Below are positions 1 to 63,715 of a stretch of 63,715 nucleotides of DNA, in pieces. The stretch spans positions 1-63,715 of IMG/VR virus record IMGVR_UViG_3300036859_000316. One strand, given 5' to 3'. A model generated the notes under the pieces. The model was given only the letters and a program-made list of their open reading frames with translations. It did no database searches and was not told where the DNA came from. The translations under genes were made by a program, and so were the position numbers. Every line of letters begins with the position of its first letter. The first letter of the stretch is position 1. The DNA is from a virus.

Positions 1-254
1 AGCTCTTCCCGATCGGGGTCGGGGCGATCTTCGCGGGGCGAACTGGCTCGGCGCCGGGCGCGGGCTCATTCGCGATCGGGCCGGTGAGCAGGTCGAAGCC
101 CTTCTGCGTCTGCTGCCACAGGCCCCCCTTGTGCTTGGCGGCGAGCCCTTCGGCCTTGAGCTCGTCGAGGACTTCGACCAGCTCGGGGACGGTGTCGAGC
201 GGCGTATGGTCGTCGGGGTCGAGCCGCTCTAGAAGCGCCTCGGGGTCCCAGCCG
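1..254. repeat. Left copy of 254-bp terminal overlap
   Basis: Bases 1-254 match 63462-63715 with one difference (C at 127, G at 63588). The matching blocks are 126 and 127 bp long on either side of the mismatch, which looks like assembler k-mer overlap on a circular sequence with a strain variant rather than a true terminal repeat. The gene cut here continues into 63461, supporting circularity. A genuine short terminal redundancy is not excluded. Confidence 0.9.
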
Positions 255-343
255 GCCTTTTCCTTCGGCGTCGTCAGGTGCCCGAGCACCCGACGGTGCA
301 CGTCGGAGGCGAACTGCCCGCCCGGATCAGCCGCATAGCCCAT
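1..343 (-). CDS. Winged-helix-like small structural-module protein, stop beyond the left edge
   Basis: ATG at 343 gives 114 residues. The last sense codon is 2-4, and the TAA is completed only by the bases before the repeat copy at the right end, where TAATG overlaps the endonuclease VII start. Residues about 38-85 alternate Leu/Asp-rich helices with a glycine-tryptophan wing (GGLWQQTQKGFDLL), suggesting a winged-helix fold. The tail is proline and alanine rich. No catalytic motif is seen. It closes the head module after the glycosyltransferase genes. The repeat mismatch changes Gly73 to Arg in the right-hand copy. Function unknown. Confidence 0.7.
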   Translation of the reverse strand, partial: MGYAADPGGQFASDVHRRVLGHLTTPKEKAGWDPEALLERLDPDDHTPLDTVPELVEVLDELKAEGLAAKHKGGLWQQTQKGFDLLTGPIANEPAPGAEPVRPAKIAPTPIGKS

Positions 344-348
344 GCGAC

Positions 349-528
349 TCAGCTCGACGAGTCGTCGGAGACTTCGATCACGCCGCCGGCCACGGAGAGC
401 GCCTCGGGGAGCGCCTCGTCGTCGGTGCCGGTGCCGTCCTTCGTGTAGGGCGGCTCGACCGCTGTGTCGCCGACCGGCCAACCGGAGTCTGCGGAAGTGA
501 TATGCACGCCCGATTTCTCAACAGCCAT
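349..528 (-). CDS. Small acidic hypothetical protein
   Basis: ATG at 528 gives 59 residues ending in IEVSDDSSS. It is acidic, with no cysteines, membrane segment or recognised motif. It lies in a perfectly spaced slot between the glycosyltransferase (stop at 538) and the winged-helix-like gene (start 343), so it fits the operon. Being near the capsid genes it could be a minor head component, but nothing in the sequence shows this. Confidence 0.6.
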   Translation of the reverse strand: MAVEKSGVHITSADSGWPVGDTAVEPPYTKDGTGTDDEALPEALSVAGGVIEVSDDSSS

Positions 529-537
529 AAGCCCAGC

Positions 538-1212
538 CTACCGATTACGTCGCATGACGCCCCGAACTGGCTCTCGCTCCCAGTCGATCCCGGCGGCTGA
601 CCGGCGGGTGCCGATGAACTCGTAGGCTCGGCGATTGCCGGTGCGCCCGGCGATCAGGGACGGGCTGACGGCGACCGGGCGGTGATCGACGAGCGAGGGC
701 ACCGAGTACCAGCAGCGGACCTTCACCACGCTCGCGTACCAGGCAGCGATCCGGCCATCGTAGTTCGGGAGCTCGGGGTGCAGGTTGCCCCACTCGACGA
801 GCGGCTCGATATGCGCGGTGGGGAGGATGATCGCGACGCCCCACCACGGACCCGGCATCTCGATCCACGGGGAGCCCTGCGCCTGCGCCCGGAGCACCGC
901 CGGCGCGACGATGCGCTTCTTCGGGCGCGGCGCCCCCGTGTAGAGCGAGACGGGACGCTCGCCGGCGGCGCGGGCGGCACGTTCGGCCGCCACCAGCAGG
1001 TCGCGGCAGATGATCGCGTCGTCCTGAAGGCAAAGGTGCCACTTCGCCTTCGGGTCGTGGAGCAGCAGGGCACGGGTGCCCGTCTCCCAGCGGTCGCCGT
1101 ACTTGTCCCAGGCGACGGGCACGCCGGGCAGCCGGCGCCGAAGCTGAGCGACGAACCGGCCCCGGCTTCGGTGGGCCATGATCGAAACGGAGAGCTCAGG
1201 CCGCCGCGCCAT
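538..1212 (-). CDS. Glycosyltransferase-like protein of the capsid module
   Basis: ATG at 1212 gives 224 residues, overlapping the upstream methyltransferase by 17 bp. The N-terminal half runs into WHLCLQDDAIICRDLL (about residues 58-73), an acidic cluster after a beta strand like the metal/sugar-nucleotide site of GT-A fold transferases. A later stretch contains VSLYTGAP and PWWGVAIILPTAHI. This pattern is seen in phage and viral glycosyltransferase-like proteins. It is the last of three consecutive genes that look like a glycan-building set (glycosyltransferase, FkbM methyltransferase, this gene), following the capsid gene. Likely role: adding or extending a sugar on a virion protein. Fold assignment is moderate; acceptor and sugar are unknown. 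Confidence 0.6.
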   Translation of the reverse strand: MARRPELSVSIMAHRSRGRFVAQLRRRLPGVPVAWDKYGDRWETGTRALLLHDPKAKWHLCLQDDAIICRDLLVAAERAARAAGERPVSLYTGAPRPKKRIVAPAVLRAQAQGSPWIEMPGPWWGVAIILPTAHIEPLVEWGNLHPELPNYDGRIAAWYASVVKVRCWYSVPSLVDHRPVAVSPSLIAGRTGNRRAYEFIGTRRSAAGIDWEREPVRGVMRRNR

Positions 1213-1840
1213 GCCGCCACTCTTCGAGGGGTGTCGCGCCGAAGGTCTTCGTGTGGGTGTAGCCGAGCGATTCGAGCTCGGCGGCATTTCGCAGGTGGGC
1301 CTCGTCATCGGTGGCCTCGGCGAAGATCAGCGGGCGCTCGCGGGCGATCGTCTCCCGAGCGCCGCGGAGCACCTGCGGCTCCATGCCCTCGACGTCGATC
1401 TTGAGCAGCGAGACGCCGCTGAGGTTGTAGTCGTCCAGCAGCCCCACCGGCACTAGGCCGTCGGCCGGGAAGGATGCCCCGATTACGTGGGCGGGGGCGC
1501 CGGTCACCTTGCCCCTGCCAGCTTTGTCGCCGAGCGCCAGCGGCCATACGGTCACGAGCTCACCGAGCTCATTCAGCGCCACGTTGCGGGTCAGCCGCTC
1601 ATGGTCGAGCGGCTCCACCGCGATCACGCGCAGGCCGCAGACGGCGGCGAACCAGAGGGTGTGATTGCCGACGCCCGCACCGACGTCGACGGCGAGCCCG
1701 CCGAGCTTTTGCCGGTAGATGTGTTGGAGCACCCGCGCCTCATACGGAACGCCCTCACGCAGCGAGCGGCCGATCAGCCCGCCCGGGTCCTCGATCCAAT
1801 AACTGCACCCGTGGGCGTTGATCTTGAGCAGCTCAGCCAA
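1196..1840 (-). CDS. FkbM-family SAM-dependent methyltransferase
   Basis: A TTG start at 1840 gives 214 residues and an 8-base TTGGCTGA overlap with the upstream stop, the same geometry as GTGGCTGA junctions elsewhere in this genome. Motif I is AVDVGAGVGNHTLWFA (about residues 47-62), followed by VIAVEPL (acidic end of strand 2). SLLKIDVEGMEPQVLRGA (about 145-162) is the FkbM signature KIDVEGxE, and LIFAEA follows. FkbM enzymes methylate hydroxyl groups, usually on sugars. Between two glycosyltransferases, the likely job is capping or decorating a glycan attached to the virion. Confidence 0.85.
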   Translation of the reverse strand: MAELLKINAHGCSYWIEDPGGLIGRSLREGVPYEARVLQHIYRQKLGGLAVDVGAGVGNHTLWFAAVCGLRVIAVEPLDHERLTRNVALNELGELVTVWPLALGDKAGRGKVTGAPAHVIGASFPADGLVPVGLLDDYNLSGVSLLKIDVEGMEPQVLRGARETIARERPLIFAEATDDEAHLRNAAELESLGYTHTKTFGATPLEEWRHGAAA

Positions 1841-2540
1841 CGGCGATCCCCCGCTCGCGGATCTGGTTCGCCCACCAGTGACAACCGTAGGCCTCCGGCC
1901 AGCGCTCGGCCGGGTCGAACTCACCGGGCAGGTAAGTGCCGGCCTCGCGCCACCCGAAGGGGAAGAACAGCGCCTCGGGGAGCACCTTCAGCGGGCGGTT
2001 GGCGACGTGGTGGGAGCGGGTGAGGAAGTGCGGCCCGGTCATGCGATTGGGGCGCCGGCCGCGGTGGGCCTTGACGCTCGCCGGCAGGCCGCCGATCAGG
2101 CGGTCGAGGAAGGGGTGCCCCGCCACGGCGCCCATCAGGCCATTCGCGATCCAGCGGCCCTCGACCTCCCAGACGGCGAAGCAGTCGACGCCTTCGAGCA
2201 GCGGGTCGATCGGGCGCAGGGCTTGGAAGTCGTGATCGACGTACACCCCGCCGTGGCGCGCGAGCAGCTCGTAGCGCAGGACGTCGGAGCGAAGCTGCCC
2301 GACGTGGTTCGGGGCGAGCGAGGGGGCCTCGTCGTAGATCCGCTGGTTGACGAGCGGGAAGAGCTCGGGGACGTTGGCGTCGGTCCACTGGCGAAGCTCC
2401 CAGCCCGGTTGCAGCCAGGTCTCCGCGAACGGCCGCGTCCAGTCGGGCTCCGGGCCCCCGATCCAGACGCGGTGAATGAGCCGGGGGAGGCTAGGCGCTG
2501 AGGGCGGCGACGTAATCCGCCTTGCGCCGCTTGCCGCCAA
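1833..2540 (-). CDS. Glycosyltransferase with DXD-containing sugar-binding region
   Basis: The frame holds IHRVWIGGPEPDW near the N-terminus and GQLRSDVLRYELLARHGGVYVDHD in the middle, matching the Gly_transf_sug (DXD) family related to OCH1 and capsular polysaccharide transferases. YVDHDF holds the DxD-type metal site. Tryptophans near the C-terminus (CHWWANQ) are also typical. The start is uncertain: no ATG or GTG precedes the conserved IHRVW; TTG at 2540 gives 235 residues and a 50-bp overlap with the upstream gene, and an ATT start just before IHRVW is possible. It stands directly after the capsid and SAP-like genes, so virion glycosylation is a reasonable inference. Confidence 0.85.
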   Translation of the reverse strand: MAASGARRITSPPSAPSLPRLIHRVWIGGPEPDWTRPFAETWLQPGWELRQWTDANVPELFPLVNQRIYDEAPSLAPNHVGQLRSDVLRYELLARHGGVYVDHDFQALRPIDPLLEGVDCFAVWEVEGRWIANGLMGAVAGHPFLDRLIGGLPASVKAHRGRRPNRMTGPHFLTRSHHVANRPLKVLPEALFFPFGWREAGTYLPGEFDPAERWPEAYGCHWWANQIRERGIAVG

Positions 2541-2790
2541 CCTTGACGCCGCGCTCGGTGGCGAGCTTGCGCAACTCGGGCACCGTGAGGTCTTCGAGCG
2601 CTGAGGCGCGGGTCGGCCGCGGGATCGAGGCGGTCGTGATCGTGCCGCCGCCGCCGACGAGCACCTGACGCAGATCCGCCGACGTCGCTCGCGGGGGGAA
2701 GGGGATCCCGCGCTCCGCAGCGAGCTCTTCGAGCTTGCGCGGTGACAGGCTCCGCAGCTCGCGCATCGTCAGTGGCCGGGGGTCGGCCAT
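2491..2790 (-). CDS. SAP/HeH-like head-associated protein with two helix-extension-helix units
   Basis: ATG at 2790 gives 99 residues. Two similar units, LSPRKLEELAAERGIPFPPRA (about 14-34) and LTVPELRKLATERGVKVGGK (about 68-87), resemble the helix-extension-helix of SAP, HeH or Rho N-terminal domains, often nucleic-acid binding. They are joined by a Gly/Thr linker. It follows the major capsid gene by 4 bp, where phages often keep small decoration or connector proteins. Role unproven. Confidence 0.7.
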   Translation of the reverse strand: MADPRPLTMRELRSLSPRKLEELAAERGIPFPPRATSADLRQVLVGGGGTITTASIPRPTRASALEDLTVPELRKLATERGVKVGGKRRKADYVAALSA

Positions 2791-2794
2791 CGGA

Positions 2795-3760
2795 TTAGGA
2801 GGTTCCGGCGACCGTCAGGCCGTAGACGTCGACTGCGGCGTCGAGCTCTTCGACGATCACGTCGGGCTTGACGAAGTAGATGTAGCCGCGCTTGTCACGT
2901 GTCAGGAGCTCCCAGTCGGTCTCGCCCGTGACCTTGCCCTTGCGGACCTCCCAGGTGACCACCCGGACGAGGTTCGAGGGCGAGGTCAGCACGAGGCGGT
3001 CGTCGGGGAAGGCCGGGACCGGGATGAACTCGATATTGAGCGGCCGGTTCGCCTGCCCGCCGCCGAACAACGCCGCGTCGCCGGCGGCGGTGTTGCGCTC
3101 GGTCAGGTACTCGACCCAGGAGATCGACTGCACCGGCGAGCCTAGGAAGGCGAGGTTGCCGGCGTTGACGAACTTGTTCGGCATCGCCTTGATCGCCGCG
3201 AAGAAGTGCTCCTTGTGAATGTTGCCCGAGGCGTCGCCGTAGGCGGTGGCGTCGATCCGGTGGCTGGCGGCAAGGTTGTCTTCGAGGATCTTGAGGATGC
3301 CGTCGTTGATCCCGATGAAGTCGTCGCCGGTCTGGGACTCGTCGCCGTTCACGTCGAGGTCTTCCCAGTCGAGCGCGAACTGCTGCGTCATCTCGTCGGT
3401 GATCTTCGCCTCGACCGCCTGCTCTTCGATGTTCTCGTGGAAGACGTCCTCGGTGACCTCCCAGGGCAGCCGCAGCTTCTTCGTCGCGTACTCGACGGTC
3501 GGGAACTGGACCTCGGCCCGGTAGCCGTCGTCCGCGTTCTCGGCGGCGGCCCGGATCAGGCGACCGCCCGAAGTGAGCTTGTTGAGCTCGCCGGTCTCGG
3601 CCCGGCGCCGCTCAAGCCGCATCTTCGAGCTGAGGACGGCCTTGTCCTTGATCGTCTGGATGAAGGCCGCAGACTGCTCGGGACTGAGCATCCCGCCGGC
3701 GGCGACCGCTCGGTCGACCGTCGCCTTCTGAACCAGGGAAAGTGCTTGGCGGCGATCCAT
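2795..3760 (-). CDS. Major capsid protein (HK97-like fold)
   Basis: ATG at 3760 overlaps the protease/scaffold stop as TAATG and gives 321 residues, a usual length for HK97-fold capsid proteins. Seen: an N-terminal helical arm (RRQALSLVQKATVDRAV), a long acidic middle segment (WEVTEDVFHENIEEQAVEAKITDEMTQQ, split here by prediction into the spine helix), a loop with GINDGILKIL, and a C-terminal VKPDVIVEELDAAVDVYGLTV typical of the last strands of this fold. Position directly after the maturation protease and before a head-associated gene agrees. Sequence matches are by pattern, so the family call is stronger than any subfamily. Confidence 0.8.
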   Translation of the reverse strand: MDRRQALSLVQKATVDRAVAAGGMLSPEQSAAFIQTIKDKAVLSSKMRLERRRAETGELNKLTSGGRLIRAAAENADDGYRAEVQFPTVEYATKKLRLPWEVTEDVFHENIEEQAVEAKITDEMTQQFALDWEDLDVNGDESQTGDDFIGINDGILKILEDNLAASHRIDATAYGDASGNIHKEHFFAAIKAMPNKFVNAGNLAFLGSPVQSISWVEYLTERNTAAGDAALFGGGQANRPLNIEFIPVPAFPDDRLVLTSPSNLVRVVTWEVRKGKVTGETDWELLTRDKRGYIYFVKPDVIVEELDAAVDVYGLTVAGTS

Positions 3761-5853
3761 TAGCCCAGGATCCCCACGAGATTCGGATCGAGCTTGCGAT
3801 CCTCGTAAGCCTTTACGACGCGCTCGGCCTTCGCGCCCTCGTCGTCGTCGTCAGTCGTACCCTCGTCGCCGTTCTGGGAGGTCGTGCCGTCGCCGAGCTT
3901 CTCGATCGCCTCGCCGAGCTCGTCGACCTTGCCGGAGACCTCGTCCAAGGACTTCTGAAGCTCGTCGGCGGTCGGGGACTTCTCTTCGTCCTCGTCGTCT
4001 TCCTCGGCGGCCTTGACGAGCGTGTCGACCGCGCCGGCCATCTTCACCACGAGGCCCGGCTCGTCGTCGTCGCCGATCAGCTTCTTCTCAAGCCCGTCGA
4101 GGCGCTCTTCAACGCCCTCGACCCGCTTGAGCTCGTCTTCGGTGAGTCCCATCTCGCTTTCGAGGCTACCACCATCCTCCGCTGACGCCACCGGGCTGAA
4201 CTTCGCCAGCGTGTCCGGCACTTCCTCGCCGGCGGCTCGATAGGCCGCGGCGAGCTTGCGCTTCGCCGCCGCGAGCTGCACCGAGCTCGCGCCCTTGACA
4301 CCGCCCCGGCCGCCAGCGAGGGCGGCGGCAGCGGGCCCGAGCGCGTTGACGTTGAGGACTCCGTTCGGCTCGCGGATCGGCAGCCCGTAGCGCTGCTTCG
4401 GGGTGCCGGCGTTGTCGCCGCGGTCGAGGACGCACGAGCGCTTGTATTGATCGTCGGTGAACCGGGAGGCCGAGCCGTCCCATGCCGCGTCGGTCGTCTT
4501 CGCGGCCTTCTCGACCTTCTCGCCGTTGTCGGCGAGCCACTTCGCCGGATCCTTGAAGATCGCTGAGCGCACCGCCGGCGGGATGCCGTCCGGGTACTTC
4601 TTCCGGGCCGCGGCCATCGCCGCCTTGACAGCGCCGGAACGCGCCGCGATCCCCGCCTTCACGAGCTCGTCGCGGGCCGCTTCGATCTCGCGATCATCGG
4701 CGACCTGCTGCGCGAACTTCTCGATCCCGGTCTCGCCAACCAGTTCGAGCGCCCAGTCCTTGAACTCGTCGAGCGACTGCCCGATCAGGTCGGTCGGGGT
4801 GCGGGTTTCGCCCTCGGGCGGATAGAAGGCGCTGAAGATCGCCGAGCGCAGGGCCTCGAAGGCGTCGGGCAGCTCATCCTCGAAGTCGCGCTGCGCATAG
4901 GCCTCGCCGAAGGTCCGCGCCTTCGCCTTCTCGACCTCGTCGAGCTCGGCCAGCTCGTCGGGCTTCAGCCCAACCGCCTCGCCGATCTTTCGCAGCACCT
5001 TCCGACTCACGCTGTCTTCCAGCGTATCGCCGTCGCCCTTTGACACCTTGCCGCGCCACCTGGTCGTGCCGCGGATCAGATCCTTGAGGACAGCGCAGCG
5101 GCGCTTCGCGTGACCCGGCGACAGCCCGTGCTTCACCTGATCGCGGTAGCAGGACGTGAACGGGTGGGGCTTCGAGGCGTAGTGGCGCAGCAGCGGCGCG
5201 AGCTTCTTCCGGTCGGCGACGCTGACGTTGGCGGTGCCGGGCTTCGTGAAGGCCTCGGCCTTTTCGAGCTTCTCGAAGAGCTCCCAGCAGTCGGCGCATC
5301 CGGGCAGCGGCTCGGCAGCCTTCTCGACGAGCTCGCGCCGGCCGAGGCCCTCGATCGAGATCCCGGTGAACTCGCCCTTGTCGATCGCCTCGCGGCCCGC
5401 GTCATTCGGCCTGATCGCGATCACCCACGAGCCCTTGCGGATCGTCTCGGAGCCGACCATGAAGTCAGCCGGGGCGACGTAGTTCTCGACCACGGTGCCC
5501 CATGGATCGAGCGACTTGTGCATCGCGTTGACGAGCGCCCCCGACTCCATGAAGCGGTGCGCCGCCTTGCGGATCTCGTCCTCGTCGGCCCACTCGTCGG
5601 GGATCGACTGGTCGGTGGCGGCCTTGCCGGGGTCTTCCTGCCAGCCCGGCTCGGCCACGACGCAGTAGGCGGCATCCCATCCGTCGGCCTTGACGATCCG
5701 CTGCGCCGCCGGCAGGATGAGCGCGTCGGTGTCCGGCTCGTCTGACTCAGCGACCTCGCCCGACTTCAGCAGCACCCACCGCTTGCGGTTGGCACCCTTC
5801 GAGACCAGGGAGATCGCGGTCGGGCGAACGTCACGGAGTAGATGAACCTTCAC
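3760..5853 (-). CDS. XkdF-type prohead protease fused to a scaffold-like region
   Basis: GTG at 5853 gives 697 residues. The N-terminus AISLVSKGANRKRW and the region from about 105 (GALVNAMHKSLD, then VENYVAPADF, KGSWVIAIRP, KGEFTGISIEGLG) match the putative serine protease XkdF family of PBSX-like prophages, which matures the head. The middle contains ChaB-like or plasmid-like segments (FTDDQYKRSCVLDRG, then KYPDGIPPAVRSAIF). The C-terminal 150 residues are a very acidic coiled coil (DDDEPGLVV, EEDDEDEEKS, DELGEAIEKL) of the kind found in scaffolding proteins. Twice the size of a simple protease, so it is probably a protease-scaffold fusion acting inside the prohead. The capsid gene follows with overlapping stop/start. 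Confidence 0.8.
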   Translation of the reverse strand: MKVHLLRDVRPTAISLVSKGANRKRWVLLKSGEVAESDEPDTDALILPAAQRIVKADGWDAAYCVVAEPGWQEDPGKAATDQSIPDEWADEDEIRKAAHRFMESGALVNAMHKSLDPWGTVVENYVAPADFMVGSETIRKGSWVIAIRPNDAGREAIDKGEFTGISIEGLGRRELVEKAAEPLPGCADCWELFEKLEKAEAFTKPGTANVSVADRKKLAPLLRHYASKPHPFTSCYRDQVKHGLSPGHAKRRCAVLKDLIRGTTRWRGKVSKGDGDTLEDSVSRKVLRKIGEAVGLKPDELAELDEVEKAKARTFGEAYAQRDFEDELPDAFEALRSAIFSAFYPPEGETRTPTDLIGQSLDEFKDWALELVGETGIEKFAQQVADDREIEAARDELVKAGIAARSGAVKAAMAAARKKYPDGIPPAVRSAIFKDPAKWLADNGEKVEKAAKTTDAAWDGSASRFTDDQYKRSCVLDRGDNAGTPKQRYGLPIREPNGVLNVNALGPAAAALAGGRGGVKGASSVQLAAAKRKLAAAYRAAGEEVPDTLAKFSPVASAEDGGSLESEMGLTEDELKRVEGVEERLDGLEKKLIGDDDEPGLVVKMAGAVDTLVKAAEEDDEDEEKSPTADELQKSLDEVSGKVDELGEAIEKLGDGTTSQNGDEGTTDDDDEGAKAERVVKAYEDRKLDPNLVGILG

Positions 5854-5872
5854 ACCACGAGGCTACCCGGAA

Positions 5873-5907
5873 CCACGAACGGCGCCCCAAAGTTGGCGCC
5901 GTCGTGG
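5873..5907 (-). terminator. Strong hairpin before the protease/capsid operon
   Basis: Arms CCACGA(A)CGGCGCC and GGCGCCGTCGTGG pair over 13 bp with one bulged base around an 8-base loop (ccaaagtt). It fills the 86-bp gap between the HTH gene (stop 5940) and the protease start (5853). There is no U-run after the stem in the direction of transcription, so it could be a terminator/attenuator, a processing site or an mRNA 5' stabiliser. Confidence 0.45.
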
Positions 5908-5939
5908 GCTAAGCAACGGAAAGGAACCGGCCTCGAAGC

Positions 5940-6149
5940 CTACTGCAACCCCGGAGAGACTTCGACCAGCTCGCGCCGGTACTTCACCACCCAGCGCCGC
6001 ACCGCGGAGGCCCGCCAGATCCGCCCGTTCGCGAGCTCGTAGGCCGGCTTCGGGAAGCGCGGCGTCCCGGTCCAGTAGTCGACCCGCTGCGGCTTGACGC
6101 CGTAGGCCTTCGCGATCTCGGTCACGCCCCAGAGCTCAGTCGGTGCCAT
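5940..6149 (-). CDS. AlpA/excisionase-like helix-turn-helix protein
   Basis: 69 residues from the codon at 6149. WGVTEIAKAYGVKPQRVDYWTGTPRFPKP followed by GRIWRASAVRRWVVKYR is the pattern of MerR/AlpA-type small DNA-binding proteins: a helix-turn-helix, a short wing with FPKP, then the arginine-rich RxWRASxVRRW helix. Such proteins act as excisionases or transcription activators. No integrase is recognised, so transcription control of the structural operon next door is more likely. It overlaps the upstream gene by 14 bp. Confidence 0.75.
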   Translation of the reverse strand: MAPTELWGVTEIAKAYGVKPQRVDYWTGTPRFPKPAYELANGRIWRASAVRRWVVKYRRELVEVSPGLQ

Positions 6150-6519
6150 TGTCGCGCCCCCTTGGGTGGTCGCTTGAGTCGCGAAGCCCGAGTGACAGCA
6201 GCCGGTCAGTGAAGGCGTCGCGGCTCTCGACCTCGGCCAGTAGGTCGACCTTCGCTCGATCAGCCGCGGCGAGAAGGTCGCGGAACGCCGCTAGGCCGTC
6301 CCCGAATACGCAGGCGTGCGGGGTCAGCGAATCGTTGCTCCCCAACCGCTTTAGCTCGATCTTGAACTCACCGCGCTCGCCGACCCCGCCGCCCTCTCGC
6401 TCGCGGTAGAACTCGCCGACCATGAAGTCGGCCTCCGGTGGAGGCGAGCCGTAGAGCGGCACCGTGTCGGCGTAGCGCTGTCGGTGGTGATCGTAGAAGG
6501 CCAGTTTCCGCTTCGCCAT
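6136..6519 (-). CDS. Hypothetical protein
   Basis: ATG at 6519 gives 127 residues, mixed charge, no cysteine pairs or membrane segment. A central Gly/Glu patch (EREGGGVGERGEF) separates two predicted alpha/beta halves; the second is helical (AAFRDLLAAADRAKVDLLAEVESR). It follows the 6522 gene by 2 bp and is in the small-gene block driven by the candidate promoters at 6989 and 9174. Function unknown. Confidence 0.65.
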   Translation of the reverse strand: MAKRKLAFYDHHRQRYADTVPLYGSPPPEADFMVGEFYREREGGGVGERGEFKIELKRLGSNDSLTPHACVFGDGLAAFRDLLAAADRAKVDLLAEVESRDAFTDRLLSLGLRDSSDHPRGRDNGTD

Positions 6520-6521
6520 TG

Positions 6522-6980
6522 TCAGCTCCCCTCGGCCGGGCACTCGCCGAATGTCGGGTGACGCTCGCCTCGGTAGAGCTCGGTCAGGAGCGGCAGGATC
6601 TCGGTCCCCGAGTCGAGCAGGTAGACCCGAACCCGGCCCTGCTTGTAGTTGGCCTCGATCCCGTAGACCGCGTAGTGGGCGGTCTCGGGCTGGTAGCCGG
6701 CTATGGCCGGGTGACCGTCGACGACGTCCGGCCAGCTCAGATACCCGTCAGCCGCCACCATCGAGACCTTCGGCAGCCCGAGCTCTCGGATGCAGGCCTT
6801 GATCGCCTCGCCGGGCATGAAGCCCATCTCCAGCGGCGACCCATCGGCCGGCAGATCCTCCCAGGTCAGGCCGGCGAACGCCCGCTCGACCCGCTCGCGA
6901 TCATCGGGGCCGGTGAACTTGGCGCCGACCTCGGTCCAGTTGCGCTCAACTGTTGCGGTCATGGTTCCTCCGTTCTCCAT
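6522..6980 (-). CDS. Hypothetical protein behind a leaderless-type promoter
   Basis: Two starts compete. ATG at 6980 (152 residues) lies 8 bases after a TATAAT box, so it would be a leaderless start. ATG at 6962 (146 residues) follows a GGAGG ribosome site. The protein is acidic, with WPDVVDGHPAIAGYQPETAHYAVYGIEANYKQ suggesting a compact alpha/beta fold, and VRVYLLDSGTEILP near the end. No known family recognised. First gene after the promoter/operator at 6989-7018. Confidence 0.7.
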   Translation of the reverse strand: MENGGTMTATVERNWTEVGAKFTGPDDRERVERAFAGLTWEDLPADGSPLEMGFMPGEAIKACIRELGLPKVSMVAADGYLSWPDVVDGHPAIAGYQPETAHYAVYGIEANYKQGRVRVYLLDSGTEILPLLTELYRGERHPTFGECPAEGS

Positions 6981-7018
6981 ACAGGCCCATTATAGGGCAT
7001 CGTCTGTACCCCGTACAG
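6978..7018 (-). promoter_or_regulatory. Candidate promoter with palindromic operator at -35
   Basis: TATAAT is read on the minus strand at 6994-6989. The ATG at 6980 begins 8 bases later. Upstream, the 15-bp palindrome CTGTAC-GGG-GTACAG (7004-7018) ends 9 bases before the -10 and covers the -35 position. After the -10 comes CCTGTATGGAGA. The same layout with the same downstream string occurs at 9163-9202, so both are probably controlled by one regulator. Confidence 0.6.
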
Positions 7019-7466
7019 TCGTGACGAGTATCTCCGCGTTGCTCGCGTCATAGCCGCGGGTGCGCCGACCTTTCGGCAGCACCGCCAGCGGGGCGCCCTC
7101 GGCGTCGAACACGAGCCGGGCATCCTCGTACTCGCTCAGCAGGCCGGTGCCGCCGACGTAGTGGCCGGGGCGGTAGACGATGATCCGCGCGTACCGGCGG
7201 CGCTCATCGGGCTCGCCCCGCTCGACCTTCACGTAGCCGCTGCTGCGCGCCTCCGCGATCTTCTCCTGCTCGCGCTCGATCGCCCAGAGCGACGAGAGCA
7301 GGTAGATGGCCCTCCCTTCGTCCGGCGACCCCGCGAGGGCCGGAATCCGCCCCTCGAAGTCGCTGTTGTAAAACAGGCCGGACTCGCGCAGCGCCGCGTA
7401 CTCGGCGAGAAACGAGCGGACCTGCTCTTTGTCCCCCCAGTTGCCATTCCACCTAAACGTGCTCAT
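6990..7466 (-). CDS. Hypothetical protein
   Basis: ATG at 7466 overlaps the upstream stop by 4 bp (158 residues). WNGNWGDKEQVRSFLAEYAALRESGLFYNSDFEGRI near the N-terminus is predicted helical; the C-terminal half has PGHYVGGTGLLSEYEDARLVFD and ends ILVTTVRGTDDAL. Its last codons overlap the palindrome and -10 box that drive the next gene. Function not recognised. Confidence 0.65.
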   Translation of the reverse strand: MSTFRWNGNWGDKEQVRSFLAEYAALRESGLFYNSDFEGRIPALAGSPDEGRAIYLLSSLWAIEREQEKIAEARSSGYVKVERGEPDERRRYARIIVYRPGHYVGGTGLLSEYEDARLVFDAEGAPLAVLPKGRRTRGYDASNAEILVTTVRGTDDAL

Positions 7467-7792
7467 GCTGTCCTCCCTTCTGACCGCTGCCCGAGATCCT
7501 CGAAGGCCGCGGTCCGGGTCAGGTCGTAGTGGCCGGACTGGAAGAACACGACGCCGGCGGACTCCGCGCGGCGGTCGCAATACTCGGCGGTGCCGTACTC
7601 GCGACCCTCGAAGGGCGCGACGGCCCGCTCGAACGCGACGAGCCCCCAGGGAACCTCGCCCGCGCGCTGCCGGCACTCGATCGTGCCGATGATCTTCCAG
7701 CCGTTCTTTTTCGCTGCGGTCTCGATCGCAGCGGCGAGCTCGTCGGCCGGCGATCCCCCTCGGCCTCCGTAGGGGTTGCGGATCTCACTCAT
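7463..7792 (-). CDS. Hypothetical protein
   Basis: ATG at 7792 (109 residues) preceded by GAAGGGAG. An alpha/beta protein: ADELAAAIETAAKKNGWKII helix then GTIECRQ, GLVAFERAVAPF, and aromatic VVFFQSGHYDLTRTAAFEDL. It overlaps its neighbours by 4 bp on both sides, hence one operon. The C-terminal phrase SGHYDLTR resembles PGHYVGG of the next gene, so the two may share a domain. No family recognised. Confidence 0.65.
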   Translation of the reverse strand: MSEIRNPYGGRGGSPADELAAAIETAAKKNGWKIIGTIECRQRAGEVPWGLVAFERAVAPFEGREYGTAEYCDRRAESAGVVFFQSGHYDLTRTAAFEDLGQRSEGRTA

Positions 7793-8469
7793 GGTGCTCC
7801 CTTCGTTTCGCAGTCGGCGCAGACGACCTCGCGCGTGCGCCGGTAGTAGGTCATTGGGTCGCCCTTCTCGACCGGCTCGCGGCACTCCGCGCACTCGCCG
7901 GCGTACCGCGCGTACATGGTCCGGCCAGGCCCGCGCGGATCGGGGTCGGCCGCCTCGCGCTCAAGCTGCGCGAGCCGCTTCCTCGTGCGGCTGATATTGC
8001 CGGTGAGGTTGGTCGTCGCGTAGCCCGGGTAAGGCAGGGCCTGGGCTCGCTCGTAGGCGGGCAGGGCCTTGAGCTCGGCCCGGTGCGCCTTCCGGTACTC
8101 GGCGTTGGCCGCCTTGATCTTCTCGCGCTTAGCTTCGAGCTCGGCCAACTTCTCGCGCAGCCGCTCGACCGCGTCCGGGTCGTCGGAGTAGATCGCGTGC
8201 TCGGCCGCGGCCTCGATGTTGTCGGCGCGCTCGCTCATGCGCTCGGCCGTCCTCAGCGACTCGACCCGCCGGCCCATCGCATCCCAGGCCCGGTCGACGT
8301 CGCGCCGGTGGCGGCGCTCGGAGTGGTGGCCGACCAAGATCGGCTGGCCGAACGGGATCTGATCGGCGCGGCGCTCGGCCGCGGACTTCTGCGAGTCGCG
8401 CGCCTCGCGCTTGCCGGCCCACTCGCGCAGCCGCTCGGCCTTGGCTAGTCGGCGCTCGCGGTAGGTCAC
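7789..8469 (-). CDS. DUF3560-like protein with C-terminal zinc ribbon
   Basis: 226 residues from GTG at 8469. RRADQIPFGQPILVGHHSERRHRRDVDRA (about 34-62) is the conserved string of DUF3560 proteins, which occur on plasmids and phages beside DNA-processing genes. A long charged coiled coil follows (EHAIYSDDPDAVERLREKLAELEAKREKIK). The C-terminus has paired cysteines, CAECREP and CADCETK, spaced like a zinc ribbon. Probably a nucleic-acid or protein-binding accessory factor; exact role unknown. Joined to both neighbours by 4-bp overlaps. Confidence 0.7.
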   Translation of the reverse strand: MTYRERRLAKAERLREWAGKREARDSQKSAAERRADQIPFGQPILVGHHSERRHRRDVDRAWDAMGRRVESLRTAERMSERADNIEAAAEHAIYSDDPDAVERLREKLAELEAKREKIKAANAEYRKAHRAELKALPAYERAQALPYPGYATTNLTGNISRTRKRLAQLEREAADPDPRGPGRTMYARYAGECAECREPVEKGDPMTYYRRTREVVCADCETKGAP

Positions 8470-8747
8470 TTGGCCTCCCGACGTCGGCGCCGCTCAGCCT
8501 TGACGAGCCGGCCCCACGAAGGCGGGATCAGGTCGAGCTGCACGGCGGCGAGCTCGGCATCGCTCATCCGGCGATAGGAGGCGACGGCCTGGTCGAGCGG
8601 GGTCGCCGACTCGCCGCCCAGGAGCCGGTCAGCCTGGGCCTGCGTGATCTCGCCCATATCGAGCAGCGAGCCGACCGCCTCGTCGAAGCTCTCGCCGAGC
8701 TCGTTGGCGAGGGCCTCGACCTTGGCCCTTGCGCTCAGCCCGGTCAC
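8466..8747 (-). CDS. Hypothetical helical protein
   Basis: GTG at 8747, GTGA overlap with upstream stop; 93 residues. Almost all alpha-helical: ARAKVEALANELGESFDEAVGSLLDMGEITQAQADRLL reads as stacked short helices. Basic C-terminus (KAERRRRREAK). No recognised family. Confidence 0.65.
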   Translation of the reverse strand: MTGLSARAKVEALANELGESFDEAVGSLLDMGEITQAQADRLLGGESATPLDQAVASYRRMSDAELAAVQLDLIPPSWGRLVKAERRRRREAK

Positions 8748-8968
8748 TTGGCCGCCCCCAACTTCTCGGCCAGTGCGAGCCGGTAGAAGTTGGGCGCCAC
8801 CAGCGGCAGGCCGGCGTTCGACCTGATCCGATCGCTCGCGGTCTGGGCCCGCTCGCATGCCGCCGAGAGCGACACGAGCTCGGCCTCGGTCGGCTTGCGA
8901 CGGCCGGCCTTGCCGCTCTTCGTGCGCTTGCCCTTGAGCACGAAGTCAATGCCCTCTAGCTTCCTCAC
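8744..8968 (-). CDS. Small basic hypothetical protein
   Basis: GTG at 8968, GTGA overlap; 74 residues. The N-terminal third is lysine/arginine rich (KGKRTKSGKAGRRKP), then a helix with ACERAQTASDRIRS. Possibly nucleic-acid binding by charge; no family recognised. Confidence 0.6.
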   Translation of the reverse strand: MRKLEGIDFVLKGKRTKSGKAGRRKPTEAELVSLSAACERAQTASDRIRSNAGLPLVAPNFYRLALAEKLGAAK

Positions 8969-9165
8969 TTGGTCCCCCTTCGTTTCCGGGCGGGAGTGCC
9001 CGAGGGCGCGCGGCGGCCGCGCGCCCTCCGACTCTCCGCGGAGCAGGACTCGGCCAGCCGACAGAAGACCGCCGAGCTCGCCGTGCTCCCGATCGGAGTC
9101 CGGGCGAGGCTCATCATGGCCGCGCGCCGCCGCTCCGTCTCACTCGTCTGTGTCCTTGTCTCCAT
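8965..9165 (-). CDS. First gene behind the 9174 promoter; Ser/Arg-rich hypothetical protein
   Basis: ATG at 9165 begins 8 bases after a TATACT box, so translation may be leaderless; 66 residues. The C-terminal half is very rich in Arg, Ser and Ala (ESRRARGRRAPSGTPARKRRGTK). No cysteine pair or membrane segment. It overlaps the next gene as GTGA. Function unknown; because of composition some doubt remains that the whole frame is used. Confidence 0.55.
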   Translation of the reverse strand: METRTQTSETERRRAAMMSLARTPIGSTASSAVFCRLAESCSAESRRARGRRAPSGTPARKRRGTK

Positions 9166-9202
9166 ACAGGACAAGTATACCACTTCCCTGTATGGAATAC
9201 AG
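9163..9202 (-). promoter_or_regulatory. Candidate promoter with palindromic operator at -35
   Basis: TATACT is read on the minus strand at 9179-9174, 8 bases before the ATG at 9165. The palindrome CTGTAT-TCC-ATACAG (9188-9202) lies 8 bases upstream of it over the -35 position, and CCTGTATGGAGA follows the -10. Layout and sequence repeat the element at 6978-7018. Confidence 0.65.
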
Positions 9203-9208
9203 TCCCCG

Positions 9209-9379
9209 CTAGGCCCGGTACTTCTCCCGCTGGGCCTTCTTCTCGGCCAGTGCCTTCTTCACCTTCGCCCGTTCCGCCGCGCTCAGCGAGTCGCTATTGC
9301 CCGGCTCGGGGATGCCGTCAGCTATGTCGCCGGGGAGCTCGATCCAGACGCGCTTGACGCGCTCTTCTACATAGCCCAT
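9209..9379 (-). CDS. Small basic coiled-coil protein
   Basis: ATG at 9379 gives 56 residues: a short N-terminal beta-like segment (VKRVWIELPGDIADGI) and a charged helix at the C-terminus (AERAKVKKALAEKKAQREKY). It starts 9 bp after the toxin-fusion gene. Because it follows a zeta-type toxin it could be its antidote, but zeta antitoxins (epsilon) are longer three-helix proteins, so this is only a possibility. Confidence 0.6.
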   Translation of the reverse strand: MGYVEERVKRVWIELPGDIADGIPEPGNSDSLSAAERAKVKKALAEKKAQREKYRA

Positions 9380-9388
9380 GCCGACACC

Positions 9389-11278
9389 TTACTCAGCCCC
9401 CTCCGGTTTCCGGGGCCCCCGCACTCGCCGCGGGCCCGGTGCCGGCCGGATCGCCGTCACGAACCTGCCGGGCTCGTTCAGCAGCTCGACGTTCTCGCGG
9501 TTCGCGCGGCCCAGGCGGATGATCTCAATCTGGTCCCGCTCGCGGTCTAGGCGGGCGATCTCACGCTCGCGGTCTAGGCGGGCTCGGCCGCGGGCGATCT
9601 CCGCGCCCGCCTGCTGGATGAAGGCCTCATACGAGCTCGGGTCTTCGACGGTGGGCTCCGTCTCCCCCCGAGGGCTGCGCGCCGCTAGGACCGGGGCGCC
9701 CTTGCTCGCGCCCGCGTGCCCGGTGTTCCAGACCTCCCATTCGAGGTCGGGGTCATCGCGCCATTCGGTGTGTCGGGCGGCGACCGCCTGATAGGCCTCG
9801 TCGATGAAGTCCGGGGGCACGAAGCGGCCCGTGCGCAGGGCCCGCTCTAGGGCGAGCTCTTGCCCGAGCTCGACCGGAAGAGTGGCGACGACCACCTTGA
9901 CCTCATAGCCGCGGTCCACGGCCTCGCGCAGCTTGCGGTGAAACTTGCCGCCCTCGCTGTCGCCGACCGTGTCGACGAAGATGTTGAGATCGCGGTCGAG
10001 CGCTTCGCGCAGGATCCGCTTCGAGAGCGCCGACGACTCTTCGTGGACAGCGGCGCCAGAGGCGCGGTCGGTCGCTCGGGCGAGCGCTTGGTACTCGTGC
10101 AGCTCGGCCTTGACGTCGTCGGGATTGACCCCGACCATCGTCTGCCCGTCATAGCCCTGGCCGAGTACCGACGACTTGCCCGAGGAGGGGCCGCCAGCGG
10201 TGAAGAGCGCCCGCTTGGTCCCGTGGGGGGTGAGCTCGGGGCAGTCCGCGCAGAGCTTCCCGTCCGAGTCGCGTTGGCGCAGGAACTTGTCCACGATCTC
10301 GTCGTGGAGCTCTAGGCGCTCGGGATCGTATTCGCGATCGCCGTTCGGCAGCGCGACCGACCACTTGTCTTCGGTGTCCTTGTGGCCGGTGAGCACCTTG
10401 TCGGCGAGCTCGCTACGTTCGCCGCCAACCTTGTCGCGTTTCAGGTCGGGCCGCAGACTGGCGATCGCGTCGAGGATCGCCCCGATCTTGATCCACCGGC
10501 CCGTCAGCGGATCCCGCGGGTGCTTGGCCTCTTCCCAGACCTTGCGCAAGGGCTCGCCCAGTCGGCCGGCCTCGATCGCTGCCGCCGCCGCGTCGGGGGT
10601 CGGGTAGCCGCCGTGCATCGGGCCGTTGACGATCCCCGCGACACCGCCACGGCCCGCCGTGATCCGCCCCGGGCTGCGGCCGCCGAGCTTCAGCTTGTTG
10701 GCCGAGTAGAGCCGCGCCTTCCACGAGTGCGTGCATTGGATATGGATCTGCCCGAGCGCGAGCACCGTCTCGATCGGCCACGGCCCCCCACCCTTGAGCG
10801 CCTTGCAGATCGGGCACTTGGCTCGCGGGCCGACGAGGTCGAAGGTGGGCTCAACCCCGTTCTCGCGGTAGAAGGCGACCTGCGCGTCGAGCCGCGCCGT
10901 CGCCACTTCGGAGCGTGCGATCAGATCGGCGCGGTTTCGCCCCCGATCGGCCAGGTAGCCGGCTAGGTGCGATGCCAGCCGATCGGGGGGAAGGTGCGGC
11001 CAGCGATCAGCCTCGTGCTTGACGAAGGCGTTGTAGGTAGCGACCACCGAGCGCGCGTTGCGGTCGGCCTCGGTTTGGAGCGCCTCGCGGATCTCGGCCG
11101 AGAGTCGAACCTGCCGGTGCTCGCCGTAGCGCGCCAACAGATCGGTGAGGGTGGCCCGGTACTCGGTGACCTTCGCCTGGTAGAAGACGCGCCGTAGCCT
11201 CTCGACCTCGCGATCGCCGAGCCGCATCGCCTTCAGCACGGCGGCGCGGGTGAGCTTGGCTTGGGTGCGCTTAGCCAC
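9389..11278 (-). CDS. MuF-like head morphogenesis protein fused to a zeta-type toxin kinase
   Basis: 629 residues. The N-terminal 200 resemble Mu gpF/SPP1 gp7 minor head proteins: helical start, RADLIARSEVATA (about 118-130), CPICKAL (155-161) and HIQCTHSWK (179-187), giving the Cys/His set common there. Residues about 355-520 look like a zeta toxin: P-loop GGPSSGKSS (362-370, Lys368), NPDDVK (385-390), HEESSALSKR (412-421), and ERALRTGRFVPPDFI (about 478-492), the zeta-like arginine helix. Zeta kinases phosphorylate UDP-N-acetylglucosamine and block wall synthesis. A basic and acidic coiled coil ends the protein. MuF proteins are head-internal and delivered with DNA, so the toxin probably enters the host at infection. 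It follows portal and small genes. Confidence 0.85.
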   Translation of the reverse strand: MAKRTQAKLTRAAVLKAMRLGDREVERLRRVFYQAKVTEYRATLTDLLARYGEHRQVRLSAEIREALQTEADRNARSVVATYNAFVKHEADRWPHLPPDRLASHLAGYLADRGRNRADLIARSEVATARLDAQVAFYRENGVEPTFDLVGPRAKCPICKALKGGGPWPIETVLALGQIHIQCTHSWKARLYSANKLKLGGRSPGRITAGRGGVAGIVNGPMHGGYPTPDAAAAAIEAGRLGEPLRKVWEEAKHPRDPLTGRWIKIGAILDAIASLRPDLKRDKVGGERSELADKVLTGHKDTEDKWSVALPNGDREYDPERLELHDEIVDKFLRQRDSDGKLCADCPELTPHGTKRALFTAGGPSSGKSSVLGQGYDGQTMVGVNPDDVKAELHEYQALARATDRASGAAVHEESSALSKRILREALDRDLNIFVDTVGDSEGGKFHRKLREAVDRGYEVKVVVATLPVELGQELALERALRTGRFVPPDFIDEAYQAVAARHTEWRDDPDLEWEVWNTGHAGASKGAPVLAARSPRGETEPTVEDPSSYEAFIQQAGAEIARGRARLDREREIARLDRERDQIEIIRLGRANRENVELLNEPGRFVTAIRPAPGPRRVRGPRKPEGAE

Positions 11279-11510
11279 CGGCGCCCTCGGCGACCAGCGC
11301 CAGCCCGTCCATCGTCAGGAACGGGCGCAGAGCGCCGAGCAGCATGACATGAATCAAGTCGTCGTCGCTGTAAAGCTCGGTGTTACCCGACCCGTTGACC
11401 GACCGCACCGATGGACTGATTAGCCCCCGTCGCCGCCAGTTGTGAATCGTCCGGTACTCGACGCCAGCAGCCCGCGCGATTTCAGGCAACGTCCAGACCC
11501 GCTCAGCCAC
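11271..11510 (-). CDS. MerR-like helix-turn-helix protein
   Basis: GTG at 11510, overlapping the preceding frame's TGA as GTGGCTGA; 79 residues. WTLPEIARAAGVEYRTIHNWRRRGLISPSV is a MerR-type helix-turn-helix with the wing, and ELYSDDDLIHVMLLGAL supplies the following helices. Probably a transcription regulator of the surrounding small genes or head operon. Overlaps the toxin-fusion gene by 8 bp. Confidence 0.75.
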   Translation of the reverse strand: MAERVWTLPEIARAAGVEYRTIHNWRRRGLISPSVRSVNGSGNTELYSDDDLIHVMLLGALRPFLTMDGLALVAEGAGG

Positions 11511-11788
11511 TGCGGCCGCCCTTCTGCACGTAACCGCCGGTCAGCCCGCAGTGCTCGCAGGCCTTTCCGTCGGGGTAGGCCCGACACATTTCAGGCCGGT
11601 CGGCGTAGATCGCGCAGCGCATCGTATCTTCGTCCCAGTGGCGACAGGTGAAGTGGTGGCCGCGATCCTTCCACGACCGTCGCGGGACGTCGACGCGCCT
11701 TCGCTCGCAGCTCGCGGATCGTGTACGACAGGTAGAAGGCCGCGCAGCAGTAGCCGGGGCAGTCGATCGCCTCGGCGGACCCGGCCAC
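11503..11788 (-). pseudogene. Zinc/iron-chelating YkgJ-like protein, frame broken near 11670
   Basis: GTG at 11788 (TAGTG overlap) opens with AIDCPGYCCAAFYLSY, the N-terminal Cys cluster of YkgJ/CxxCxxCC proteins. The second half, GHHFTCRHWDEDT, CAIYADRPEMCRAYP and ACEHCG, is the rest of the same family but in the next frame, reached by skipping one base at about 11670. The second frame ends at 11503 inside the start of the MerR-like gene (GTGGCTGA), the usual junction here, so the gene looks genuine. Either a sequencing indel, a real break, or an unrecognised frameshift. Family members bind Fe or Zn and often modify proteins; role here unknown. Confidence 0.7.
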
Positions 11789-11985
11789 TAGCCGGTGTGG
11801 GGCAGGTCTTCGGTCGGATCACTGAGCACCACGGCCTCGTGAAGTATGTCGGGGGCCCCGTTCGAGGACGCCGCCACCTGCTCGGTGTCGGGCAGGAGCC
11901 AGAAGCCGAAGTCGGCGATCCCGAGCCCGAAGTCGTTGATCGCCGAGCCGATGCCGATCACCAGGACCGCGAGGCGGCGTCTCAC
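11788..11985 (-). CDS. Small single-membrane-span protein
   Basis: GTG at 11985, GTGA overlap with the upstream stop; 65 residues. RRRLAVLVIGIGSAINDFGLGIADFGFWLL (about 2-31) is basic then hydrophobic, a likely membrane segment or signal anchor, and the rest is acidic and soluble. Function unknown. Confidence 0.6.
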   Translation of the reverse strand: MRRRLAVLVIGIGSAINDFGLGIADFGFWLLPDTEQVAASSNGAPDILHEAVVLSDPTEDLPHTG

Positions 11986-12254
11986 GACGGTCTCCACACC
12001 GGGAAGTCCACCGTCTCAAGGTTCGGCGGGACGGGTGCCGGCGTCCCGAAGCCCGCCATCCTCTCGAAGATGCGGGAGTCCCGCCTGATGCGGATCGGAA
12101 GCGCGTTGCCCTCGACGTCAAGGGCCTCGATATACGGCGTGACCTTGCCCTCTCGGTCGCGCTTCCCTTGCGTGTTGCGGATCACCGCATAGGCGCCGAG
12201 CTCGCGGCCTGTCGCCAGCCACCACGTCGCGAGTCGGTCGAGTAGCCGCCTCAT
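11982..12254 (-). CDS. Hypothetical protein
   Basis: ATG at 12254, ATGA overlap; 90 residues. N-terminal amphipathic segment MRRLLDRLATWWLATGRELG, then a mixed beta region (YIEALDVEGNALPIRIRRDSRIF). No family recognised; lies between the portal and the toxin fusion, so a minor head component is possible. Confidence 0.6.
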   Translation of the reverse strand: MRRLLDRLATWWLATGRELGAYAVIRNTQGKRDREGKVTPYIEALDVEGNALPIRIRRDSRIFERMAGFGTPAPVPPNLETVDFPVWRPS

Positions 12255-12496
12255 GCGCCCCACAGATCGTAGTAGCCGTGGCCCCACGGACGGTCGGGGT
12301 GGACGTACCCGCGAGCGCGCGGCGCGAGGCCGAGAATCTCCCGCGCGACGTCGCGCACCGCGTCGCGGGGGCGCACCTGCGCCATGAAGCGCCGGTGCCG
12401 ATAGAGCCGGATCGGGTGCAGGCGCCAGTCGCGTCGCGCCACACCCTCGGGCACGTCGCAGGCCCAGCGGCGGTATGCGACGAACGGGCCGATCAC
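12251..12496 (-). CDS. Small basic aromatic hypothetical protein
   Basis: 81 residues from 12496, overlapping the portal stop by 4 bp. Rich in Arg, Trp, Tyr and His (YRRWACDV, RLYRHRRFM, PWGHGYYDLWGA). No cysteine pair. Unknown role in the head module. Confidence 0.6.
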   Translation of the reverse strand: MIGPFVAYRRWACDVPEGVARRDWRLHPIRLYRHRRFMAQVRPRDAVRDVAREILGLAPRARGYVHPDRPWGHGYYDLWGA

Positions 12497-14088
12497 GGCC
12501 CCGCCCCATTCCCGGCGTGGATCACGACCTCACCGCCGACCTTCTCGACCACCACCGGCGAGACGTCGGCGTCGGGGTCGATCTCGTGGACGCGGCGGAT
12601 CGCGTCCTCGACCGCGTCCTCGAAGGTCTCGGTGATCGAGCGCGTGGTGCCGGCGGCCTTCTCGAAGAACTCGGCCTCGGGGCCCGGCGGCGCCAGGGCC
12701 GCCTGCTTCGACGTCACGAGCTCGCTATTCCAGCCGAACTCGACCTCGCCCTCTTGCGGCTCGGCACCCTCGGCGGCCTCGGGCATCGGCGGGTAGCCGT
12801 GGGCGGTGCGGTATTCGGCGTTTGTGATCTTGCCCCGGTCGGCGAGGTCGTTGGCCGACTGGCGCTTGGCCTCATCGCCCTTGATCGCGATCTCGTTGAA
12901 GTCGAGGGCCAGGTGCGGGAAGAGCTCGGCGAGCAGCGAGTGGTCGAGCGCGTCCTGCACTTCCTCTTGCTCGGGGTCGAAGACCTGTTCCTTCGTGATC
13001 GCCCGCTCGACCTCGGCGGTGTATTTGCCGGCGTCCTCTATGTCGGCGACGAAGACCGGCGAGAGCCGGAAGGCGCCGAGCGTGGCGCGGCGGTTGTCGC
13101 CGCGGTAGGCGATGAAGCCCATATCGCGCTCCGAGGTCACGGCGAGGTTGTTGACCTGCGCCTTGAAGCCGGCCGGGACGCCGATGATCGCCACCCGCGA
13201 TTGAGCGGTGCCCCCGCGCATCGCGTCGGCGACCTGCTTCACGAACGCCGGCGGGACCTCGATCCTGACCTCCGATCCGTCCCCCTTCTCTTCGCCCTGG
13301 ACGAAGATCACGGTCGGCGGCACCCCCGAGGAGCCGAAGAATGAGGCGTTGGTATCGCCGGCGAGCTTGTCGCCGAGGTAGTCGATCGCCAACTGCGCGT
13401 CGGGCGGCAGCCCGTAGTCGCGGCTCTCCGACGTGTAGAGCTGGAAGGGGATCAGCTCGTTTCGATCCCAGCGCATCCCCGAGCCGGCGAGCTTGTTGGT
13501 CGGCTGGCCGTCGGGGCCGTACTTCACCTTGGCGCCGAAGTCGTAGAAGCGCACCGCGTTCGTCAGCGTGCCGGCTTGGCGCAGCATGATCCAGCCGTCG
13601 CGTTCCTTGGTTCGCCGGATGCGCTTGCCCGGCGCGTGGTAGAGCCCCGAGATTTTCCCCGTGATCTTGTTGCGGGCGACTTCGAGGTAGCCGTTGCCGC
13701 ACTCGTACTTGTCCCAGATCACGGCCGTCAGGAGCCGGCCGAATGACGGGCGCTTCAGCATCGCGTCGCGGCGCGCCAAGCGGTTGAGCTCATCGCGCGC
13801 CTCGCGCCTTTCCTCGTCGACCTCGCCCTTGATTTCGTCCTCATGGCCCTCACGGACGGCGAGCTCGAAGCCGAGCCCGACGGTGTTGTGCGCGATCGCC
13901 GCGATGCACGAGCGGCGGATCCGGCCGACCTGGGTCAGCGCCGCGAGATTGTCGAGGTCCGCCGGCGGCGGGAGCGAGCCCTCCGGTGTCCACGGGTCGT
14001 CGTCGAGCGGCTGCGTTGAGCCGCCGTCACCCGGCGCCGGGGGCATCGGAGCGACCGTCAGGACGGCCTTGCGGATCTCGTCGCTCAC
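12493..14088 (-). CDS. Portal protein
   Basis: GTG at 14088 gives 531 residues. Features of HK97/PBSX-type portals: an N-terminal acidic disordered part, helical RRSCIAAIAHNTVGLG, the segment AVIWDKYECGNGYLEVARN, the clip/wing region LYHAPGKRIRRTK, YGLPPDAQLAIDYLGD, and the C-terminal stretch IGVPAGFKAQVNNLAV, FRLSPVFVADIEDAGKYTAEVERAITKEQVFDPEQEEVQDAL. The dodecameric portal closes one vertex and serves as the DNA channel and terminase docking site. It follows terminase, which agrees. A very acidic C-terminus may contact the toxin-fusion or scaffold. Confidence 0.88.
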   Translation of the reverse strand: MSDEIRKAVLTVAPMPPAPGDGGSTQPLDDDPWTPEGSLPPPADLDNLAALTQVGRIRRSCIAAIAHNTVGLGFELAVREGHEDEIKGEVDEERREARDELNRLARRDAMLKRPSFGRLLTAVIWDKYECGNGYLEVARNKITGKISGLYHAPGKRIRRTKERDGWIMLRQAGTLTNAVRFYDFGAKVKYGPDGQPTNKLAGSGMRWDRNELIPFQLYTSESRDYGLPPDAQLAIDYLGDKLAGDTNASFFGSSGVPPTVIFVQGEEKGDGSEVRIEVPPAFVKQVADAMRGGTAQSRVAIIGVPAGFKAQVNNLAVTSERDMGFIAYRGDNRRATLGAFRLSPVFVADIEDAGKYTAEVERAITKEQVFDPEQEEVQDALDHSLLAELFPHLALDFNEIAIKGDEAKRQSANDLADRGKITNAEYRTAHGYPPMPEAAEGAEPQEGEVEFGWNSELVTSKQAALAPPGPEAEFFEKAAGTTRSITETFEDAVEDAIRRVHEIDPDADVSPVVVEKVGGEVVIHAGNGAGP

Positions 14089-14131
14089 GGGGTCAGCGTA
14101 CCGCTAGGCCGCGACGGGGCGCAGCCGACGC

Positions 14132-14476
14132 TCAGACCGGATGCAGTCCCGCCGCCTCGCGCGCCGCCGAGTGCGCCAAGTTTCCGTCGCTCGACGCCCA
14201 TGAGAGCCTGATTCGGTTCCCGTACCTTCGCTTCACGCCATGCCCGCGCAGCGCTTGGCGGCAGTCCGTCCTCACCTGCACCAGTCCCTGCCCGTCTTCG
14301 ACCAGGGACTCGGCGACCCGAATCGCTTGGCGCAGCGCTTCCTTCTCAAGCGCTGTCACATTCCTCAGCGGTCCCGCGATCCGCAGTCGGAACTCAACGG
14401 TGCCGTCCTCGCGCACGACGGCGACCCCGCCATCCCCGGTCCACGGGTTGAGTGCAGCGTCGGCCCACAGGATCAC
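14132..14476 (-). CDS. RNase H-like fold protein next to terminase
   Basis: ATG at 14476, 4-bp overlap with terminase; 114 residues. ILWADAALNPWTGDGGVAVV (strand with Asp, short-hairpin pattern), NVTALEKEALRQAI (Glu on helix A) and VRTDCRQALRG (Asp on strand 4) follow the RNase HI D-E-D order; the last acidic residue is replaced (NLAHSAAREA has His where N..AD.LA is usual). So the fold is likely, catalysis doubtful. RNase H cleaves RNA in DNA-RNA hybrids. Between terminase and portal it may have a packaging or structural role. Confidence 0.6.
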   Translation of the reverse strand: MILWADAALNPWTGDGGVAVVREDGTVEFRLRIAGPLRNVTALEKEALRQAIRVAESLVEDGQGLVQVRTDCRQALRGHGVKRRYGNRIRLSWASSDGNLAHSAAREAAGLHPV

Positions 14477-15726
14477 GCCCCGGCGACCCCGAGCTTCACC
14501 GTCCGCGACTGGCCTTCGAGGATCAGCTCGGTCATCCCCCAGACCAGCGCGTCCAGGCGGTCAGGCGAGTGGCCGAGATCGGGGGCCCATCCGGTGAGCT
14601 GCGTTTCGAGCTCGGGGAAGGCGCCGACGTGGTGGACCCGGCCCTGCTCGTAAAGGGCGGCGATCGGCTCAGCCCGCGTCTGCTTGCCGCGCGAGGCCCA
14701 GACGGTCTTCACCGGCACCTTCGGCGCCACGGTGCGAAGCGTCGCCTCGACCATCTCGCCGCCGTTGTTTCGCTCGGCGATGATCCGGTCGGCCCCGAAC
14801 TCGCGATACCCGAGCACCGCCCGCTGCGCCCACTCATGGGGCGAAGCCCTGAGCGAGAGATCGCCGAGCACGTAGCCGTCACCATCGGAGCCGAGGCCGC
14901 AGACGACGATCCCGGCCTCAGCCGATGCCGCTTCGCTTGAGGCGGGCGGGTCGATCGCGACCACGATCCGGCGAAGCTCGGGCTGGTCGTCGCGCTCGAT
15001 CCGGTGCTCTTCGATCTGGGCCCACTTCCACAGCGCCCCCTCGACGTCGTCGAGCAGCTCGCCTTCGAGCTCCTGGCGACCGAGCCGGGTGCCGGCGAAG
15101 CGCTCCGACAGCGCGGCGACCATCGCCTCGGACAGATTCTCGACGTTGTCCTCCATCCTCATCCGGGTCACCGGCACGTCGTCGTCGTCGATCAGGAGCT
15201 TCGGGATTCCCGAGCGCCCCTTCGGCGTCCCGGTGGCGATGATCCGCCCGGGGTCGAGCCGCACGGCAAAGCCGACCGACTCTTCCCAGGCCCGCCGCCA
15301 CTCACGCCACAGGCCGACCTCGTCGCACCATGCCCCCCGGAGGTTCGATCCCTGAATCCGCAGAGCACCATCGTCGGCACCGTCGATATGGATCCGGGCC
15401 CCACCGTAGATGCGGAGCTCGCCGAGCGAGCGATTCCACGTCTCGACCGCTGGCCCGAGCACCGCGAGCAACCCTGAGCCACGGCCCTCAACGCAAATGT
15501 CGCGGGCGTCGCCGTAGGTCGGGGCAACGACAGCCCAATCCCCCGGCGGGGAGCTCAGCACCCAGTCGGCGAGCGTCTCGGCGCCGGTGCGTGTCTTCCC
15601 CGAGCCCCGGCCGCCGCGCACGTACCACGTCCGCCAGTCGCCGGGCGGGGGGAGCTGCTCGGGGCGGGCAAGCTGTCGCCAGCGCTCAGCGCGAAGATTC
15701 GTCGCGAGCCTGAGCTTCGCCGCCAC
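14473..15726 (-). CDS. terL: Terminase large subunit
   Basis: GTG at 15726 gives 417 residues and a 41-bp overlap with the small subunit. Walker A GGRGSGKT (about 38-45), then VVAPTYGDARDICVEG, Walker B region WCDEVGLW (about 145-152), and GTPKGRSGIPKLL, the coupling motif region. The nuclease half has VVAIDPPAS (about 251-259), GDLSLRASPHEW, AERNNGGEMVEATL and the C-terminal DRLDALVWGMTELIL, matching Terminase_6/RNase H-fold nuclease acidic residues. The ATPase pumps DNA through the portal; the nuclease makes the packaging cuts. Adjacent small subunit and portal confirm the module. Confidence 0.92.
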   Translation of the reverse strand: MAAKLRLATNLRAERWRQLARPEQLPPPGDWRTWYVRGGRGSGKTRTGAETLADWVLSSPPGDWAVVAPTYGDARDICVEGRGSGLLAVLGPAVETWNRSLGELRIYGGARIHIDGADDGALRIQGSNLRGAWCDEVGLWREWRRAWEESVGFAVRLDPGRIIATGTPKGRSGIPKLLIDDDDVPVTRMRMEDNVENLSEAMVAALSERFAGTRLGRQELEGELLDDVEGALWKWAQIEEHRIERDDQPELRRIVVAIDPPASSEAASAEAGIVVCGLGSDGDGYVLGDLSLRASPHEWAQRAVLGYREFGADRIIAERNNGGEMVEATLRTVAPKVPVKTVWASRGKQTRAEPIAALYEQGRVHHVGAFPELETQLTGWAPDLGHSPDRLDALVWGMTELILEGQSRTVKLGVAGA

Positions 15727-16192
15727 CGGCAAGCTCGCGCGTGAGCCGCTCGATCTCTCGGTCGAGTTCGTCCGAGAGCTTGAGGTTGAGTTCGCCGCCA
15801 TGTTCGACCTTCACCCTGTCGCGGTATCTCGGGTCATTGGCCCGCAGCCATGCTCGCGCGGCTTGCGTCGATCCGTTGCGGGCTTGAGTGTGCAGCGCGG
15901 CCTCGAAGAAGGCGTGAGCCTCCCCCCTCGCACGCATGACCTCGGTGACTAACGTGACGAAGGGCTGCTCGCTCTTCGGGATTCGCTTGGCACCCTCGAA
16001 CTCGCGACCGCGCGAGAGCCACCGACTCAGGGTTTCGCGGGCGATGCCCGCCGACTCGGCTGCCGCTTCCTGCGAGACCCCGAGTCGCAGGGCTTCGAGG
16101 ATCGCATCCTTGACGGTGATCTTGCGCTCGGTGCCCTTCTCGTCGGTGACGAGAATCTTCGACGTGAGCTTCGTCGTGCCGGCGGCTGGCAT
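15686..16192 (-). CDS. terS: Terminase small subunit, DNA-recognition HTH
   Basis: ATG at 16192 gives 168 residues. KDAILEALRLGVSQEAAAESAGIARETLSRWLSRG is a helix-turn-helix of the small terminase kind, after a beta hairpin (ILVTDEKGTERKITV). TLVTEVMRARGEAHAFFEAALHTQARNGSTQAARAWLRANDPRYRDR is the oligomerisation helix with the DP-x-R-Y-R-D-R sequence common in these proteins, and the C-terminus is charged. It would bind the cos/pac site, possibly the inverted repeats just upstream (16193-16299). Confidence 0.8.
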   Translation of the reverse strand: MPAAGTTKLTSKILVTDEKGTERKITVKDAILEALRLGVSQEAAAESAGIARETLSRWLSRGREFEGAKRIPKSEQPFVTLVTEVMRARGEAHAFFEAALHTQARNGSTQAARAWLRANDPRYRDRVKVEHGGELNLKLSDELDREIERLTRELAGGGEAQARDESSR

Positions 16193-16299
16193 CGCTCATC
16201 ATCTTACGCTGAGCGGGCGGGCCGGTTGGCGAACGCCGGCCGCCGAGCGCAGTAGGAACCGGCGCAACCGGATAGACCGCCCGCCCAGCTTGCACGGGG
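16193..16299. other. Gene-free 107 bp with nested inverted repeats upstream of terminase
   Basis: An outer near-perfect inverted repeat (16208-16220 with 16277-16289, 12 of 13 pairing) encloses a 6-bp inner stem GGCCGG/CCGGCC at 16220-16225 and 16236-16241. TAAGAT at about 16206-16201 on the minus strand stands 8 bases before the small-subunit ATG and could be a -10 box. The place is usual for a cos/pac site, a promoter or a terminator of the methylase operon. Nothing coding is seen. Confidence 0.5.
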
Positions 16300-16533
16300 T
16301 CACCGCGGAATCTTACGCCCGGGGATCGCGTACCCCGAGCGCCGCACCTGCTCAGCGACGAACTCGGCATAGGCCATGCACTGCGCACAGCACTGGCGGT
16401 GGCGAAGCAGCTCGAAGACCGGGGGGCTCAGGGTCGCGTGCTGGCGAAGCCAGTAGGGGCAGGCCGGGTCGTGACCGAGCGGCACGCCAGCATCGTCGAC
16501 GGGCGGGGCGTCAGCATCCACCGCAACGCTCAT
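16300..16533 (-). CDS. Cysteine-containing small hypothetical protein
   Basis: ATG at 16533, ATGA overlap; 77 residues. CPYWLRQHATLSPPVFELLRHRQCCAQCMAYAEFV puts one Cys at about 25 and a CCAQC group at about 49, so a metal site is possible; HDPACPYW also present. Last gene before the terminase intergenic region. Role unknown. Confidence 0.6.
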   Translation of the reverse strand: MSVAVDADAPPVDDAGVPLGHDPACPYWLRQHATLSPPVFELLRHRQCCAQCMAYAEFVAEQVRRSGYAIPGRKIPR

Positions 16534-16730
16534 GTGCCACCTTTGATCGCAGCTCCCAGCGCTTGCCGTGCCCGTTCGGTTGCGTCGGCCCAGTCTCGCC
16601 GGGTGAGCTTGGGCAGGAAGGCATCGCTCTCATCGTCCCTCAGTGGGTAGATAGCCGCAGCCTCCTCAAGCGTCAGTGTGAACGTGACTTTGAGCTTGGC
16701 CGGGTCCTTGCTCGGTTGAGGCTCAGTCAT
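16530..16730 (-). CDS. Small hypothetical protein
   Basis: ATG at 16730 overlapping the methyltransferase stop by 4 bp; 66 residues. VTFTLTLEEAAAIYPLRDDESDAF looks like a beta strand then helix. No family recognised. Confidence 0.55.
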   Translation of the reverse strand: MTEPQPSKDPAKLKVTFTLTLEEAAAIYPLRDDESDAFLPKLTRRDWADATERARQALGAAIKGGT

Positions 16731-18403
16731 AGAAGTCCCAGTTGCCCCGCTGCCTCATGCTCTTGCCGCTCGCGTTCTGAGCGAGCAGAGAGGGCCAGAA
16801 TCTCATCGGCCCGGTCCTTGTGGGTGTCCCACCAAGCGATCCGGGCCCGCGCGATCTCCACGTACTCGGCCTCTCGCTCGACGCCGATGAAGTCGAAGTC
16901 CTCCAACACGCAGGCGATGCCCGTGGTGCCCGAGCCGGCGAAGGGATCGAGGACCGTTCCGCCGGGCGGGGTGACGAGGCGGCAGAGCCAGCGCATCAGC
17001 TCGACGGGCTTGACGGTCGGGTGGACGTTTTTGGCGACGGTCGCTTGCTGTCCGCTGGGCGAATCGTGGCCGGGGTACTCGCCTGGCCCTCGATTGCCGT
17101 AGGCCCGCATCTCCCCTTCCTCAAACCCCTCTAGCCCCGCATTACGCTCGGCCCGTGAGGCTTTGGCGACGTAGAAGAACCTGCTCGCACCGCCCGTATC
17201 GCCAAACCCTCGCCCGTCATAGCTCGCCTGGCCGAACCAGCCATTTGCTGACTCGCTCGCCATTTGATCGTGGCTTCCCGGCCGCTCCCCGCTCTGCCGG
17301 TCCAGCTCGGCTACGGGGCAGCCGGGGGCGCAGACATCAAAGTGCTCTGAAGTATCACTACCGCTCCCATCGCAGCCATAGCAAGCGTTGTCCTCCAGCG
17401 CCCCCTCTCCGTTGCAAACAGAACATTGCCCTAGTGCTATCTCACACTCAGGCAGGTGGGAGAGGACTACGTTGGCGGGCCAGCGGCCAGCGAAATGAGC
17501 GTAATCCTCAAGTTCGCCGCTGGCGATTCCTCCGTTATCACCGCTGAAAAACTCCCCCTTGTTCGTCGTCCCATCAGCACGCGCTGCCGTTCGCCCATAG
17601 TCACCGGTCGGCTCGATCCGACACCCGTCGATGTTCAACGCCCCCGTCCCGAACCGCTCTACGTTCTGAGCTACCGTCCCGACGAGCGGCTTGCGGGCCA
17701 CGACTATCGGCTCGTGGGCGGGCTTCAAGGCTGTCCCCCAGCCCTGCCAGCGTTGGGCTTCGGGGGTGGCGGGGGCAGTGACGAAACCGGCCGCTTCGTA
17801 ATTCTCCACTGAGTTCGGGCGCGGGTCGATACTGCCCATCGGTGCCCCACTCGTCTCCGTAGCACCCGAGAGATAACGCGGGTCAGCCTTTCGCCCGACG
17901 ACTTCCCGCTCGGCCCCGGCCGCCCGGTCTATCGCCTTGCTCACGTCGAGTGACTTAGGGAAGCCCGAGCCGTACAGCCAGATCACCGAGTCCCGGATCT
18001 CGAACCCGGCGTCCTCGACCGCGCAGGCGAGGCGGTGATAGGTCCGGGTTCCTCCGAAGGCGAGTAGGTGGCCTCCGGGCTTTAGGACGCGGAGGGCTTC
18101 GGTGGCCCAGGCTTGGTGCCATTCCTGCATCGCATGTTGAGAGGACACAGAGAGATCGAACGCAGGTGCCGGAAGCTGAAACTTTGCTGACTCCCCACTT
18201 TCACCTGGGGGGCGCTTCCGATTCGGCTGCGTTCCACGGTTGGCCCGTGCGACTTCCAGCCGGTCCCACTCCTTCCCCATGAACTCCAAGCCATAGGGCG
18301 ATAACGGGTCCGTGACAATGGCATCGACGGAGGCTTCCTCCATCGCGCGCATCTGCTCGACGCAATCACCCTCGATCACGTTCCACGTCACGGACCTGCT
18401 CAC
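16727..18403 (-). CDS. Site-specific DNA N-methyltransferase (N4-C/N6-A type), unusual DPPY motif
   Basis: 558 residues. The motif order is that of beta-class N4/N6 enzymes: the catalytic motif near the N-terminus (TDPLSPYGLEFMGKEWD, residues 31-47), the SAM motif near the C-terminus (LDPFAGSGTTGIA, about 485-497). The family usually has DPPYG followed by F-MGK-WD; here two residues are inserted, giving DPLSPYG. Between lie CEIALGQC-SVCNGEG and CYGCDGSG (320-348), a DnaJ-like CxxCxGxG zinc pair, then CAPGCPVAELDRQSG, HPTVKPVELMRWL. The enzyme would methylate phage DNA, perhaps to evade restriction. Flanked by overlapping small genes; second DNA methylase in the cluster. Confidence 0.85.
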   Translation of the reverse strand: MSRSVTWNVIEGDCVEQMRAMEEASVDAIVTDPLSPYGLEFMGKEWDRLEVARANRGTQPNRKRPPGESGESAKFQLPAPAFDLSVSSQHAMQEWHQAWATEALRVLKPGGHLLAFGGTRTYHRLACAVEDAGFEIRDSVIWLYGSGFPKSLDVSKAIDRAAGAEREVVGRKADPRYLSGATETSGAPMGSIDPRPNSVENYEAAGFVTAPATPEAQRWQGWGTALKPAHEPIVVARKPLVGTVAQNVERFGTGALNIDGCRIEPTGDYGRTAARADGTTNKGEFFSGDNGGIASGELEDYAHFAGRWPANVVLSHLPECEIALGQCSVCNGEGALEDNACYGCDGSGSDTSEHFDVCAPGCPVAELDRQSGERPGSHDQMASESANGWFGQASYDGRGFGDTGGASRFFYVAKASRAERNAGLEGFEEGEMRAYGNRGPGEYPGHDSPSGQQATVAKNVHPTVKPVELMRWLCRLVTPPGGTVLDPFAGSGTTGIACVLEDFDFIGVEREAEYVEIARARIAWWDTHKDRADEILALSARSERERQEHEAAGQLGLL

Positions 18404-18549
18404 CCCCTTTCCAGCACGACGCTGAGCGCCCGCGCGAACGGGAACTGCTCAAACGTCTTGCCCGACCGCCCGCCATGCGGAGGCGCGTCGGGATCGTCGT
18501 GAATACGAATGTGGACGGTCTGCCGGGCTTCGATGACGCGCCAGCTCAC
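18400..18549 (-). CDS. Small hypothetical protein
   Basis: GTG at 18549, GTGA overlaps on both sides; 49 residues. VEARQTVHIRIHDDPDAPPHGGRSG looks like a beta strand and turn, then FEQFPFARALSVVLERG. No family recognised. Confidence 0.55.
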   Translation of the reverse strand: MSWRVIEARQTVHIRIHDDPDAPPHGGRSGKTFEQFPFARALSVVLERG

Positions 18550-18797
18550 GCGGCTCTGGCCTCGCGGCACTCGGGGCAGATCAGCCGGCCACAGACCCCA
18601 CAGGCCTCGCGGCAGGTATCGCACTCGATGCACTTGGCACCCTCGCACCAGTCGATGACCTCGGCGCCGCACCGCGCGACCGGGACGGCGAAGTCGACGA
18701 AGCAGCCGCCAGCGACGTGGCAGACGTTCGTCGTGTCGAGCACGTTTCCGATCGACGGGAGCGTCCTCGTCGGGGGCTCGGCGACCTTGGCGTTCAT
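18546..18797 (-). CDS. Cysteine-rich zinc-binding-like protein
   Basis: ATG at 18797, ATGA overlap; 83 residues with nine cysteines concentrated at the C-terminus (CEGAKCIECDTCREACGVCGRLICPECRE). This CxxC series is like small treble-clef or B-box-type zinc proteins. Probably binds zinc; partner unknown. Confidence 0.65.
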   Translation of the reverse strand: MNAKVAEPPTRTLPSIGNVLDTTNVCHVAGGCFVDFAVPVARCGAEVIDWCEGAKCIECDTCREACGVCGRLICPECREARAA

Positions 18798-19426
18798 GCG
18801 GCCTTCTGGGCTGTCGGGTGGGCAAGCAAGTGGTGGCCGATGTGCTCGGTGTAGGCGGGCGGAATCGCCTCGCGCGATTCCTCGACGGTCATCCAGCCGC
18901 AGCCCATCGCGTCCCGGTAGACGCTCTCGGGCTGCTTGCCACCGTGGTCGAAGGAATAGTCCCCTGCGCGGTGCTGACATCCCTGTGGCGCCATGAACCA
19001 GCCCCAGCTCGTCTCGAAGTAGCGATGCCGGCGAAGGGAGAGCCCGAACATCGTCCCGCAGAGCATGTGGTCACCCCGAAACTTGCCTCGACGAACTGCG
19101 GCCCGGACGTTCTCCAGCACAAAGGGAAGCCCGACCTCCATAAGCAGGGCTCGCGTCGGTGGAATCAGGTCGGGATGGTCGTCCCGGTCCCCGCGCCAGC
19201 TCGTCACGTCAGCATCGTGCTGGCAAGGCGGCGAGGCATGGATGGCGTCGAACTCGTCGTAAAAGACGGGCGGGTCCAGTGCATCCCCTTGGACGAACTC
19301 AAACGGGTAATTCGGCTGGGGCTCGATGTCCACGCCGACGACCTCGAAACCCGCGCGGTGGTAGCCCATCGCTGCGCCGCCGGCGCCGCAGAACAAGTCG
19401 AGGAGGCGCGGCTTCACGCCGGTCAT
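18794..19426 (-). CDS. C5-cytosine DNA methyltransferase
   Basis: ATG at 19426 gives 210 residues, compact for the family. Motif I LLDLFCGAGGAAMGYHRAGFEVVGVD (about 8-33), motif IV ASPPCQ (about 66-71, catalytic Cys), motif VI VLENVR (about 104-109), then GTMFGLSLRRHRYFE (motif VIII-like, QxRxR region). Conserved Gly/Asn motifs IX-X are shortened, and the target-recognition region is small, as in phage Dcm-like orphan enzymes. It would methylate cytosines in phage DNA, probably protecting it. ATGA overlap with both neighbours. Confidence 0.88.
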   Translation of the reverse strand: MTGVKPRLLDLFCGAGGAAMGYHRAGFEVVGVDIEPQPNYPFEFVQGDALDPPVFYDEFDAIHASPPCQHDADVTSWRGDRDDHPDLIPPTRALLMEVGLPFVLENVRAAVRRGKFRGDHMLCGTMFGLSLRRHRYFETSWGWFMAPQGCQHRAGDYSFDHGGKQPESVYRDAMGCGWMTVEESREAIPPAYTEHIGHHLLAHPTAQKAA

Positions 19427-19605
19427 GCGGCCTTCGGATCGCGGCGCTCGACCACGACGACGTCGTACTTCTCGACGCACTCATCGCAGGCGAAGCGCCA
19501 GTCGCCGGTCAGGTTGAGCGGCTTCTCGTCGGTGCCGTCGACCCCGCAATACGCGCAGGGCGGCGGGGGCCAGCCGTCGACGTGCTCGCCTACGCGGTAG
19601 CCCAT
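19423..19605 (-). CDS. Small zinc-ribbon protein
   Basis: ATG at 19605; 60 residues. CAYCGVDG and CDECVEKYD (about 17-20 and 40-43) are two CxxC knuckles. Likely a zinc ribbon. Overlaps the HNH gene by 16 bp. Confidence 0.6.
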   Translation of the reverse strand: MGYRVGEHVDGWPPPPCAYCGVDGTDEKPLNLTGDWRFACDECVEKYDVVVVERRDPKAA

Positions 19606-19961
19606 CTCGCACCACTCCGTATCCGGCTGACGTGGCCCCGGCTGATCTCGAACCGAGCGGCGATCGCGGCCTGCGTGCCGGATGCCTCGCGGATCTCGCC
19701 GACCTGCTCGGCGGTGAGCTTCGCACGGCGACCGACCCGGCAGTTCTCGGCGTGCGTCACGACCTCAAGGTGATCGACGCGCCAACAGGCTGGGTTCTCG
19801 CAGCGGTGATGGAGCTCGTAGCCCTCGGGGACCGGGCCGTTGACGGCCTCCCAGGCGAGGACGTGCGCGAGCCGCAGCTTGCGGCCGACGCGCTTGACGC
19901 CGTAGCCGTGGTTGTTGCGGGCGCCCTCCCAGATCACGCAACGGGTACGGGGCTTTGCCAT
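19590..19961 (-). CDS. HNH endonuclease with C-terminal helix-turn-helix
   Basis: ATG at 19961 (TGATG overlap); 123 residues. Central HNH core: YELHHRCENPACWRVDHLEVVTHAEN (about 51-76; two His, Cys pair, Asn), after WEAVNGPVPEGYEL typical of HNH_3 homing-type nucleases. C-terminal LTAEQVGEIREASGTQAAIAARFEISRGHVSRIRSGARW is a helix-turn-helix DNA-recognition end. Such free-standing nucleases are often selfish elements inserted between phage genes; here codon use and overlaps fit the operon. Confidence 0.8.
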   Translation of the reverse strand: MAKPRTRCVIWEGARNNHGYGVKRVGRKLRLAHVLAWEAVNGPVPEGYELHHRCENPACWRVDHLEVVTHAENCRVGRRAKLTAEQVGEIREASGTQAAIAARFEISRGHVSRIRSGARWATA

Positions 19962-20098
19962 CACTTCGGGAACGCCCCGACGTGGAAGGCGATCAGCCAC
20001 GCGCCGTCCTGACCGACCGACTCGAAGCCGAAGAACGGGCGCGTCGTCTGGATCCCGACAGCTCGGCGGCCGATACGCAGCGCGATCGAGAGGGTCAC
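19961..20098 (-). CDS. Small hypothetical protein
   Basis: GTG at 20098, GTGA overlap; 45 residues. LSIALRIGRRAVGIQTTRPFFGF then WLIAFHVGAFPK. Beta-rich; no family recognised. Confidence 0.5.
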   Translation of the reverse strand: MTLSIALRIGRRAVGIQTTRPFFGFESVGQDGAWLIAFHVGAFPK

Positions 20099-20334
20099 TT
20101 CGGCCCCGGCATTTCGTCCACGCCGGCGACGGGCACTGAAGAGATCAGCAGCTTGCCGACGTTGCGGGCGCCTTCGGGGGTCAGGGGCAGGAGGTACACC
20201 GCGCCGGCGATCGGGTCGACGAGTTGCAGGATGCGACCGCCGTCGGGGGCGTTCGCCACGGTGACCGACCACCCTTGACAGGTGATCTGCTTCGAGATCG
20301 GCACCGCCTGCGGCTGCTGGCCGTTGCCGTTCAT
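20095..20334 (-). CDS. Small hypothetical protein
   Basis: ATG at 20334, ATGA overlap; 79 residues. Repeated beta strands (WSVTVANAPDG, RILQLVDPIAGAVYLLPL) and a helix. Unknown. Confidence 0.6.
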   Translation of the reverse strand: MNGNGQQPQAVPISKQITCQGWSVTVANAPDGGRILQLVDPIAGAVYLLPLTPEGARNVGKLLISSVPVAGVDEMPGPK

Positions 20335-20519
20335 GCGGCCTTCCCGGCGAGCAGGAACCGCAGCTTGCGGACGGTCTCCCGAGCGCGCGCCCTGGCGGGC
20401 TCGTAGACGCTTCGGTCCCCCCAGTAGTCGGGCGGCGTCAGGTCGGGGTGAAGCCGCCCCTCGTTGCCGGAGGGGAAGTGCTTTTGCGGCTGGTAGTTCG
20501 GGTCGACGTTCGACTTCAC
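20331..20519 (-). CDS. Small hypothetical protein
   Basis: ATG at 20519; 62 residues; N-terminal disordered, then DYWGDRSVYEPARARARETVRKLRFLL helix. Unknown. 4-bp overlaps. Confidence 0.55.
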   Translation of the reverse strand: MKSNVDPNYQPQKHFPSGNEGRLHPDLTPPDYWGDRSVYEPARARARETVRKLRFLLAGKAA

Positions 20520-20698
20520 GCCTTCAGCCTCTCGATGATCGCGTCACTGAGCAGGGAGTCGAGCTCGTCGGTCGCGGAAACGTATTCCTCCGCTCGTGCT
20601 ACCCGCTGCTCTTTGGGATGACGGGCTATTAGGTGCTCTCGCGCGGCCTGCTCGCGCCGCGCTGCGTCACGAAGCCGGGTGGCCTGTTCCTCGCTCAT
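20516..20698 (-). CDS. Small coiled-coil protein
   Basis: ATG at 20698; 60 residues, almost fully charged helix (EEQATRLRDAARREQAAREHLIARH, then EEYVSATDELDSLLSDAIIERL). Coiled coil; unknown partner. Confidence 0.6.
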   Translation of the reverse strand: MSEEQATRLRDAARREQAAREHLIARHPKEQRVARAEEYVSATDELDSLLSDAIIERLKA

Positions 20699-20865
20699 GC
20701 GACCCTCTCGTTGAGCGGCGTCAGCGTCTCGTGCTGCACGGGGCGCACGACGTAATCAGGGAACTCGCAGGCTGACCACCAGGGGCCGCGCTGCGTCACC
20801 TTGAACGGGTCGCCGAGCACTCGCACCCGCGTTCCGTCCGGCAGTTGCGCGTTCGGCTTCCTCAC
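20695..20865 (-). CDS. Small beta-rich hypothetical protein
   Basis: GTG at 20865, GTGA overlap; 56 residues: TRVRVLGDPFKVTQRGPWWSACEF resembles a small SH3-like barrel. No family assigned. Confidence 0.5.
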   Translation of the reverse strand: MRKPNAQLPDGTRVRVLGDPFKVTQRGPWWSACEFPDYVVRPVQHETLTPLNERVA

Positions 20866-21290
20866 GCCGCCGCCTTCGCCTCGGCCCTGATCTGCTCGGC
20901 CGCGTCGATCGCGCCGGGGATCCGTGAGTGTTCCCAGCCGCCGGGGAAACCGCCGACGACCGCGAGCTCGGCGCGCAGGCAGCGGGCTAGGTGGTCGACC
21001 GGGAAGCCCGAGTCGATCCACGACCCGACGAGATCGCCCGGCCTCTTCGGCGTCGGCGCGTTGCCGTAGCGCTCGGGCGGATCGGGCGGCTGGCGCCAGA
21101 TCATCAGGTGGTCGGAGCCGCCCGCGACCTCGTAGGTGACCGTGAAGCCTCGCGCCTCACACTCGCAGACGAGGGCGGCAAAGCCGTAGCCCGCCTCTTC
21201 GAGCGCATCCCTGATCGGCTGCTCGACCAGCTTCTTTCGCTCGCGCCAAGCGTTCTGGATCAGCCGTGCGGCTCGCTCGGCCGAGGTCAC
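20862..21290 (-). CDS. Hypothetical protein of the replication operon
   Basis: GTG at 21290, GTGA overlap with the loader-like gene; 142 residues. N-terminal helix (ERAARLIQNAWRERKKLVEQP), one CECE pair of cysteines, beta hairpin FTVTYEVAGGSDHLMIW and a C-terminal helix. Directly after the loader-like gene, so may act in replication; no family recognised. Confidence 0.6.
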   Translation of the reverse strand: MTSAERAARLIQNAWRERKKLVEQPIRDALEEAGYGFAALVCECEARGFTVTYEVAGGSDHLMIWRQPPDPPERYGNAPTPKRPGDLVGSWIDSGFPVDHLARCLRAELAVVGGFPGGWEHSRIPGAIDAAEQIRAEAKAAA

Positions 21291-21880
21291 GCGACCTTCT
21301 CCCCGGGTTCGAGCTCGCCGGCGACCTCGCGCACGACCTCGCCGAGCTCGCGCGGGCGACCGGACTCGATCCGGCGCAGCTCGCGAAGGCCACCCGAGGG
21401 GATCCCGCGGTACAGGTGCTCGCGCTTGGCCCGCTCGCAGAAGGCCGCGAATTTCTCGCGCAGCCGGGCCTCTTCGTTGCCGCCGTCGAGCCCGCGGCTG
21501 ACCTGATCCCAGCCCGCCGAGCGGACGAACTCGCGAATCAGGGGCGCCTCGTCGGCTAGGGCGCCGGCGCGCTCGTCGACCGCCTCGCCGTCGATCCAGC
21601 GCTGCTCGGACTTCGACAGCAGGTGCCGCAGCCGGGCGAGCACGTAGGACCACTCGGGGATCGAGAGCGCCAGCTCGACGACGCGCGTCCGAATCTGCGC
21701 AGCGTTCGGCGCGAACTTCACGCCGTCGCGGTAGAGCGCCTCGACCGCCGCGGCGACCTGCTCAGCGGGCAAGTCGGCGACGTCACGACCCCACTGCTCG
21801 ATCGTGCCCTCGGGCAGATCCGAGTGCGGCCAGCGGTCACGGATCACCGCGACGATCTCTAGCCATTCGCTTGGTCTCAT
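21287..21880 (-). CDS. G39P-like helicase loader/inhibitor candidate
   Basis: 197 residues from the codon at 21880. The N-terminal 70 residues, EWLEIVAVIRDRWPHSDLPEGTIEQWGRDVADL-PAEQVAAAVEALYRDG-VKFAPNAAQIRTRV, follow the pattern of the SPP1 G39P family: helices ending with a phrase like F-P-x-x-A-x-I. Those proteins bind the replicative helicase and load it at the origin. The C-terminal half is charged, with REKFAAFCERAKREHLYRGIPSGG. It overlaps the initiator-like gene by 4 bp, the normal initiator-loader pairing. No phage helicase is visible, so the host DnaB is the likely partner. Confidence 0.7.
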   Translation of the reverse strand: MRPSEWLEIVAVIRDRWPHSDLPEGTIEQWGRDVADLPAEQVAAAVEALYRDGVKFAPNAAQIRTRVVELALSIPEWSYVLARLRHLLSKSEQRWIDGEAVDERAGALADEAPLIREFVRSAGWDQVSRGLDGGNEEARLREKFAAFCERAKREHLYRGIPSGGLRELRRIESGRPRELGEVVREVAGELEPGEKVA

Positions 21881-22608
21881 CGTCCTTCAGCTCGTCGTTT
21901 CGCTGCTTCTGCCCGTAAAGCGTGGCTACTCGGCCCGACGGAACGGCGGCCGCTGCCGTTTCTACCCGCTCGATACTCGGCCCGGAGCTTCGACCACCAG
22001 CGCTTGAGCTCGCCGGCAGTGAGCACCTTCGACGCCCAGAAGGTGCGCTCATGCGCCCACTCGACGGCGCCCTTGAGCTCGGCGTGGTCGACGTGGGCTA
22101 GGAGCCAGTCGGCGGCTGAGAGCTGGGTGGGGGTGAATCGCTTGCGGGGCTCGACGTCGGCGATCTGCTCAAGCCAGCGGCAGAGTCGCAACGCAGCTTC
22201 GGACGGTTCGGACGGTTCTTCCCTAGTAGACGTTGGGGGATCACCACTAACAGAAGAAACTAACGGTTTGTCGGAAGACGGTTTCCGGGGTCGCTTGCGC
22301 GAATCTTCCGGGGTCGCGACGTCAGGCTTCCGGCCGGAAGAATCTTCCGGGGTCAGGATGACGCGGTACTCGACGACCCCTCGGGGCCGGGTGCCGGTGC
22401 GCTCAATCTCACCCGCGTCTTCGAGGCGACGCAGGCAGTCGCGCACGGTGCGGTCGGTGATCCGTGCCTTGTGAGCGATCATCGCCTGCGCCGGGTAGGC
22501 GCCGGTTCCGTCGTCGTGGGCGTGATCGGCGAGCACGAGCAGCACGACGCGATCATTGCCCGAGGCTTCGGAGTGCTGGAAGACGTGCGTGAGCACCTTG
22601 ACGCTCAC
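21877..22608 (-). CDS. Helix-turn-helix replication initiator-like protein
   Basis: GTG at 22608, GTGA overlap; 243 residues. Residues 1-85 form a winged helix: VLTHVFQHSEASGNDRVVLLVLADHAHDDGTGAYPAQAMIAHKARITDRTVRDCLRRLEDAGEIERTG, like phage replisome-organiser domains (for example O-like, DnaD-neighbouring N-terminus). A disordered Pro/Ser linker leads to a C-terminal alpha domain (WLEQIADVEPRKRFTPTQLSAADWLLA and WWSKLRAEY), which may contact the loader. Would bind the phage origin and recruit the loader-helicase; the origin itself is often inside such a gene. Confidence in role is moderate. Confidence 0.7.
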   Translation of the reverse strand: MSVKVLTHVFQHSEASGNDRVVLLVLADHAHDDGTGAYPAQAMIAHKARITDRTVRDCLRRLEDAGEIERTGTRPRGVVEYRVILTPEDSSGRKPDVATPEDSRKRPRKPSSDKPLVSSVSGDPPTSTREEPSEPSEAALRLCRWLEQIADVEPRKRFTPTQLSAADWLLAHVDHAELKGAVEWAHERTFWASKVLTAGELKRWWSKLRAEYRAGRNGSGRRSVGPSSHALRAEAAKRRAEGR

Positions 22609-22955
22609 AGGACCCCCAGCTCTTCGAGCTTTCGGATGGCGCGATCGCACGGTGTTCTGTAAAGGCACCGTGCGAAGTCGATCTGATCCCGTACCTCTTC
22701 GCAGTCCTGAAACCACTCGCCCCGGACTCGGAACGGGGCGAGCTCATCATGTAGCTGTGCCTCTTCGGCCGACGTTCCCGGGAAGCATCCGACTAGCCGC
22801 AGAGCTACCGGCGAGCCGCATCGCATCGCCTCGACGCGTCGCTCCGGGTCGCGCGAGATCCCGATCTTGAGAAGGCCCGCCCCCGCGATGACGTAGATGA
22901 ATCGCTCGCCCGAAAGCACTGCGTAGGGGTATGCCGGGTCGCTCGGGCTGACCAT
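22605..22955 (-). CDS. GIY-YIG-fold protein (T5orf172/MUG113 type)
   Basis: ATG at 22955; 116 residues. RFIYVIAGAGLLKIGISRDPERRVEAMRCGSP, followed by RLVGCFPGTSAEEAQLHDELAPFRVRGEWF, carry the T5orf172 layout: Y-V-I start, KIGISRDPERR (like K-I-G-I-S-x-D-P), and the closing helix with GEWF. These are GIY-YIG-superfamily nuclease folds common in phage and plasmid genomes. Possibly an active nuclease; target unknown. It follows a hairpin region and starts the replication operon. Confidence 0.8.
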   Translation of the reverse strand: MVSPSDPAYPYAVLSGERFIYVIAGAGLLKIGISRDPERRVEAMRCGSPVALRLVGCFPGTSAEEAQLHDELAPFRVRGEWFQDCEEVRDQIDFARCLYRTPCDRAIRKLEELGVL

Positions 22956-22989
22956 CCGCCGCTGGCTGCCCTACCCTTGAGGACAACAA

Positions 22990-23058
22990 ATCGAGTTCAC
23001 GTAGCGAAAGCTACCCGAGAGCCCGGCGGAAGCGGCCGGGCTTTCGCGTTCTTAGGGC
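22990..23058 (-). terminator. Two hairpins after the 23059 gene
   Basis: GTAGC-GAAA-GCTAC (23001-23014) and the 8-bp stem AGCCCGGC/GCCGGGCT (23020-23042, loop ggaagcg) sit between the end of the 23059 gene and the 22955 gene start. Rightward, the second stem is followed by TTCGCGTTCTT; leftward (the direction of genes) no U-run follows. Could be bidirectional termination between operons. Confidence 0.45.
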
Positions 23059-23442
23059 CTAGCCCCCGACCTTCTGCCGCTCGATCGTGTCCGGCTTCAG
23101 GACGTGCTTGCGCTTCGTCGCTGCGACCTCGCGCGTCTTCGGGTCGCGTATGTCGATGAAGTGCGTCTCGGCGATCGGGCCCTCAAGCACGACGCGGACC
23201 CGGTCGCCTTTCTTCATCGCGCCGGCGACCTTGATCTCGCCACCGGAGATCGTCAGCGTGGACTGGTCGGCCTTGCGGCCTCCGACGACGTTCATCGTCA
23301 CGTCGGCGTCGCCCTCGATCGAGAGCTGGGTCACGTCCTCGGGTGCCTGCTCGTCGGGAGCCTCGCCGGGGAGCTCTTCGGGTGGCGCAGCACCATCCGG
23401 GCTGGTCGGCGCTTGCGGGTCAGCGGTTGCGGTTGGCGTCAT
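23059..23442 (-). CDS. Hypothetical acidic-proline N-terminus protein
   Basis: ATG at 23442 after AGGAGG with 8-base spacing; 127 residues. The first 40 residues are disordered (Ala, Pro, Glu). The rest is beta rich: DVTQLSIEGDADVTMNVVGG, STLTISGGEIKVAGAMKKGDRVRVVLEGPIAETHFIDIRD. Probably an OB-like or small beta barrel domain; no recognised family. Downstream of the leader element at 23505-23530 and followed by hairpins, so perhaps an independent transcript. Confidence 0.65.
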   Translation of the reverse strand: MTPTATADPQAPTSPDGAAPPEELPGEAPDEQAPEDVTQLSIEGDADVTMNVVGGRKADQSTLTISGGEIKVAGAMKKGDRVRVVLEGPIAETHFIDIRDPKTREVAATKRKHVLKPDTIERQKVGG

Positions 23443-23504
23443 GTTCACGCCCTCCTATCTGCGGCCACGGGGCATCCCGCCGCCGCTTCGTGGGACAATG
23501 GATG

Positions 23505-23530
23505 CGTTGATTCACTAGCGGCTGAGAATA
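23505..23530 (-). promoter_or_regulatory. Candidate promoter with the GTGAATCAAC start motif
   Basis: TATTCT is read at 23530-23525 on the minus strand; GTGAATCAACG (23515-23505) starts 9 bases later. That motif recurs after -10-like boxes at 31338, 35053 and 37061. A GTG-started open frame of 30 codons runs from 23515 into the next gene; its product is not known. Confidence 0.4.
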
Positions 23531-23545
23531 CGCCGCGACGAGGAC

Positions 23546-23575
23546 GCCCTCCCGACGCTCCGGCTGACGGGGGGC
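23546..23575 (-). terminator. Hairpin after the ASCH-domain gene
   Basis: GCCCTCCCG pairs with CGGGGGGC across a 13-base loop (one mismatch/bulge), 11 bases beyond the stop at 23586. Rightward it is followed by TTTCT; leftward, the gene direction, no U-run. Possible terminator. Confidence 0.35.
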
Positions 23576-23585
23576 TTTCTCGGTT

Positions 23586-23930
23586 CTAGGGGAGGGGCCG
23601 GAGCCCGATCACCCAGACGTCGACAGGGTCGAAGCTGTTGTGCATCGACACCCAGGCCCCGAGCCATGCGCTGCGCGAGTTGAAGCCCTCGCGCCGGATC
23701 TCTTCGTCGTGAAGGTGGAACGGCTCAAGCTGCTCGCGCCGCACCGATGTCACGCGCGCCGTCCCGATAGCGGGCTTGCCACGGCCAGGGCAGACAGCCC
23801 GCTTCGCGCCGATCATGTAGCCGATCCGGCTGGGGTGGTAGGGGCTGCGCGGATTGTCGGAGACGGGCCGACGGGTGACGGTTTTGTGCCCGGTCATCAC
23901 CGCCTCGGCCAGCACCGGCCGGAAGATCAC
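23586..23930 (-). CDS. ASCH-domain (PUA-like) RNA-binding protein
   Basis: ATG at 23930; 114 residues. MIFRPVLAEAVMTGHKTVTRRPV is the ASCH start (x-F-x-P-x-x-x-x-x-V/I-x-x-G-x-K-T-x-T-x-R). The middle has GRGKPAIGTARVTSVRREQLEPF and the end AWLGAWVSMHNSFDPVDVWVIGL, matching the barrel order. ASCH proteins bind RNA and may act as transcription or modification cofactors. 4-bp overlap with rusA. Confidence 0.8.
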   Translation of the reverse strand: MIFRPVLAEAVMTGHKTVTRRPVSDNPRSPYHPSRIGYMIGAKRAVCPGRGKPAIGTARVTSVRREQLEPFHLHDEEIRREGFNSRSAWLGAWVSMHNSFDPVDVWVIGLRPLP

Positions 23931-24520
23931 GCGAGGTACTCCTCAAACGCTTCGCCCGCCCAGACGCGGATCTCGACCCGCTCGGGCTCGCCGTAGTGCT
24001 TGCGAAGGCGCTCGACGACGATCTCGGCATCGTCCCGCCAGGTAACCCCGGTCAGCGCGTCCTCGACCGCCCGCGCGAGCTTCAGGACGTCGGGCCGGGT
24101 GGTCGGCCAGGGCGGCGCGGATCCCTTGAGCTGCCCGGCGTTGCGGCCGGTGCCGAAGTGACCGGCGGGCCGGGCGCGGTAGAAGTCGAACTCGACCGCG
24201 AGCGGGCCGGGTAGCAGGGCGAGCGTAGCGACCTCCATCGCCTCGCCGACGACCTGGGCGATGATCGTCTGCCACGGCTTCGCCTTCGGGTTGGCGTCGA
24301 CGACATTCGCCTGCTTCGTCCTCGGGTTGACGAACGCCTTCTTAGAGCCGCCGGGCTGCGGGGTGCCGAACACGGTCACGGCCAGCGTCGGCCCAGATGG
24401 CCGCGAGACGCCATCGTTTCCGTTGTCAACGGAAACTCGGTGCGCATCGAGGCCGGGCAGGGGGGCGGGTCCCCCGGACGGAGCGACGGCCGCAGGGTTA
24501 TCGGGGCGGCCGTCACTCAC
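23927..24520 (-). CDS. rusA: RusA-family Holliday junction resolvase
   Basis: GTG at 24520 gives 197 residues, with a proline-rich 45-residue extension before the conserved part. The core: VTVFGTPQPGGSKKAFV, AVEFDFYRARPAGHFGTG, then RPDVLKLARAVEDALTGVTWRDDAEIVVERLRKHYG. The D-x-x-x-x-x-x-x-x-D-A-L and DDA residues are the RusA catalytic acids (about D139, D148, D158). It resolves four-way junctions after replication or recombination, before packaging. A 21-bp perfect palindrome lies in the extension part (24416-24436). Confidence 0.9.
   Translation of the reverse strand: MSDGRPDNPAAVAPSGGPAPLPGLDAHRVSVDNGNDGVSRPSGPTLAVTVFGTPQPGGSKKAFVNPRTKQANVVDANPKAKPWQTIIAQVVGEAMEVATLALLPGPLAVEFDFYRARPAGHFGTGRNAGQLKGSAPPWPTTRPDVLKLARAVEDALTGVTWRDDAEIVVERLRKHYGEPERVEIRVWAGEAFEEYLA
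24416..24436. repeat. 21-bp perfect palindrome (core CGTTGTCAACG)
   Basis: GTTTCCGTTG and CAACGGAAAC flank a central T. The 11-bp core recurs at 37270-37280 and 58712-58722. In this genome that frequency is not expected by chance. Operator-like size and symmetry; inside the rusA extension, so it also encodes VSVDNGND. Confidence 0.6.
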
Positions 24521-24688
24521 CGCGAGTCCCTTCGCGGCTGTCCGGGGAAGTCGTGAGACACACGAGGACGATCAGCATGGCGACGGTGAAGGCGAGCTTG
24601 ACCAAGTCCCAGCCGAGGCCGTCGGGCAAGGCTGCCGATCGCGTAGCCGATCAGGGCGGCCGAGCACGACCGACACGAGCCAACTCAC
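24513..24688 (-). CDS. Small membrane protein region, frame unclear
   Basis: GTG at 24688 (GTGA overlap) opens 38 residues with a hydrophobic start (SWLVSVVLGRP) but then turns arginine and serine rich, ending at 24572. In another frame, TTG at 24629 encodes 38 residues with a good membrane segment (LVKLAFTVAMLIVLVCLTT) ending at 24513 inside the rusA start. The third frame reads ALIGYAIGSLA between them. Together they look like one two-span membrane protein broken by small indels, or two overlapping small genes. Confidence 0.4.
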
Positions 24689-25026
24689 GCCGTCACCGCC
24701 TCTCGGGGTCCGAAGTGCCGATCGAGCAGGTACTCGATCCGGAAGCAGCGGGCGAAGCTCTCGACGTCGGCCGGCAGGATCCGGCGCGGGATCTCGATCA
24801 GGGCCATCGACTTTAGGTGGTGGTGGCGCTCGCATAGGAGCCATTGGTTCGCGGGGTCGCGGATCAAGTCCTCAAGATCGACCAGCAGCAGGGGGTGGAA
24901 GTGGCGCTTCAGCCGGGCCTGCGACTGCGCGATCCGCAGCCGCTGGCGGTCGATGATGTGGTCGCGCTGAAGGTAGCCCTCGCAGCGGCCGTAGCGCATC
25001 CCGGCGAGCGAGCAGCGAGGGGTCAC
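24685..25026 (-). CDS. HNH-type endonuclease
   Basis: GTG at 25026, GTGA overlap; 113 residues. RYGRCEGYLQRDHIIDRQRLR (about 11-31) gives the CE...RDHI core, and NQWLLCERHHHLKS (about 61-74) the closing CxxHHHxKS. This is the HNH betabetaalpha fold. In phages with such genes near RusA and recombination genes, they cut or nick DNA during replication or packaging. No adjacent Cys pair beyond two, typical of short phage HNH proteins. Confidence 0.75.
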   Translation of the reverse strand: MTPRCSLAGMRYGRCEGYLQRDHIIDRQRLRIAQSQARLKRHFHPLLLVDLEDLIRDPANQWLLCERHHHLKSMALIEIPRRILPADVESFARCFRIEYLLDRHFGPREAVTA

Positions 25027-25304
25027 GAGCTGCCCTCGTCGGGGTGGACGGAAAACCGATGCGCCTCGGCCACAATCAGATCGGCGTTTCCCTTGGGATA
25101 ACCGGGGCGAGTGATGTCGTGAATCGCGCGTAGCCGTTCCTCTAGCCGCTCGACCTCGGAGGCTGGGGCGCAACAATCGGGGCAGGGATGCGGCTCCAAC
25201 GGTCGGTCAGCCGTAACGGTTACGCCCGTGCCGCCGCAAATGCAGTCCGGGTCGCTCCACCGCTTCCCCTCGCTGCCTACCTTCGGCTGCTCGGCGCTAG
25301 CCAC
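25023..25304 (-). CDS. Zinc-ribbon plus coiled-coil protein with AEQPKV start
   Basis: GTG at 25304 (GTGGCTAG overlap); 93 residues. Begins ASAEQPKVGSEGKRW, close to the AEQPKVSSEGQP of the 26787 gene, with similar DNA (27 of 30 bases, 25266-25295 versus 26755-26784). A DnaJ-like CICGGTG and CPDCC pair (about 21-45) suggests zinc. Then a coiled coil (SEVERLEERLRAI) and a small C-terminus. Unknown role. Confidence 0.65.
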   Translation of the reverse strand: MASAEQPKVGSEGKRWSDPDCICGGTGVTVTADRPLEPHPCPDCCAPASEVERLEERLRAIHDITRPGYPKGNADLIVAEAHRFSVHPDEGSS

Positions 25305-25470
25305 GGAATCGCTCCACGTCGTGCCAGAACTGCTGCCGCGACTCCTCAAGGAACTTGCGAGTCAAAGGAGAGCCGAACGGGTGAGTGAAGCCGTGCCAAG
25401 CCGCACGCCACTTCGCTCGTCGCAGCGCCTTTCGTTCAGCTTTGTCCATCCGCTCCTCGCTCGTGGGCAT
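25297..25470 (-). CDS. Small basic helical protein
   Basis: ATG at 25470 overlapping the upstream stop; 57 residues; KAERKALRRAKWRAAWHGFTHPFGSPLTRKFLEESRQQF. Starts MPTS like the 25750 peptide, with matching DNA around the start. Unknown. Confidence 0.55.
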   Translation of the reverse strand: MPTSEERMDKAERKALRRAKWRAAWHGFTHPFGSPLTRKFLEESRQQFWHDVERFRG

Positions 25471-25667
25471 CAGCCGGACTCCTCCGATACCGCCGTGCGT
25501 CCCTTGGCTTCGCGCCGCAACTTCTCGGCGGCTGCGGTCAACCCTGCCGCGAGGTTGGGCAGGTGCTGTCCCGTCGCCTCGCACCACAGAGCCACGTCTT
25601 CGAGCAGGATGCGCTCCCGTTCAAGCGCGTCGGCCAGGGTGATCTGGGTCGCCGGCCACGCCATCAT
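25470..25667 (-). CDS. Small helical protein
   Basis: ATG at 25667 (ATGA overlap; second ATG at 25664); 65 residues: ADALERERILLEDVALWCEATGQHLPNLAAGLTAAAEKLRRE is one long helix with a break. Unknown. Confidence 0.6.
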   Translation of the reverse strand: MMAWPATQITLADALERERILLEDVALWCEATGQHLPNLAAGLTAAAEKLRREAKGRTAVSEESG

Positions 25668-25750
25668 GCCGCGACTCCGTGGATGATGACAAGCCACACC
25701 ACCGCCGCTGCGGCGACGAGTGCAACGGCTGCCTTGTTGCTCGTGGGCAT
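25664..25750 (-). CDS. 28-residue single-span membrane peptide
   Basis: ATG at 25750 joined to the previous gene by TAATG and to the next by ATGA. Sequence MPTSNKAAVALVAAAAVVWLVIIHG, a positively charged start and about 18 hydrophobic residues, is a clear transmembrane segment. The tight junctions on both sides suggest it is translated. Role unknown. Confidence 0.6.
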   Translation of the reverse strand: MPTSNKAAVALVAAAAVVWLVIIHGVAA

Positions 25751-25890
25751 TAGGACACCGCCTCGAACAGCTTTCCGCAATCGGTACAGCGGTAGAGCGG
25801 CGACCACTCCAGCTTCACATAGGCTGACTTGCACCGAGGGCAGGTAGGCGTCGGTCGCTCCCGCTTGGTACTCGATGATTTCTCACCCAT
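25750..25890 (-). CDS. Zinc-ribbon protein
   Basis: ATG at 25890; 46 residues. CPRCKSAYVKLEWSPLYRCTDCGKLF has two CxxC knuckles 18 apart, a classic zinc ribbon. Starts MGEKSS, like MGETST of the 26477 gene. Probably nucleic-acid binding. Confidence 0.7.
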   Translation of the reverse strand: MGEKSSSTKRERPTPTCPRCKSAYVKLEWSPLYRCTDCGKLFEAVS

Positions 25891-26158
25891 CGTCGCCTCT
25901 CTCGTCAGCCTCGGTATCGGCAGCGAGGAACGCCCAACCTGTCTCGGGGTCAATAAGTAGATCGTCCTTGGTTCCGAGGACAGCGCAGCCTTTATGGGTC
26001 GCGTAAACACGGGCAACGAATGGGTGTGCCTGCTCCCAACGGACAAGGCCCTCCGCCGTGAGTCGCTTGGTCGCGGAGGTGTCGCCCATGCCCATGTTGA
26101 TCCCCTCAGCGCCACCGGCTACCACTCGTCGCAGGAACTCGCAGTCCCGTTCACGCAT
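25883..26158 (-). CDS. Short protein ending in the shared LAADTE tail
   Basis: ATG at 26158 after a purine-rich AAGGAGAAGGAAG; 91 residues. Helical (CEFLRRVVAGGAEGINMG, ATKRLTAEGLVRWEQAHPF), ends AFLAADTEADERGDDG. The tail DNA contains an 18-bp string at 25911-25928 found exactly at 26170 and 26489. Possibly a winged-helix-like fold (MGMGDTSATKRLTAEGL). Function unknown. Confidence 0.65.
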   Translation of the reverse strand: MRERDCEFLRRVVAGGAEGINMGMGDTSATKRLTAEGLVRWEQAHPFVARVYATHKGCAVLGTKDDLLIDPETGWAFLAADTEADERGDDG

Positions 26159-26477
26159 CTTCCTTCTCCTCGGTATCGGCAGCGAGGGCGACCCACCTTT
26201 GGACCTTCTCCCGATCGCCACGTCGCTCCTCCCAGCCGGGTGAGTCATCGTGAATCAGCCCATCGCCACCACCGAGCAGGTCAACGGCGACTCGGAACTC
26301 CGTACGAACCGGCTCGGGAAGATGGGCACCCTCAGTGGTATCCGCGATAAGCGCCAGCGCCTTCGCCATTTGAGGACCGGCCCGAACCAGCGTAATCGCT
26401 CCATTGATGCCCACCGGAAGTGCTCTGAGGGCCGCTTGAAGCTCAGGCCACTTCGCCTTGGTCGATGTCTCACCCAT
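26151..26477 (-). CDS. Short protein ending in the shared LAADTE tail
   Basis: ATG at 26477 after AGGAGGAA; 108 residues. MGETSTKAKW start, PELQAALRALPVGINGAITLVRAGPQMAKALALIADTTEG helix pair, tail WVALAADTEEKEDA. Second of three neighbours with the same ending (18-bp repeat at 26170-26187). Unknown. Confidence 0.65.
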   Translation of the reverse strand: MGETSTKAKWPELQAALRALPVGINGAITLVRAGPQMAKALALIADTTEGAHLPEPVRTEFRVAVDLLGGGDGLIHDDSPGWEERRGDREKVQRWVALAADTEEKEDA

Positions 26478-26787
26478 CGGGTTCCTCCTCGGTATCGGCA
26501 GCGAGGGCGGCAAAAGCGGCAAGGGCGTCGTAAATTCGATGGCCCCACGGCTCGGTCTTGGTTAGCCGGATTTCTCTAATCGCCCCGACGACTTCCTGCG
26601 CCGTCTCGTTGAGTTGTGCCACCTTGCGCTCCAGCCGCTCGATCTCGGTGCGGGCTTCGTCGCGTTCAGCAACTAGAGCCCTAATCACCCGCAGGTGATA
26701 CTCGTGCGTCACCAGCCCCCGTGCCTCAATTTGGGATTCGGGGATTGTCGGCTGCCCCTCGCTGCTCACCTTCGGCTGCTCAGCCAT
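26470..26787 (-). CDS. Coiled-coil protein with AEQPKV head and LAADTE tail
   Basis: ATG at 26787 after GAAGGAGAAGGCAG; 105 residues. MAEQPKVSSEGQP start (as in the 25304 gene), a coiled coil (IRALVAERDEARTEIERLERKVAQLNETAQEV), tail FAALAADTEEEPDG (18-bp repeat at 26489-26506). Combines both shared ends. Unknown role. Confidence 0.7.
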   Translation of the reverse strand: MAEQPKVSSEGQPTIPESQIEARGLVTHEYHLRVIRALVAERDEARTEIERLERKVAQLNETAQEVVGAIREIRLTKTEPWGHRIYDALAAFAALAADTEEEPDG

Positions 26788-26812
26788 CTGCCTTCTCCTT
26801 CGATCACTTCGG

Positions 26813-28567
26813 TCACGACACCGCCACGAACAGGTTCGAGCTCGCTCGGATCTCGCCCCCGTCTTCTTCAATCAGACCGTTCCGGCGGAGGGTCGTGAGG
26901 GCGGCGGGGACCGTGCTTGAGGACATCGAGTAGCCGGCGCGCTCAACGAGCTCCTCCCGCACCAGGCCCTCCGGGTGCGCGTCCACTAGGGCCTCGAAGA
27001 AGGCCAGCGGGGCGGGGGTTCGTCGCAGCGCCTGGCGCCAGCCTTCGATCACCTCATCCGGTGAAAGCGGCTCCTGCGGCTCCTCACCCAGTAGGTCGAA
27101 GGCGGCATCGGACGGCTCCACTTGGCTCCCGCGCTCCACGATCAGGCCCCGGTTTCTGAGGACCGTCATCGCGGCCGGGACGGTGCTCGACTTGCGGGAG
27201 TAGCCCGAGAGGGTGACCATCTGGGAGCGGGTCATCGCCATCGGGTGCTGGCGAACCAGCGTCTGGAGGAACTTCAGCGCCGCCGGGGGGAGCTCGGCGT
27301 CGTCATCCAGCTCGGCAGCCGGAGGAGCGGCGCCCGCGGGGCGCTCGTCTGCACGGCTAGGCCGCCGACGTGGCGCTTCCGTTCGCCGCTCCGCCGGCCG
27401 TCGCTGCGGTGGCTTCCAGCCGGACACCTTCGCCAACTCACCTTGGATGCCCTGGGCCGCATCCAACATCGCACGCACGACCTCTTGGAGTTGGTCGACG
27501 ACCCCGTTCGCCAGTACCGGAACCTCGACCAGCTTCTCGACCTCGATTTCCTTCGTCTCGGCCGGGCGCTGCTCCAGGTCGTGCTCCAGCGTCTTGATGC
27601 GCTTGCGCTCGGCCGCGAGCTGCTTGCGAAGCTCCTTCGGGTCCTCGGCCTTGGCGCGCTCGATCGTCGCCGCCATTCGCTCCGTGAGTGCCTCAAGATC
27701 AACGTCGGCCCGACCCTTCGGCGCGGTGATCTTTTCGCCTACATCGGGCTCTCGCGAGGAGTCGTAAGTGCCCTTGGTCCGGATCTTGAACTCGCCGAAC
27801 ACGCGCAGAAAGGCGGGTGACATCACGTATGCCTCGCCCCGAGCAAGGCGGGGCAGGGCAGCTAGGGCCACCTTCTCGTCCTCGGGGGAGCCTTGAGCCT
27901 CGAACCAGTTGGCGATCGCCTTGCGGTCGTTCGGACCCATCAGGCGATGCACGATCAGCGTCTCGGACTGCTCCAGAACCTCGGTGTTGAGTGACGCGGC
28001 GCGCTGTGAGATCACCGCCGCACCGAGTCCCTTGCGGCGCCCCAGCTTCACCACATCTTCCACCGCCCCGATCGAGCGCATGATGTCTCCGCTGCCGCTC
28101 TTGCGAGCCCCGGTCAGTTGCGGGGCGAAGCGGTGAGCCTCGTCGATCACCACGAACGTCGCCTCCCGGCTGCCGTGGTAGAGCGCCTCTAAGAAGTCGG
28201 CCACGAAGCGGATCTGCTGGCCCTTGCGCATCAACTCCAGATCGAGCACCAGCGAGTAGCGATCCCGAACCACGAGGTCGGCGACCACCTGGCCGCCGGT
28301 CGGCTCAAGCGCCACATCGCCTTCGTGTCCGCCCAGCACCACACAGTCCAGGCCAGCGCGCTTGCCATCCCTGCTCGTGCGCAGGCCGAACCAAGCGCCA
28401 GTGGGGTCGATCACCACGAACGGCGCGTGAGCGGCCATCTCCTCGACCAGCACAACTCCGGTCGAACTCTTGCCCGTTCCTCGCTGGCCGACAATGCCGA
28501 AGGTGCGCGTGATCGCGTCGATCGGCATGGTGAGCGAGCGGGAGATGCGGAGGCTTACTGGTGCCAT
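26813..28567 (-). CDS. HerA/VirB4-like ATPase with duplicated winged helix
   Basis: ATG at 28567 gives 584 residues; an upstream start at 28672 would overlap two other genes. Walker A GQRGTGKSS (about 27-35), then FVVIDPTGAWFGL, and Walker B ATFVVIDEAHRF (about 136-147). EAQGSPEDEKVALAALPRLARGEAYVM lies in the core, as in DUF87/HerA proteins. A coiled coil follows (RKQLAAERKRIKTLEHDLEQ). The last 160 residues hold two similar winged-helix units (MTRSQMVTLSGYSRKSSTVPAAMTVLRNRGL and VREELVERAGYSMSSSTVPAALTTLRRNGL). HerA ATPases pump or remodel DNA; this one may help recombination or control. Exact role is not known. Confidence 0.8.
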   Translation of the reverse strand: MAPVSLRISRSLTMPIDAITRTFGIVGQRGTGKSSTGVVLVEEMAAHAPFVVIDPTGAWFGLRTSRDGKRAGLDCVVLGGHEGDVALEPTGGQVVADLVVRDRYSLVLDLELMRKGQQIRFVADFLEALYHGSREATFVVIDEAHRFAPQLTGARKSGSGDIMRSIGAVEDVVKLGRRKGLGAAVISQRAASLNTEVLEQSETLIVHRLMGPNDRKAIANWFEAQGSPEDEKVALAALPRLARGEAYVMSPAFLRVFGEFKIRTKGTYDSSREPDVGEKITAPKGRADVDLEALTERMAATIERAKAEDPKELRKQLAAERKRIKTLEHDLEQRPAETKEIEVEKLVEVPVLANGVVDQLQEVVRAMLDAAQGIQGELAKVSGWKPPQRRPAERRTEAPRRRPSRADERPAGAAPPAAELDDDAELPPAALKFLQTLVRQHPMAMTRSQMVTLSGYSRKSSTVPAAMTVLRNRGLIVERGSQVEPSDAAFDLLGEEPQEPLSPDEVIEGWRQALRRTPAPLAFFEALVDAHPEGLVREELVERAGYSMSSSTVPAALTTLRRNGLIEEDGGEIRASSNLFVAVS

Positions 28568-28623
28568 AGGCTGCGCCAGATCATCCCGAGCGCGAAGGTG
28601 ATCGGGTCGAGGCGGGGCTTCAC
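28555..28623 (-). CDS. 22-residue coupled small open frame
   Basis: GTG at 28623 overlaps the previous stop (GTGA) and its TAA lies just beyond the ATPase start. VKPRLDPITFALGMIWRSLWHQ is amphipathic. It could be a small coupling leader for the ATPase gene. Tentative. Confidence 0.3.
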   Translation of the reverse strand: MKPRLDPITFALGMIWRSLWHQ

Positions 28624-28883
28624 TGCTGCGCCGCCCGTCGCCCTGGTTGGCTGGCATCCTTGAGTAGCTCAACGGCCTCGATCAGCGCGTCGAGGTCGAT
28701 GGTGGCCGGGGTGAACCTGATCCCGCCGTCGTCGTGGATCGCGACCCCTTCGCTGTCCATCTCGATCCGGTAGGCGCGCTTACCGTCCGGCTGCCTCACC
28801 CTCACCGTCGCCGTCCGCTCGGCTTGCGGCGGCGGGATCGGCTGCTCGGACTCCGGCTTCGGGTCGTATGGCTTTCCCATCAT
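28620..28883 (-). CDS. Hypothetical protein
   Basis: ATG at 28883 (or 28880) after AGGAAGGAA; 87 residues. Disordered proline-rich start, then RTATVRVRQPDGKRAYRIEMDSEGVAIHDDGGIRFTPATIDLDALIEAVELL: beta strands and a helix. Unknown family. Overlaps the previous frame by 104 bp. Confidence 0.65.
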   Translation of the reverse strand: MMGKPYDPKPESEQPIPPPQAERTATVRVRQPDGKRAYRIEMDSEGVAIHDDGGIRFTPATIDLDALIEAVELLKDASQPGRRAAQQ

Positions 28884-29172
28884 CGCGTTCCTTCCTAGTC
28901 GTGCCCGACCACTTCTCGCGGTCAGGACAGGTTCCAAAGTGTGACGTGCGCAGTTGTACGCCGTGGCGCTTGGCGGCCTCGCGGGCCTTGCCGTTGAGGT
29001 TCGTGATCCTGATCGCCAGCAGCGCCCCGTTCGGGCTCTTGGCGGCGGCGACGAGGTAGTCGCCCTCGTCGGGGTCGGGCTGGCGGTCGAGCGGCATCCT
29101 CTTGCCCTTCAGCGTCCCGGCCCAGACGATCGGGGCGCCGCAGGACTGGCAGGTGTCCTCGCGCGGACTCAT
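28780..29172 (-). CDS. Zinc-ribbon protein with a long overlap into the next gene
   Basis: ATG at 29172; 130 residues. CQSCGAPIVWAGTLKGKRMPLDRQ and SHFGTCPDRE suggest a zinc site (two cysteines in a knuckle, a third later). The C-terminal 33 residues overlap the 28883 gene in another frame and are charged. The overlap is unusually long but no earlier stop exists. Confidence 0.6.
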   Translation of the reverse strand: MSPREDTCQSCGAPIVWAGTLKGKRMPLDRQPDPDEGDYLVAAAKSPNGALLAIRITNLNGKAREAAKRHGVQLRTSHFGTCPDREKWSGTTRKERDDGKAIRPEAGVRAADPAAASRADGDGEGEAAGR

Positions 29173-29357
29173 GCCGCCCCGCTTTTTCGCAGGGCGGCCC
29201 GGACTCCTGCGAGCGCCTCGTCGACGAGGTCGCGCCATTCGAGGGCGCGCACGTAGCGGTCCCACCGCCGCTCGAACTCCCGCTGAACGTCAGGCGGCAG
29301 CGGCTCAAGCGGCTCGTCATACGTGAACCACGAGACCATGCGCAGCGGGTCAGCCAC
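29169..29357 (-). CDS. Small hypothetical protein
   Basis: GTG at 29357 overlaps the upstream stop as GTGGCTGA; 62 residues. MVSWFTYDEPLEPLPPDVQREFERRWDRYVRALEWRDLVDEALAGVRAAL helical. Unknown. Confidence 0.6.
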   Translation of the reverse strand: MADPLRMVSWFTYDEPLEPLPPDVQREFERRWDRYVRALEWRDLVDEALAGVRAALRKSGAA

Positions 29358-29613
29358 CGAGCTCCCCCTGCGCCGGCGCGTCGTCGTCGGCCGGGCCCCA
29401 GCGCCACGCTTCGACCAACTGCAAGCGTTTGCGGATCGGGGCGAACGGCGCGAGCGCGAGGAACTGCGCCTCTTCGTTCTTGCGGAGCGCCGGGTCGGCC
29501 TTCCGCACCTTCTCGGCGGCAGCGGTTCGGCTCGATGCCTTGACGGGCTCACCCTGGCGCACCGCGAAGGTCCGGCCGCCGTCGAGCGAGACGAGGACGG
29601 TGTAGCTGGGCAT
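29350..29613 (-). CDS. Small hypothetical protein
   Basis: ATG at 29613; 87 residues. PSYTVLVSLDGGRTFAVRQGEPVKASSRTAAAEKVRKADPALRKNEEAQFLAL looks like a small beta domain plus helix. Unknown. Confidence 0.6.
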   Translation of the reverse strand: MPSYTVLVSLDGGRTFAVRQGEPVKASSRTAAAEKVRKADPALRKNEEAQFLALAPFAPIRKRLQLVEAWRWGPADDDAPAQGELGG

Positions 29614-29614
29614 C

Positions 29615-29860
29615 TCAGGCCTCCGTGGGGGTCGGCTCTATCAGATCACCTTCGTCGTTGACGCGCTCGGAGCGCCAGCGGGCGATCAGCGCCTCTAGCT
29701 CGTTGTCCTCGATGGTTCGGGCGTCACGGTCGTCGCTCTCGGCAAGCCACCGCAGGAAGTCCTCGGCGTGCTCCGCGCTCGGGAACGTGGTCCCGAAGGC
29801 CCAGCCGGTCACCGAGTCATACAGCGCCACGTTGGCGGGGTCAGTCAGTCGAACGCCCAT
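29615..29860 (-). CDS. Small hypothetical protein
   Basis: ATG at 29860 after GAAGGTGGAG; 81 residues. VALYDSVTGWAFGTTFPSAEHAEDFLRWLAESD, a short beta/alpha domain, then a helix. Unknown. A GTG at 29869 is an alternative start. Confidence 0.6.
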   Translation of the reverse strand: MGVRLTDPANVALYDSVTGWAFGTTFPSAEHAEDFLRWLAESDDRDARTIEDNELEALIARWRSERVNDEGDLIEPTPTEA

Positions 29861-31133
29861 CGTCTCCACCTTCCCGGCGCCGTGGCGCCACTTTTCGTTT
29901 TACGAACTCGGTTCCCTGCGAGTGGCTGACGTGATCCTTGAGCTCGAACGGCTGGCCGTACTCGACCGCGCCCTCGATGCCCTCGCGGATCTTCGGCAGG
30001 TGGCCCTGCTTCAGCGACTCGCGCTCATAGGGCACGTAGACGAGCGCCAGATTGTCACCGATGTAGACCCCGCAGCGCTGCTCGCCCCGATACTCGACGG
30101 TCATCCCGAGCCGCTCGGCCGCTGGCCCGATCCGCTTTTTCAGATCCGAGGCGCGGTCGGCCATGAAGTGCCAGTTGGCGGCGAGGGTCTCGATCCGAGC
30201 CGGGTCGTCGACGTCGGCGAGCTGGGACTCGGGCCGCAGGACGGGAGGCAGCGGACACTCATACTTCGCCGGGCAGCGCTGGCAGTGGTTGCCCGGCTTC
30301 GGCTGCCACTTGCCGGTCTCGATCGACTCGGCGAGACCCCGGAGCTGCGATTCGAGGTCGAGCCGGAAGTTGAGCAGTTGACCTCGGTCGATCACCGCAT
30401 CGCGGTAGCCGAGTCCCTCTTCGTAGAGGTACTGCGGGAAGCGCAGGAAGACCCGGAAGCGCTCGACGCCAGCGCCGAGGTTGACACCGGCGGCGGTCTG
30501 CCCGAAGGCCACCGCCAGCGCGTAGACCTGCGTCTGGAAGTTGCCGCCAAAGCGGGGGTTGCCGTTGTCGTCGAAGCCGCCGGTGGCCCATTCCTCGTCG
30601 GCGCCGGTGCGGGGCATCGCCTTCTGGGTCTTGTAGTCAATGACGTCGAGCATCCAGTGGGCGGGTTGCTCGATCAGGTCGACACGGCAGCGGATCGTCC
30701 ACTCGCCGACTTCGAGGGTTAGCTCCTGCTCGACCCCGATCACGCGGTCGGGCTGAAAGAAGGAACCGACGCACCAGTTGTAGATCATCCCGCGGAGCTG
30801 GTCGCGTTCGTATGCCGGGACCTGAAGATCGAGACGCCGCTCGAACACTTCGTTTAGCCGGTCGAGACCAAGCTCGGGTGGAATCGAGTTCTCGCCGCGC
30901 TCAACGAGCTCACGGGTGAGCTCGGCGACGGCCTCGTGGAAGGCGGTCCCCCGGTCCATCTGATGACTGCCCGCCCCGCCGTGATATTTCGCGTACAAAA
31001 AGGCGGCTCGGCGGCAGACGTCGAACCAGCCAAGGAAGGTCTGCGAGGGCTCGCGGCCGATCTCGACGGCGGCGCGCTCGGCCTCGTCTATCGGCGGCAG
31101 GTCGCGCCAGCCGCCTTGCGGCTCAGTAGTCAT
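29841..31133 (-). CDS. PD-(D/E)XK exonuclease, Cas4/RecB-like
   Basis: 430 residues from ATG at 31133. DRGTAFHEAVAELTREL (helix with the conserved H/E), VDLIEQPAHWMLDVIDYKTQK (D...DYKT active-site core, about 158-177), GGNFQTQVYALAVAFGQ (Q-x-x-x-Y helix), and CQRCPAKYECPLP (three or four Cys, an iron-sulfur knot). This is the RecB/Cas4/AddB nuclease layout, PDDEXK_1. With the RecT-like gene a few kilobases upstream it makes a RecE/RecT-type recombination set. The C-terminal 100 residues are strand-rich and unassigned. Confidence 0.85.
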   Translation of the reverse strand: MTTEPQGGWRDLPPIDEAERAAVEIGREPSQTFLGWFDVCRRAAFLYAKYHGGAGSHQMDRGTAFHEAVAELTRELVERGENSIPPELGLDRLNEVFERRLDLQVPAYERDQLRGMIYNWCVGSFFQPDRVIGVEQELTLEVGEWTIRCRVDLIEQPAHWMLDVIDYKTQKAMPRTGADEEWATGGFDDNGNPRFGGNFQTQVYALAVAFGQTAAGVNLGAGVERFRVFLRFPQYLYEEGLGYRDAVIDRGQLLNFRLDLESQLRGLAESIETGKWQPKPGNHCQRCPAKYECPLPPVLRPESQLADVDDPARIETLAANWHFMADRASDLKKRIGPAAERLGMTVEYRGEQRCGVYIGDNLALVYVPYERESLKQGHLPKIREGIEGAVEYGQPFELKDHVSHSQGTEFVKRKVAPRRREGGDDGRSTD

Positions 31134-31338
31134 AGCCGAACTCGTCGAACAGCACCCTCAACCGCCGCTCGACGTGCGGGTAACTGCGGAAGGCGCGCAC
31201 GGACAGATACCAGCCGAAGCAGATTTGCCACAGTGGCGGGCACGCGGTAACGCGACGATCACCAGCCCACGCGACTAGCAGGATGCCGATCAGGCCAAAC
31301 TGATTGATCCGCTCACGCGGCGAGGTTGGTTGATTCAC
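31123..31338 (-). CDS. Small membrane-like protein beginning VNQPTSP
   Basis: GTG at 31338 is 8 bases after a TAGAAT box; a TTG lies at 31344. 71 residues. INQFGLIGILLVAWAGDRRV and PPLWQICFGWYLSVRAF are short hydrophobic spans. The first residues VNQPTSP match the VSQPTSP frame at 37061. Its stop overlaps the exonuclease start region. Unknown role. Confidence 0.65.
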   Translation of the reverse strand: MNQPTSPRERINQFGLIGILLVAWAGDRRVTACPPLWQICFGWYLSVRAFRSYPHVERRLRVLFDEFGYDY

Positions 31339-31352
31339 AGTCAACGATTCTA
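31328..31352 (-). promoter_or_regulatory. Candidate promoter with the GTGAATCAACC start motif
   Basis: TAGAAT (31352-31347 on the minus strand), then 8 bases, then GTGAATCAACC (31338-31328). GTTGA...TCAAC around it forms an inverted repeat of 5-bp arms. The same string is found at 35053, and near variants at 37061 and 23515. Confidence 0.5.
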
Positions 31353-31353
31353 C

Positions 31354-31806
31354 CTAGTCGGGTCGCCGAATCTTGTCATCGAAGCAGGCGGGGCAGGCGT
31401 CGCCGTGGAAGGCGATCCCGGCGGCCGACACGGCGAAGGGCACGAACTCTTCGCTCGGCTGATCGCATAGGTCGCAGCGGCCGTCGTCGACCTCGGGGCC
31501 CATCCGGGCGATCACTGACGGGACGCACCGGGCGCAGGTGGCAAGTCCGGGTCCGAGGAGCACGAGGATCGGCATCGGACTCAGGTCGCCGCGCAGAACG
31601 CCGGGAACGTGCGGGCAGACGTTGTCGCCGACCCGGCGCGCGGCTGCTTGCATCAGCGCTGCGGCCAGCAGCCGTCCCGCCTCGCCCTCTACCTTGTGCT
31701 CGTGCCTGACGGCCGACACCGCCCCGAAGAGCGCGCGCTTCAACTCCCTGACGTCGCGCTCGGCGGCGTCGCGCTGATCCTCTTGCCACGGCTCAGCGGG
31801 GATCAC
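31354..31806 (-). CDS. Cysteine/histidine-rich hypothetical protein
   Basis: GTG at 31806, GTGA overlap; 150 residues. RELKRALFGAVSAVRHEHKVEGEAGRLLAAALMQAAARR helix; CARC (about 112), CDLC (about 131), and GDACPACFDDK at the end give three knuckles. Zinc-binding likely. Unknown family. Confidence 0.65.
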   Translation of the reverse strand: MIPAEPWQEDQRDAAERDVRELKRALFGAVSAVRHEHKVEGEAGRLLAAALMQAAARRVGDNVCPHVPGVLRGDLSPMPILVLLGPGLATCARCVPSVIARMGPEVDDGRCDLCDQPSEEFVPFAVSAAGIAFHGDACPACFDDKIRRPD

Positions 31807-32060
31807 TTCCAAAACTCCCACCACTTGCGCTCAGCTAGACGCTGCGCCTGCTCGACCATGGAAGCCTCGGCCTCGCGCCCGAGGCGCTCGACCGTGATCT
31901 CACACAGCGCGGTGATAAGCCGCTCCCCCTGCTCGGGCGTGGCGATCCCAGACCTGACGAGACCATCGCGAAGCTCGAAGGCCAGCGGAGTCAGGAGCGC
32001 GCGGCGGGCCTCGTCGCGGCGGGCCTCGTCAATCGTCGGGCGCTCGGGCTCAGCGGGCAT
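31803..32060 (-). CDS. Hypothetical helical protein
   Basis: ATG at 32060; 85 residues; IDEARRDEARRALLTPLAFELRDGLVRSGIATPEQGERLITALCEITVERLG, then ERKWWEFWK. All-helical. Unknown. Confidence 0.6.
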   Translation of the reverse strand: MPAEPERPTIDEARRDEARRALLTPLAFELRDGLVRSGIATPEQGERLITALCEITVERLGREAEASMVEQAQRLAERKWWEFWK

Positions 32061-32232
32061 CGTGGCGCTCTTCCAGCTCGTCGAGGTAGACCGGCTCTTC
32101 GTCGCCGGCGCCCCAGTTCAGCGGCGTGCCGCAGCCGGGGCACTCTTCGGGCGGATCCTCGCCGGTGGCCCAGAGCACGAGCTCGGCGCAGTCGGGATCC
32201 GGGCAGCGCATCTCTTGGCCGGCGTAGCTCAC
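32050..32232 (-). CDS. Zinc-ribbon protein
   Basis: GTG at 32232, GTGA overlap; 60 residues. CPDPDCAELVLWATGEDPPEECPGCGTPL: two cysteine pairs (CPDPDC, CPGC) about 17 apart. Likely zinc ribbon; acidic tail. Confidence 0.65.
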   Translation of the reverse strand: MSYAGQEMRCPDPDCAELVLWATGEDPPEECPGCGTPLNWGAGDEEPVYLDELEERHDAR

Positions 32233-32441
32233 AGCGACCGCCGTAACCTCAGCCACCACCAACTCAAACGACTGTGGTGGCGGAAGCAGACGCCACCGTC
32301 GATCCTCTGCACTGAGACGTCATGGGCCGTGAAGCTGGCGCGGGGCTGCTCCCAACCCAGCCAGATCGTCTCCCCGGCCTTCACCGTGAAGGGCGGGTCG
32401 AGCCGCTCCATGCGGGGGAGGGTCGGATGGTCCGATCTCAC
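32229..32441 (-). CDS. Small beta-rich hypothetical protein
   Basis: 70 residues from 32441. VKAGETIWLGWEQPRASFTAHDVSVQRIDGGVCFRHHSRLSWWWLRLRRSL. Beta strands, aromatic-rich C-terminus. Unknown. Confidence 0.6.
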   Translation of the reverse strand: MRSDHPTLPRMERLDPPFTVKAGETIWLGWEQPRASFTAHDVSVQRIDGGVCFRHHSRLSWWWLRLRRSL

Positions 32442-33124
32442 GCGACCACCGCCTCGATCCTCAGCCAGCGCTGGCCGTTGAGCACTCCGCGCCGTAGCTC
32501 CGTCGCCTCAAGCCCGCGCTCGCGGCACAGGCGCTGTATCGAGCGCCGAGAGTGACTGACGACCTCGGGGGCGCCGCCCTCGTGCGAGCGACCTCGCCAC
32601 TCGTCCCCCTGGTAGTCGCCGGCGACGATCGCGCCGGGCCGAGTCAGCAAGCCAGCCGGGTAGTAGGACGCGAGGAACTTCGCGCCCGGCGCCGCCGTGT
32701 CCTTGAAGCTGTCGAGCATCGCCCCGATCTGCCGCTTGGAGGCGTGCGTCCAGACCGAGCGCGCTAGGACGAAGTCGAAGGGTTCGCGCCACACCGAGAA
32801 GTCCCAGGAGTCGTTGCCGTCCCAGCGCGGGCGCTTCGTTTGGGCAAGCCCCGGCTCAAGGATGTGCTCGCGCCCCAGCCGCGCCAGCTCTCGGTCGGGC
32901 TCGATGCAGCAGTAGCAGCCGGGGTCGAGAAAGTGGATCAGCCAGTAGCCGCCCCGCAGGCAGCCGCAGCCGACGTCGAGCACCCGTGAGTCGGGACGCA
33001 GCCCCTCCCGCAGCAGGGTCACGAGCTGCAACCGCCCCACCGCCTCGAAGTCCTTGGCCGGGCCACCGATGAACGTACCCCCAGCCGCGAGGGCCGTGGC
33101 TCGCTCCTGAAGGGCCGAGCTCAT
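32438..33124 (-). CDS. Class I SAM-dependent methyltransferase
   Basis: ATG at 33124, ATGA overlap; 228 residues. VLDVGCGCLRGGYWLIHFLDPGCYCCIEPDRELARL (about 47-82) is motif I with the acidic strand 2; LARSVWTHASKRQIGAMLDSF, GAKFLASYYPA follow. Pattern resembles phage small-molecule or sugar/protein methyltransferases (D-V-G-C-G-x-L-R-x-G). No DNA-methylase PPY/PCQ. Target unknown; could decorate a glycan. Confidence 0.8.
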   Translation of the reverse strand: MSSALQERATALAAGGTFIGGPAKDFEAVGRLQLVTLLREGLRPDSRVLDVGCGCLRGGYWLIHFLDPGCYCCIEPDRELARLGREHILEPGLAQTKRPRWDGNDSWDFSVWREPFDFVLARSVWTHASKRQIGAMLDSFKDTAAPGAKFLASYYPAGLLTRPGAIVAGDYQGDEWRGRSHEGGAPEVVSHSRRSIQRLCRERGLEATELRRGVLNGQRWLRIEAVVA

Positions 33125-33333
33125 ACGATCCTCGCCAAGTGGGCCAGCGCCTTGCGGCACGCCTCTTCGAGTGTCGGCGCCCGGAACTCTTCGTCTTCGA
33201 GCGAGCGCGGGTGGACACAAAACTGGTTCTCACCGTCGTACCCGTCGATCGTGTGGACGGTGGCGTCGCAGCCCGACAGGTCGCGCATCCGTAGCAGGGC
33301 GGCGGCGGCGTCGGTCGGGGTCGTGCCGCTCAC
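33121..33333 (-). CDS. Small hypothetical protein
   Basis: GTG at 33333, GTGA overlap; 70 residues: TDAAAALLRMRDLSGCDATVHTIDGYDGENQFCVHPRSLEDEEFRAPTLEEACRKALAHL. Mixed alpha/beta; two spaced Cys. Unknown. Confidence 0.6.
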   Translation of the reverse strand: MSGTTPTDAAAALLRMRDLSGCDATVHTIDGYDGENQFCVHPRSLEDEEFRAPTLEEACRKALAHLARIV

Positions 33334-33725
33334 GGCGTCCACTCCGTCTCGAAGCCCTCGGAGGGATCGGCGGGGACGCCACTCCCAACGCCCCCGCCGT
33401 CCTTCTCTCCCCCGTAAGCCTTCGGCCATAGCCGCTTAAGTAGCTCATCGCGGCGGTCGCTGAGAGCGTCGATCGGCTGGCCGAGGGTGGCGCGGACGAT
33501 CTCATCGCGGAACGCTTCCTGTCGCCGCACAAGCGCCGGGATCCGCTTCTCGATCTCGCGCAACTCTTCGAGGTCGGCGAGCCGTTCGAGGGCATGGTCC
33601 GCCGGGACGTGCGGCGAGAGCTCATGCGTACACCGAGGGCATGGCTGCGGTTCGGGAGCCCACGGATAGCCGCAGTCGTCGTTCATGCAGACATAGATCG
33701 TGGCCTCCGCGGCCGCCTCAGCCAT
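33330..33725 (-). CDS. Zinc-ribbon protein with helical C-terminus
   Basis: 131 residues from 33725. CMNDDCGYPWAPEPQPCPRC is a zinc ribbon; helix LADLEELREIEKRIPALVRRQEAFRDEI, then a flexible Gly/Pro tail. 8-bp overlap with recT. Partner unknown. Confidence 0.65.
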   Translation of the reverse strand: MAEAAAEATIYVCMNDDCGYPWAPEPQPCPRCTHELSPHVPADHALERLADLEELREIEKRIPALVRRQEAFRDEIVRATLGQPIDALSDRRDELLKRLWPKAYGGEKDGGGVGSGVPADPSEGFETEWTP

Positions 33726-34878
33726 CGGGCGTCCCCCTGCCCTCGGCGGTCAGCTTCGCCTCGGCCTTCTCGACCCGATCGAGATCCTCGCGGACGATCC
33801 CGAGCGCCTCGCGCCGGTTCATAACCCGGGCGATCTTGCGCTCGGTCTCGGCGGCGGTGTCCTCGCTGATCGCTTTGATCCCTTCGAGGCCCTCGTTGAT
33901 CTCGCCCTCGACGTCGCGCAGGTCGACCACCTGCTCGACCACGCCAACGAGCCGCTCGTGCGAGTGCTCGGCGTCGCGGACCAGCTTGTTGAACTGCCCC
34001 GGCGGCAGGAGCCCGGGGTTGAGCTCGCGCAACTGGTCATACGCCGCCTTAGCGTCCTTGCGCAGCTTCTCGGCCTTCTCGTCGGTGAGGGGCTGCGCCC
34101 GGTCTCCGAGCGCCGTGGTGAGCGCCGGCGTGTCCTCGTCGAGATTCAGCTCTTCGGTCGTGTAGACCGGGGTGCCGGTCGTGATATCGGGACAGTGGAC
34201 CCGGACCCCCTCGGCGAGCGCGCGCCAGTAGAGCATATCCCGGGGGTACTGCTTCCAGTTCTTCTTGTTGGTCAGGCTGGCACGCTCGGCGTCGGCCATC
34301 GTGAAGGTAATGTCGGGGTGGAGCTGGTGGTCTTCGGTCACTTGCCCCGGCCACGGCGCCCCGGCCTCGAAGAATCGCAACGAGCACTGCTGGTCGTCGC
34401 GGTCGAGGATCTCAAAGCGGTACTTCGGCGAGGCCTTGAGGATCCCGGCAAGCAGCCGACCGCGCAGCGCGATCGAGGGCCCGTCGCCGGTGTCGATTAT
34501 GTCGACGCCCATGATCGCCGCCGTCGGGCTGATCCCTAGGTCCATGCCGACCATGACCTTCACCGCCGCCTTCGCCGGGTCGTTGGCCGTCTTGAAGAAG
34601 CCCGAGCGGGCGAGGACGTGGCCGAGCTCGACCGCGGCCCGGTAGTCCCGTCTCGCTGGCGCGAGTCCCATCTCGTGCTCGACGTGGCGCACGAGGGCCC
34701 GCTCTTCGTGGTCGGCTCGCGGTGCATCTACCCGAGGGAGACGAGACCAACCTACGTGGTCGGGGACAACCTCGCCGCCGACGGCCTGGGCGCTGGTGGG
34801 TTCCTCGCTGGGGTCGGGTGGGCTGGCGTCCTGGTCTGGAAGATCAGGCGGTGCGGTCGGTCGGTCGGTCTCGGTCAT
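33718..34878 (-). CDS. recT: RecT-like single-strand annealing protein
   Basis: ATG at 34878, ATGA overlap; 386 residues. Conserved RecT/Redbeta-type segments: ELGHVLARSGFF, AAVKVMVGMDLGISPTAAIMGVDIID (phage RecT start), GPSIALRGRLLAGILKASPKYRFEIL, then DITFTMADAERASLTN and WKQYPRDMLYWRALAEGVRVHCPDI, with PVYTTEEL. The rest is a long charged coiled coil. It anneals complementary ssDNA; with the nearby exonuclease it would allow single-strand annealing recombination. The first 70 residues are disordered. Confidence 0.85.
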   Translation of the reverse strand: MTETDRPTAPPDLPDQDASPPDPSEEPTSAQAVGGEVVPDHVGWSRLPRVDAPRADHEERALVRHVEHEMGLAPARRDYRAAVELGHVLARSGFFKTANDPAKAAVKVMVGMDLGISPTAAIMGVDIIDTGDGPSIALRGRLLAGILKASPKYRFEILDRDDQQCSLRFFEAGAPWPGQVTEDHQLHPDITFTMADAERASLTNKKNWKQYPRDMLYWRALAEGVRVHCPDITTGTPVYTTEELNLDEDTPALTTALGDRAQPLTDEKAEKLRKDAKAAYDQLRELNPGLLPPGQFNKLVRDAEHSHERLVGVVEQVVDLRDVEGEINEGLEGIKAISEDTAAETERKIARVMNRREALGIVREDLDRVEKAEAKLTAEGRGTPDG

Positions 34879-35033
34879 GCGCTTCCCTTCCGTTCGGTGG
34901 CGGTCGCCGTATGCGGCCGCCCGTTTCGCCTCGCCATCGCCTCAGCCTCCGCAGCTTGCAGCGCGCGGACGATCCGGCGCCGCTCGGCACGTCGGCCGGT
35001 GTAGCGGCCGATCAGGAAGCTAGTCAGGCCCAT
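34875..35033 (-). CDS. Small basic protein
   Basis: ATG at 35033; 52 residues, MGLTSFLIGRYTGRRAERRRIVRALQAAEAEAMARRNGR... Begins inside a 9-codon GTG leader that ends at 35024. ATGA overlap with recT. Unknown. Confidence 0.6.
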   Translation of the reverse strand: MGLTSFLIGRYTGRRAERRRIVRALQAAEAEAMARRNGRPHTATATERKGSA

Positions 35034-35066
35034 AGCGAGGGAGGTTGATTCACGGTCAACATGGTA
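35024..35066 (-). promoter_or_regulatory. GTGAATCAACC promoter-leader with 9-codon open frame
   Basis: TACCAT (35066-35061 on the minus strand) then 7 bases, then GTGAATCAACC (35053-35043). GTTGA...TCAAC arms surround the start. The GTG frame, VNQPPSLWA, stops at 35024, overlapping the ATG at 35033, so a leader peptide and re-initiation are possible. Confidence 0.45.
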
Positions 35067-35085
35067 CTCAGATCGGCGGCGGCGC

Positions 35086-35388
35086 TCACAGGTCGTGCCG
35101 CCCCGTGTAGAGCCCCAGGATCGCCTCGAAGCGGGGGACTACCTCGGTCCGTTTCAACTTCGGCTGCGCCTCGCCATCGTGAAAGCAGCTCGTCGCGCGA
35201 TCGTCACCCGCTACGTGGTGCCCTCCGGGTCCTCGGTATTGCTTGCCGCAGATCGGGCAGTGCCATACATACCATCGGTGCCCCTCTGGCGGCTCGTACT
35301 CGGCCGGACTCGGCGGGTCCTCGGGCTCGGCATCGGCGGCCGCGAAGTGGGCGGCGCCCTCTAGGTCGGTGCTCTCGCGGTCACGCAT
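35086..35388 (-). CDS. Zinc-ribbon protein
   Basis: ATG at 35388 (ATGA overlap); 100 residues. CPICGKQYRGPGGHHVAGDDRATSC: CxxC, two His and a Cys, a zinc-like site, preceded by an acidic Pro-rich segment (PEDPPSPAEYEPPEGHRWYVWH). Unknown. Confidence 0.65.
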   Translation of the reverse strand: MRDRESTDLEGAAHFAAADAEPEDPPSPAEYEPPEGHRWYVWHCPICGKQYRGPGGHHVAGDDRATSCFHDGEAQPKLKRTEVVPRFEAILGLYTGRHDL

Positions 35389-35465
35389 CAGTAGCCGACC
35401 TTCCGCAGCAGCCAGTCGACCAGCCGGTCCCACCATGAGCGGTGATCCTTTGGCTTCTCGGTCAC
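35388..35465 (-). CDS. 25-residue coupled peptide
   Basis: GTG at 35465 overlaps the previous stop as GTGA and its TGA is shared with the next ATG. VTEKPKDHRSWWDRLVDWLLRKVGY: amphipathic helix with basic face. Translation is likely from the tight junctions; role unknown. Confidence 0.5.
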   Translation of the reverse strand: MTEKPKDHRSWWDRLVDWLLRKVGY

Positions 35466-35662
35466 GGCGTCCGCCCCCTCGCGTCCTCCCACTCGGGGCC
35501 GCGGGGCGGGGTGCCGGTGGGCTCGTCGGGCTCTTCGATGACGTCGTCCTCACAAGGGATCCGAAGCGGCGAGCCGCACACCTTGCACCGTTCGAGCGCC
35601 TCGACGCCGTATTTCATTTCCCCGTAGAGCTCGCAGTCGGGGTTGCCGCAGTCTCCATACAT
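35462..35662 (-). CDS. Zinc-ribbon protein
   Basis: 66 residues from 35662. CGNPDCELYGEMKYGVEALERCKVCGSPLRIPC has CGNPDC and CKVC about 15 apart; acidic tail. Likely zinc ribbon. Confidence 0.65.
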   Translation of the reverse strand: MYGDCGNPDCELYGEMKYGVEALERCKVCGSPLRIPCEDDVIEEPDEPTGTPPRGPEWEDARGRTP

Positions 35663-36165
35663 CAGTCGATCGCCTCCGCGATCTTCTCGACCTCGCTCTC
35701 GGAGATTCGGATCGACAGGTCGCCGGCGCGGGGACCGATCCGCGCTTCGTCGGGGTCGATCTTGTAGTGCGAGGCGAGATCGTTGACGATCGCCTCGCCG
35801 ACGCGCTCGGCTCGGTTGTTGCGCTCTTCGAGATCGAGCTCGGCCGCGCGGTGTTCCTCGATCTCCCGCGCGATCTCCGACCAGGGGCCGAGCACGAAGC
35901 GCGACTCGATCACCCGGCGATCGCCGACCTCGACCTTCGTCCCGCGCCAGCCTCGGTCGTCATACGCTTCGAGCGCCTCGACTTCGACCGCTCGCACCGG
36001 GCGCTTCGTCCGGTAGCTGCTGCCGCCCCGGCGCAACGCCGTCGCCTTCGTCGAGACGACACGCACCCTGCGGATTCTCGCGATCCGATCGCGAGGCCGT
36101 GAGGGTATGTAGTTGCCGAGCACCGCGCCGTACTCGGCGCCCTCGGTGATCTCGGTGATTCTCAT
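35662..36165 (-). CDS. Hypothetical protein
   Basis: ATG at 36165; 167 residues. Beta segments (GAVLGNYIPSRPRDRIARIRRVRVVSTKATAL), a middle strand-rich part and a coiled-coil (SEIAREIEEHRAAELDLEERNNRAERVGEAIVND), ending ISESEVEKIAEAID. Unknown family. 4-bp overlap. Confidence 0.65.
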   Translation of the reverse strand: MRITEITEGAEYGAVLGNYIPSRPRDRIARIRRVRVVSTKATALRRGGSSYRTKRPVRAVEVEALEAYDDRGWRGTKVEVGDRRVIESRFVLGPWSEIAREIEEHRAAELDLEERNNRAERVGEAIVNDLASHYKIDPDEARIGPRAGDLSIRISESEVEKIAEAID

Positions 36166-36377
36166 CGGCTCCCCCTCGTTAGCTCGATCGCCGCCGCTTC
36201 GGCGAGGGTCTTTGTCTCAAGGTGGGACAGAAGCCGCCAGCCGCCGACCGGCAGCACGACGCGGGCCTCGATCCGGGCCCCGCGCCGGCGAGCGTCGGCG
36301 ACGCGGCGGGCGGCCTCGACCAGCGGCAGGCCGGTGCCCTGCTGGGTCTGCCCGTCGACGATCACGGTGTAGTTCAT
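36162..36377 (-). CDS. Small hypothetical protein
   Basis: ATG at 36377 (ATGA overlap with the winged-helix gene); 71 residues: YTVIVDGQTQQGTGLPLVEAARRVADARRRGARIEARVVLPVGGWRLLSHLETKTLAEAAAIEL. Beta/alpha. Unknown. GTG at 36383 is an alternative. Confidence 0.6.
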   Translation of the reverse strand: MNYTVIVDGQTQQGTGLPLVEAARRVADARRRGARIEARVVLPVGGWRLLSHLETKTLAEAAAIELTRGSR

Positions 36378-36625
36378 TCGCACGCCTCGCAGTAGCGCCA
36401 GTCAAGATGATGGAGCGGCCACCCTTGGTCGTCATACTCATCGCGGACCAGTTCGTTTCGGTAGACGGCGCTGTCGGCCTTGCCGCGAGCGTTACCCGTC
36501 GAGATGTCGAGCGCCTCGGCGATCTCGGACACGCTCATGACGCCGCGCTCGCGGACCAGCTCAATCACCTGCTCGACCGTGGCGCGGGTGTGCAGCTTGC
36601 GGCCTCTGGCGTAGGTCTCTCTCAT
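36374..36625 (-). CDS. Winged helix-turn-helix regulator
   Basis: ATG at 36625; 83 residues. ATVEQVIELVRERGVMSVSEIAEALDISTGNARGKADSAVYRNELVRDEYD: helices with the phrase S-V-S-E-I-A-E-A-L-D-I-S-T-x-N-A, a winged-helix DNA-binding domain. C-terminal Cys pair (CEACE). Probably a transcription regulator; ATGA overlap with the XRE gene. Confidence 0.7.
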   Translation of the reverse strand: MRETYARGRKLHTRATVEQVIELVRERGVMSVSEIAEALDISTGNARGKADSAVYRNELVRDEYDDQGWPLHHLDWRYCEACE

Positions 36626-36834
36626 GGTCCGCCTCGGTTATCGCCGAGCTCGTCGGGACGAATCCCGAGAACGTCGGCGATCTGCTTGCGGCGCTCGTCG
36701 GTCAGCCGGCGGTTGCCGGCGCGCCATAGCGAGACCATCTGCTTCGAGACGCCGACCTGCTCGGCAAGCCACCAGTTGCCACGGCCCTGCTCGCGCATGA
36801 TCCGGTCGAGCTCGGTGCGGGGTGTAGGAGTCAC
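36622..36834 (-). CDS. XRE-family helix-turn-helix regulator
   Basis: ATG at 36834; 70 residues. LDRIMREQGRGNWWLAEQVGVSKQMVSLWRAGNRRLTDERRKQIADVLGI is a complete Cro/C1-type HTH of five helices. Small, no dimerisation or protease domain, so Cro-like. Would repress or fine-tune early transcription, maybe at operator palindromes found in this genome. Confidence 0.85.
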   Translation of the reverse strand: MTPTPRTELDRIMREQGRGNWWLAEQVGVSKQMVSLWRAGNRRLTDERRKQIADVLGIRPDELGDNRGGP

Positions 36835-37028
36835 GCCTCGCGCAAGGTGACGCGGGACGCGCCCTCAAGCTCGGTCGTGTATTCCGAGCCATCGGATCGC
36901 TCGACGCGGATCTTGACCATGTTCCCGTCGAAGAGCTCAACCTGCTCAACGGTATGGATCAGGTCGTCGTGCGAGTCGATCTCGTCGCCGACCATAAGCT
37001 CCTCGGCGAACACTTGCGTCTGATTCAT
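36831..37028 (-). CDS. Small beta-rich protein after a leaderless-type promoter
   Basis: ATG at 37028 after GGAAGGGG; 65 residues. The frame opens earlier at GTG 37061 (VSQPTSPEGAT), 7 bases after TATACT. AEELMVGDEIDSHDDLIHTVEQVELFDGNMVKIRVERSDGSEYTTELEGASRVTL: beta barrel-like. Unknown. First gene before the XRE regulator. Confidence 0.65.
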   Translation of the reverse strand: MNQTQVFAEELMVGDEIDSHDDLIHTVEQVELFDGNMVKIRVERSDGSEYTTELEGASRVTLREA

Positions 37029-37050
37029 GGTGGCCCCTTCCGGGCTAGTG

Positions 37051-37074
37051 GGTTGACTCACGACTACAAGTATA
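37051..37074 (-). promoter_or_regulatory. Candidate promoter with TATACT and GTGAGTCAACC
   Basis: TATACT (37074-37069 on the minus strand), 7 bases, then GTGAGTCAACC (37061-37051). The upstream TTGACA lies 28 bases from the -10, too far for a normal -35. The best -10 in the early region; near variants occur at 31347, 35061 and 23525. Confidence 0.55.
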
Positions 37075-37104
37075 GGGAACCGGGGCGCCGCGTGTAGTCC
37101 GGTG

Positions 37105-37404
37105 TCAACCGGGGCGGTGCGGTGAAGGGGTGCGGCCGGTTGCTTGGCGGACCCCCTCCCAGAAACGCTCGGAGCGATCCGGCCAGTCGGCGGGGACGGT
37201 GATCGTCAGCTCGGGCCCGATCACGGTTCTCAGGCGGCCGTCACGTAGCCGCCGACAGCCCGCAGGAAGCGTTGACAACGGTTTCGCCTGCTCGCGTTGA
37301 GCCCAGGCCGCATGGCGGCACTTGGCGTTGCAGAAGAGCTTGTTGCGCCGCTCCCCTTCGAGGCTTGCGCCGCAGTATCCACACGTCCGGTCGGGTTGAT
37401 CCAC
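37105..37404 (-). CDS. Zinc-ribbon protein
   Basis: ATG at 37404; 99 residues. CGYCGASLEGERRNKLFCNAKCRHAAW: two CxxC-type pairs, the FYVE/treble-clef-like pattern CxxC...CxxxC; then a beta segment GRLRTVIGPELTITVPADWP. Related proteins are small phage zinc proteins of unknown job. The dispersed repeat core lies within it (37270-37280). Confidence 0.65.
   Translation of the reverse strand: MDQPDRTCGYCGASLEGERRNKLFCNAKCRHAAWAQREQAKPLSTLPAGCRRLRDGRLRTVIGPELTITVPADWPDRSERFWEGVRQATGRTPSPHRPG
37261..37281. repeat. Copy of dispersed repeat around CGTTGACAACG
   Basis: Matches 58703-58723 in 20 of 21 bases; the 11-bp palindromic core is also in the 21-bp palindrome at 24416. Inside the zinc-ribbon gene. 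Confidence 0.55.
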
Positions 37405-37436
37405 CGGCGCTCACCGTACGGGGCGCTGCGGACGGC

Positions 37437-37568
37437 TCAGACGTTGCGGCGCTTCGGGTGCAGCCCGCGCAGCGGGGTCAGCGGGGCCTTCTTCTGCGTT
37501 CGCCCCTTATGGCGCGGCGTGCCCGGGTGGGCGCGCTTCTTCGCGTTGCGGTTGCGCCGAGGCGACAC
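37437..37568 (-). CDS. 43-residue very basic protein
   Basis: GTG at 37568; VSPRRNRNAKKRAHP then HKGRTQKKAPLTPLRG, ending KRRNV: more than a third Arg/Lys. Resembles small basic proteins found beside phage lysis or DNA genes, maybe nucleic-acid binding. No clear ribosome site; tentative. Confidence 0.4.
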   Translation of the reverse strand: MSPRRNRNAKKRAHPGTPRHKGRTQKKAPLTPLRGLHPKRRNV

Positions 37569-37600
37569 TGCTCGGACACTAGCCTCAGCCGCCGACGGCG

Positions 37601-38188
37601 TCAGCAGGGGTCAGCAGCGGTCCATGCGTCGTTGCCCTGAGCCGCGCAGATCCGCTGCATGGCTGCGGTCTGTACGTCCATCGGCGCTTGATCGGCCGAG
37701 GCGTAGTTCGGATCGCCGTATGCCTCCCAGGTCGACGGGACGATCTGGAAGCAGCCGGCCGCCCCCGAGCTCGCGTTCACGGCAGTCGGCAACGAGCTCT
37801 CGCCAGCCATCGACGCGGGGCAGCCGCCCGAGCTCGGCGGTACGCTCGTCGGTGTCGGCGCCGGCGCGACAAATCCAGAGCCGGACGAGGCAACCGGCGC
37901 CGACTCAACGACCGGGTGTAGTTGCGCGTCGAGGTAGTCGCGCCACTGGCAGGGATGCGGCTCGGGGATCACCTTGCCGCTCTTGAGTAGCTTGCCGTCT
38001 TCGATCCGGTTGCGCCCGAGGTCGAGGCCACGGTGCATCCCGTGGACGTACAGGCGGATCGCCTGCTCGTCGCAGATCGAATAGCCGTTGTTCTTCTGGC
38101 CGACTTCAGGTGTAGCCAGGGCGCTTACGGGTATGGCTAGAATCGCGCAGGCTGCCGTGCAAAGCAGCGCGATTGGGGTCCGTCTCAT
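37601..38188 (-). CDS. Secreted lysozyme-like/Rpf-like transglycosylase
   Basis: ATG at 38188 with GAAAGGAG upstream; 195 residues. Signal peptide RRTPIALLCTAACAILAIPVSALA (about 1-25). A Pro/Ser linker precedes the C-terminal domain from about 122: GGCPASMAGESSLPTAVNASSGAAGCFQIVPSTWEAYG, the resuscitation-promoting-factor/lysozyme-like core with catalytic Glu130; QAPMDVQTAAMQRICAAQG follows. Rpf-like enzymes cut peptidoglycan glycan strands. The third wall enzyme of the lysis module and the only one with its own signal. Confidence 0.75.
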   Translation of the reverse strand: MRRTPIALLCTAACAILAIPVSALATPEVGQKNNGYSICDEQAIRLYVHGMHRGLDLGRNRIEDGKLLKSGKVIPEPHPCQWRDYLDAQLHPVVESAPVASSGSGFVAPAPTPTSVPPSSGGCPASMAGESSLPTAVNASSGAAGCFQIVPSTWEAYGDPNYASADQAPMDVQTAAMQRICAAQGNDAWTAADPC

Positions 38189-38312
38189 GAGAGGCGGGCT
38201 CCTTTCGGTTGGGGGTGCTGCGGCGGTGATCGTCCTGTGCCGCAGCTCAGCGTCTGAGGGGTTTCCCTTTCGTCGCTATCGGACGGCGGGAAAGGCTACA
38301 CGACCCAGCGGT

Positions 38313-38780
38313 TCACTGCCCGATTGGCTTGGCGGCGTACTGCGAGTAATGGTCCCGCACGCCGGGGAGCACCCTCAGCGCCAGCCCCCCGGTCCCCCAA
38401 TCGGAGCGCTCGACGGCGCGCAGCGTCCTCGCCGGGTGGTGGTTGCGACGCAGGTGCCGGCGAATGGCGCGGTAGCCATGACCGTCGAAGAGCAGCGTCT
38501 TCGCCGTCGCCTCGATCCCCTGCGCGAGCGAGACGTAGTTGCGGACCCCCACCGAGTTGAAGGCCGTTGCGCCCGGCATCGGTTGGGTGGTATTCAGAGG
38601 GTTGAACCGGGCCTGCTCCGGGTCGAAGGAATCATCGAGGCTCGGCCCACCCTCGGCCGTGATCCACGAGACCAGGGCGACGCGATTGTGCCGGGTGACC
38701 GGGTAGTCGAGGAAGCGCAGCAGCCCTTCGAGGAAGTCGCCGCGGGTGACGACGTCGCGGACGACCACTTCGGGCATCAC
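38313..38780 (-). CDS. Lysozyme-like endolysin
   Basis: ATG at 38780 (or 38777); 155 residues. FLEGLLRFLDYPVTRHNRVALVSWITAEGG, then ARFNPLNTTQPMPGATAFNSVGVRNYVSLAQGIEATAKTLLF, the pattern of actinophage glycosidase lysins (lysozyme-like fold, catalytic Glu in TAEGG about residue 43). The C-terminal basic segment YRAIRRHLRRNHHPARTLRAVERSDWGTG may bind wall polymers. ATGA overlap with the holin-like gene. Confidence 0.75.
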   Translation of the reverse strand: MMPEVVVRDVVTRGDFLEGLLRFLDYPVTRHNRVALVSWITAEGGPSLDDSFDPEQARFNPLNTTQPMPGATAFNSVGVRNYVSLAQGIEATAKTLLFDGHGYRAIRRHLRRNHHPARTLRAVERSDWGTGGLALRVLPGVRDHYSQYAAKPIGQ

Positions 38781-39163
38781 TCCAGCCGCTCGGCTTCAGC
38801 GGCCTTCCCCTTCTCGCCGTCGAGATCGTCGATATCCGGCACCGCGTCGTCGGGGTGAATGTCGCTGCTCGCGGGATGGTCGAGCGGATCCCCGCCGAGA
38901 CGGACGCCGGGCGCCCGGGTGACGAACTCGTGCTTCTGCCACCCATCCAGCCACTTGTAGGCGGTGGTTCCTGCCGTCAGTGCGCCAGCGACGAAGATCC
39001 CCGTGAGCCAGCCCGGGTCGATCGGCGGCAGGCCCGGGAAGTGAACGGCGACCCAGGTCGCGATGAAGCCCGCGGCCGGGACGAAGACGATCGGGGTCAG
39101 CGCCGCGACGACGCGGTTGACGGGCCACGCCTCGCGAAGCCGGGCCCAGAGGTAGGTCAGCAT
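38777..39163 (-). CDS. Holin-like membrane protein
   Basis: ATG at 39163; 128 residues. Two hydrophobic spans: VVAALTPIVFVPAAGFIATWVAVHF (about 18-42) and WLTGIFVAGALTAGTTAYKW (about 52-71), joined by a short PPIDPG turn; a charged acidic C-terminal tail (PDIDDLDGEKGKAAEAERLE). This class-II-like topology and the endolysin beside it indicate a holin. Confidence 0.7.
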   Translation of the reverse strand: MLTYLWARLREAWPVNRVVAALTPIVFVPAAGFIATWVAVHFPGLPPIDPGWLTGIFVAGALTAGTTAYKWLDGWQKHEFVTRAPGVRLGGDPLDHPASSDIHPDDAVPDIDDLDGEKGKAAEAERLE

Positions 39164-39178
39164 GTGATTCTCCTTTGT

Positions 39179-40090
39179 TTAGTAGGCATACGCTGCGGCG
39201 TGGCGCAGCACCTTGAAGCGCGCCCGCCGGTGGTGATCCTTCCAGCCATGTTGCCGGGAGACCTTGACGATCGAGTGGGCGCGCTTGGCGCACTCCCGCC
39301 GCAGTCGGCGCCGCCTCACCTGCTCGCGCTTCGTCGCGCGCCGGTGGTCGCGGTCGATCCGCGCGCTGGTCAGCCGCAGGTGGTTGAGCCAGGAGCGCTC
39401 GTCATTCAGGAAGTGATCCTTGAGCCGGATGCGCGCCCAGGTGTGCTTGCCGATCACGCCGTCGGGCTTCAGCCCGTGGACGAGCTGGAACTGCCACACC
39501 GCCGCGAAGGTCTGCCCCCCAAAGTGGCCGTCGACCTTCGGCCGAGCGATGCCGACGTTCCAGCGCCGCAGGTGCCGCTGGGCCCGGCGTACCGCCCCGC
39601 GCTTCGAGGACCCGCGCCGAAGCGTCGGGTAGCGATCAGGCGGGGCGCCGCCGCCGTGACCGTCAGGGCCGGGGTCCTTGCCATGCCAGTTGGCGCACCA
39701 TTTGCGGTGCCACGACTCCCACGGGGCGTCGGAGCAGGGCCCCCAACCGAACGGTCCCCCGTAGGCGCGCATCTGCGCTTGGGTGTAGGGCGGCACGTCG
39801 CCCGCGAGGCCCCAGCCATGATTCGAGAAACCGGGGGTGGCGGCGTTCGCGCAGTTGCCCTGGCCGCACCAGTAGTTGCGCCAATACACCTGGCGCTCGT
39901 AGCTGCGGTAAGCGGAATCCCCGCCGTTGAAGGTGGGGTTGGCACCGTGCTTGCGGCACTCGACCGCGAAGGCGTTCCAGGCGGCCGCGGCTGGGTTAGC
40001 CAGCATCCCTGAGCCGGTGAAACCGCCGCTGGTGATCCCGCCCGCGACGGGGGCCAGTTCGCCGAGGCTAAGGCGGCCGTTGGCGCTCAC
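39179..40090 (-). CDS. Endolysin: M15 (VanY-type) peptidase plus peptidoglycan-binding domain
   Basis: GTG at 40090; 303 residues. M15 motif SNHGWGLAGD (89-98, His91, Asp98 zinc ligands) and WESWH (124-128, Glu125, His128), as in D-alanyl-D-alanine carboxypeptidases and phage L-Ala-D-Glu peptidases. A peptidoglycan-binding domain follows (RRAQRHLRRWNVGIARPKVDGHFGGQTFAAVWQFQLVHGLKPDGVIG, about 163-210; HFGGQTFAAV/FQ, DGVIG). The C-terminal 80 residues are unusually basic. A GGG-rich stretch joins the halves. Degrades host wall at lysis. Neighbouring membrane genes on both sides. Confidence 0.9.
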   Translation of the reverse strand: MSANGRLSLGELAPVAGGITSGGFTGSGMLANPAAAAWNAFAVECRKHGANPTFNGGDSAYRSYERQVYWRNYWCGQGNCANAATPGFSNHGWGLAGDVPPYTQAQMRAYGGPFGWGPCSDAPWESWHRKWCANWHGKDPGPDGHGGGAPPDRYPTLRRGSSKRGAVRRAQRHLRRWNVGIARPKVDGHFGGQTFAAVWQFQLVHGLKPDGVIGKHTWARIRLKDHFLNDERSWLNHLRLTSARIDRDHRRATKREQVRRRRLRRECAKRAHSIVKVSRQHGWKDHHRRARFKVLRHAAAYAY

Positions 40091-40100
40091 GCCACTGAGG

Positions 40101-40763
40101 CTACTCGCACAGCACCGGGACGCGCTCGCAGACGAGATCGGGAATCGGCAACGGACGGGGGCCCGGTGGTCCCGGCGGTCCTGGCGGTCCTGGTGGCCCG
40201 GGTGGTCCTGGGCCGGGCCTCGGGGGCGGTGGTGGCGCCGGTCCTGGGCCGGGCGAGGGTGGGGGCCCGCCCGACGGCGGGCCGGGCGGCTGACCGGGGG
40301 TTGACCCGGACTGCCGACCACCTCCCGCCTCTTTGATCGTTTGCACCTGCGCCTCGATCTTCGCCGTCGTCACCGATCCCAGGCCCCGGCAGTCGAGGTC
40401 GCGAAGCGCTTCGAGGAACGCGAGCAGCTTCGCGAGCTGCTGCTCGAAGACCTTCTGGGGGATCTCCGGGCGCTTCACCACCGGGGTCTCAATCAGCAAG
40501 CCTCCGATCCGGCAGCCCAGTTCGCGGGTGTTGGCGATCGCGACGCGGCTTCGGGCGATCGCCTCGCGGTTTGCGGTGATCGCCTCCCGGTCGTTTTTGG
40601 CTCGCTCCGACGATTCGTGGATCGTCAAGTAGAACAGGAGGCCGGTCGCAACGGCGAGCAGGCCCAGGGCAAAGAGGTTGAAGGTCTGTCGGTGGAAGAG
40701 GCGGGTTGTGATCTTCGCCGACTCCTCAAGCGCGTCCGCTTTCTTCTCGAACTCGTCAGCCAC
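40101..40763 (-). CDS. Membrane protein with collagen-like Gly-Pro-Pro tail
   Basis: 220 residues from 40763. LFHRQTFNLFALGLLAVATGLLFYLTIHES gives one membrane span (about 25-50). A coiled coil follows (SERAKNDREAITANREAIARSRVAI). About 150-205 is GPPGPPGPP and GPGPAPPPPPRPG, collagen-like triplets. Final CERVPVLCE could form a disulfide. Could act as spanin-like or wall-crossing tether in lysis, or be a tail-of-lysis membrane protein; no family recognised. Confidence 0.7.
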   Translation of the reverse strand: MADEFEKKADALEESAKITTRLFHRQTFNLFALGLLAVATGLLFYLTIHESSERAKNDREAITANREAIARSRVAIANTRELGCRIGGLLIETPVVKRPEIPQKVFEQQLAKLLAFLEALRDLDCRGLGSVTTAKIEAQVQTIKEAGGGRQSGSTPGQPPGPPSGGPPPSPGPGPAPPPPPRPGPGPPGPPGPPGPPGPPGPRPLPIPDLVCERVPVLCE

Positions 40764-41073
40764 TCGGCGCCTCCCCGTTCGCGATCGCCTCCAACTCCGC
40801 TACGCGGGCCAGGGCGCGGGTGAGCGCCTCGGTGACCACGCTCAGCTTCTCGGCTTCTGCGAGCGCCTTGCGCTGAAGCTCATCCCTCACGGCGGCGCAG
40901 TCCTTGTGCGCCAACCGCAGCTCGCCGTTCAGCTCGCGCATCCCGCTGACGATCGCGCCCTGCTGCGCAACGAGCGCCCCGGCGTCCTCGCGCTGATAGC
41001 GCGACGCGGCGATCAGGACCCCGATGATCCCTCCGATGGCCGTAATGATCGCCGCTATCTCTAGCCCGCTCAC
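40756..41073 (-). CDS. Small membrane-anchored coiled-coil protein
   Basis: GTG at 41073, 6 bases after TAGAGT; 105 residues. MSGLEIAAIITAIGGIIGVLIAASRYQRE has a membrane span (about 4-23) and the rest is a coiled coil (LNGELRLAHKDCAAVRDELQRKALAEAEKLSVVTEALTRALARVAELEA). Holin- or spanin-like partner in the lysis module; overlaps the next gene by 8 bp. Confidence 0.65.
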   Translation of the reverse strand: MSGLEIAAIITAIGGIIGVLIAASRYQREDAGALVAQQGAIVSGMRELNGELRLAHKDCAAVRDELQRKALAEAEKLSVVTEALTRALARVAELEAIANGEAPSG

Positions 41074-41085
41074 GCTTCGACTCTA
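41071..41085 (-). promoter_or_regulatory. Possible -10 before the 41073 gene
   Basis: TAGAGT (41085-41080 on the minus strand) with the GTG 6 bases later. No clear -35. The only divergent junction in the genome lies here, since a plus-strand gene starts at 41125. Confidence 0.3.
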
Positions 41086-41124
41086 CCGAGCCGCCTTGTC
41101 GACGCGCTACCCTTCCGCCCCGGT

Positions 41125-41439
41125 GTGAACGCCTCCGAGCAGGTCCGCATCGTCCTCACCGAATCCAAGCGCAAGGGGACGCCGTTCGAGCAGGCTTGGT
41201 ACTCAGCCCTCCGCTCCCTGGTTCCGCCGACGGACTGCGCCGAGTCGGTGCGCGCCGAGCACGACGAGCTCAAAGCGATCTTCCGCGAGTCGAAGGCATA
41301 CTGGCGATCGGCCTACGAAGGGCGCTCGCCGACGCAGGCCGAGCTCGAAGACGGGATGCGCCACGCTCACCGGCGACTTCGCGACCTGCTGCTCTCGGAG
41401 GAAGAGACCGCCGCCGAGCGGGCCGCTAGGCCCGGATGA
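41125..41439 (+). CDS. Only plus-strand gene; helical hypothetical protein
   Basis: GTG at 41125; 104 residues: NASEQVRIVLTESKRKGTPFEQAWYSALRSLVPP, then CAESVRAEHDELKAIFRESKAYWRSAYEGRSPTQAELEDGMRHAHRRLRDLLLSEEE. Balanced amphipathic helices and codon use typical of real genes, in contrast to the opposite frames. Its stop overlaps the tail-collar gene end by 14 bp (convergent). Opposite orientation to every other gene suggests separate control; function unknown. Confidence 0.75.
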   Translation: MNASEQVRIVLTESKRKGTPFEQAWYSALRSLVPPTDCAESVRAEHDELKAIFRESKAYWRSAYEGRSPTQAELEDGMRHAHRRLRDLLLSEEETAAERAARPG

Positions 41440-41740
41440 CGTAGCGGAAGTTGGTCGGGGCGAAGTTGGTCAGGGTCGGGAGCTTGAAAGTCGTCGACCC
41501 GTCACCCGCCCCGAAGGTAATCCCGTAGATGGTGAACAGCTCGGGGTAGTCCAGCCGACCGACATTCTGACCGTTGGCTTCGAGGTAGCCCTCGGGCAGC
41601 GTGATCGCCGTCGGCCACAGAAGCGCAGTGCCGGTCGCGACGTCGACCGCGCCCAGGCTCGTCACGGCGAGAGAGCGCTGCCCCACGCCCAGCCGACGGA
41701 GTAACTTCAGAACCTCGGGGCGTCGTGGGACGGGCGCCAT
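41426..41740 (-). CDS. Tail-collar domain protein
   Basis: ATG at 41740 (TGATG overlap); 104 residues. TALLWPTAITLPEGYLEANGQNVGRLDYPELFTIYGITFGAGDGSTTFKLPTLTNFAPTN is the phage tail collar signature (W-P...G-Y-L...D-Y-P-x-L-F...G...G-D-G-S-T-x-F-x-L-P-x-L). Collar domains are the C-terminal or separate small units of tail fibres, often trimeric. Here a stand-alone copy after the baseplate-type gene. Confidence 0.8.
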   Translation of the reverse strand: MAPVPRRPEVLKLLRRLGVGQRSLAVTSLGAVDVATGTALLWPTAITLPEGYLEANGQNVGRLDYPELFTIYGITFGAGDGSTTFKLPTLTNFAPTNFRYVIRA

Positions 41741-44715
41741 CAGCCCTCCGGGTCGATGAAGCCGACGGTCTGAAAGTCGGTGATCCCCGGCGACAGGGTG
41801 GAGTCGGCGAGGGTCAGCGTCCACTCGATCGTCGCCGCCTCGGTCTCGATCCAAGCGGCGTCGGTCACTCGCTGCACCGGAGCAATATCGAGACCCTCGG
41901 GCTCACGGGCGCGCACCGTGACCACGTCGCCGAGCCAGAAGTCGTCGTCGTCACCGGGGCCGAAGCGCAGGGCCCCGGGCTCGTCTTCGTCGAGGATGGT
42001 CGCGTCTACGAACTCGACCGGGAAAGCACGCGCCGCCACCTGCGCGCGGGCCTTGGCGCGCAGGCGGTCAATGCTGCGGGTCTCGAAGGCATCGTGATCT
42101 TCGAGCACCCCGTAGCGCTGTTGTGAGACGGCGTTCTCGGCGACGATCTGCGATGCCCAGCCGCGCCGGTCGGCCTTGCCAACGGCGATAAAGCGGTTGC
42201 ACAGGGTCTCGCCCGAGGGCTGGTAGGTCAGCGCCTGGACGTTGTTTCGGCCGAGGCCAAAGTCGAGCTCGACCGTGGCGTGCTTGTCGGTGCCCTGCCT
42301 CGGGTAGAAGGTGTTGAGCAGGCAGAGGGTTCCGTCGTCCGCATCAACGGGTTCGAGCTCGAAGTCGACGGCGTTCTCCAAGTCCGCGATCTCGGTGAGC
42401 GCTTCCCAGGTGTTCTTCCCGGTCGAATAGTCCGCGACGTGGCCGCCGGAGATGCGGTCGAAGGGGCCCTCCTGAAGCGTGCCGCGCTTGATCCCGTGGC
42501 TGGGGATGCCCCGCGCCTTCTCGTCCGGGGAGGCGTCGGCGCACTCGATCAGGAAGGCCAGCAGGTGTGCCTGCTCAAGCTCGACGCCGCGCCATGCCCA
42601 CACGAAATAGGAGCCGTCCCGGCGGGCCGGTGCAGTCGGCACTCCCGAACCGTCGAGGGGCGGCGCGACGTAGTTCGTGCTGTCGCGGCGAAGGAACTTG
42701 ATGAAGTTACGGACCAGCGCGAATGACGGATCGACAGCGGCCGCCGTGAGCGTCGATATGTCCGAGCTTGAGAGGTTGAAGCCGGGCAGGACCAGCCGCC
42801 CGATGAAGAGCGGCGCGTTGCGCAGCTTCACCTTCAGGTAGACCCCGGCCTCGATCAGCGCCGCGTCGGGATCCTCAACCGCGAGCTCGACGGTCGCCGT
42901 CCGCTGGCCGTTGAGCGCGACCTGCCCCGAGCTGCCCGCCCTGCGGTTGACGAGCGAGGCGAGCGGCTTCTGCCGATCGTCGACCAGTGAGTAGGACAGC
43001 AGCGGCTCATACGGCGTGTAGGCCGAGACCACGGGCGGCGGCTCGGGTTCGGGCACGGCCTCGGTCTTGAAGCCACCGATCCCCTCCGACCAGGCGAGGC
43101 CAGCCTCGTTCCAGGCGGTGTAGCGGTAGAAGTAGTCGGTCTCGGGGTCGAGGCCGGAGAGGACGTGCTCGGCCTCGACGTCGACGCTGCCCGAGCCGGC
43201 ACTTTGGATCGCCTCGTAGTTGTCGAGATTCTTGTCCTTGCCCCACGAGAAGCGCCACTCGGTCGCCTTGCCCTTCGGGTTGATAAGGGCCTTCACCGTC
43301 GCCCTGGTCGCTTCGATCGGGGCGACGCCGGCGAGCGTCACCATCGGCTTCTCGCCGGCGGTCCCCCTACCGATCCCGGCGACGGCCTCGAACTCCGCCC
43401 ACGACTGCTTGTGGTTGGACCCGAGATCGACGACCCGGGGCGTTCCGAGCTCGTAGCGGATCCCGTGGTGGTGCGCCCAGTTGCCGGGGGTGTCCCACTT
43501 GACCTGCGTTGCGGCGGCCCAGGTGCCCGAGCCGCCCGAGAGTCCGTCGATCCAGTAGCGGTACGGGTCGGCCACCGTGCCTGCGCCGGTGCGTCGGGTG
43601 CCCGTGTAGTTGACGACCTGGGTTCCGTTCGTGAGTGTGTTCGGCTCATCGGGGATCTGCTTCGCGAACTCAGCGAGGTCGGTAGAGAAGCCCGGCGGGC
43701 CCGGGATGATCTCGATCGTCCCCGAGCCGGGCCAGGTGTAGCCCGCAGCCAGCGTCGCGTAGTCGGGCGTCGTGCCGTCGCGGTAGTCGGTCGAGTGGAA
43801 CCAGCCCACCATCCGGCATCGGTTCTGTTGGCAGTGGGTGATCCCCGGCTCGGGCTCGTTGTCCATGAGCAGCGTGAACAGATCCCCGAGCTTGGTCGCC
43901 TGCTGCGCTGGCGTGGAGTAGGTCTGGTGGCTCGGGTCGAGAATCCCCGGCTGGGCGTCGGGCGTCGCCGCCCAGTACGAGGGCCATCCAGATTCTGTGA
44001 TCCAGACGTCGAGCTCGGGCCGCGACGGGAAGGCGACGTCGAGCGCCGCGCGGGCGTGCTGCGTCCGCTGAAGGGTGTCCTGCGGCGTCCCGTTGGCGTC
44101 GGGTAGATCGGCGTTCGTCAGGTTCTGAATGTTCGGCGTGCCGATCGGGGGCGCGTGCTTGCCGCCTGAATAGCAGTGGATCGCGGCCGCGTCGATGCTG
44201 TGCTCCACCTTGCCGGTCGAGGCGAGGAACCGCATCCATTCCTCGTTGAAGGCCGAGGGCCCGAGGGACGTGAGCATGACCCCGACCCCCGCCCCGCGGA
44301 AGATCGGCGCCGACTTCCCAAGGCGGTCGGCGTAGGCGCCCCAGAGCCGGTGCCGTGCGGTCAGGTTGCCCGGGCGATTGGGCTCGTTGGAAAACTCGAT
44401 GAACTCGACTCCGGCCGCAGCGAGCGCGGTGGCGAAGGCGCGCATCTTCGTATCCCAGGCCGCGTCGCTTTGGCGAGGGTTTGAGTCGGCGACGCCATCG
44501 GGGCTGACAAAGGGGTAGGTGCTCTCGACCTCGATATAGGGGAGGACGTACTTGCCTCCGGCGGTCAGCGCCGCGAGGTAGCTCCCGAGCTGGGTGGCGC
44601 TGTGGCTGTGCAGGAACCGGACCCGGTAGGCGCCGCTGGGGAAGTCGTCGGCGTCAGGCGTTTGCGCGCCGAAGTCGGCGTGCGCCTGAAGCATGGAGTG
44701 GACCTTCCAGGCCAC
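41740..44715 (-). CDS. Tail protein: clan-A glycoside hydrolase, FnIII and Tal-like baseplate domains
   Basis: 991 residues. Residues about 1-330 form a TIM-barrel hydrolase: FIEFSNEPN (106-113, acid/base Glu111) and DVWITESGWPS (236-246, nucleophile Glu241). Then about 460-550 an FnIII-like beta sandwich (ATVKALINPKGKATEWRFSWGKDKN, VLSGLDPETDYFYRYTAWN). From about 565 a prophage-endopeptidase-tail/minor-tail region (YTPYEPLLSYSLVDDRQKPLASLV, TATVELAVEDPDAALIEAG, FIGRLVLPGF, FALVRNFIKFLRR). It probably sits at the tail tip and degrades host glycans. It overlaps the collar gene. Confidence 0.8.
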   Translation of the reverse strand: MAWKVHSMLQAHADFGAQTPDADDFPSGAYRVRFLHSHSATQLGSYLAALTAGGKYVLPYIEVESTYPFVSPDGVADSNPRQSDAAWDTKMRAFATALAAAGVEFIEFSNEPNRPGNLTARHRLWGAYADRLGKSAPIFRGAGVGVMLTSLGPSAFNEEWMRFLASTGKVEHSIDAAAIHCYSGGKHAPPIGTPNIQNLTNADLPDANGTPQDTLQRTQHARAALDVAFPSRPELDVWITESGWPSYWAATPDAQPGILDPSHQTYSTPAQQATKLGDLFTLLMDNEPEPGITHCQQNRCRMVGWFHSTDYRDGTTPDYATLAAGYTWPGSGTIEIIPGPPGFSTDLAEFAKQIPDEPNTLTNGTQVVNYTGTRRTGAGTVADPYRYWIDGLSGGSGTWAAATQVKWDTPGNWAHHHGIRYELGTPRVVDLGSNHKQSWAEFEAVAGIGRGTAGEKPMVTLAGVAPIEATRATVKALINPKGKATEWRFSWGKDKNLDNYEAIQSAGSGSVDVEAEHVLSGLDPETDYFYRYTAWNEAGLAWSEGIGGFKTEAVPEPEPPPVVSAYTPYEPLLSYSLVDDRQKPLASLVNRRAGSSGQVALNGQRTATVELAVEDPDAALIEAGVYLKVKLRNAPLFIGRLVLPGFNLSSSDISTLTAAAVDPSFALVRNFIKFLRRDSTNYVAPPLDGSGVPTAPARRDGSYFVWAWRGVELEQAHLLAFLIECADASPDEKARGIPSHGIKRGTLQEGPFDRISGGHVADYSTGKNTWEALTEIADLENAVDFELEPVDADDGTLCLLNTFYPRQGTDKHATVELDFGLGRNNVQALTYQPSGETLCNRFIAVGKADRRGWASQIVAENAVSQQRYGVLEDHDAFETRSIDRLRAKARAQVAARAFPVEFVDATILDEDEPGALRFGPGDDDDFWLGDVVTVRAREPEGLDIAPVQRVTDAAWIETEAATIEWTLTLADSTLSPGITDFQTVGFIDPEG

Positions 44716-44721
44716 GAGGTA

Positions 44722-45828
44722 CTACGCGCCGACGGAGAGTGCCACCAGTGGGACCGGGAGGCTGTCGGCAGCGGCAGTCGCTGCGCCGACGTCGGTCATC
44801 CCCAAAAGCGTCGCGGGCGGCGTGAGCCCGCCACTCGACGAGCGCAGCAGCAGATTCCGGGTCGGGGGTCCGGGCCGGTGCGCCCCGGCCGTGGCGCTCA
44901 GGGTCGTGTTGATGCCGTCGAAGGCGATCCCACCAGTTGCGCCAATGTCGATCCCGAACAAGACCCAGTAGTAGCCGCCGTCGAGTTCGATGCCCCCGGC
45001 GTTGAAGGCGCGGATCTCTTCCTTGAAGGTGTTGGCGGCTCCGGCGAAGGCGACCGAGCCGGTGTCGTCGATCAAGTAGCCCATCGAGTCATACAGCGCC
45101 AGCACATAGCTGCCGGTGAGCGCCGTCGCGCTTTGCGCGTACTTCCAACGGAAGCGAGTCAGCGACGTCGCGCGACGCGGCAGGAACATGAGAGCGGCCG
45201 CCTGCTTGAGATCGTCGGCGGCGATGACCTCGCATCGCTCGCCGTGAAGCGGGGGCGCGGGCTCAAGGCCGAACGCTGTGATAGCAGTGAGCAGGGGCGG
45301 GATCGTGGAGCGAAGGACAAAGCGGCGCCGGTCGCGGATCTCGGTCGAGGTCAGCGAGGTAGCGCCGTTGGCGACTAGGACGTCAGCGAGCAGGATGCAG
45401 TCCGCCGGCAGCGGGTCGATCGCGCCGTTGCGGTTGTTGAGATCCGCCAGCGCGGTCGCCACGCCCGGCAGCACTTCGAGCCGCCACTTGCGCTGCCCCG
45501 AGGAATCGGCGCTGTCATCGTAAATCTTGGCGATGATCTGATCGACGCGCGGGTTGCCCGACGAGTTGGCCGGGATGCCCCCGGCCTCGAACGCGCTCGA
45601 CGCCTTAGTGGCTGAGCAGCGGATCCGATACATGCCTTGGTCGGCGATCGTGCGGCCCCGGACCCAGCCGGTGCCCGACGAGACGTTGACCGCGAGGCCG
45701 GTCCCGGCGGTGACCTGAAGGTCGGCGCGGCCCTGCACGCCCTCGCCGGCCGGGTTCTCGAAGGGATACCGAAGATCCTTGCCGGTGATCTCGACGGCGT
45801 CCTCGTACAGAATCGGCTGCTCGGTCAC
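44722..45828 (-). CDS. Minor tail/baseplate-fibre protein
   Basis: ATG at 45828; 368 residues. A beta-rich first half (LQVTAGTGLAVNVSSGTGWVRGRTIADQGMYRI, WRLEVLPGVATALADLNNRNGAID) resembles the N-terminal domain of tail-fibre and baseplate proteins that describe initial conditions (LPADCILLADVLVANGATS). The second half is a beta sandwich (FRWKYAQSATALTGSYVLALYDSMGYLIDDTGSVAF), possibly carbohydrate-binding. Probable receptor-binding part. No clear family. Confidence 0.65.
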   Translation of the reverse strand: MTEQPILYEDAVEITGKDLRYPFENPAGEGVQGRADLQVTAGTGLAVNVSSGTGWVRGRTIADQGMYRIRCSATKASSAFEAGGIPANSSGNPRVDQIIAKIYDDSADSSGQRKWRLEVLPGVATALADLNNRNGAIDPLPADCILLADVLVANGATSLTSTEIRDRRRFVLRSTIPPLLTAITAFGLEPAPPLHGERCEVIAADDLKQAAALMFLPRRATSLTRFRWKYAQSATALTGSYVLALYDSMGYLIDDTGSVAFAGAANTFKEEIRAFNAGGIELDGGYYWVLFGIDIGATGGIAFDGINTTLSATAGAHRPGPPTRNLLLRSSSGGLTPPATLLGMTDVGAATAAADSLPVPLVALSVGA

Positions 45829-45840
45829 GGGGTCATCTTC

Positions 45841-46803
45841 TCACGAGTAGGCGTCGTTCCACGCGATCTCGGCCCGCGCCGGGTCGCTGATGCTCTTCCC
45901 GCCGAAGCGGATCGTCTGCGTTCCGAGCGGCAGGGCCACGTCGGAGTCCCACCAGTTCGAGTCGTCTGCGTCGATCAGCCCGCTCGCGTCGGTCGTGCCT
46001 TGCAGAAGGACGCGGCGCGGGGGATGAAACTGCAAGCGGACGAAGTCCGAGGCCCCGAGCACCAGCCCCGTGAGTGCGATCTTGAGGCCGTGGGTGACAT
46101 TCTCGACTAGGGGATTCGTGACCGGGCCGTAGATCGTGATCGTCGGGTCGGTCTGCGTGGTGCCGGCGCTGGTCAGCGTCACCGCGCCGGCGCCCTCGTC
46201 GGGGCCGGGGATGGTGAAAGGGGGCACGAACGGCGGCGCCGCCCCGCCGCCGGCGATCACTGAGCCCGTGGTCTCAAGATGCGGGAGGCCGTCGTAGTAG
46301 CGGGCATCCGACCAGCGCACCGCGACCGCGAAGGGCCGCGAGAAGCCACGGGTGATATGGCCCGGCGGCACGAGCTGCTCTTCGCCGATCGTCACTTCGA
46401 GGGCGCGGGCCCAGTAGTAGGCCGAGCCCGCGGCGAAGCTCGGGTGCGCCGTGACCACCATCTGCTTCTCGGTCGCGACGTCGTCGAAGGCGGCGCGCAG
46501 GTCGCGGATCGCCTCGCGCAACTGGATCATGTTGAGGGCCTCGATGTCGCCCTCGTAGCTGACCGTCTTCCCACGCCGGAAGCTGCGGCGGGGGATCTCC
46601 CCGGGGCGCGCGATCGCATTGTCGCGCCGGTCCTCGGGGTCACCCGCCGAAGACAGCCCGGGGATCGAGCGAACGTGGTAGCGCGGCCACACCGCGAGGT
46701 TGTTGAGGGTGAGCCGGCCGTCCCAGCGGTGGCGGCCTTCGAGGCCCCAGAGGAAGCCGCCGGAGGCGGCGACCTCAGATGTGACGACGACTTCAGGGGT
46801 CAT
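45841..46803 (-). CDS. Distal-tail-like structural protein
   Basis: ATG at 46803 (ATGA overlap with the glycosidase gene); 320 residues. GLEGRHRWDGRLTLNNLAVWPRYHVRSIPGLS near the N-terminus and GKTVSYEGDIEALNMIQLREAIRDLRAAFDDVATEKQM match the order of Dit-like proteins: strands, then the segment with a G-R-x-V-x-x-x-G (here GKTVSYEG) and a helix. A C-terminal beta sandwich (HGLKIALTGLVLGASDFVRLQFHPPRRV). Position after the tape measure/tail-side genes fits the tail tip. Confidence 0.65.
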   Translation of the reverse strand: MTPEVVVTSEVAASGGFLWGLEGRHRWDGRLTLNNLAVWPRYHVRSIPGLSSAGDPEDRRDNAIARPGEIPRRSFRRGKTVSYEGDIEALNMIQLREAIRDLRAAFDDVATEKQMVVTAHPSFAAGSAYYWARALEVTIGEEQLVPPGHITRGFSRPFAVAVRWSDARYYDGLPHLETTGSVIAGGGAAPPFVPPFTIPGPDEGAGAVTLTSAGTTQTDPTITIYGPVTNPLVENVTHGLKIALTGLVLGASDFVRLQFHPPRRVLLQGTTDASGLIDADDSNWWDSDVALPLGTQTIRFGGKSISDPARAEIAWNDAYS

Positions 46804-47966
46804 AGCGAGATCGCCGTTTCCTTCGGGAAGTCGCGAACCGACTTCAACGCCAAGCCCCAGATCGGCGCGGTCAAGTGGGGCGGCGGCCCGGCTGTGCCGG
46901 CCCCCTTCGCGCGGGCATCGTAGGGAACCGGGTGCGGCTTCCAGCTCGGGTTCGGCGTCCCCGGCCCGCCCAGCGTCTGATAGTTCGGGTACGTCGAAAG
47001 CCGCGTATCCTGCTCGACGAGGCCACAGTGGTTGCCGAAGGTCGGGTCGCCGGGATTGTAGTCGGAGTAAGCGAAGTATGTCCAAGAGTGGAGGATCAGG
47101 TCCCTTACCTTCTGAAAGCCGTTGGCCGCGAACAGACCCCACAGCGCCTCGATCCGGTCGCGCTGCTCGGCGGCGGTATAGGTACGGTTGAAGGGCGGCC
47201 CGCTCGAAACGTTGCCGAGACGATCTTGGACCCAGCCGTTCTCGGTGACGTGAATAGCCATCCCGGCGGCCCCGTTGTTGTCGAGCAGGGTCCGCAGGCT
47301 CGACAGGTTGTTGTTGACGATGAACGAGGGGGAGTCGTTATAGACGTGCCGAGCCCAGGCGTCAATCATGGAGAGGTTTGCGCCGCCGGTGATCGAGTTC
47401 GGGTTGCTATTCAGCGCCGGATCGGTCAGCAGGCTCATCGCGTAGGGCGAGCCGCCGCCGAGGCAGTGGCCCCAGACGACCTTGCGCCCTGACGCGCGAA
47501 TCAGGTCATAGCTTCCGGCTAGGGCGCGCAGCGCCCGCTGGATGGTCGCGTTCGTATTGGGCTCGTTATTTACCTCGAAAATCTCGCCGCGCTGCACCTT
47601 CGGGCCCCCGACGACCGCGGGCGCATCCATAAGGTTGAGCAGTTGCGCGACCTTCGAGCGGTAGAACTGACGGGTCGGACTCTCCACGCCGCCCTGGTAC
47701 TCGACCGACGAGGGGCCGGTCGATTCGGTCGTCCAGTGGGTGCGCAAGCAGGGGTACGCCCAGACGCCAGCGTTCCATAGCGCCTTCGCGCGATTGCCGC
47801 GCTGAGTGACCTCGCCCTGGTCCTGCACCATCAGCCGAACCCCCGCCGTGGGGGTGTTGGGCGGCATCGGCACCGGCGTCCAGATCGCCTCGTGGACGGC
47901 AGTGCGGAAGATGAAGTCGGTCGCCGCCGGGGGGGCGGGTGGGGAGTGTCGCCTCAGCTTCCTCAT
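46800..47966 (-). CDS. Clan-A glycoside hydrolase (tail-associated)
   Basis: 388 residues from 47966. A TIM-barrel hydrolase by IFEVNNEPNTN (129-139, acid/base Glu135 in the NEP motif) and IHVTENGWVQD (238-248, nucleophile Glu242). WGHCLGGGSPYAM and SLLTDPALN lie between, and WARHVY (about 204-209) offers a substrate-side aromatic. Resembles GH39/GH5-like enzymes. It has no signal peptide and is embedded in the tail operon, so it is probably a virion-bound depolymerase. Its domain parallels the first third of the 991-residue protein. Confidence 0.8.
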   Translation of the reverse strand: MRKLRRHSPPAPPAATDFIFRTAVHEAIWTPVPMPPNTPTAGVRLMVQDQGEVTQRGNRAKALWNAGVWAYPCLRTHWTTESTGPSSVEYQGGVESPTRQFYRSKVAQLLNLMDAPAVVGGPKVQRGEIFEVNNEPNTNATIQRALRALAGSYDLIRASGRKVVWGHCLGGGSPYAMSLLTDPALNSNPNSITGGANLSMIDAWARHVYNDSPSFIVNNNLSSLRTLLDNNGAAGMAIHVTENGWVQDRLGNVSSGPPFNRTYTAAEQRDRIEALWGLFAANGFQKVRDLILHSWTYFAYSDYNPGDPTFGNHCGLVEQDTRLSTYPNYQTLGGPGTPNPSWKPHPVPYDARAKGAGTAGPPPHLTAPIWGLALKSVRDFPKETAISL

Positions 47967-48847
47967 GCGATCTGCCCGCTGATGAGCCAGCGATTCTCGG
48001 AGGCGATCTGGCAGACCAGGAAAGCGGAGCCGTGGCGGTTGGCGATCACGAACGAGGTCGCCTCGGTTCCGTCGAGCTGGTTGGCAAGCACGCCCGGCGC
48101 GGCGATCTGGATCGTCAGCGTTCCGGGCACTCCCGTCGCGATCTTCAGCGAGCGGGTGACCTCGTGGTTATGGCCGTCGGCCACTGCGGGCCCGTCCGGG
48201 TAGGTGTTGAGCGGGACCGTGACGACGCGGTTGACGGTCGAGCCGACATCGACCCGGCCGCCGACGTCGGTGAAGAGCAGGGTCGTATCGACGCCCGAGG
48301 TCCGCTTCGGAGTGGTGCCGAGCTGTGTGGCGATCTGCGCGGGCGTGACGAGCGTCGCGGCGTCCCAGTTGTTCTCCGACTCATCCCAGACCAAGCCCTG
48401 ACCGCTCGCCATGCCGGTCGGGATGCCGTGGATGCCCTCGGTGAGCGCATTGTGCGCGTCTACGTCCCCGCCACCGCCACCGCCGCCCGAGCTGATGACC
48501 TCGTCCGGGTACTCGCCGGCGATGCCGGTGCCGTCAGCCGGTCCCGCTGGCCGCGCGCCGCGACCCGAGATCGCCTCCCAGCGAAGATCCTCGCCGCCGG
48601 TGACCTTAACGTTGTAGCTCCACTGGTCGACCCACGCCTCGCCCCCGGTGTTGAGCCGGACGATTCCGCGCTCGTCGGTGAGTAGGCAGGGCTGCGGGAT
48701 CGCGGCGCCGGCGACCGGATCGTCGTAGACCGTCGCCAGCGTGGTCGGGGCGTCGCGCTTGTAGATTTGGACGGGCTTATCGACCTTGATGTTGCCCTCG
48801 AAGTCGCGAACCACGACCTCGTCGGTGCAGACGCGCAGCAGGTCCAT
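47963..48847 (-). CDS. Minor tail/fibre protein with glycine-rich hinge
   Basis: ATG at 48847; 294 residues. DLLRVCTDEVVVRDFEGNIKVDKPVQIYKRDAPTTLATVYDD starts a beta domain (baseplate or tail-tip type: G-N-I-x-V-x-K-P-V). A run of eight glycines (about 119-126) is a hinge. The C-terminal half (FTDVGGRVDVGSTVNRVVTVPLNTYPDG, GTLTIQIAAPGVLANQLDG) is fibre-like. ATGA overlap on both sides. Function as tail adapter or fibre is inferred. Confidence 0.65.
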   Translation of the reverse strand: MDLLRVCTDEVVVRDFEGNIKVDKPVQIYKRDAPTTLATVYDDPVAGAAIPQPCLLTDERGIVRLNTGGEAWVDQWSYNVKVTGGEDLRWEAISGRGARPAGPADGTGIAGEYPDEVISSGGGGGGGDVDAHNALTEGIHGIPTGMASGQGLVWDESENNWDAATLVTPAQIATQLGTTPKRTSGVDTTLLFTDVGGRVDVGSTVNRVVTVPLNTYPDGPAVADGHNHEVTRSLKIATGVPGTLTIQIAAPGVLANQLDGTEATSFVIANRHGSAFLVCQIASENRWLISGQIA

Positions 48848-51800
48848 TAGATATCCCCTCGTTGGCGAGCCAGAACGCCGATCTTAGACAGCAGTGCCAC
48901 CGGATCGGGCGGGCCGCCGTCGACCGTGGTCACGTTGAAGTTCTGGACGGTGGGCTCGCGGCGCCCTGCGCGCCCAGCCGCCGCACCGTCGAAGAGACCG
49001 ACCGGAGCCTGCCCCGGCGTCCCGAGCAGCGCCTTGTTGAGTCGCGCCGTGAGGTCGGCCGGGACGATCTGCGTCCCCGTCGGCAGGAGCGCGAGCTCGG
49101 AGGCGCCGGTCTCGGCGCCGATCAGCGCGAGCATCGTCTTCGTGAGCGGGCCGCCGAGCGCGAAGCCGCGATAGCCGAGCTCGCGCAGGGTGGCGAGCGC
49201 CGCAGCCTTCTGCGCCGCGTAGTTCGAGCCCGACGCGAAGGCCGAGCCCTGCACCGCCTGGGCGATTACGTGAGCCGGCCAGTTGGTCGTCTGGGCGAGC
49301 TCGATCGCGCCGCCCTTGCCGTAGTAGCCCCGGGTCAGGAAGCCCTGCACCTGCGCGGCGACGTCGCGCATCCCGATCCCTGTCCCTGCTGCGGTCGAGG
49401 GTAGGAGCTGAAGGACGTTGGACGACGTCGAGCCCATCCCCGACTCGGCCCACAGGGCCTCGAAGAGCGCCAGCACCGCTCGGTGGGGCGCGCTGAGCGC
49501 GCGAGCTACCCGGGCCGCGACTTGGGCGACCGGACCCTTGCCGCCAACGATCTCGCCGAGCTCGGCGGTGGCGGTGGGCTGGTGGCGCTCGATGAAGGCG
49601 TTCCCGGCATCGCGCATCGTCTCGACCGCCGCCCTCGCGGCCGAGGCGACCGGCCCCTCGCCCGTGACGCCGATCTTCGGGATCAGTGCCGCGACCGCCC
49701 CCGAAACCGCGCCGGCGATCTTGCCCGCGAGGTACTCGGCAACGGTGAGGAAGGTGACGTGCAGGTGGGCGTTGCCGCCGGCGACCGATGGCGGACCGTG
49801 GCCCGACCACGCCTCGGTGCCCCCCGCGCCCGTCCAGCCGACCGGCGTGAAGCCCGACTGCACCGCCGCCCTCGCTGCGCGGTCGACGAGCTCCCAGGAA
49901 CCGCCCGGCCCCGGGACGAAGTCGGCCGCGGTGCCGTACTGCGTATGTTCGGCCGAGGCGTGCCCCGGCCCGAAGGCGTCGGTGAGGAAGAGCTTGAAGC
50001 GCCGAATAAAGCTCAGCAGCGCCCCCATGACCCGCGTTGAGGCGCGCTCTCCTGGGTAGCCGGGGACGCCGGCGATCCCACCCTCGGCGAAGCCCGGGAC
50101 GCCGAGCATCCGGCCGGCCGTCGCCCACAGGCCAAGGTTGCGGGGCCGATAGCGCGGGTTAGTCGCGAGGATGATCTCCGGGTACTGCGGGCCTTCCTCG
50201 GAGACCTCGTAGTGGCGCTCGCGGGAGACACCGCCGCGGGCGAAACCCCTCGGCGACAGGTCGGGTAGCTCAAGTTCAAGCCGCGGCAGGTGCAGGTGGG
50301 AGCCGAGCCCGCTGGTCAGCTTGCGAACGGCCTGCATGACGAAGTTGGCCGCCCGGCGAACCACCGACGCCAGCGAGCGCAAGAGGCGCCCGATCTGGGA
50401 GGTCGTCCGTGAGAGGCCGTGGGGCAGGCGCGCGAAGGCGTCGATGATCCCCTCGACGCCCCGCTGGAAGACGTCTTTGGTTTCCTGGATCGCCTCGCGC
50501 GAGGCGTCGCGGACCAGCCGCAGGCCAGCACGGATCCCGTCGCGGAAGCCCTCCATGAGATTCCCGCCATAGCGACGAAAGACGCGGGACGGTGATCCGA
50601 TCCCGAGCGGGGACAGCGGCGCGGTCACAATGTCTTCGGCCACACCCTTCGCCGCGTCGAGCACGCCCTTGGCGCCGTCCTTGATTCCCTCGGCGAGCCC
50701 CTTCATCAGATCCTTGCCGATCTCGACGAAATCATCGACCAGCCCCTTGATAGTGCGGAAGGCTCGTTGCAGGGCCCGGCGCACGATCCCCGGGATCCGG
50801 CCGACGAAGCGGGCTGCGTCGACGACCCCGTGCCAGATCCGCTCGGCGACGTCACCGATCCGCCCGCCGATCGAACGCACCACGCCGAGCACGGCCCGCC
50901 AGGCCCGACGCGCGATCCCAGACAGCGCCCCCCAGACGGCGTCGAGTACGTTGCGGACACCGCGGATCTCAGCCGTGATCTGATCCTTGATAAACCCCCA
51001 CAGGCGCCCAGCGGCACGACCGAGCGCCCGCCATGCATCGACGGCCGCTCCCCTGATCGCATCCCATACGTTGCCGGCGATTCGCCGCACGGCCCGGATC
51101 GGTGCCGTGATCGCGTCCTTGATTCCCTCCCAGACCCGCGAGGCGATGTCGCGAAGTCCCCGCCATGCATTTGCGATGCCCCGGGCCACGGTGGCGGCGA
51201 TCCGCCCCACGAAGCGCAGGGCACCGCCGAGGTTGCCGATCACAAGGCTGATCCCACCGATGACCGGGCCGAGCAGAATGATCGAGCGCAGCGGTGCCCC
51301 AATCTTGTTCAGCAGGCCGAGCACGAAGTTGAGACCCCGCGCGATCAGGATCAGACCCCTCACGAACGGATCGAGCACCGGCGCGAGAAGCTGTCCGAGT
51401 TGGATAACGACGAGTGCGAGTTGCAAGAACAGGGTCACGAGATCCTTCGCCAGCGGCAGCACGTCCCTGAAGAACTGGTTGAGCCGCTCCTGCCCCTCGA
51501 CCGACCCCAGCCAGTCAGCGAGCGCCCGTGCCCCGTCGGCGAGCCACTTGACGAGCCCGCCGCCCTCGCCGGTGGCGGCCCGGATGAAGGCGAGGAAGAC
51601 GCGGCCGAGCTGGTAGGTCAGATCGAGCCACAGCCCGAGCTGCTCCATGACGCCGGACAGGTCGATGTTCTTCGATCCCCGCGCCACTTGCGCGAGCCAA
51701 TGGTTGAAGGTCCGAAGGCCGCGGATCAGGTACGGCAGCGCGGCCTCGGCGATGTTGCGCAGGATGCGGAGCAGGAGGATGAAGCCGCGCGAGCCGACGC

Positions 51801-53562
51801 GCACGAGCTCGGCCGACGAGCGCAGCAGCATCGTGAAGAATCGCTGCCACGCGGGCCGGGCGAGCTCGCGGGCCAGGCCGGCGAACGCCCGCCCCATCGC
51901 CTGCCCGAGCGTCCGCAGCGGGCCACGCAGGGAGCGGATCAGCGGGAGCAGGGTCCGAAGGCCCCGCGTAATCCCGCGGAAGATCGGATCGAGCGCAGGT
52001 CCGAAGGCCCGGCCGATCCGCTTCGCGACCTCGACCACTGCGAGGGCCGCCCGCGAGCCCTTGAGGTCGCCGAGCGCCTTGTTCGCCTTGCTCTGAGCCT
52101 GGGCGAGCGCCTGAGCTGCCTGGGCCGCCTGTCGATTCGCCGACTCAACCGCCTGACGAGCGGAGATCACCGACGGCGACTGCTCGACGGTGGCGGCCTG
52201 CGCCCGCCGCAGCGTGTGCTCGGCGTCGCCGACCGCGCGTGCTGCCTCGATTACCTCGGCGTTGGCCTCGGCGACTGCGTGGCGAGCGTCGATGACCTCG
52301 GGGGCGTTCTTGACACCCTCGCGCTCGGCCTCGTTGGCATCTAGGGACGCCCGACGCGATGCGATCCGAGTGTCGATCACGTCCTGCTCGGCCTGCGCCA
52401 CCCGGAGGCGGGCCTCGGCGACGTCGAGGCGCGAAGCCTCCGGATCGGCTTGGACTCGACGAAGCTCTTGGCGGGCCCGGCGCTCCGCGAGGATCGCGCC
52501 GCGGTGAGAGAGCGCCGCATTGGCGGCGGCGAGCTGCTCGTCGATGATCGCCCGCCGTGCAGCGTGGCGGGCTTCGGTCAGGTCTTCCTCGGCCTGCTTG
52601 GCCCGGTAGTTGGCGTCGGTGAGCCGGTCCTCAGCCGAACGGAGTCCGTCGACGGCTTGCAGCAGGTCGTTTCGGATCTGCTCGGCGGCGGTCTCGCGGG
52701 CTTGTCGCAGCGCGTCCACCGCCTGCCCCTGCGCCTGCTCGGCGTTGGCTAGGCCCTCGGAGGCGGATTTCACCTGCTCCTGGGCGGCTTCGTAGGCCTT
52801 CTGGGCCTGGGTAGCCTTGGCGAGCCCCACGGCCGCCCCCAGCGCGAGGCCGAGGACCGGGCCGAAGGCGAGCGCCGCCGCCACGCCTAACGCGCCGAGT
52901 CCCGCGATTGCAGCCCCGAGCGAAGCGAGGATTGCGGCGAGCGCCCCCCCGAGGGCGACGATCGAGGGGATCAGGATCCCGACGATCGCACCGGCGGCGG
53001 CACCCGACACGGGAGGGATCAGCGGGATCTCGGTCAGGAAGCCCTGCAAGCCACCGCCGGCGCCGCCCGCAGCCGGGGCGACCCGGTCGAGCGACCCGAC
53101 GAGGCTGTCGGCGGTGCCCGCAATCTGCGCGAGGCGGCTGGTTATCGAGCGGTCGACGTCGATGGTGACGTCGACTTCCTTGGCGTCGATCTGGTTGAGC
53201 AGGAGCTCGAAGCTCGCCGCTTCGGCGTAGGCCTTGGCGAGCCGCAGGTTGACTTCGGGGCTGGCGGTCTCACGGTCTACGGAGTCGAGCGCCGCCTTGA
53301 ATGAATCGAGCTTCGCCCGCGCGGCCCCGGTGTCGAGCTCAACCTTGCCCTCGGCGCGCTGGCGAGCGAAGTCGGCCAGCTCGGCCCGAACCTTGCGGAG
53401 CTTCGTCTCGGCGCTCGCCGTCTCGACGTCGAGCTCGGCGGTCGGGTCAAGCTGGCCGAAGGCTTCGAGCTGGGCGCCGAGTTGTTCAATGGTCCGCCCG
53501 GCGTCGACGTCCTCGCCGCGGAGCCGAAGCAGTAGGTCGTGGAAGGATGCCGAGGCGTCAGA
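48847..53562 (-). CDS. Tape measure protein with M15-like and lysozyme-like domains; start undefined
   Basis: Open from 53562 to 48847: 1571 codons, but no ATG, GTG or TTG before TTG at 53049 (1400 residues). Upstream coding is real (for example KEVDVTIDVDRSITSRLAQIAG). ATG at 53587 opens nine codons and stops at TGA (53560-53558); a +1 shift at AGGAGTCTGAC would join it. The rest: repeated hydrophobic helices and VARR-type coiled coil, membrane spans, then GTAADFVPGPGG and NAHLHVTF (M15-type His, Asp and HxH) and ALFEALWAESGMGSTSSNVLQLLP, QAVQGSAFASGSNY (lysozyme-like). It fixes tail length and opens the wall during DNA entry. Confidence 0.85.
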   Translation of the reverse strand, partial: SDASASFHDLLLRLRGEDVDAGRTIEQLGAQLEAFGQLDPTAELDVETASAETKLRKVRAELADFARQRAEGKVELDTGAARAKLDSFKAALDSVDRETASPEVNLRLAKAYAEAASFELLLNQIDAKEVDVTIDVDRSITSRLAQIAGTADSLVGSLDRVAPAAGGAGGGLQGFLTEIPLIPPVSGAAAGAIVGILIPSIVALGGALAAILASLGAAIAGLGALGVAAALAFGPVLGLALGAAVGLAKATQAQKAYEAAQEQVKSASEGLANAEQAQGQAVDALRQARETAAEQIRNDLLQAVDGLRSAEDRLTDANYRAKQAEEDLTEARHAARRAIIDEQLAAANAALSHRGAILAERRARQELRRVQADPEASRLDVAEARLRVAQAEQDVIDTRIASRRASLDANEAEREGVKNAPEVIDARHAVAEANAEVIEAARAVGDAEHTLRRAQAATVEQSPSVISARQAVESANRQAAQAAQALAQAQSKANKALGDLKGSRAALAVVEVAKRIGRAFGPALDPIFRGITRGLRTLLPLIRSLRGPLRTLGQAMGRAFAGLARELARPAWQRFFTMLLRSSAELVRVGSRGFILLLRILRNIAEAALPYLIRGLRTFNHWLAQVARGSKNIDLSGVMEQLGLWLDLTYQLGRVFLAFIRAATGEGGGLVKWLADGARALADWLGSVEGQERLNQFFRDVLPLAKDLVTLFLQLALVVIQLGQLLAPVLDPFVRGLILIARGLNFVLGLLNKIGAPLRSIILLGPVIGGISLVIGNLGGALRFVGRIAATVARGIANAWRGLRDIASRVWEGIKDAITAPIRAVRRIAGNVWDAIRGAAVDAWRALGRAAGRLWGFIKDQITAEIRGVRNVLDAVWGALSGIARRAWRAVLGVVRSIGGRIGDVAERIWHGVVDAARFVGRIPGIVRRALQRAFRTIKGLVDDFVEIGKDLMKGLAEGIKDGAKGVLDAAKGVAEDIVTAPLSPLGIGSPSRVFRRYGGNLMEGFRDGIRAGLRLVRDASREAIQETKDVFQRGVEGIIDAFARLPHGLSRTTSQIGRLLRSLASVVRRAANFVMQAVRKLTSGLGSHLHLPRLELELPDLSPRGFARGGVSRERHYEVSEEGPQYPEIILATNPRYRPRNLGLWATAGRMLGVPGFAEGGIAGVPGYPGERASTRVMGALLSFIRRFKLFLTDAFGPGHASAEHTQYGTAADFVPGPGGSWELVDRAARAAVQSGFTPVGWTGAGGTEAWSGHGPPSVAGGNAHLHVTFLTVAEYLAGKIAGAVSGAVAALIPKIGVTGEGPVASAARAAVETMRDAGNAFIERHQPTATAELGEIVGGKGPVAQVAARVARALSAPHRAVLALFEALWAESGMGSTSSNVLQLLPSTAAGTGIGMRDVAAQVQGFLTRGYYGKGGAIELAQTTNWPAHVIAQAVQGSAFASGSNYAAQKAAALATLRELGYRGFALGGPLTKTMLALIGAETGASELALLPTGTQIVPADLTARLNKALLGTPGQAPVGLFDGAAAGRAGRREPTVQNFNVTTVDGGPPDPVALLSKIGVLARQRGDI

Positions 53563-53609
53563 CTCCTATTAGATCGTCCGGCGCCATTGGCACAGGCTAC
53601 CGCGCCATC

Positions 53610-54457
53610 TCACCACCACTTTTCCTCGGGCTCGTAGTCAGCGGCGGGCTCGGGCATCAGCTCGCGGACCACCTTCGCGATATCCGTCGTCTTTAGGTCG
53701 CCCTGAGCGGCCGACTGGATGACTTGGCCGAGCCGCATCAGGTCGTCGCGGCGATTGCGCCGGTGGCCCGCGAGCAGGTCTAGGAGTCGGCTGGGAGTGA
53801 GCCCAAGCTGTCCGTCGAGGTCGCCGGCGTTGGGTCGGGCATCGTAGAAGGCATCGGGGCTGATGCCCCATTCCCGCGCGGCAAGCTCCGCGAGCGGGCC
53901 AAGGCCGCCTCCGTCTGCATCCTCAGAATCTGCCCCCGAATCATCTCCGGGGTCACGAAGTTTTTTAGGAGTCGCACCAGCCTTTGCCCGCCGTGAAGGG
54001 CGAAGATCGCCTCAATAGCGTCGATGAGCTGCGGGGGCGTCGGCGACTTGTCGGCCGGGTCGTCATACGGGTCCTCGAAGGTGGGTGCCTCGAACTCGGC
54101 CTGGGTCTCGGGCGGCAGGTCGTCCCAGCCGACGTCGCTCGTTTCCTCGGTGTCGCCCTTCGGCCCGTGGGTCGCGGCGAAGTTCTCGCGCAAGTGGCGC
54201 AACTCGTCGTCATAGCGCTCGCGGGCCTTCCACGCTTCCTCGGACCCGTACCCGGCCAGCTTCCACAGCGGGTCGAGGTCGGGGATGAACACCTTGAGGG
54301 CGTCGTACAGCGGGGCGGCCTCGACGAACTGGCCCCCGGCGGCGGCGCTGAACAGCTCCATGACTGCTGACAGCTTGCGGCCGATCCGACCGATGCGCTG
54401 CGGGGCGAGGGTGTAGGTCCGGTCGCCGAGGGTAATCTGCGTCGGGTTCTCACTCAC
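53610..54457 (-). CDS. Tail assembly chaperone GT, -1 frameshift product
   Basis: The upstream frame (G) runs 54457-53780 (225 residues). The slippery heptamer A-AAA-AAC at 53966-53960 lies after codon 166 (Asn), and a -1 shift joins the second frame, ending at 53610, giving a 282-residue fusion. The second-frame segment contains AELAAREWGISPDAFYDARP and RLLDLLAGHRRNRRDDLMRLGQVIQ, the typical chaperone T half. G alone is helix-rich (LAPQRIGRIGRKLSAVMELF). These chaperones bind the tape measure and tail tube during assembly; the ratio of G to GT is set by frameshift efficiency. Confidence 0.88.
53780..54457 (-). CDS. Tail assembly chaperone G (unshifted product)
   Basis: ATG at 54457; 225 residues; zero-frame product of the same message as GT. 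ITLGDRTYTLAPQRIGRIGRKLSAVMELFSAAAGG, then acidic DDLPPETQAEFEAPTFEDPYDDP and LIDAIEAIFALHGGQRLVRLLKNFVTP. The last residues (ATSTDSLGSLPADS) follow the shift site. It overlaps the fusion frame. Confidence 0.85.
   Translation of the reverse strand: MSENPTQITLGDRTYTLAPQRIGRIGRKLSAVMELFSAAAGGQFVEAAPLYDALKVFIPDLDPLWKLAGYGSEEAWKARERYDDELRHLRENFAATHGPKGDTEETSDVGWDDLPPETQAEFEAPTFEDPYDDPADKSPTPPQLIDAIEAIFALHGGQRLVRLLKNFVTPEMIRGQILRMQTEAALARSRSLPRGNGASAPMPSTMPDPTPATSTDSLGSLPADS
53960..53966 (-). promoter_or_regulatory. -1 slippery heptamer AAAAAAC
   Basis: In the G frame the codons read CTA AAA AAC, so the heptamer is A AAA AAC in X XXY YYZ phase, the classic -1 site. The T frame is open from here to 53610. 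Confidence 0.9.
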
Positions 54458-54489
54458 CAGCGCGGCAGCCTAGCAGCCCCGGTCGGCTG

Positions 54490-54741
54490 CTATTCCGGCT
54501 CGGCCTCGGGTGAGCCGCGCCCGACCGAGTCGCGCACGAGCAGGTGGACCGCGAGCGCGTTCTGAAAGTCGCCCACCGCGCGGTCGAGATGCTGCCGGGT
54601 CGGGTAGGTCTCTGAGGTCGCGAGGACGTGGTTGTTGCCCGTCGACACGATGCAGTAGTGGAAGGTCGCGTACTCCGGGGGCCCGCGAAGGTCGATGTAA
54701 GCGCCGCCGGCGCCGCTGGTTGGGGGGCCCTCGTCGGGCAT
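54490..54741 (-). CDS. YegP/DUF1508-like small protein
   Basis: ATG at 54741; 83 residues. FHYCIVSTGNNHVLATSETYPTRQHLDRAVGDFQNALA matches the UPF0339/DUF1508 layout: F-x-x-x-x-V-x-x-x-N-N-x-V-x-A-T-S-E-x-Y, then a helix ending in NA. Lies between tail tube and chaperone genes; may be a tail accessory. Confidence 0.7.
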   Translation of the reverse strand: MPDEGPPTSGAGGAYIDLRGPPEYATFHYCIVSTGNNHVLATSETYPTRQHLDRAVGDFQNALAVHLLVRDSVGRGSPEAEPE

Positions 54742-54748
54742 GGGCGGC

Positions 54749-55417
54749 CTAGCTGGTGAGGGTCGCGGCGTCCTCAAGCCACCACGTACCGAGGTCCTCG
54801 CCCGGGGTGGCCTCTTCGTCTGGATAGCCAGCGAAGGTGACGTCGACGCTCGACAGCGCGCCCTTGGCGAACTGCGTCGACTGCGCATCGCCGGTGATCG
54901 AGGCGTTCCAGAGGACGACGGCGAGCATCCGGCCGCGGGTCAGGGTGCTCTCTTCGACGAGCCCGGCTGACTGGGAGCGGCGCCCGACGAGGACGACGCA
55001 GTATTTGTCGAGTTCGTCGAAGGTGCCGAACGGGACCGCCTTGCCCCCTCCGACGTTGGGGGCCGCAGCGACCGTCTCGATCCCGGGCGACTGCTCAAGG
55101 ATCGCGAGCGCCTCGGGCGAGAACTCGGCGACGTTCATCTGGATCCCGCGGGTGACCTCGGTGACCTCGGTGTCGACCGCAGCCTTGTCCTGCTCGATCG
55201 TCAGCTCCGTGGCGGTGTGTCCACGCGAGTAGCTGCCCGGGTTCGTGGCGGCGCCGAAGTCGAAGAACTCGCCCTGGATCGTGTAGGGCGTTTCCATGAG
55301 GCAGACGTCGTCGAACCACTCGGGGAGCGCGACAAGGTCTGCCCGCTTGGCCGCGATCGCGCGGATCGGACCCTTGATGAGATTGAGCTTGGAGTATGGG
55401 AAAAAGGCTTCAGCCAT
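54749..55417 (-). CDS. Major tail tube protein
   Basis: ATG at 55417; 222 residues. LNLIKGPIRAIAAKRADLVALPEWFDDVCLMETPYTI, then TEVTEVTRGIQMNVAEFSPEALAILEQSP and VAGGVVLWN-type end (AVVLWNASITGDAQSTQFAKGALSSVDVTFAGYPDEEATPG) follow the order of Phage_tail_tube_TTP-like beta barrels. Position between the tail terminator/small gene and the chaperone G is the conserved order for tube-chaperone-tape measure. Confidence 0.8.
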   Translation of the reverse strand: MAEAFFPYSKLNLIKGPIRAIAAKRADLVALPEWFDDVCLMETPYTIQGEFFDFGAATNPGSYSRGHTATELTIEQDKAAVDTEVTEVTRGIQMNVAEFSPEALAILEQSPGIETVAAAPNVGGGKAVPFGTFDELDKYCVVLVGRRSQSAGLVEESTLTRGRMLAVVLWNASITGDAQSTQFAKGALSSVDVTFAGYPDEEATPGEDLGTWWLEDAATLTS

Positions 55418-55432
55418 CTCTCGCCCTCGATG

Positions 55433-55642
55433 CTACCCGGTTTGCCCGCTGGCGCTGTCGGCCTTCTTCGGCGTCATGAACTTGTGAGCCTCGTCGGCGC
55501 GCAACTCCTTCGCCTGCTTGGCGGTAACCTCGACCGGGATCCCGATCGTCAGCCGGATGGAACGCCCGCCCTTCTGGCGCAGCCGATAGCGCGTGCTCGG
55601 ATCGCTGGGAGCTTTGGGCCCGGCGTAGACGATCAACGGCAT
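55433..55642 (-). CDS. Small Lys/Arg-rich protein
   Basis: ATG at 55642; 69 residues; VYAGPKAPSDPSTRYRLRQKGGRSIRLTIGIPVEVTAKQAKELRADEAHKFMTPKKAD. Mixed beta; head-tail module; unknown. Confidence 0.55.
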   Translation of the reverse strand: MPLIVYAGPKAPSDPSTRYRLRQKGGRSIRLTIGIPVEVTAKQAKELRADEAHKFMTPKKADSASGQTG

Positions 55643-55661
55643 GAGCCGAGCCTACCGAAAC

Positions 55662-56156
55662 CTACTGCTGAAGGAACTCATCGGGCTCGTCGATCAGCTC
55701 GCCGATCACGCACTCGATCGTGACCAGCCGACCGCGGGTGCCGTCTTCGGTCTCGCCGAACACGGGGCTGTAATCGACGACGAGGAAGGGCGAGGCGAAC
55801 GGCACCCGTTCGCCGAGGGTCGGGTCGTCGAGCAGCGCGACCTCAATCGCCGCGCCGTAGCCCTGAAGCTGCTCGAACTTCGCCTTGGCCGAGTCCTCGG
55901 TCTGCTGGACCTCGACCATGACCGAGGCACTGCACTCGAACACCCGCACGAGCTGGTGCTGCTGAAGCTCCAAGTAGGGGAAGACGTCGACAAGCGTCTG
56001 GGCGTAGGCGAGTCGCTTGCGGTCGACGATCGCGGCCACGTCGGGCAGCGGGCCGAGCTTCGTCGCGACGGGATACGCATAGGTGGACTCCGGGGCGATG
56101 CTCAACTCGTCCGCGATCCATTCCGCCAGCGCCGCCGAAACCTGCTGCTCATTCAC
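55662..56156 (-). CDS. Tail terminator-like protein
   Basis: 164 residues from 56156. MNEQQVSAALAEWIADELSI (helix), VFPYLELQQHQLVRVFECSASVMVEVQQ and a beta tail. Order and size like gpU/tail-completion proteins that cap the tail; the HK97 gp10-like gene just upstream and the tube gene downstream agree. Identity is inferred from position and fold pattern. Confidence 0.65.
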   Translation of the reverse strand: MNEQQVSAALAEWIADELSIAPESTYAYPVATKLGPLPDVAAIVDRKRLAYAQTLVDVFPYLELQQHQLVRVFECSASVMVEVQQTEDSAKAKFEQLQGYGAAIEVALLDDPTLGERVPFASPFLVVDYSPVFGETEDGTRGRLVTIECVIGELIDEPDEFLQQ

Positions 56157-56650
56157 CGCAGCAGCCTCCGGTCGATCGTTCGACCGAGGCGCTTCTCGGC
56201 CTCGTTGAACTCCTGCTCGACGGCGCGGAAGGCGAAGTCGACCCAGTCGTGGTCGGGTTTGTAGCCACGGACCCAGGCACGATAGACGACGTGCCCGCCG
56301 AGATAGAAGCGCAGGGCCTTGGCCCGCTTCGGATAGATGATCGCCATCCGGTGGCCGAACCGGGTCACCCGCAGATAGTGGAAGCCCTCGTCGCTCACCG
56401 GGTCGGGGTCGGCCAGCACTTCGATCACGACCCGGCCGCCGTAGGACCGGACCCGAGCCTTCAGCGCGCGTTCGAGCTGCCCGCTGCGATGCGGCGCGAA
56501 GGCCCGCGTCAGCTCGGTCGCGTCCGGGGCGAGCCGGCCGGCGAACTCATCGAGGATCATCTGCTGGATCTGGCGCCCGCCCGAGCTGAACTTGCGGCCC
56601 TTGGCGCGAGCGCCGCGAACCGAGCCGCGGAAGAGTGCCCGGCCGGCCAT
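56153..56650 (-). CDS. HK97 gp10-like tail completion protein
   Basis: ATG at 56650 (TGATG overlap); 165 residues. QIQQMILDEFAGRLAPDATELTRAFAPHRSGQLERALKARVRSYGGRVVIEVLADPDPVSDEGFHYLRVTRFGHR: helical start with R-S-G-x-L and the beta continuation V-x-I-x-V, like HK97 gp10. The C-terminal helix is charged. Joins head and tail. Confidence 0.75.
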   Translation of the reverse strand: MAGRALFRGSVRGARAKGRKFSSGGRQIQQMILDEFAGRLAPDATELTRAFAPHRSGQLERALKARVRSYGGRVVIEVLADPDPVSDEGFHYLRVTRFGHRMAIIYPKRAKALRFYLGGHVVYRAWVRGYKPDHDWVDFAFRAVEQEFNEAEKRLGRTIDRRLLR

Positions 56651-56925
56651 CAGCCCTCGCGCCAGATCCCGCGTTCGAGGTAGCCGTGCCAGCCGTTCGG
56701 CGGGTCGTCGATCGACGGGGAGACGGTGATCGTCCCGTCGTCGTGCTCCGTGACCGTGTGGATGTAGAGCCCGCCCACCTTCCCGGTCGGATCGCAGATG
56801 TACCAGGCGTTCTCGGGGCCCTCCTCGCGGCGGATCGGGCCGCAGTAGTCGCCGGGCTTCCGCTGGTCGGAATAGAACTGGCGAAGGGAGACGCGGCGCC
56901 CCTGCATCGTGTTGCCCGCCGCCAT
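56650..56925 (-). CDS. DUF6527-like small protein
   Basis: ATG at 56925; 91 residues. CGPIRREEGPENAWYICDPTGKVGGLYIHTVTEHDDGTITVSPSIDDPPNGWHGYLERGIWREG resembles the DUF6527 pattern (D-G-T-x-x-x-S-P-S-I...W-H-G-Y/F). Family function unknown. In head-tail joining module. Confidence 0.55.
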   Translation of the reverse strand: MAAGNTMQGRRVSLRQFYSDQRKPGDYCGPIRREEGPENAWYICDPTGKVGGLYIHTVTEHDDGTITVSPSIDDPPNGWHGYLERGIWREG

Positions 56926-57533
56926 CAGCCGCCTGGTCGCATCTCCGACGCCGCGAGGGTGACGTGCGGCAGGAACTCGTGCCGGGCCGCCCCAACCACC
57001 TTCAGCCGCCGACCGGCGTGCGCGCCCTCGGTGACGTACAGGGTGCGGTTCGTCTGCCCCACGAGCTCATCGGCGGCACCTAGCTCGGCTTCGCCGGTCC
57101 ACGAATAGACCTCCCCGGTGTCGGTCGTGCGCGGCGCGGTCAGCGGCCACACCGAGCAGGCGACCCGGGCGAGCGCCACGACGCCGCCCTGCTTTAGCAC
57201 CGAGCCGACGTCCTTGAACGGCAGGACCCCGCCGCGGCCGCCGACGGTCGGCGCGACGCCGGTGACTTGGAGCTCTTCGGTCGCGAAGTCCTCGGGCCCG
57301 GCCGGCACGTCGCCGTTGTCCCAGATCACGACGTAGGTGCCGGGGGTGGCCGGGGCGATCAGATCCTCGCGGGCATAGACGCCGGGCACGAGCTCGACAA
57401 TCCCGGCCGTGGTGCGGGCCATGATCTCGGTGTCGTCGGGGCGCTCGACGCGGATCCCCATCGTGCCCTCAAGGCCCTCGGGGGCCCCCTCGACGGTGGC
57501 CGTGTATCGCTGGCCGGGGGCGGTCTCGATCAT
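56925..57533 (-). CDS. Head closure/head-tail joining-like protein
   Basis: ATG at 57533 (TTG at 57569 possible); 202 residues. An Ig-like first half (RYTATVEGAPEGLEGTMGIRVERPDDTEIMARTTAGIVELVPGVYAREDLIAPATPGTYVVIWDNG), then TDTGEVYSWTGEAELGAADELVGQTNRTLYVTEGAHAGRRLKVVGAARHEFLPHVTL like the head-tail joining (H-T-join) sequence. Position next to gp10-like gene and the connector fits. Confidence 0.65.
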   Translation of the reverse strand: MIETAPGQRYTATVEGAPEGLEGTMGIRVERPDDTEIMARTTAGIVELVPGVYAREDLIAPATPGTYVVIWDNGDVPAGPEDFATEELQVTGVAPTVGGRGGVLPFKDVGSVLKQGGVVALARVACSVWPLTAPRTTDTGEVYSWTGEAELGAADELVGQTNRTLYVTEGAHAGRRLKVVGAARHEFLPHVTLAASEMRPGG

Positions 57534-57555
57534 CTGCGGTTCCCCAGCTTGGCGG

Positions 57556-58683
57556 TCAGGAGAGATCAACCTCCCCCGTCTTCACCGCTCCGTTGGAGTC
57601 CTTGGCCTTGAACTTCACTTTGGTCGCGCCGGGGGTGGGGTCGAGCCAGAGCCCGAAATCGCCGTCGTCTAGAAGCGCGTCGTCGGGCTCGTCGAGGTCG
57701 AGGCGGATCGCCTTTCTCGCGGGGTAGATGCGAAGCGGGAAGGTGCTCGACAGGAACTCACCGACGTAGAAATACTGCTCGCCCGCGGCGTGGGCGGCCA
57801 GCGTCTCCGCTCGCACGCCAATGTCGACGTCCGGCGGGGTGCCGTCCCGCGCGAAGGTGAGCGTCGCCGACGCTGGCTTGTCGTTGGGCGTGTGCATCCC
57901 GTACCAAAACTGGATGCGATCAACGCCGCGCTGAAAGGACGCCTCGTAACTCGACGACGCGAACAGCCACGGGTAGAAGCCGGCGTAGTTGTCGTCCACG
58001 TTGTTGAAGTGGAAAAACAGACGATGTTGGCGACCGACGACCTCGATGATCGGCTCGTAAGAGTCGGTCAGGCCGTTGTCGAACACGACGAGACGGGAAT
58101 GCCTGCCGCCGAGTTCGGGCGAGTCCTCGGGGTCGCCGCCGATTCCGAGTCGCTGCGGTTGCACCCCCGGCGGCAGGATCTCAGCGTCGGCGAACGCGGT
58201 TCCGACTAGGGCAAGCGTGAACTCCACTTGGACCCGAACGCCATCCTCCGACCCGCCCGGATCGACGCCCGAAGTCTGGGAGGCGACGACGCGAATCGGC
58301 TCGACTGGCGCGAATGCTGCGTCCGTGACCCGACTGCCGTAGGTGGTCTCCTGGGGAGAGACTGCGAGCGTCTCGACGCGAAACAGATCCTGGCCGGGAC
58401 GCTTCACGGTCAGGCTGCGAGAGCCGCTGCCTGCCGAGGCCTCCGAGTCCAGCCACCGGAAGGTGAGCCCGACGATGTAGATCCCCTGGATAGGAGGAAC
58501 GATGTGGGTCGGGGTATCGGGATCGAAGAAGCTCCCGAGGTCGTAGTAGCCCGCCGAATCGGGGAGGGTGAACTCCAAGTCGACGTCCTCGCCGCTCGGA
58601 AGTGCCATCTGCTCGCTTTGGACCCGCACCGCCGTCGCCGCTGAGCTGCCCTCCGACCCCTGTGGTGGGAACTTGGCGGTCAT
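57556..58683 (-). CDS. Structural protein, beta-rich
   Basis: ATG at 58683; 375 residues. VQSEQMALPSGEDVDLEFTLPDSAGYYDLGSFFDPDTPTHIVPPIQGIYIVGLTFRWLDSEASAG resembles a jelly-roll or C1q-like beta domain; a second sandwich follows (SRLVVFDNGLTDSYEPIIEVVGRQHRLFFHFNNVDDN). Probably a head-tail collar decoration or fibre. No family recognised. Confidence 0.6.
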   Translation of the reverse strand: MTAKFPPQGSEGSSAATAVRVQSEQMALPSGEDVDLEFTLPDSAGYYDLGSFFDPDTPTHIVPPIQGIYIVGLTFRWLDSEASAGSGSRSLTVKRPGQDLFRVETLAVSPQETTYGSRVTDAAFAPVEPIRVVASQTSGVDPGGSEDGVRVQVEFTLALVGTAFADAEILPPGVQPQRLGIGGDPEDSPELGGRHSRLVVFDNGLTDSYEPIIEVVGRQHRLFFHFNNVDDNYAGFYPWLFASSSYEASFQRGVDRIQFWYGMHTPNDKPASATLTFARDGTPPDVDIGVRAETLAAHAAGEQYFYVGEFLSSTFPLRIYPARKAIRLDLDEPDDALLDDGDFGLWLDPTPGATKVKFKAKDSNGAVKTGEVDLS

Positions 58684-58702
58684 CTCGACCGCTCCCAGGC
58701 GT

Positions 58703-58727
58703 CGCAGAAAGCGTTGACAACGGAAAC
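58703..58727. repeat. Copy of the dispersed CGTTGACAACG repeat
   Basis: Positions 58712-58727 carry CGTTGACAACGGAAAC, half of the 21-bp palindrome at 24416-24436; 58703-58723 match 37261-37281 in 20 of 21 bases. It lies in the gene gap 58684-58746. Confidence 0.55.
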
Positions 58728-58729
58728 TA

Positions 58730-58745
58730 CCCCCTGACGCGGGGG
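58730..58745 (-). terminator. GC hairpin after the connector gene
   Basis: CCCCC and GGGGG arms with a 6-base loop just after the stop at 58747; followed on the minus strand by TAGTTTCC. Weak terminator candidate. Confidence 0.35.
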
Positions 58746-58746
58746 A

Positions 58747-59718
58747 TCAAGCGCGGACAGCACTCGGCACCTGCCAGCGAAGGCGTGTGAGTTTGCGCTG
58801 CACGCGCACCGACAGGCCCGGCTCGACGTCGCGAAGCGCCATCGACAGGCCGCCCTGGTTGACGTCGGAGAGCCCGAGCGCCCGAGCCGAGCGCACGGTC
58901 GGCGCGAGCTGGGTGGCATCGGCGAGGGCCTGATCCTCCATCGCGAAGCGGATCGCGGTCTCGACCGCGTCGAGCTCGCCCGCGTTCCACTCATCGGCGG
59001 ACCATCCCCAAGCGCCCGTGACCGTGACCAGCCCGGGGCCGGTGGGGAACTCGGCCGGTGCCTCGCCCACCTGCATACGTCGCAGCTCGCGGGTGAGCCA
59101 GGTGGCACCACCACCCAGGCTCGTGATCGACAGCCGGTCCCGTTCTGCGCTCAGCTCGACCTCGGATGCCGTCAGCCACGAGCCGGTGATCGAGAGCTCG
59201 AAGCCCGGGGCGAGCCTCTTCGGAAGCCAGAGCGTGTTACCGCCGGCGCCGTCGAGCAGCTTCGCGACCGGCTCAGCTTCGGTGCCCTCGGCGACGAAGG
59301 GCTGGCGGCAGTAGTCCTCGACATCGGCGATCGCCGCGGCGCGCAGCTCGGCCTGCTGCTCTTGGTCGAGCGCTGCGGTGAGCTCGGTGACGCTCGACGC
59401 GGCGAGCAGGGCGTCGAGGGGCGGGTAGCCGTCGTCGGCAGTGGACGGCGAGAAGACCGAGGACGAAGGCGGCGACTCGTTGTTGTCATCGTCGAGCGCC
59501 ACCAGGCGGAAGTAGCCCTCGGCGAGCGTCGCCTCGACCGTCGTCAGCTTGCGCTGTTGCGGGTGGGCCGGGTCGTCGTCGGGAGCGAGGATCACCTGCT
59601 CGATCGCCGTGAAGACGACATTGTCGGGCGATTCCTCGATCCGCGCCAAGGTCCACGGGACCGAGTCATAACGCGGCGGCGGCGTCCAGACGAGATCGTG
59701 GACGTAGCTGGGACTCAT
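58747..59718 (-). CDS. Head-tail connector (gp6-like) with N-terminal FnIII-like domain
   Basis: ATG at 59718; 323 residues. The N-terminal 90 residues read as a beta-sandwich (DLVWTPPPRYDSVPWTLARIEES, ATLAEGYFRLVALDDDNNESPPSSS), an FnIII/Ig-like fold. Then LRAAAIADVEDYCRQPFVAEGTEAEPVAKLLDGAGGNTLWLPKRLAPGFELSI, the head-tail adaptor gp6 signature, and VTVTGAWGW, LDAVETAIRFAMEDQ. So a gp6-like connector with an extra exposed domain. Confidence 0.7.
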   Translation of the reverse strand: MSPSYVHDLVWTPPPRYDSVPWTLARIEESPDNVVFTAIEQVILAPDDDPAHPQQRKLTTVEATLAEGYFRLVALDDDNNESPPSSSVFSPSTADDGYPPLDALLAASSVTELTAALDQEQQAELRAAAIADVEDYCRQPFVAEGTEAEPVAKLLDGAGGNTLWLPKRLAPGFELSITGSWLTASEVELSAERDRLSITSLGGGATWLTRELRRMQVGEAPAEFPTGPGLVTVTGAWGWSADEWNAGELDAVETAIRFAMEDQALADATQLAPTVRSARALGLSDVNQGGLSMALRDVEPGLSVRVQRKLTRLRWQVPSAVRA

Positions 59719-62433
59719 CTAACCTCGAACCCTACCGCGACGCGCTGACCGCACCAGCCGGAATCCGATCCCGAACGGGCGCTCGGGGGTCGGGCCGATC
59801 TCGACCGCAGGGAGGATCGCCAGCTCAAGCGAGGCGTCGGCTGAGCCATCCGACGGATCGAGCGCCACCTGCGTCAGCGCTCGAAGGGCGAGGATCGCCT
59901 GCGCGTCACCGTTGGCCGCAGCGAGCACGAGCTCGATCGGGACCCCAACCACGAGCGTCCCCGTCCCCAGCCCAGATGAGGCACCGAGCGGCAGCTCGAC
60001 CGGAGCGCTGAGCACGAGCGCCCCGAGTCCCTGCCCGCTCGCGGCGCCCAGCACGACGCGGGTCGGCGCGGAGAGCGCCAAGGCGGCACTCGCCTGCCCG
60101 ACGCCGGGACTGAGCACGAGGCGAGGCGGGGCGCGCAGCTCGATCGAGGTCGCGGCCTGACCGTCTGCGGCATCCAGCCCGAGCAGGGCTGCGGCGGTGA
60201 GGGCAAGCGTGGCCTGCCCCTCCCCGCCGCCGCTTGACAGGGCGAGCAGCGTGGGCGCCGCGAGATCGAGCGAAGCGTCGGCGATGCCGTCGGCCTGGTC
60301 GATCTCGACCTCCGTCGCGGCGCTGACGAGGACAGTCGCGAGAGCCTCGCCTGCGGCGGGGTCGAGGGCCAAGAGCGAGGGCGCGCTCAAGGTCAAGGCG
60401 GCCAGCGCTTCCCCGCCGGCAGGGTCGAGGCTGACCACGGTCGGTGCCGCCACGAGCAGGGCCGCGGAGCCGAGGCCTTCAGCGGCCGCTAGGTCGATCA
60501 CGGTCGGGGCTGCGAGCGCGAGCAGCGATTCGCTCACACCGCTGGCCGGGTCCAGCGATAGGAGCGCCGCAGCGGTGAGCGCGAGGCTGGTCGAGGCCGC
60601 CCCGTCGGCGCTCGCGAGCTCGACAAGTGTGGGAGCGCCGAGGCTGAGCAGAGCGGCGCCGATGCCCGATGCCGGGTCCAGCGGGATCTGAGTCGGGGCG
60701 CTGAGGGCCACCGAGGCATCGGCTTGGCCGACGCTCGGGTCGAGGGGGACACCCGTCACAGCGCTAAGCAGGAGGCTCGCGAGGGCGCTGCCGTCAGCGG
60801 GATCGAGGTCGAGCTCGGTGAGCGCCGAGAGCACCAGCGACGGCGAGCCGAGCCCGTTCGCCGGCGCGAGGGCGAGCAGGGCCGGTGCCGTGAGATCAAG
60901 TGCTCCCACCGCTACGCCGGCTGAGGCATCGAGCGCGACGGACGTCGGGGCCGTGAGGGCCGCCAGGGCGCTCGCCAGCCCAGACGAGGCGGCGAGCGGT
61001 ACCTGCGTCGGGGCGCTGAGGGCCAGCAGCGCAGCGGCGAGCCCAGCGGCCGACCCGAGCGGGACCGCGGTCGGTGCGGACAGAGCCACGGAGGGCGAGC
61101 CGACGCCCGAGGCTGCCGCTAGGGGGATCGCGGTCGGGGCCTTCAGGGCGACGGTGGGAGCCGCTACGCCGACTGAAGCCGCGAGGGCGATCGCGGTCTT
61201 GGCGCTGAGGGCGAGGCTCGCAGACGCCACCCCCGCCGCGGCCGCCAAGTCGAGCGTCACGGGCTCGGCCTCGACCCACTCGACCATGTAGCCGAGCAGG
61301 TCGAACATCATCGACTTGGACGCTCCGGTCACGTTGCGCACTTGGATCGTCGGGGTGACGTCCGGGTTGGCCTGCGCGTAGATGCCGGCGCTCTTGGAGG
61401 TCCAGCCGGTCGGGTCGGTTCCCGCCGCCGTGGTCCCCGAGGCCTGCGTCGTCTCGAACATGGTCGGGTTCGTGAGGCCCTGAAACGCCAGGGACCGCGA
61501 GGTCGTGACCGAGCTGCCGCCGCGCCCGATCTGCCAGACGCCCAGGATCGAGTCGTTCGCCTGCATCCCCGCCCCGCCGTTGGCGAGCGTGTCGGTGTAT
61601 TTGGCGAGGTTGAAGACCTTCGTGTCGGTCGCGTTGTTGTTGGCGTTCTTGATCTGCGACGTGTTCGTCGCCGATGCCAGCACGACGCCGACCGGCGGGT
61701 TGTTGTTGAGCGCGTCGAACAGGTTGGTCGTGCCCCCCGCGCCGGCGACCCATCCGGTCCCGACGCCGCCACCATCCGAGACCGGCCGAAGAAGCGAGAT
61801 GTGACTTGGACCGGGCCAAGAGTTCTGATTCGCGCCGACCGAGTCGTTGACGATCAGGTCGTCGATCCGAACGGTCACGCCGGCATGAACGACGCCGCCC
61901 CAGCGGAAGACGCTCGGTGTCCCGGTGCCGATCGCCGCCGACACCGAAGCGATCACCTGCCCGTCCACCCGCAGCTCTAGCTCGCCGTTGCCGGACGCCG
62001 GGACCCTGAATCGGACCTCGACGTAGTACCAAGTGTTCGCCAAGAGGGTGCCGGTAGGATTGCCGACCCCCGCCCCCGCTGCGTTATGGAGCCGCAGCGT
62101 GTTGTCGGTCCTCAGCCGCAACGAGAAAATCTCGTTGGAGCCAATGTCGATGACCTGCACCACCTTCGCCTCCTGCGTCGGCGTCCCGTTCCACGACAGC
62201 GCGAATCCCATGAAGCCGTCCTCGTCGTTGTCGAACGAGCCGAAGAGGTTGGCCTCGACATACTTGCTCGTGCCGGACGCGCAGTTGAGGCAGGCCCGCG
62301 AGCCGGGAGTCCGCGCGTTCGCAGTATTGATCGTCGGCGAACCGCTGGTCCCGCAGCCCTGACCCTCCGGGTCGCCGACGCCGACCGCGGTCAGCATCTG
62401 GGTCTCAAACCCGTTGGTTACGAGCCGCGCCAC
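59719..62433 (-). CDS. LamG-like structural protein with 21-residue repeat fibre
   Basis: 904 residues. The first 200 contain a concanavalin/LamG-like sandwich (EDGFMGFALSWNGTPTQEAKVVQVIDIGSNEIFSLRLRTDNTLRLHN, YYVEVRFRVPASGNGELELRVDGQVIASVS, VTVRIDDLIVNDS). About 200-390 is a second beta region. From about residue 392 to 874 come 23 units of 21 residues of the form T-x-V-x-L-x-x-A-x-G-x-A-x-A-x-L-x-L-x-A-P. Probable long beta fibre on the virion or tail fibre. DNA repeat 59812-61260. Confidence 0.7.
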   Translation of the reverse strand: MARLVTNGFETQMLTAVGVGDPEGQGCGTSGSPTINTANARTPGSRACLNCASGTSKYVEANLFGSFDNDEDGFMGFALSWNGTPTQEAKVVQVIDIGSNEIFSLRLRTDNTLRLHNAAGAGVGNPTGTLLANTWYYVEVRFRVPASGNGELELRVDGQVIASVSAAIGTGTPSVFRWGGVVHAGVTVRIDDLIVNDSVGANQNSWPGPSHISLLRPVSDGGGVGTGWVAGAGGTTNLFDALNNNPPVGVVLASATNTSQIKNANNNATDTKVFNLAKYTDTLANGGAGMQANDSILGVWQIGRGGSSVTTSRSLAFQGLTNPTMFETTQASGTTAAGTDPTGWTSKSAGIYAQANPDVTPTIQVRNVTGASKSMMFDLLGYMVEWVEAEPVTLDLAAAAGVASASLALSAKTAIALAASVGVAAPTVALKAPTAIPLAAASGVGSPSVALSAPTAVPLGSAAGLAAALLALSAPTQVPLAASSGLASALAALTAPTSVALDASAGVAVGALDLTAPALLALAPANGLGSPSLVLSALTELDLDPADGSALASLLLSAVTGVPLDPSVGQADASVALSAPTQIPLDPASGIGAALLSLGAPTLVELASADGAASTSLALTAAALLSLDPASGVSESLLALAAPTVIDLAAAEGLGSAALLVAAPTVVSLDPAGGEALAALTLSAPSLLALDPAAGEALATVLVSAATEVEIDQADGIADASLDLAAPTLLALSSGGGEGQATLALTAAALLGLDAADGQAATSIELRAPPRLVLSPGVGQASAALALSAPTRVVLGAASGQGLGALVLSAPVELPLGASSGLGTGTLVVGVPIELVLAAANGDAQAILALRALTQVALDPSDGSADASLELAILPAVEIGPTPERPFGIGFRLVRSARRGRVRG
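59812..61260 (-). repeat. About 23 degenerate 63-bp units coding 21-residue repeats
   Basis: Units share alternating Leu/Val and Ala, DPASG-type turns and APT ends; at DNA level they differ throughout, so the array has diverged long ago or is under protein selection. See the parent gene. Confidence 0.8.
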
Positions 62434-62445
62434 GCGGCCGGCCTC

Positions 62446-62979
62446 CTAGTCTTCGGTGACGACTAGACCGCCGATCGCAACCGTGGGCGGGGTCTGCGTG
62501 ACCGAGATCACGGTCGAGGTCGCGGTGCCCCAGTAGAGGACGTTCCCCGATCCGATCGAGGTCCCGTCCTTCAGCGCCCAGCCGATGATCGTCGAGCTGC
62601 CCGACGTGCAGGCCGCGAAGGTGAGCGCGGCCGAGTTGGTCTTCGACCCGCCCGACGCAGCGGACAGGTCGGCCGCCGCGATCGCGAGCTCGGCATAGCC
62701 CGTGTAGTCGGCCTCGACGAGCGTCGCGCCGGTCGAGGCGTCGGTCGGGACGGTGGTGCAAAGCGCCAGCGCAACCGTCGTCGGCATCGTGAAGGCGCCG
62801 TCGCCGAGGTTGTGATCCAAGTTTTTGTCTTCGAGGTAGTTCGATTTTGAGGCGGCGAGAATGTCCGGCCACTGCGCTCGCCCTTGAACTATGTCGCGCT
62901 GCCACCGGCCGTAATCGCTGATCCGGCCCGGTTGAAACTCGATCACCGTCAGCTTCGGAGTGACCAGCTTGTCACCCAT
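62446..62979 (-). CDS. Phage tail-fibre/head-fibre-like protein
   Basis: 177 residues from 62979. The segment TVALALCTTVPTDASTGATLVEADYTGYAELAIAAADLSAASGGSKTNSAALTFAACTSGSSTIIGWALKD resembles the family of single-domain phage structural proteins (A-L-x-T-x-x-P-T-D...G...G-Y-A-R/E...N-S-A...F) often annotated tail-fibre protein. A 45-residue extra N-terminus (SDYGRWQRDIVQGRAQ). Follows endonuclease VII with 8-bp overlap. Confidence 0.65.
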   Translation of the reverse strand: MGDKLVTPKLTVIEFQPGRISDYGRWQRDIVQGRAQWPDILAASKSNYLEDKNLDHNLGDGAFTMPTTVALALCTTVPTDASTGATLVEADYTGYAELAIAAADLSAASGGSKTNSAALTFAACTSGSSTIIGWALKDGTSIGSGNVLYWGTATSTVISVTQTPPTVAIGGLVVTED

Positions 62980-63460
62980 GCGGGCCGCCCCCTTCGAGGT
63001 AGGTCAGGGCCGCAGCGAAGATCGCGGGATCCTCGCGGAGCATCCCTAGTGCTGAGTTGCAGGGACCGCACAGAAGACCGCGCACCTGCCCGGTGTCGTG
63101 ATCGTGATCGACGCCCAGCCGTCGGCCCTGCCCATCGCCGCGGCAGATCGCGCAGCGCCCATCCTGGGCTTCGAGCATCGCAAGGTATTGCTCTTCTGAG
63201 ATCCCGTAGGTGGCGGCGAGGTCTCGGAAGCGTCCTTTGTTATGCCACCAGCGTCGCCATGCTTCACGCCGACGCTCGGGATGCCGTTCGCGCCAACGCG
63301 CCACGGCGGTAGCGTTCCCGGGTCGCCGACATTCCTTGCAGCGGTTCGCGTAGCCGCTCGCGGTGTGGCGGTCCCGGTGAAACTCGCTCACGGGCTTCGT
63401 CTGCTCGCAGGTGCAGCAGGCCTTGGCCCCGTCGACGACTTCTACGGCGTGCGCTGGCAT
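62972..63460 (-). CDS. Endonuclease VII-type recombination endonuclease
   Basis: ATG at 63460 (TAATG overlap with the winged-helix-like gene across the joint); 162 residues. Zinc finger CCTCEQTKPVSEFHRDRHTASGYANRCKECRRP (about 16-48, CxxC...CxxC), then ISEEQYLAMLEAQDGRCAICRGDGQGRRLGVDHDHDTGQVRGLLCGPCNSALGMLREDP, the endonuclease VII core: CAIC, DHDH, RGLLC-x-x-CN-x-x-LG. Resolves branched DNA before or during packaging. Placed at the joint between head and tail genes. Confidence 0.88.
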   Translation of the reverse strand: MPAHAVEVVDGAKACCTCEQTKPVSEFHRDRHTASGYANRCKECRRPGNATAVARWRERHPERRREAWRRWWHNKGRFRDLAATYGISEEQYLAMLEAQDGRCAICRGDGQGRRLGVDHDHDTGQVRGLLCGPCNSALGMLREDPAIFAAALTYLEGGGPHG

Positions 63461-63461
63461 T

Positions 63462-63715
63462 AGCTCTTCCCGATCGGGGTCGGGGCGATCTTCGCGGGGC
63501 GAACTGGCTCGGCGCCGGGCGCGGGCTCATTCGCGATCGGGCCGGTGAGCAGGTCGAAGCCCTTCTGCGTCTGCTGCCACAGGCCCCGCTTGTGCTTGGC
63601 GGCGAGCCCTTCGGCCTTGAGCTCGTCGAGGACTTCGACCAGCTCGGGGACGGTGTCGAGCGGCGTATGGTCGTCGGGGTCGAGCCGCTCTAGAAGCGCC
63701 TCGGGGTCCCAGCCG
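63462..63715. repeat. Right copy of 254-bp terminal overlap
   Basis: Matches 1-254 except G at 63588 (C at 127). See left copy. Confidence 0.9.
63463..63715 (-). CDS. Partial duplicate of the left-edge winged-helix-like gene
   Basis: The last 84 codons of the same gene, with stop TAA at 63460-63462; start is beyond the right edge and supplied by position 343. Arg at the residue that is Gly73 on the left. Not a second gene. Confidence 0.85.

Follow-up and report, generated by a model that had tools for sequence, protein, structure and literature searches.

What shape does a long array of short repeats take in a phage protein, and what does it do there? The question is raised by a gene in the window, that is, the whole 63,715-nucleotide stretch analyzed here (IMG/VR record IMGVR_UViG_3300036859_000316), in which a first-pass annotation had picked out 23 tandem 21-residue repeats at 59812-61260. 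We confirmed this array, with the frame offset by one residue (59809-61257), in a protein that divides as follows:

59719..62433, minus strand: repeat protein ORF, 904 aa, GTG start
61804..62433, minus strand: N-terminal domain, residues 1-210, predicted concanavalin A-like / LamG-like jelly roll (PHROG 2448, AF2, VIA-align)
61258..61803, minus strand: second conserved domain (residues 211-392), predicted to be rich in beta structure, with a fold of low model confidence (alignment A5; AF2 pLDDT about 32-78)
59809..61257, minus strand: repeat array, protein residues 393-875, 23 gapless tandem units of 21 residues
59719..59808, minus strand: C-terminal tail (residues 876-904), in which a 24th unit begins and a basic end follows

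The units follow the consensus x-[LVI]-x-L-[DA]-[AP]-[AS]-x-G-x-[AG]-x-A-x-L-x-L-x-A-P-T, in which Gly9 is kept in all 23, Leu4 in 22 of 23 and Ala19 in 21 of 23. The partial 24th unit, which reads AVEIGP, comes directly after unit 23, and the tail that it opens carries 7 arginines in its 29 residues. A chance origin of the periodicity is ruled out by the BLOSUM autocorrelation of the protein, with z 22.5 at lag 21 and z 19.7 at lag 42, against a maximum of 4.0 at any lag in 300 shuffles. The units had been described as constant in length, nearly free of insertions and highly diverged at the DNA level, all of which is borne out: there is no insertion or deletion across the 23 units, and the mean identity between units is 41% for the protein and 53% for the DNA. 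At fourfold sites, the third bases agree in 41% of pairs, compared with the 37% expected from composition; the synonymous sites are thus near saturation, and the two-strand alternating pattern is retained. Tandem Repeats Finder did not detect a 63-bp array in the DNA, so the 21-residue repeat is visible in the protein only. Adjacent units are no closer to each other than units that lie far apart, which, together with their strong divergence, marks the array as old and not the result of a recent expansion; a recent DNA duplication as its source is ruled out by this divergence and the absent 63-bp DNA array. We infer that selection has preserved both the length of the array and the pattern of its units.

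The earlier remark that no family seems to match holds for the repeat unit and fails for the front end. No relatives of the unit turned up when the whole protein was scanned against Pfam, NCBIfam, and PHROGs or in a PDB profile search, whereas residues 41-258 match PHROG 2448 (E 4.5e-11), and by this sequence match the front end is a deep-branching member of that phage family. In the literature, we found nothing on this 21-residue repeat or on the phage Hiyaa, which carries a relative of the protein. The unit is therefore new among what could be searched, and the family of the front module was already known, though unnamed. An alignment of 27 sequences (A5; 17 invariant columns) displays a two-domain layout of about 390 residues, starting with MARLxxxGFExxS and ending in a WxLVEY-like strand. 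The LamG-like front domain proposed by the first-pass annotation is supported by the predicted fold: in the full-length AF2 model, the mean pLDDT exceeds 90 over residues 71-170, and the predicted jelly roll superposes in VIA-align with Z 17.3 to 5mqr, 16.1 to the glucuronan lyase 2zzj, and Z 14-17 to many lectin-like domains and polysaccharide lyases. The Pfam LamG/ConA profiles gave no significant match in the window protein itself, and Laminin_G_3 (PF13385) matches three of the 27 relatives (best E 3.2e-6). PDB matches of the module to BtuD (E 0.0013) and to a Fab were judged to be due to chance, as they involve different folds and short stretches.

The genomic setting gives an indication of where such a protein might act. 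The ends of the contig (1-254 and 63462-63715) form a direct repeat of 254 bp, identical at 253 of 254 positions; with this overlap, the record closes to a circle of about 63.46 kb and is apparently a complete, circularly permuted genome. The genes relevant to the argument, in their order on the circle, are as follows:

14473..15801, minus strand: terminase
12493..14088, minus strand: portal
9389..11278, minus strand: minor head protein
3760..5853, minus strand: head maturation protease
2795..3760, minus strand: major capsid protein (PHROG 1623; tblastn hits with the same annotation), ahead of the repeat gene on the circle
538..1308, minus strand: glucosyltransferase (PHROG 854), flanked by the genes for the capsid protein and endonuclease VII
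62972..63460, minus strand: endonuclease VII
62446..62979, minus strand: Gp80-family protein, 177 aa, upstream neighbor (Pfam PF23140, 'Podophage GP4 fiber I protein gp80')
62442..62447, minus strand: Shine-Dalgarno-like AGGAGG, 8 nt before the GTG start of the repeat gene
58747..59718, minus strand: head-tail adaptor, downstream neighbor (PHROG 442)
48847..53049, minus strand: tape measure

The repeat gene follows the Gp80 gene and precedes the adaptor in this order, and beyond the adaptor, on the same strand, come further connector candidates, the tape measure, minor tail proteins, and an endolysin. Circular closure thus places the repeat gene between the capsid and head-tail adaptor genes, in the head/neck block. 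Its stop codon abuts the ATG of the adaptor (TAGATG), and this coupling, along with the AGGAGG, is as in a phage structural operon. By its position, the gene encodes a probable virion component. The Gp80-family neighbor matches PF23140 with E 2e-20 (73.9 bits versus a curated cutoff of 27) and is also found beside the module gene in a second locus, L013; a PDB search with this neighbor as a single sequence returned no match.

Some further features of the genome may be recorded here. The tape measure has a 22-residue periodicity of its own around residues 600-850 (z 8.9). A DNA methyltransferase (16727-18403, minus strand; PHROG 67) lies upstream of the terminase, and, with the glucosyltransferase, might serve in modification of DNA or the virion. 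In the tail region, residues 32-170 of the product of 44722-45828 (minus strand) match PHROG virion structural and head protein families.

Among cultured phages, gp13 of Streptomyces phage Keanu and gp11 of Galactica match the front 390 residues. A search profile built from these two and the window protein recovers 63 loci in IMG/VR and seven matches in GTDB genomes, namely six Streptomyces and one Burkholderiaceae bin. Searches of IMG/VR with the whole repeat protein, the capsid protein, or the adaptor found no close relatives of the window phage. The module gene is immediately followed by that of the head-tail adaptor in the window, in Keanu, Galactica, Hiyaa, and Spocter, and in the loci L010, L024, L025, and L043. 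Distant relatives in Pam4, Leszy, and Kharn, and also in L050, are encoded in the tail-tip region, so the front module is not tied to the neck.

What follows the module differs widely between these proteins. In seven of 28 sampled relatives, there is no C-terminal arm to speak of, which indicates that the module can exist without one, and in three it is followed by nonrepetitive domains. Units of 20 residues of an 'ALGxAxETDxAQPL' (ETDA) type occur in 10 of 30 tree rows, Keanu among them. Other 20-residue units are the 'GSLxATATATA' of L011 and L017 and the 'GSSLSGxGxL' of L013, while L075 has units of 18 residues, L014 of 14, and L050 of 17, the last rich in Ser/Thr; in L007, L005, and L020, the arm consists of Ser-Pro or Ser-Thr tracts. 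L041 (20-residue units) and L064 (22-residue units) have a partial module only, and the match of L064 is weak (E 2e-4). In the module tree, the ATAT-bearing L011 and L017 and the armless L031 form a fully supported group beside the ETDA types; close relatives, as grouped by this tree, can carry different arms. The window protein sits on a very long branch (4.2 changes per column), and its exact position in the tree is therefore unsure.

The C termini of the relatives in L014, L043, L026, and L002 carry another tandem repeat, a short one of 7-10 residues, distinct from the main array (KKxSPYxKKxSPY, TAGQPYTTW, SGPxLTPGTSGP). The proteins of L072 (6001-9912) and L006 (6001-9333) have no repeats; there, the module is followed by an extra domain, of which L006 has one copy and L072 two, and by a long further stretch.

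To what extent these arrays are akin was assessed with a wraparound profile for each array, run all against all with 60 column shuffles per pair. The ETDA-type arrays (Keanu, L010, L019, L026, L032) find each other with z 4.3-11.6, and the L011 array finds that of L017 with z 9.3. In contrast, the window unit scores z -1.0 to 0.7 against the Keanu-type 20-residue family; its best partner is L064, with z 1.4 and four of 60 shuffles as good, and all others have z of at most 1.1. An HMM of the window unit likewise found nothing in the arrays of the relatives better than the reversed or shuffled controls. On profile comparison, then, the window unit is not detectably related to the other arrays so tested; those of L005, L007, L014, L043, L050, and L075 were set apart from it by eye only. 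Given how short the units are, and how much Ala, Gly, Ser, and Leu they contain, a very distant kinship is possible.

Constancy of length is seen again in the Streptomyces phages. The arrays of Hiyaa, Spocter, and Galactica are 51-61% identical to that of Keanu with zero indels, all gaps falling ahead of the main array, and the lengths of the four proteins are close (Keanu, 1106; Hiyaa, 1110; Spocter, 1101; Galactica, 1103). That 39-49% of the positions differ without a single indel indicates that array length is held constant, and such a pattern in the aligned sequences supports selection on array length in these relatives.

As for shape, the unit reads as a strand at positions 1-4, then a DPAxG turn, then at positions 10-19 a longer strand that leads into another turn, PT. 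Twelve of the 21 unit columns are without any charged residue, a number that 0 of 10,000 shuffles reached, and 42 of the 43 charges sit in eight columns, the charges of the array being confined to alternate, variable positions of the unit. The alternation of strands and turns that had been proposed is thus supported, each unit being a regular strand-turn-strand element, one face of which is uncharged. With a mean hydropathy of +0.94 and a net charge per residue of 0.064, the array plots well within the folded region of the charge-hydropathy diagram. Given the charge-free columns and this deep folded-side position, the sequence of the array by itself, apart from the AF2 model, argues for order.

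This bears on the idea of the array as a spacer, flexible and weakly ordered, in which the exact sequence matters little. The Ser-Pro and Ser-Thr tracts joined to the front module in L007, L005, L020, and L050, two of which the charge-hydropathy test places among disordered sequences, lend themselves to such a reading, as does the low AF2 confidence over the full array. However, beyond its place on the charge-hydropathy plot, the array combines a strict unit length and an invariant Gly with the lack of any indel over an old divergence, and we regard a flexible spacer as unlikely. The variable outward positions beside a conserved core are also what a repeated binding surface would show, and each repeat could accordingly be a binding unit, so that many weak interactions with host glycans or the surface of the capsid would add up along the array. 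Yet the units have neither a conserved surface residue nor an aromatic residue, and the relatives swap the array for unrelated sequences or lack the arm, which renders this explanation improbable.

Two ordered structures come into consideration, and the strand-turn-strand layout, as read from the consensus, would fit both alike. One is a single-chain parallel beta-solenoid with 21 residues per turn; at about 0.48 nm per turn, its 23 turns would extend for about 11 nm. AF2, run on single chains with a four-row alignment of six units, returned one solenoid model with pLDDT 79.5 and pTM 0.71. A MAFFT alignment of overlapping repeat blocks was shifted by whole units and was kept out of the prediction. 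This best model superposes in VIA-align on solenoid-like chains, namely 6fm2 (Z 10.9) and SufD 5awf (Z 10.8, 2.2 A over 126 residues), and the unit, with its uncharged face, is free of the internal stacking of charges that is typical of spurious AF2 solenoids. On the other hand, the other four models reached pLDDT 45-55 only, the array is mostly below pLDDT 50 in the full-length model, which is confident for the jelly roll only, and Foldseek found no match of the array model at E < 0.001 in PDB or BFVD. Moreover, Pratt and colleagues observed that AF2, unlike AF3, makes confident but unrealistic solenoids from random perfect repeats, doing so for 36 of 50 random 20-residue repeat sets in the first set (PMC11795689). 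In light of this bias, the six-unit model counts as weak evidence, and we hold the solenoid as a tentative possibility.

The other structure is a homotrimeric fiber shaft of strand-turn-strand repeats, by analogy with the adenovirus triple beta-spiral, which would be some 30-45 nm long. The regular two-strand unit with its invariant Gly, Pro turn, and alternating hydrophobic residues would suit such a shaft, as would the low charge and the absence of aromatic residues, and the adjoining gene belongs to a phage fiber family (Gp80). Against this, the PDB profile search found no sequence match to any solved fiber, and the window unit has 21 residues, whereas that of the known triple beta-spiral has 15. 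A trimeric shaft, like the solenoid, is to us a tentative possibility.

Taken as a whole, the protein has in our estimate an even chance of being a virion appendage protein of a siphovirus, comprising a conserved front module and a beta-rich arm of fixed length formed by the 23 repeats. The front module of about 390 residues would be the working part, serving in attachment near the head-tail junction or in binding of surface glycans. Its conservation across phages of unrelated hosts suggests attachment of the front end to the particle, and the predicted lectin fold suggests that it may bind a host or capsid glycan; the 'minor tail protein' of Hiyaa and Galactica is an annotation only. The very long branch of the window protein means that its function could have drifted. 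The arm would extend the front module by a set length, each unit contributing two short strands joined through the DPAxG and APT turns, with uncharged residues toward the core; it would serve to space or extend rather than provide a specific site for binding. Presence in the virion, the rod-like form of the arm, and its role as spacer or extension are what we infer from these lines of evidence. Some relatives have Ser/Thr-rich arrays that the charge-hydropathy test classes as disordered, and an ordered rod thus cannot be a need of the whole family.

A broader proposal, which we advance with reserve as possible rather than probable, is that unrelated arms were repeatedly fitted to one phage virion module and converged both in unit size, about 20 residues, and in having a fixed total length. 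These would be interchangeable measured rods, of which the window array is an undescribed 21-residue type. The widespread but unnamed PHROG 2448 gains from this analysis a clear architecture, that of a constant lectin-like front, as predicted, with an exchangeable repeat arm of fixed length. If the arms are indeed rods, they provide natural examples of several unrelated repeat sequences with the same job, some of them in cultured Streptomyces phages and hence testable. Structure predictors with a bias toward solenoids on repeats could also be usefully tested on the array.

Comparison with known systems brings out both what is shared and what is particular to the window protein. Closest are the PHROG 2448 proteins of Keanu, Hiyaa, and Spocter (gp13) and of Galactica (gp11), annotated as minor tail or hypothetical proteins. 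Their front module is the same, at about 30% identity; the gene again immediately precedes that of the head-to-tail adaptor, and the C terminus bears a long tandem array with units of similar length. They differ in that their unit has 20 residues (..LGxAxxxxTAxxLxxxKR..) rather than 21, with no detectable kinship to that of the window (z 0.7, 15 of 60 column shuffles as good), and in that an extra domain stands ahead of the main array. The front domain has, by prediction, the same fold as the ConA-like / Laminin_G_3 lectin and polysaccharide-lyase jelly rolls, though the Pfam profile that recognizes some of its relatives has no significant match in the window protein. Bactofilin, the CAP1 CARP domain, SufD, and beta-helical antifreeze proteins superpose on the best six-unit AF2 model (Z 7.8-10.9), yet in the PDB profile search beta-solenoid rods have no sequence relation to the window array, and their Foldseek E values were never < 0.001. 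An analogy may be drawn with the Anabaena myophage A-1(L), in which a neck fiber in the form of a chain of beads emanates from the head-tail junction, each bead being a separate copy of a trimeric protein (PMC10966104). Both would be appendages of a repeated-bead type at the head-tail junction, a placement that for the window protein is read from gene position only; whereas A-1(L) strings together separate protein copies, the window phage carries its repeats in tandem within one chain.
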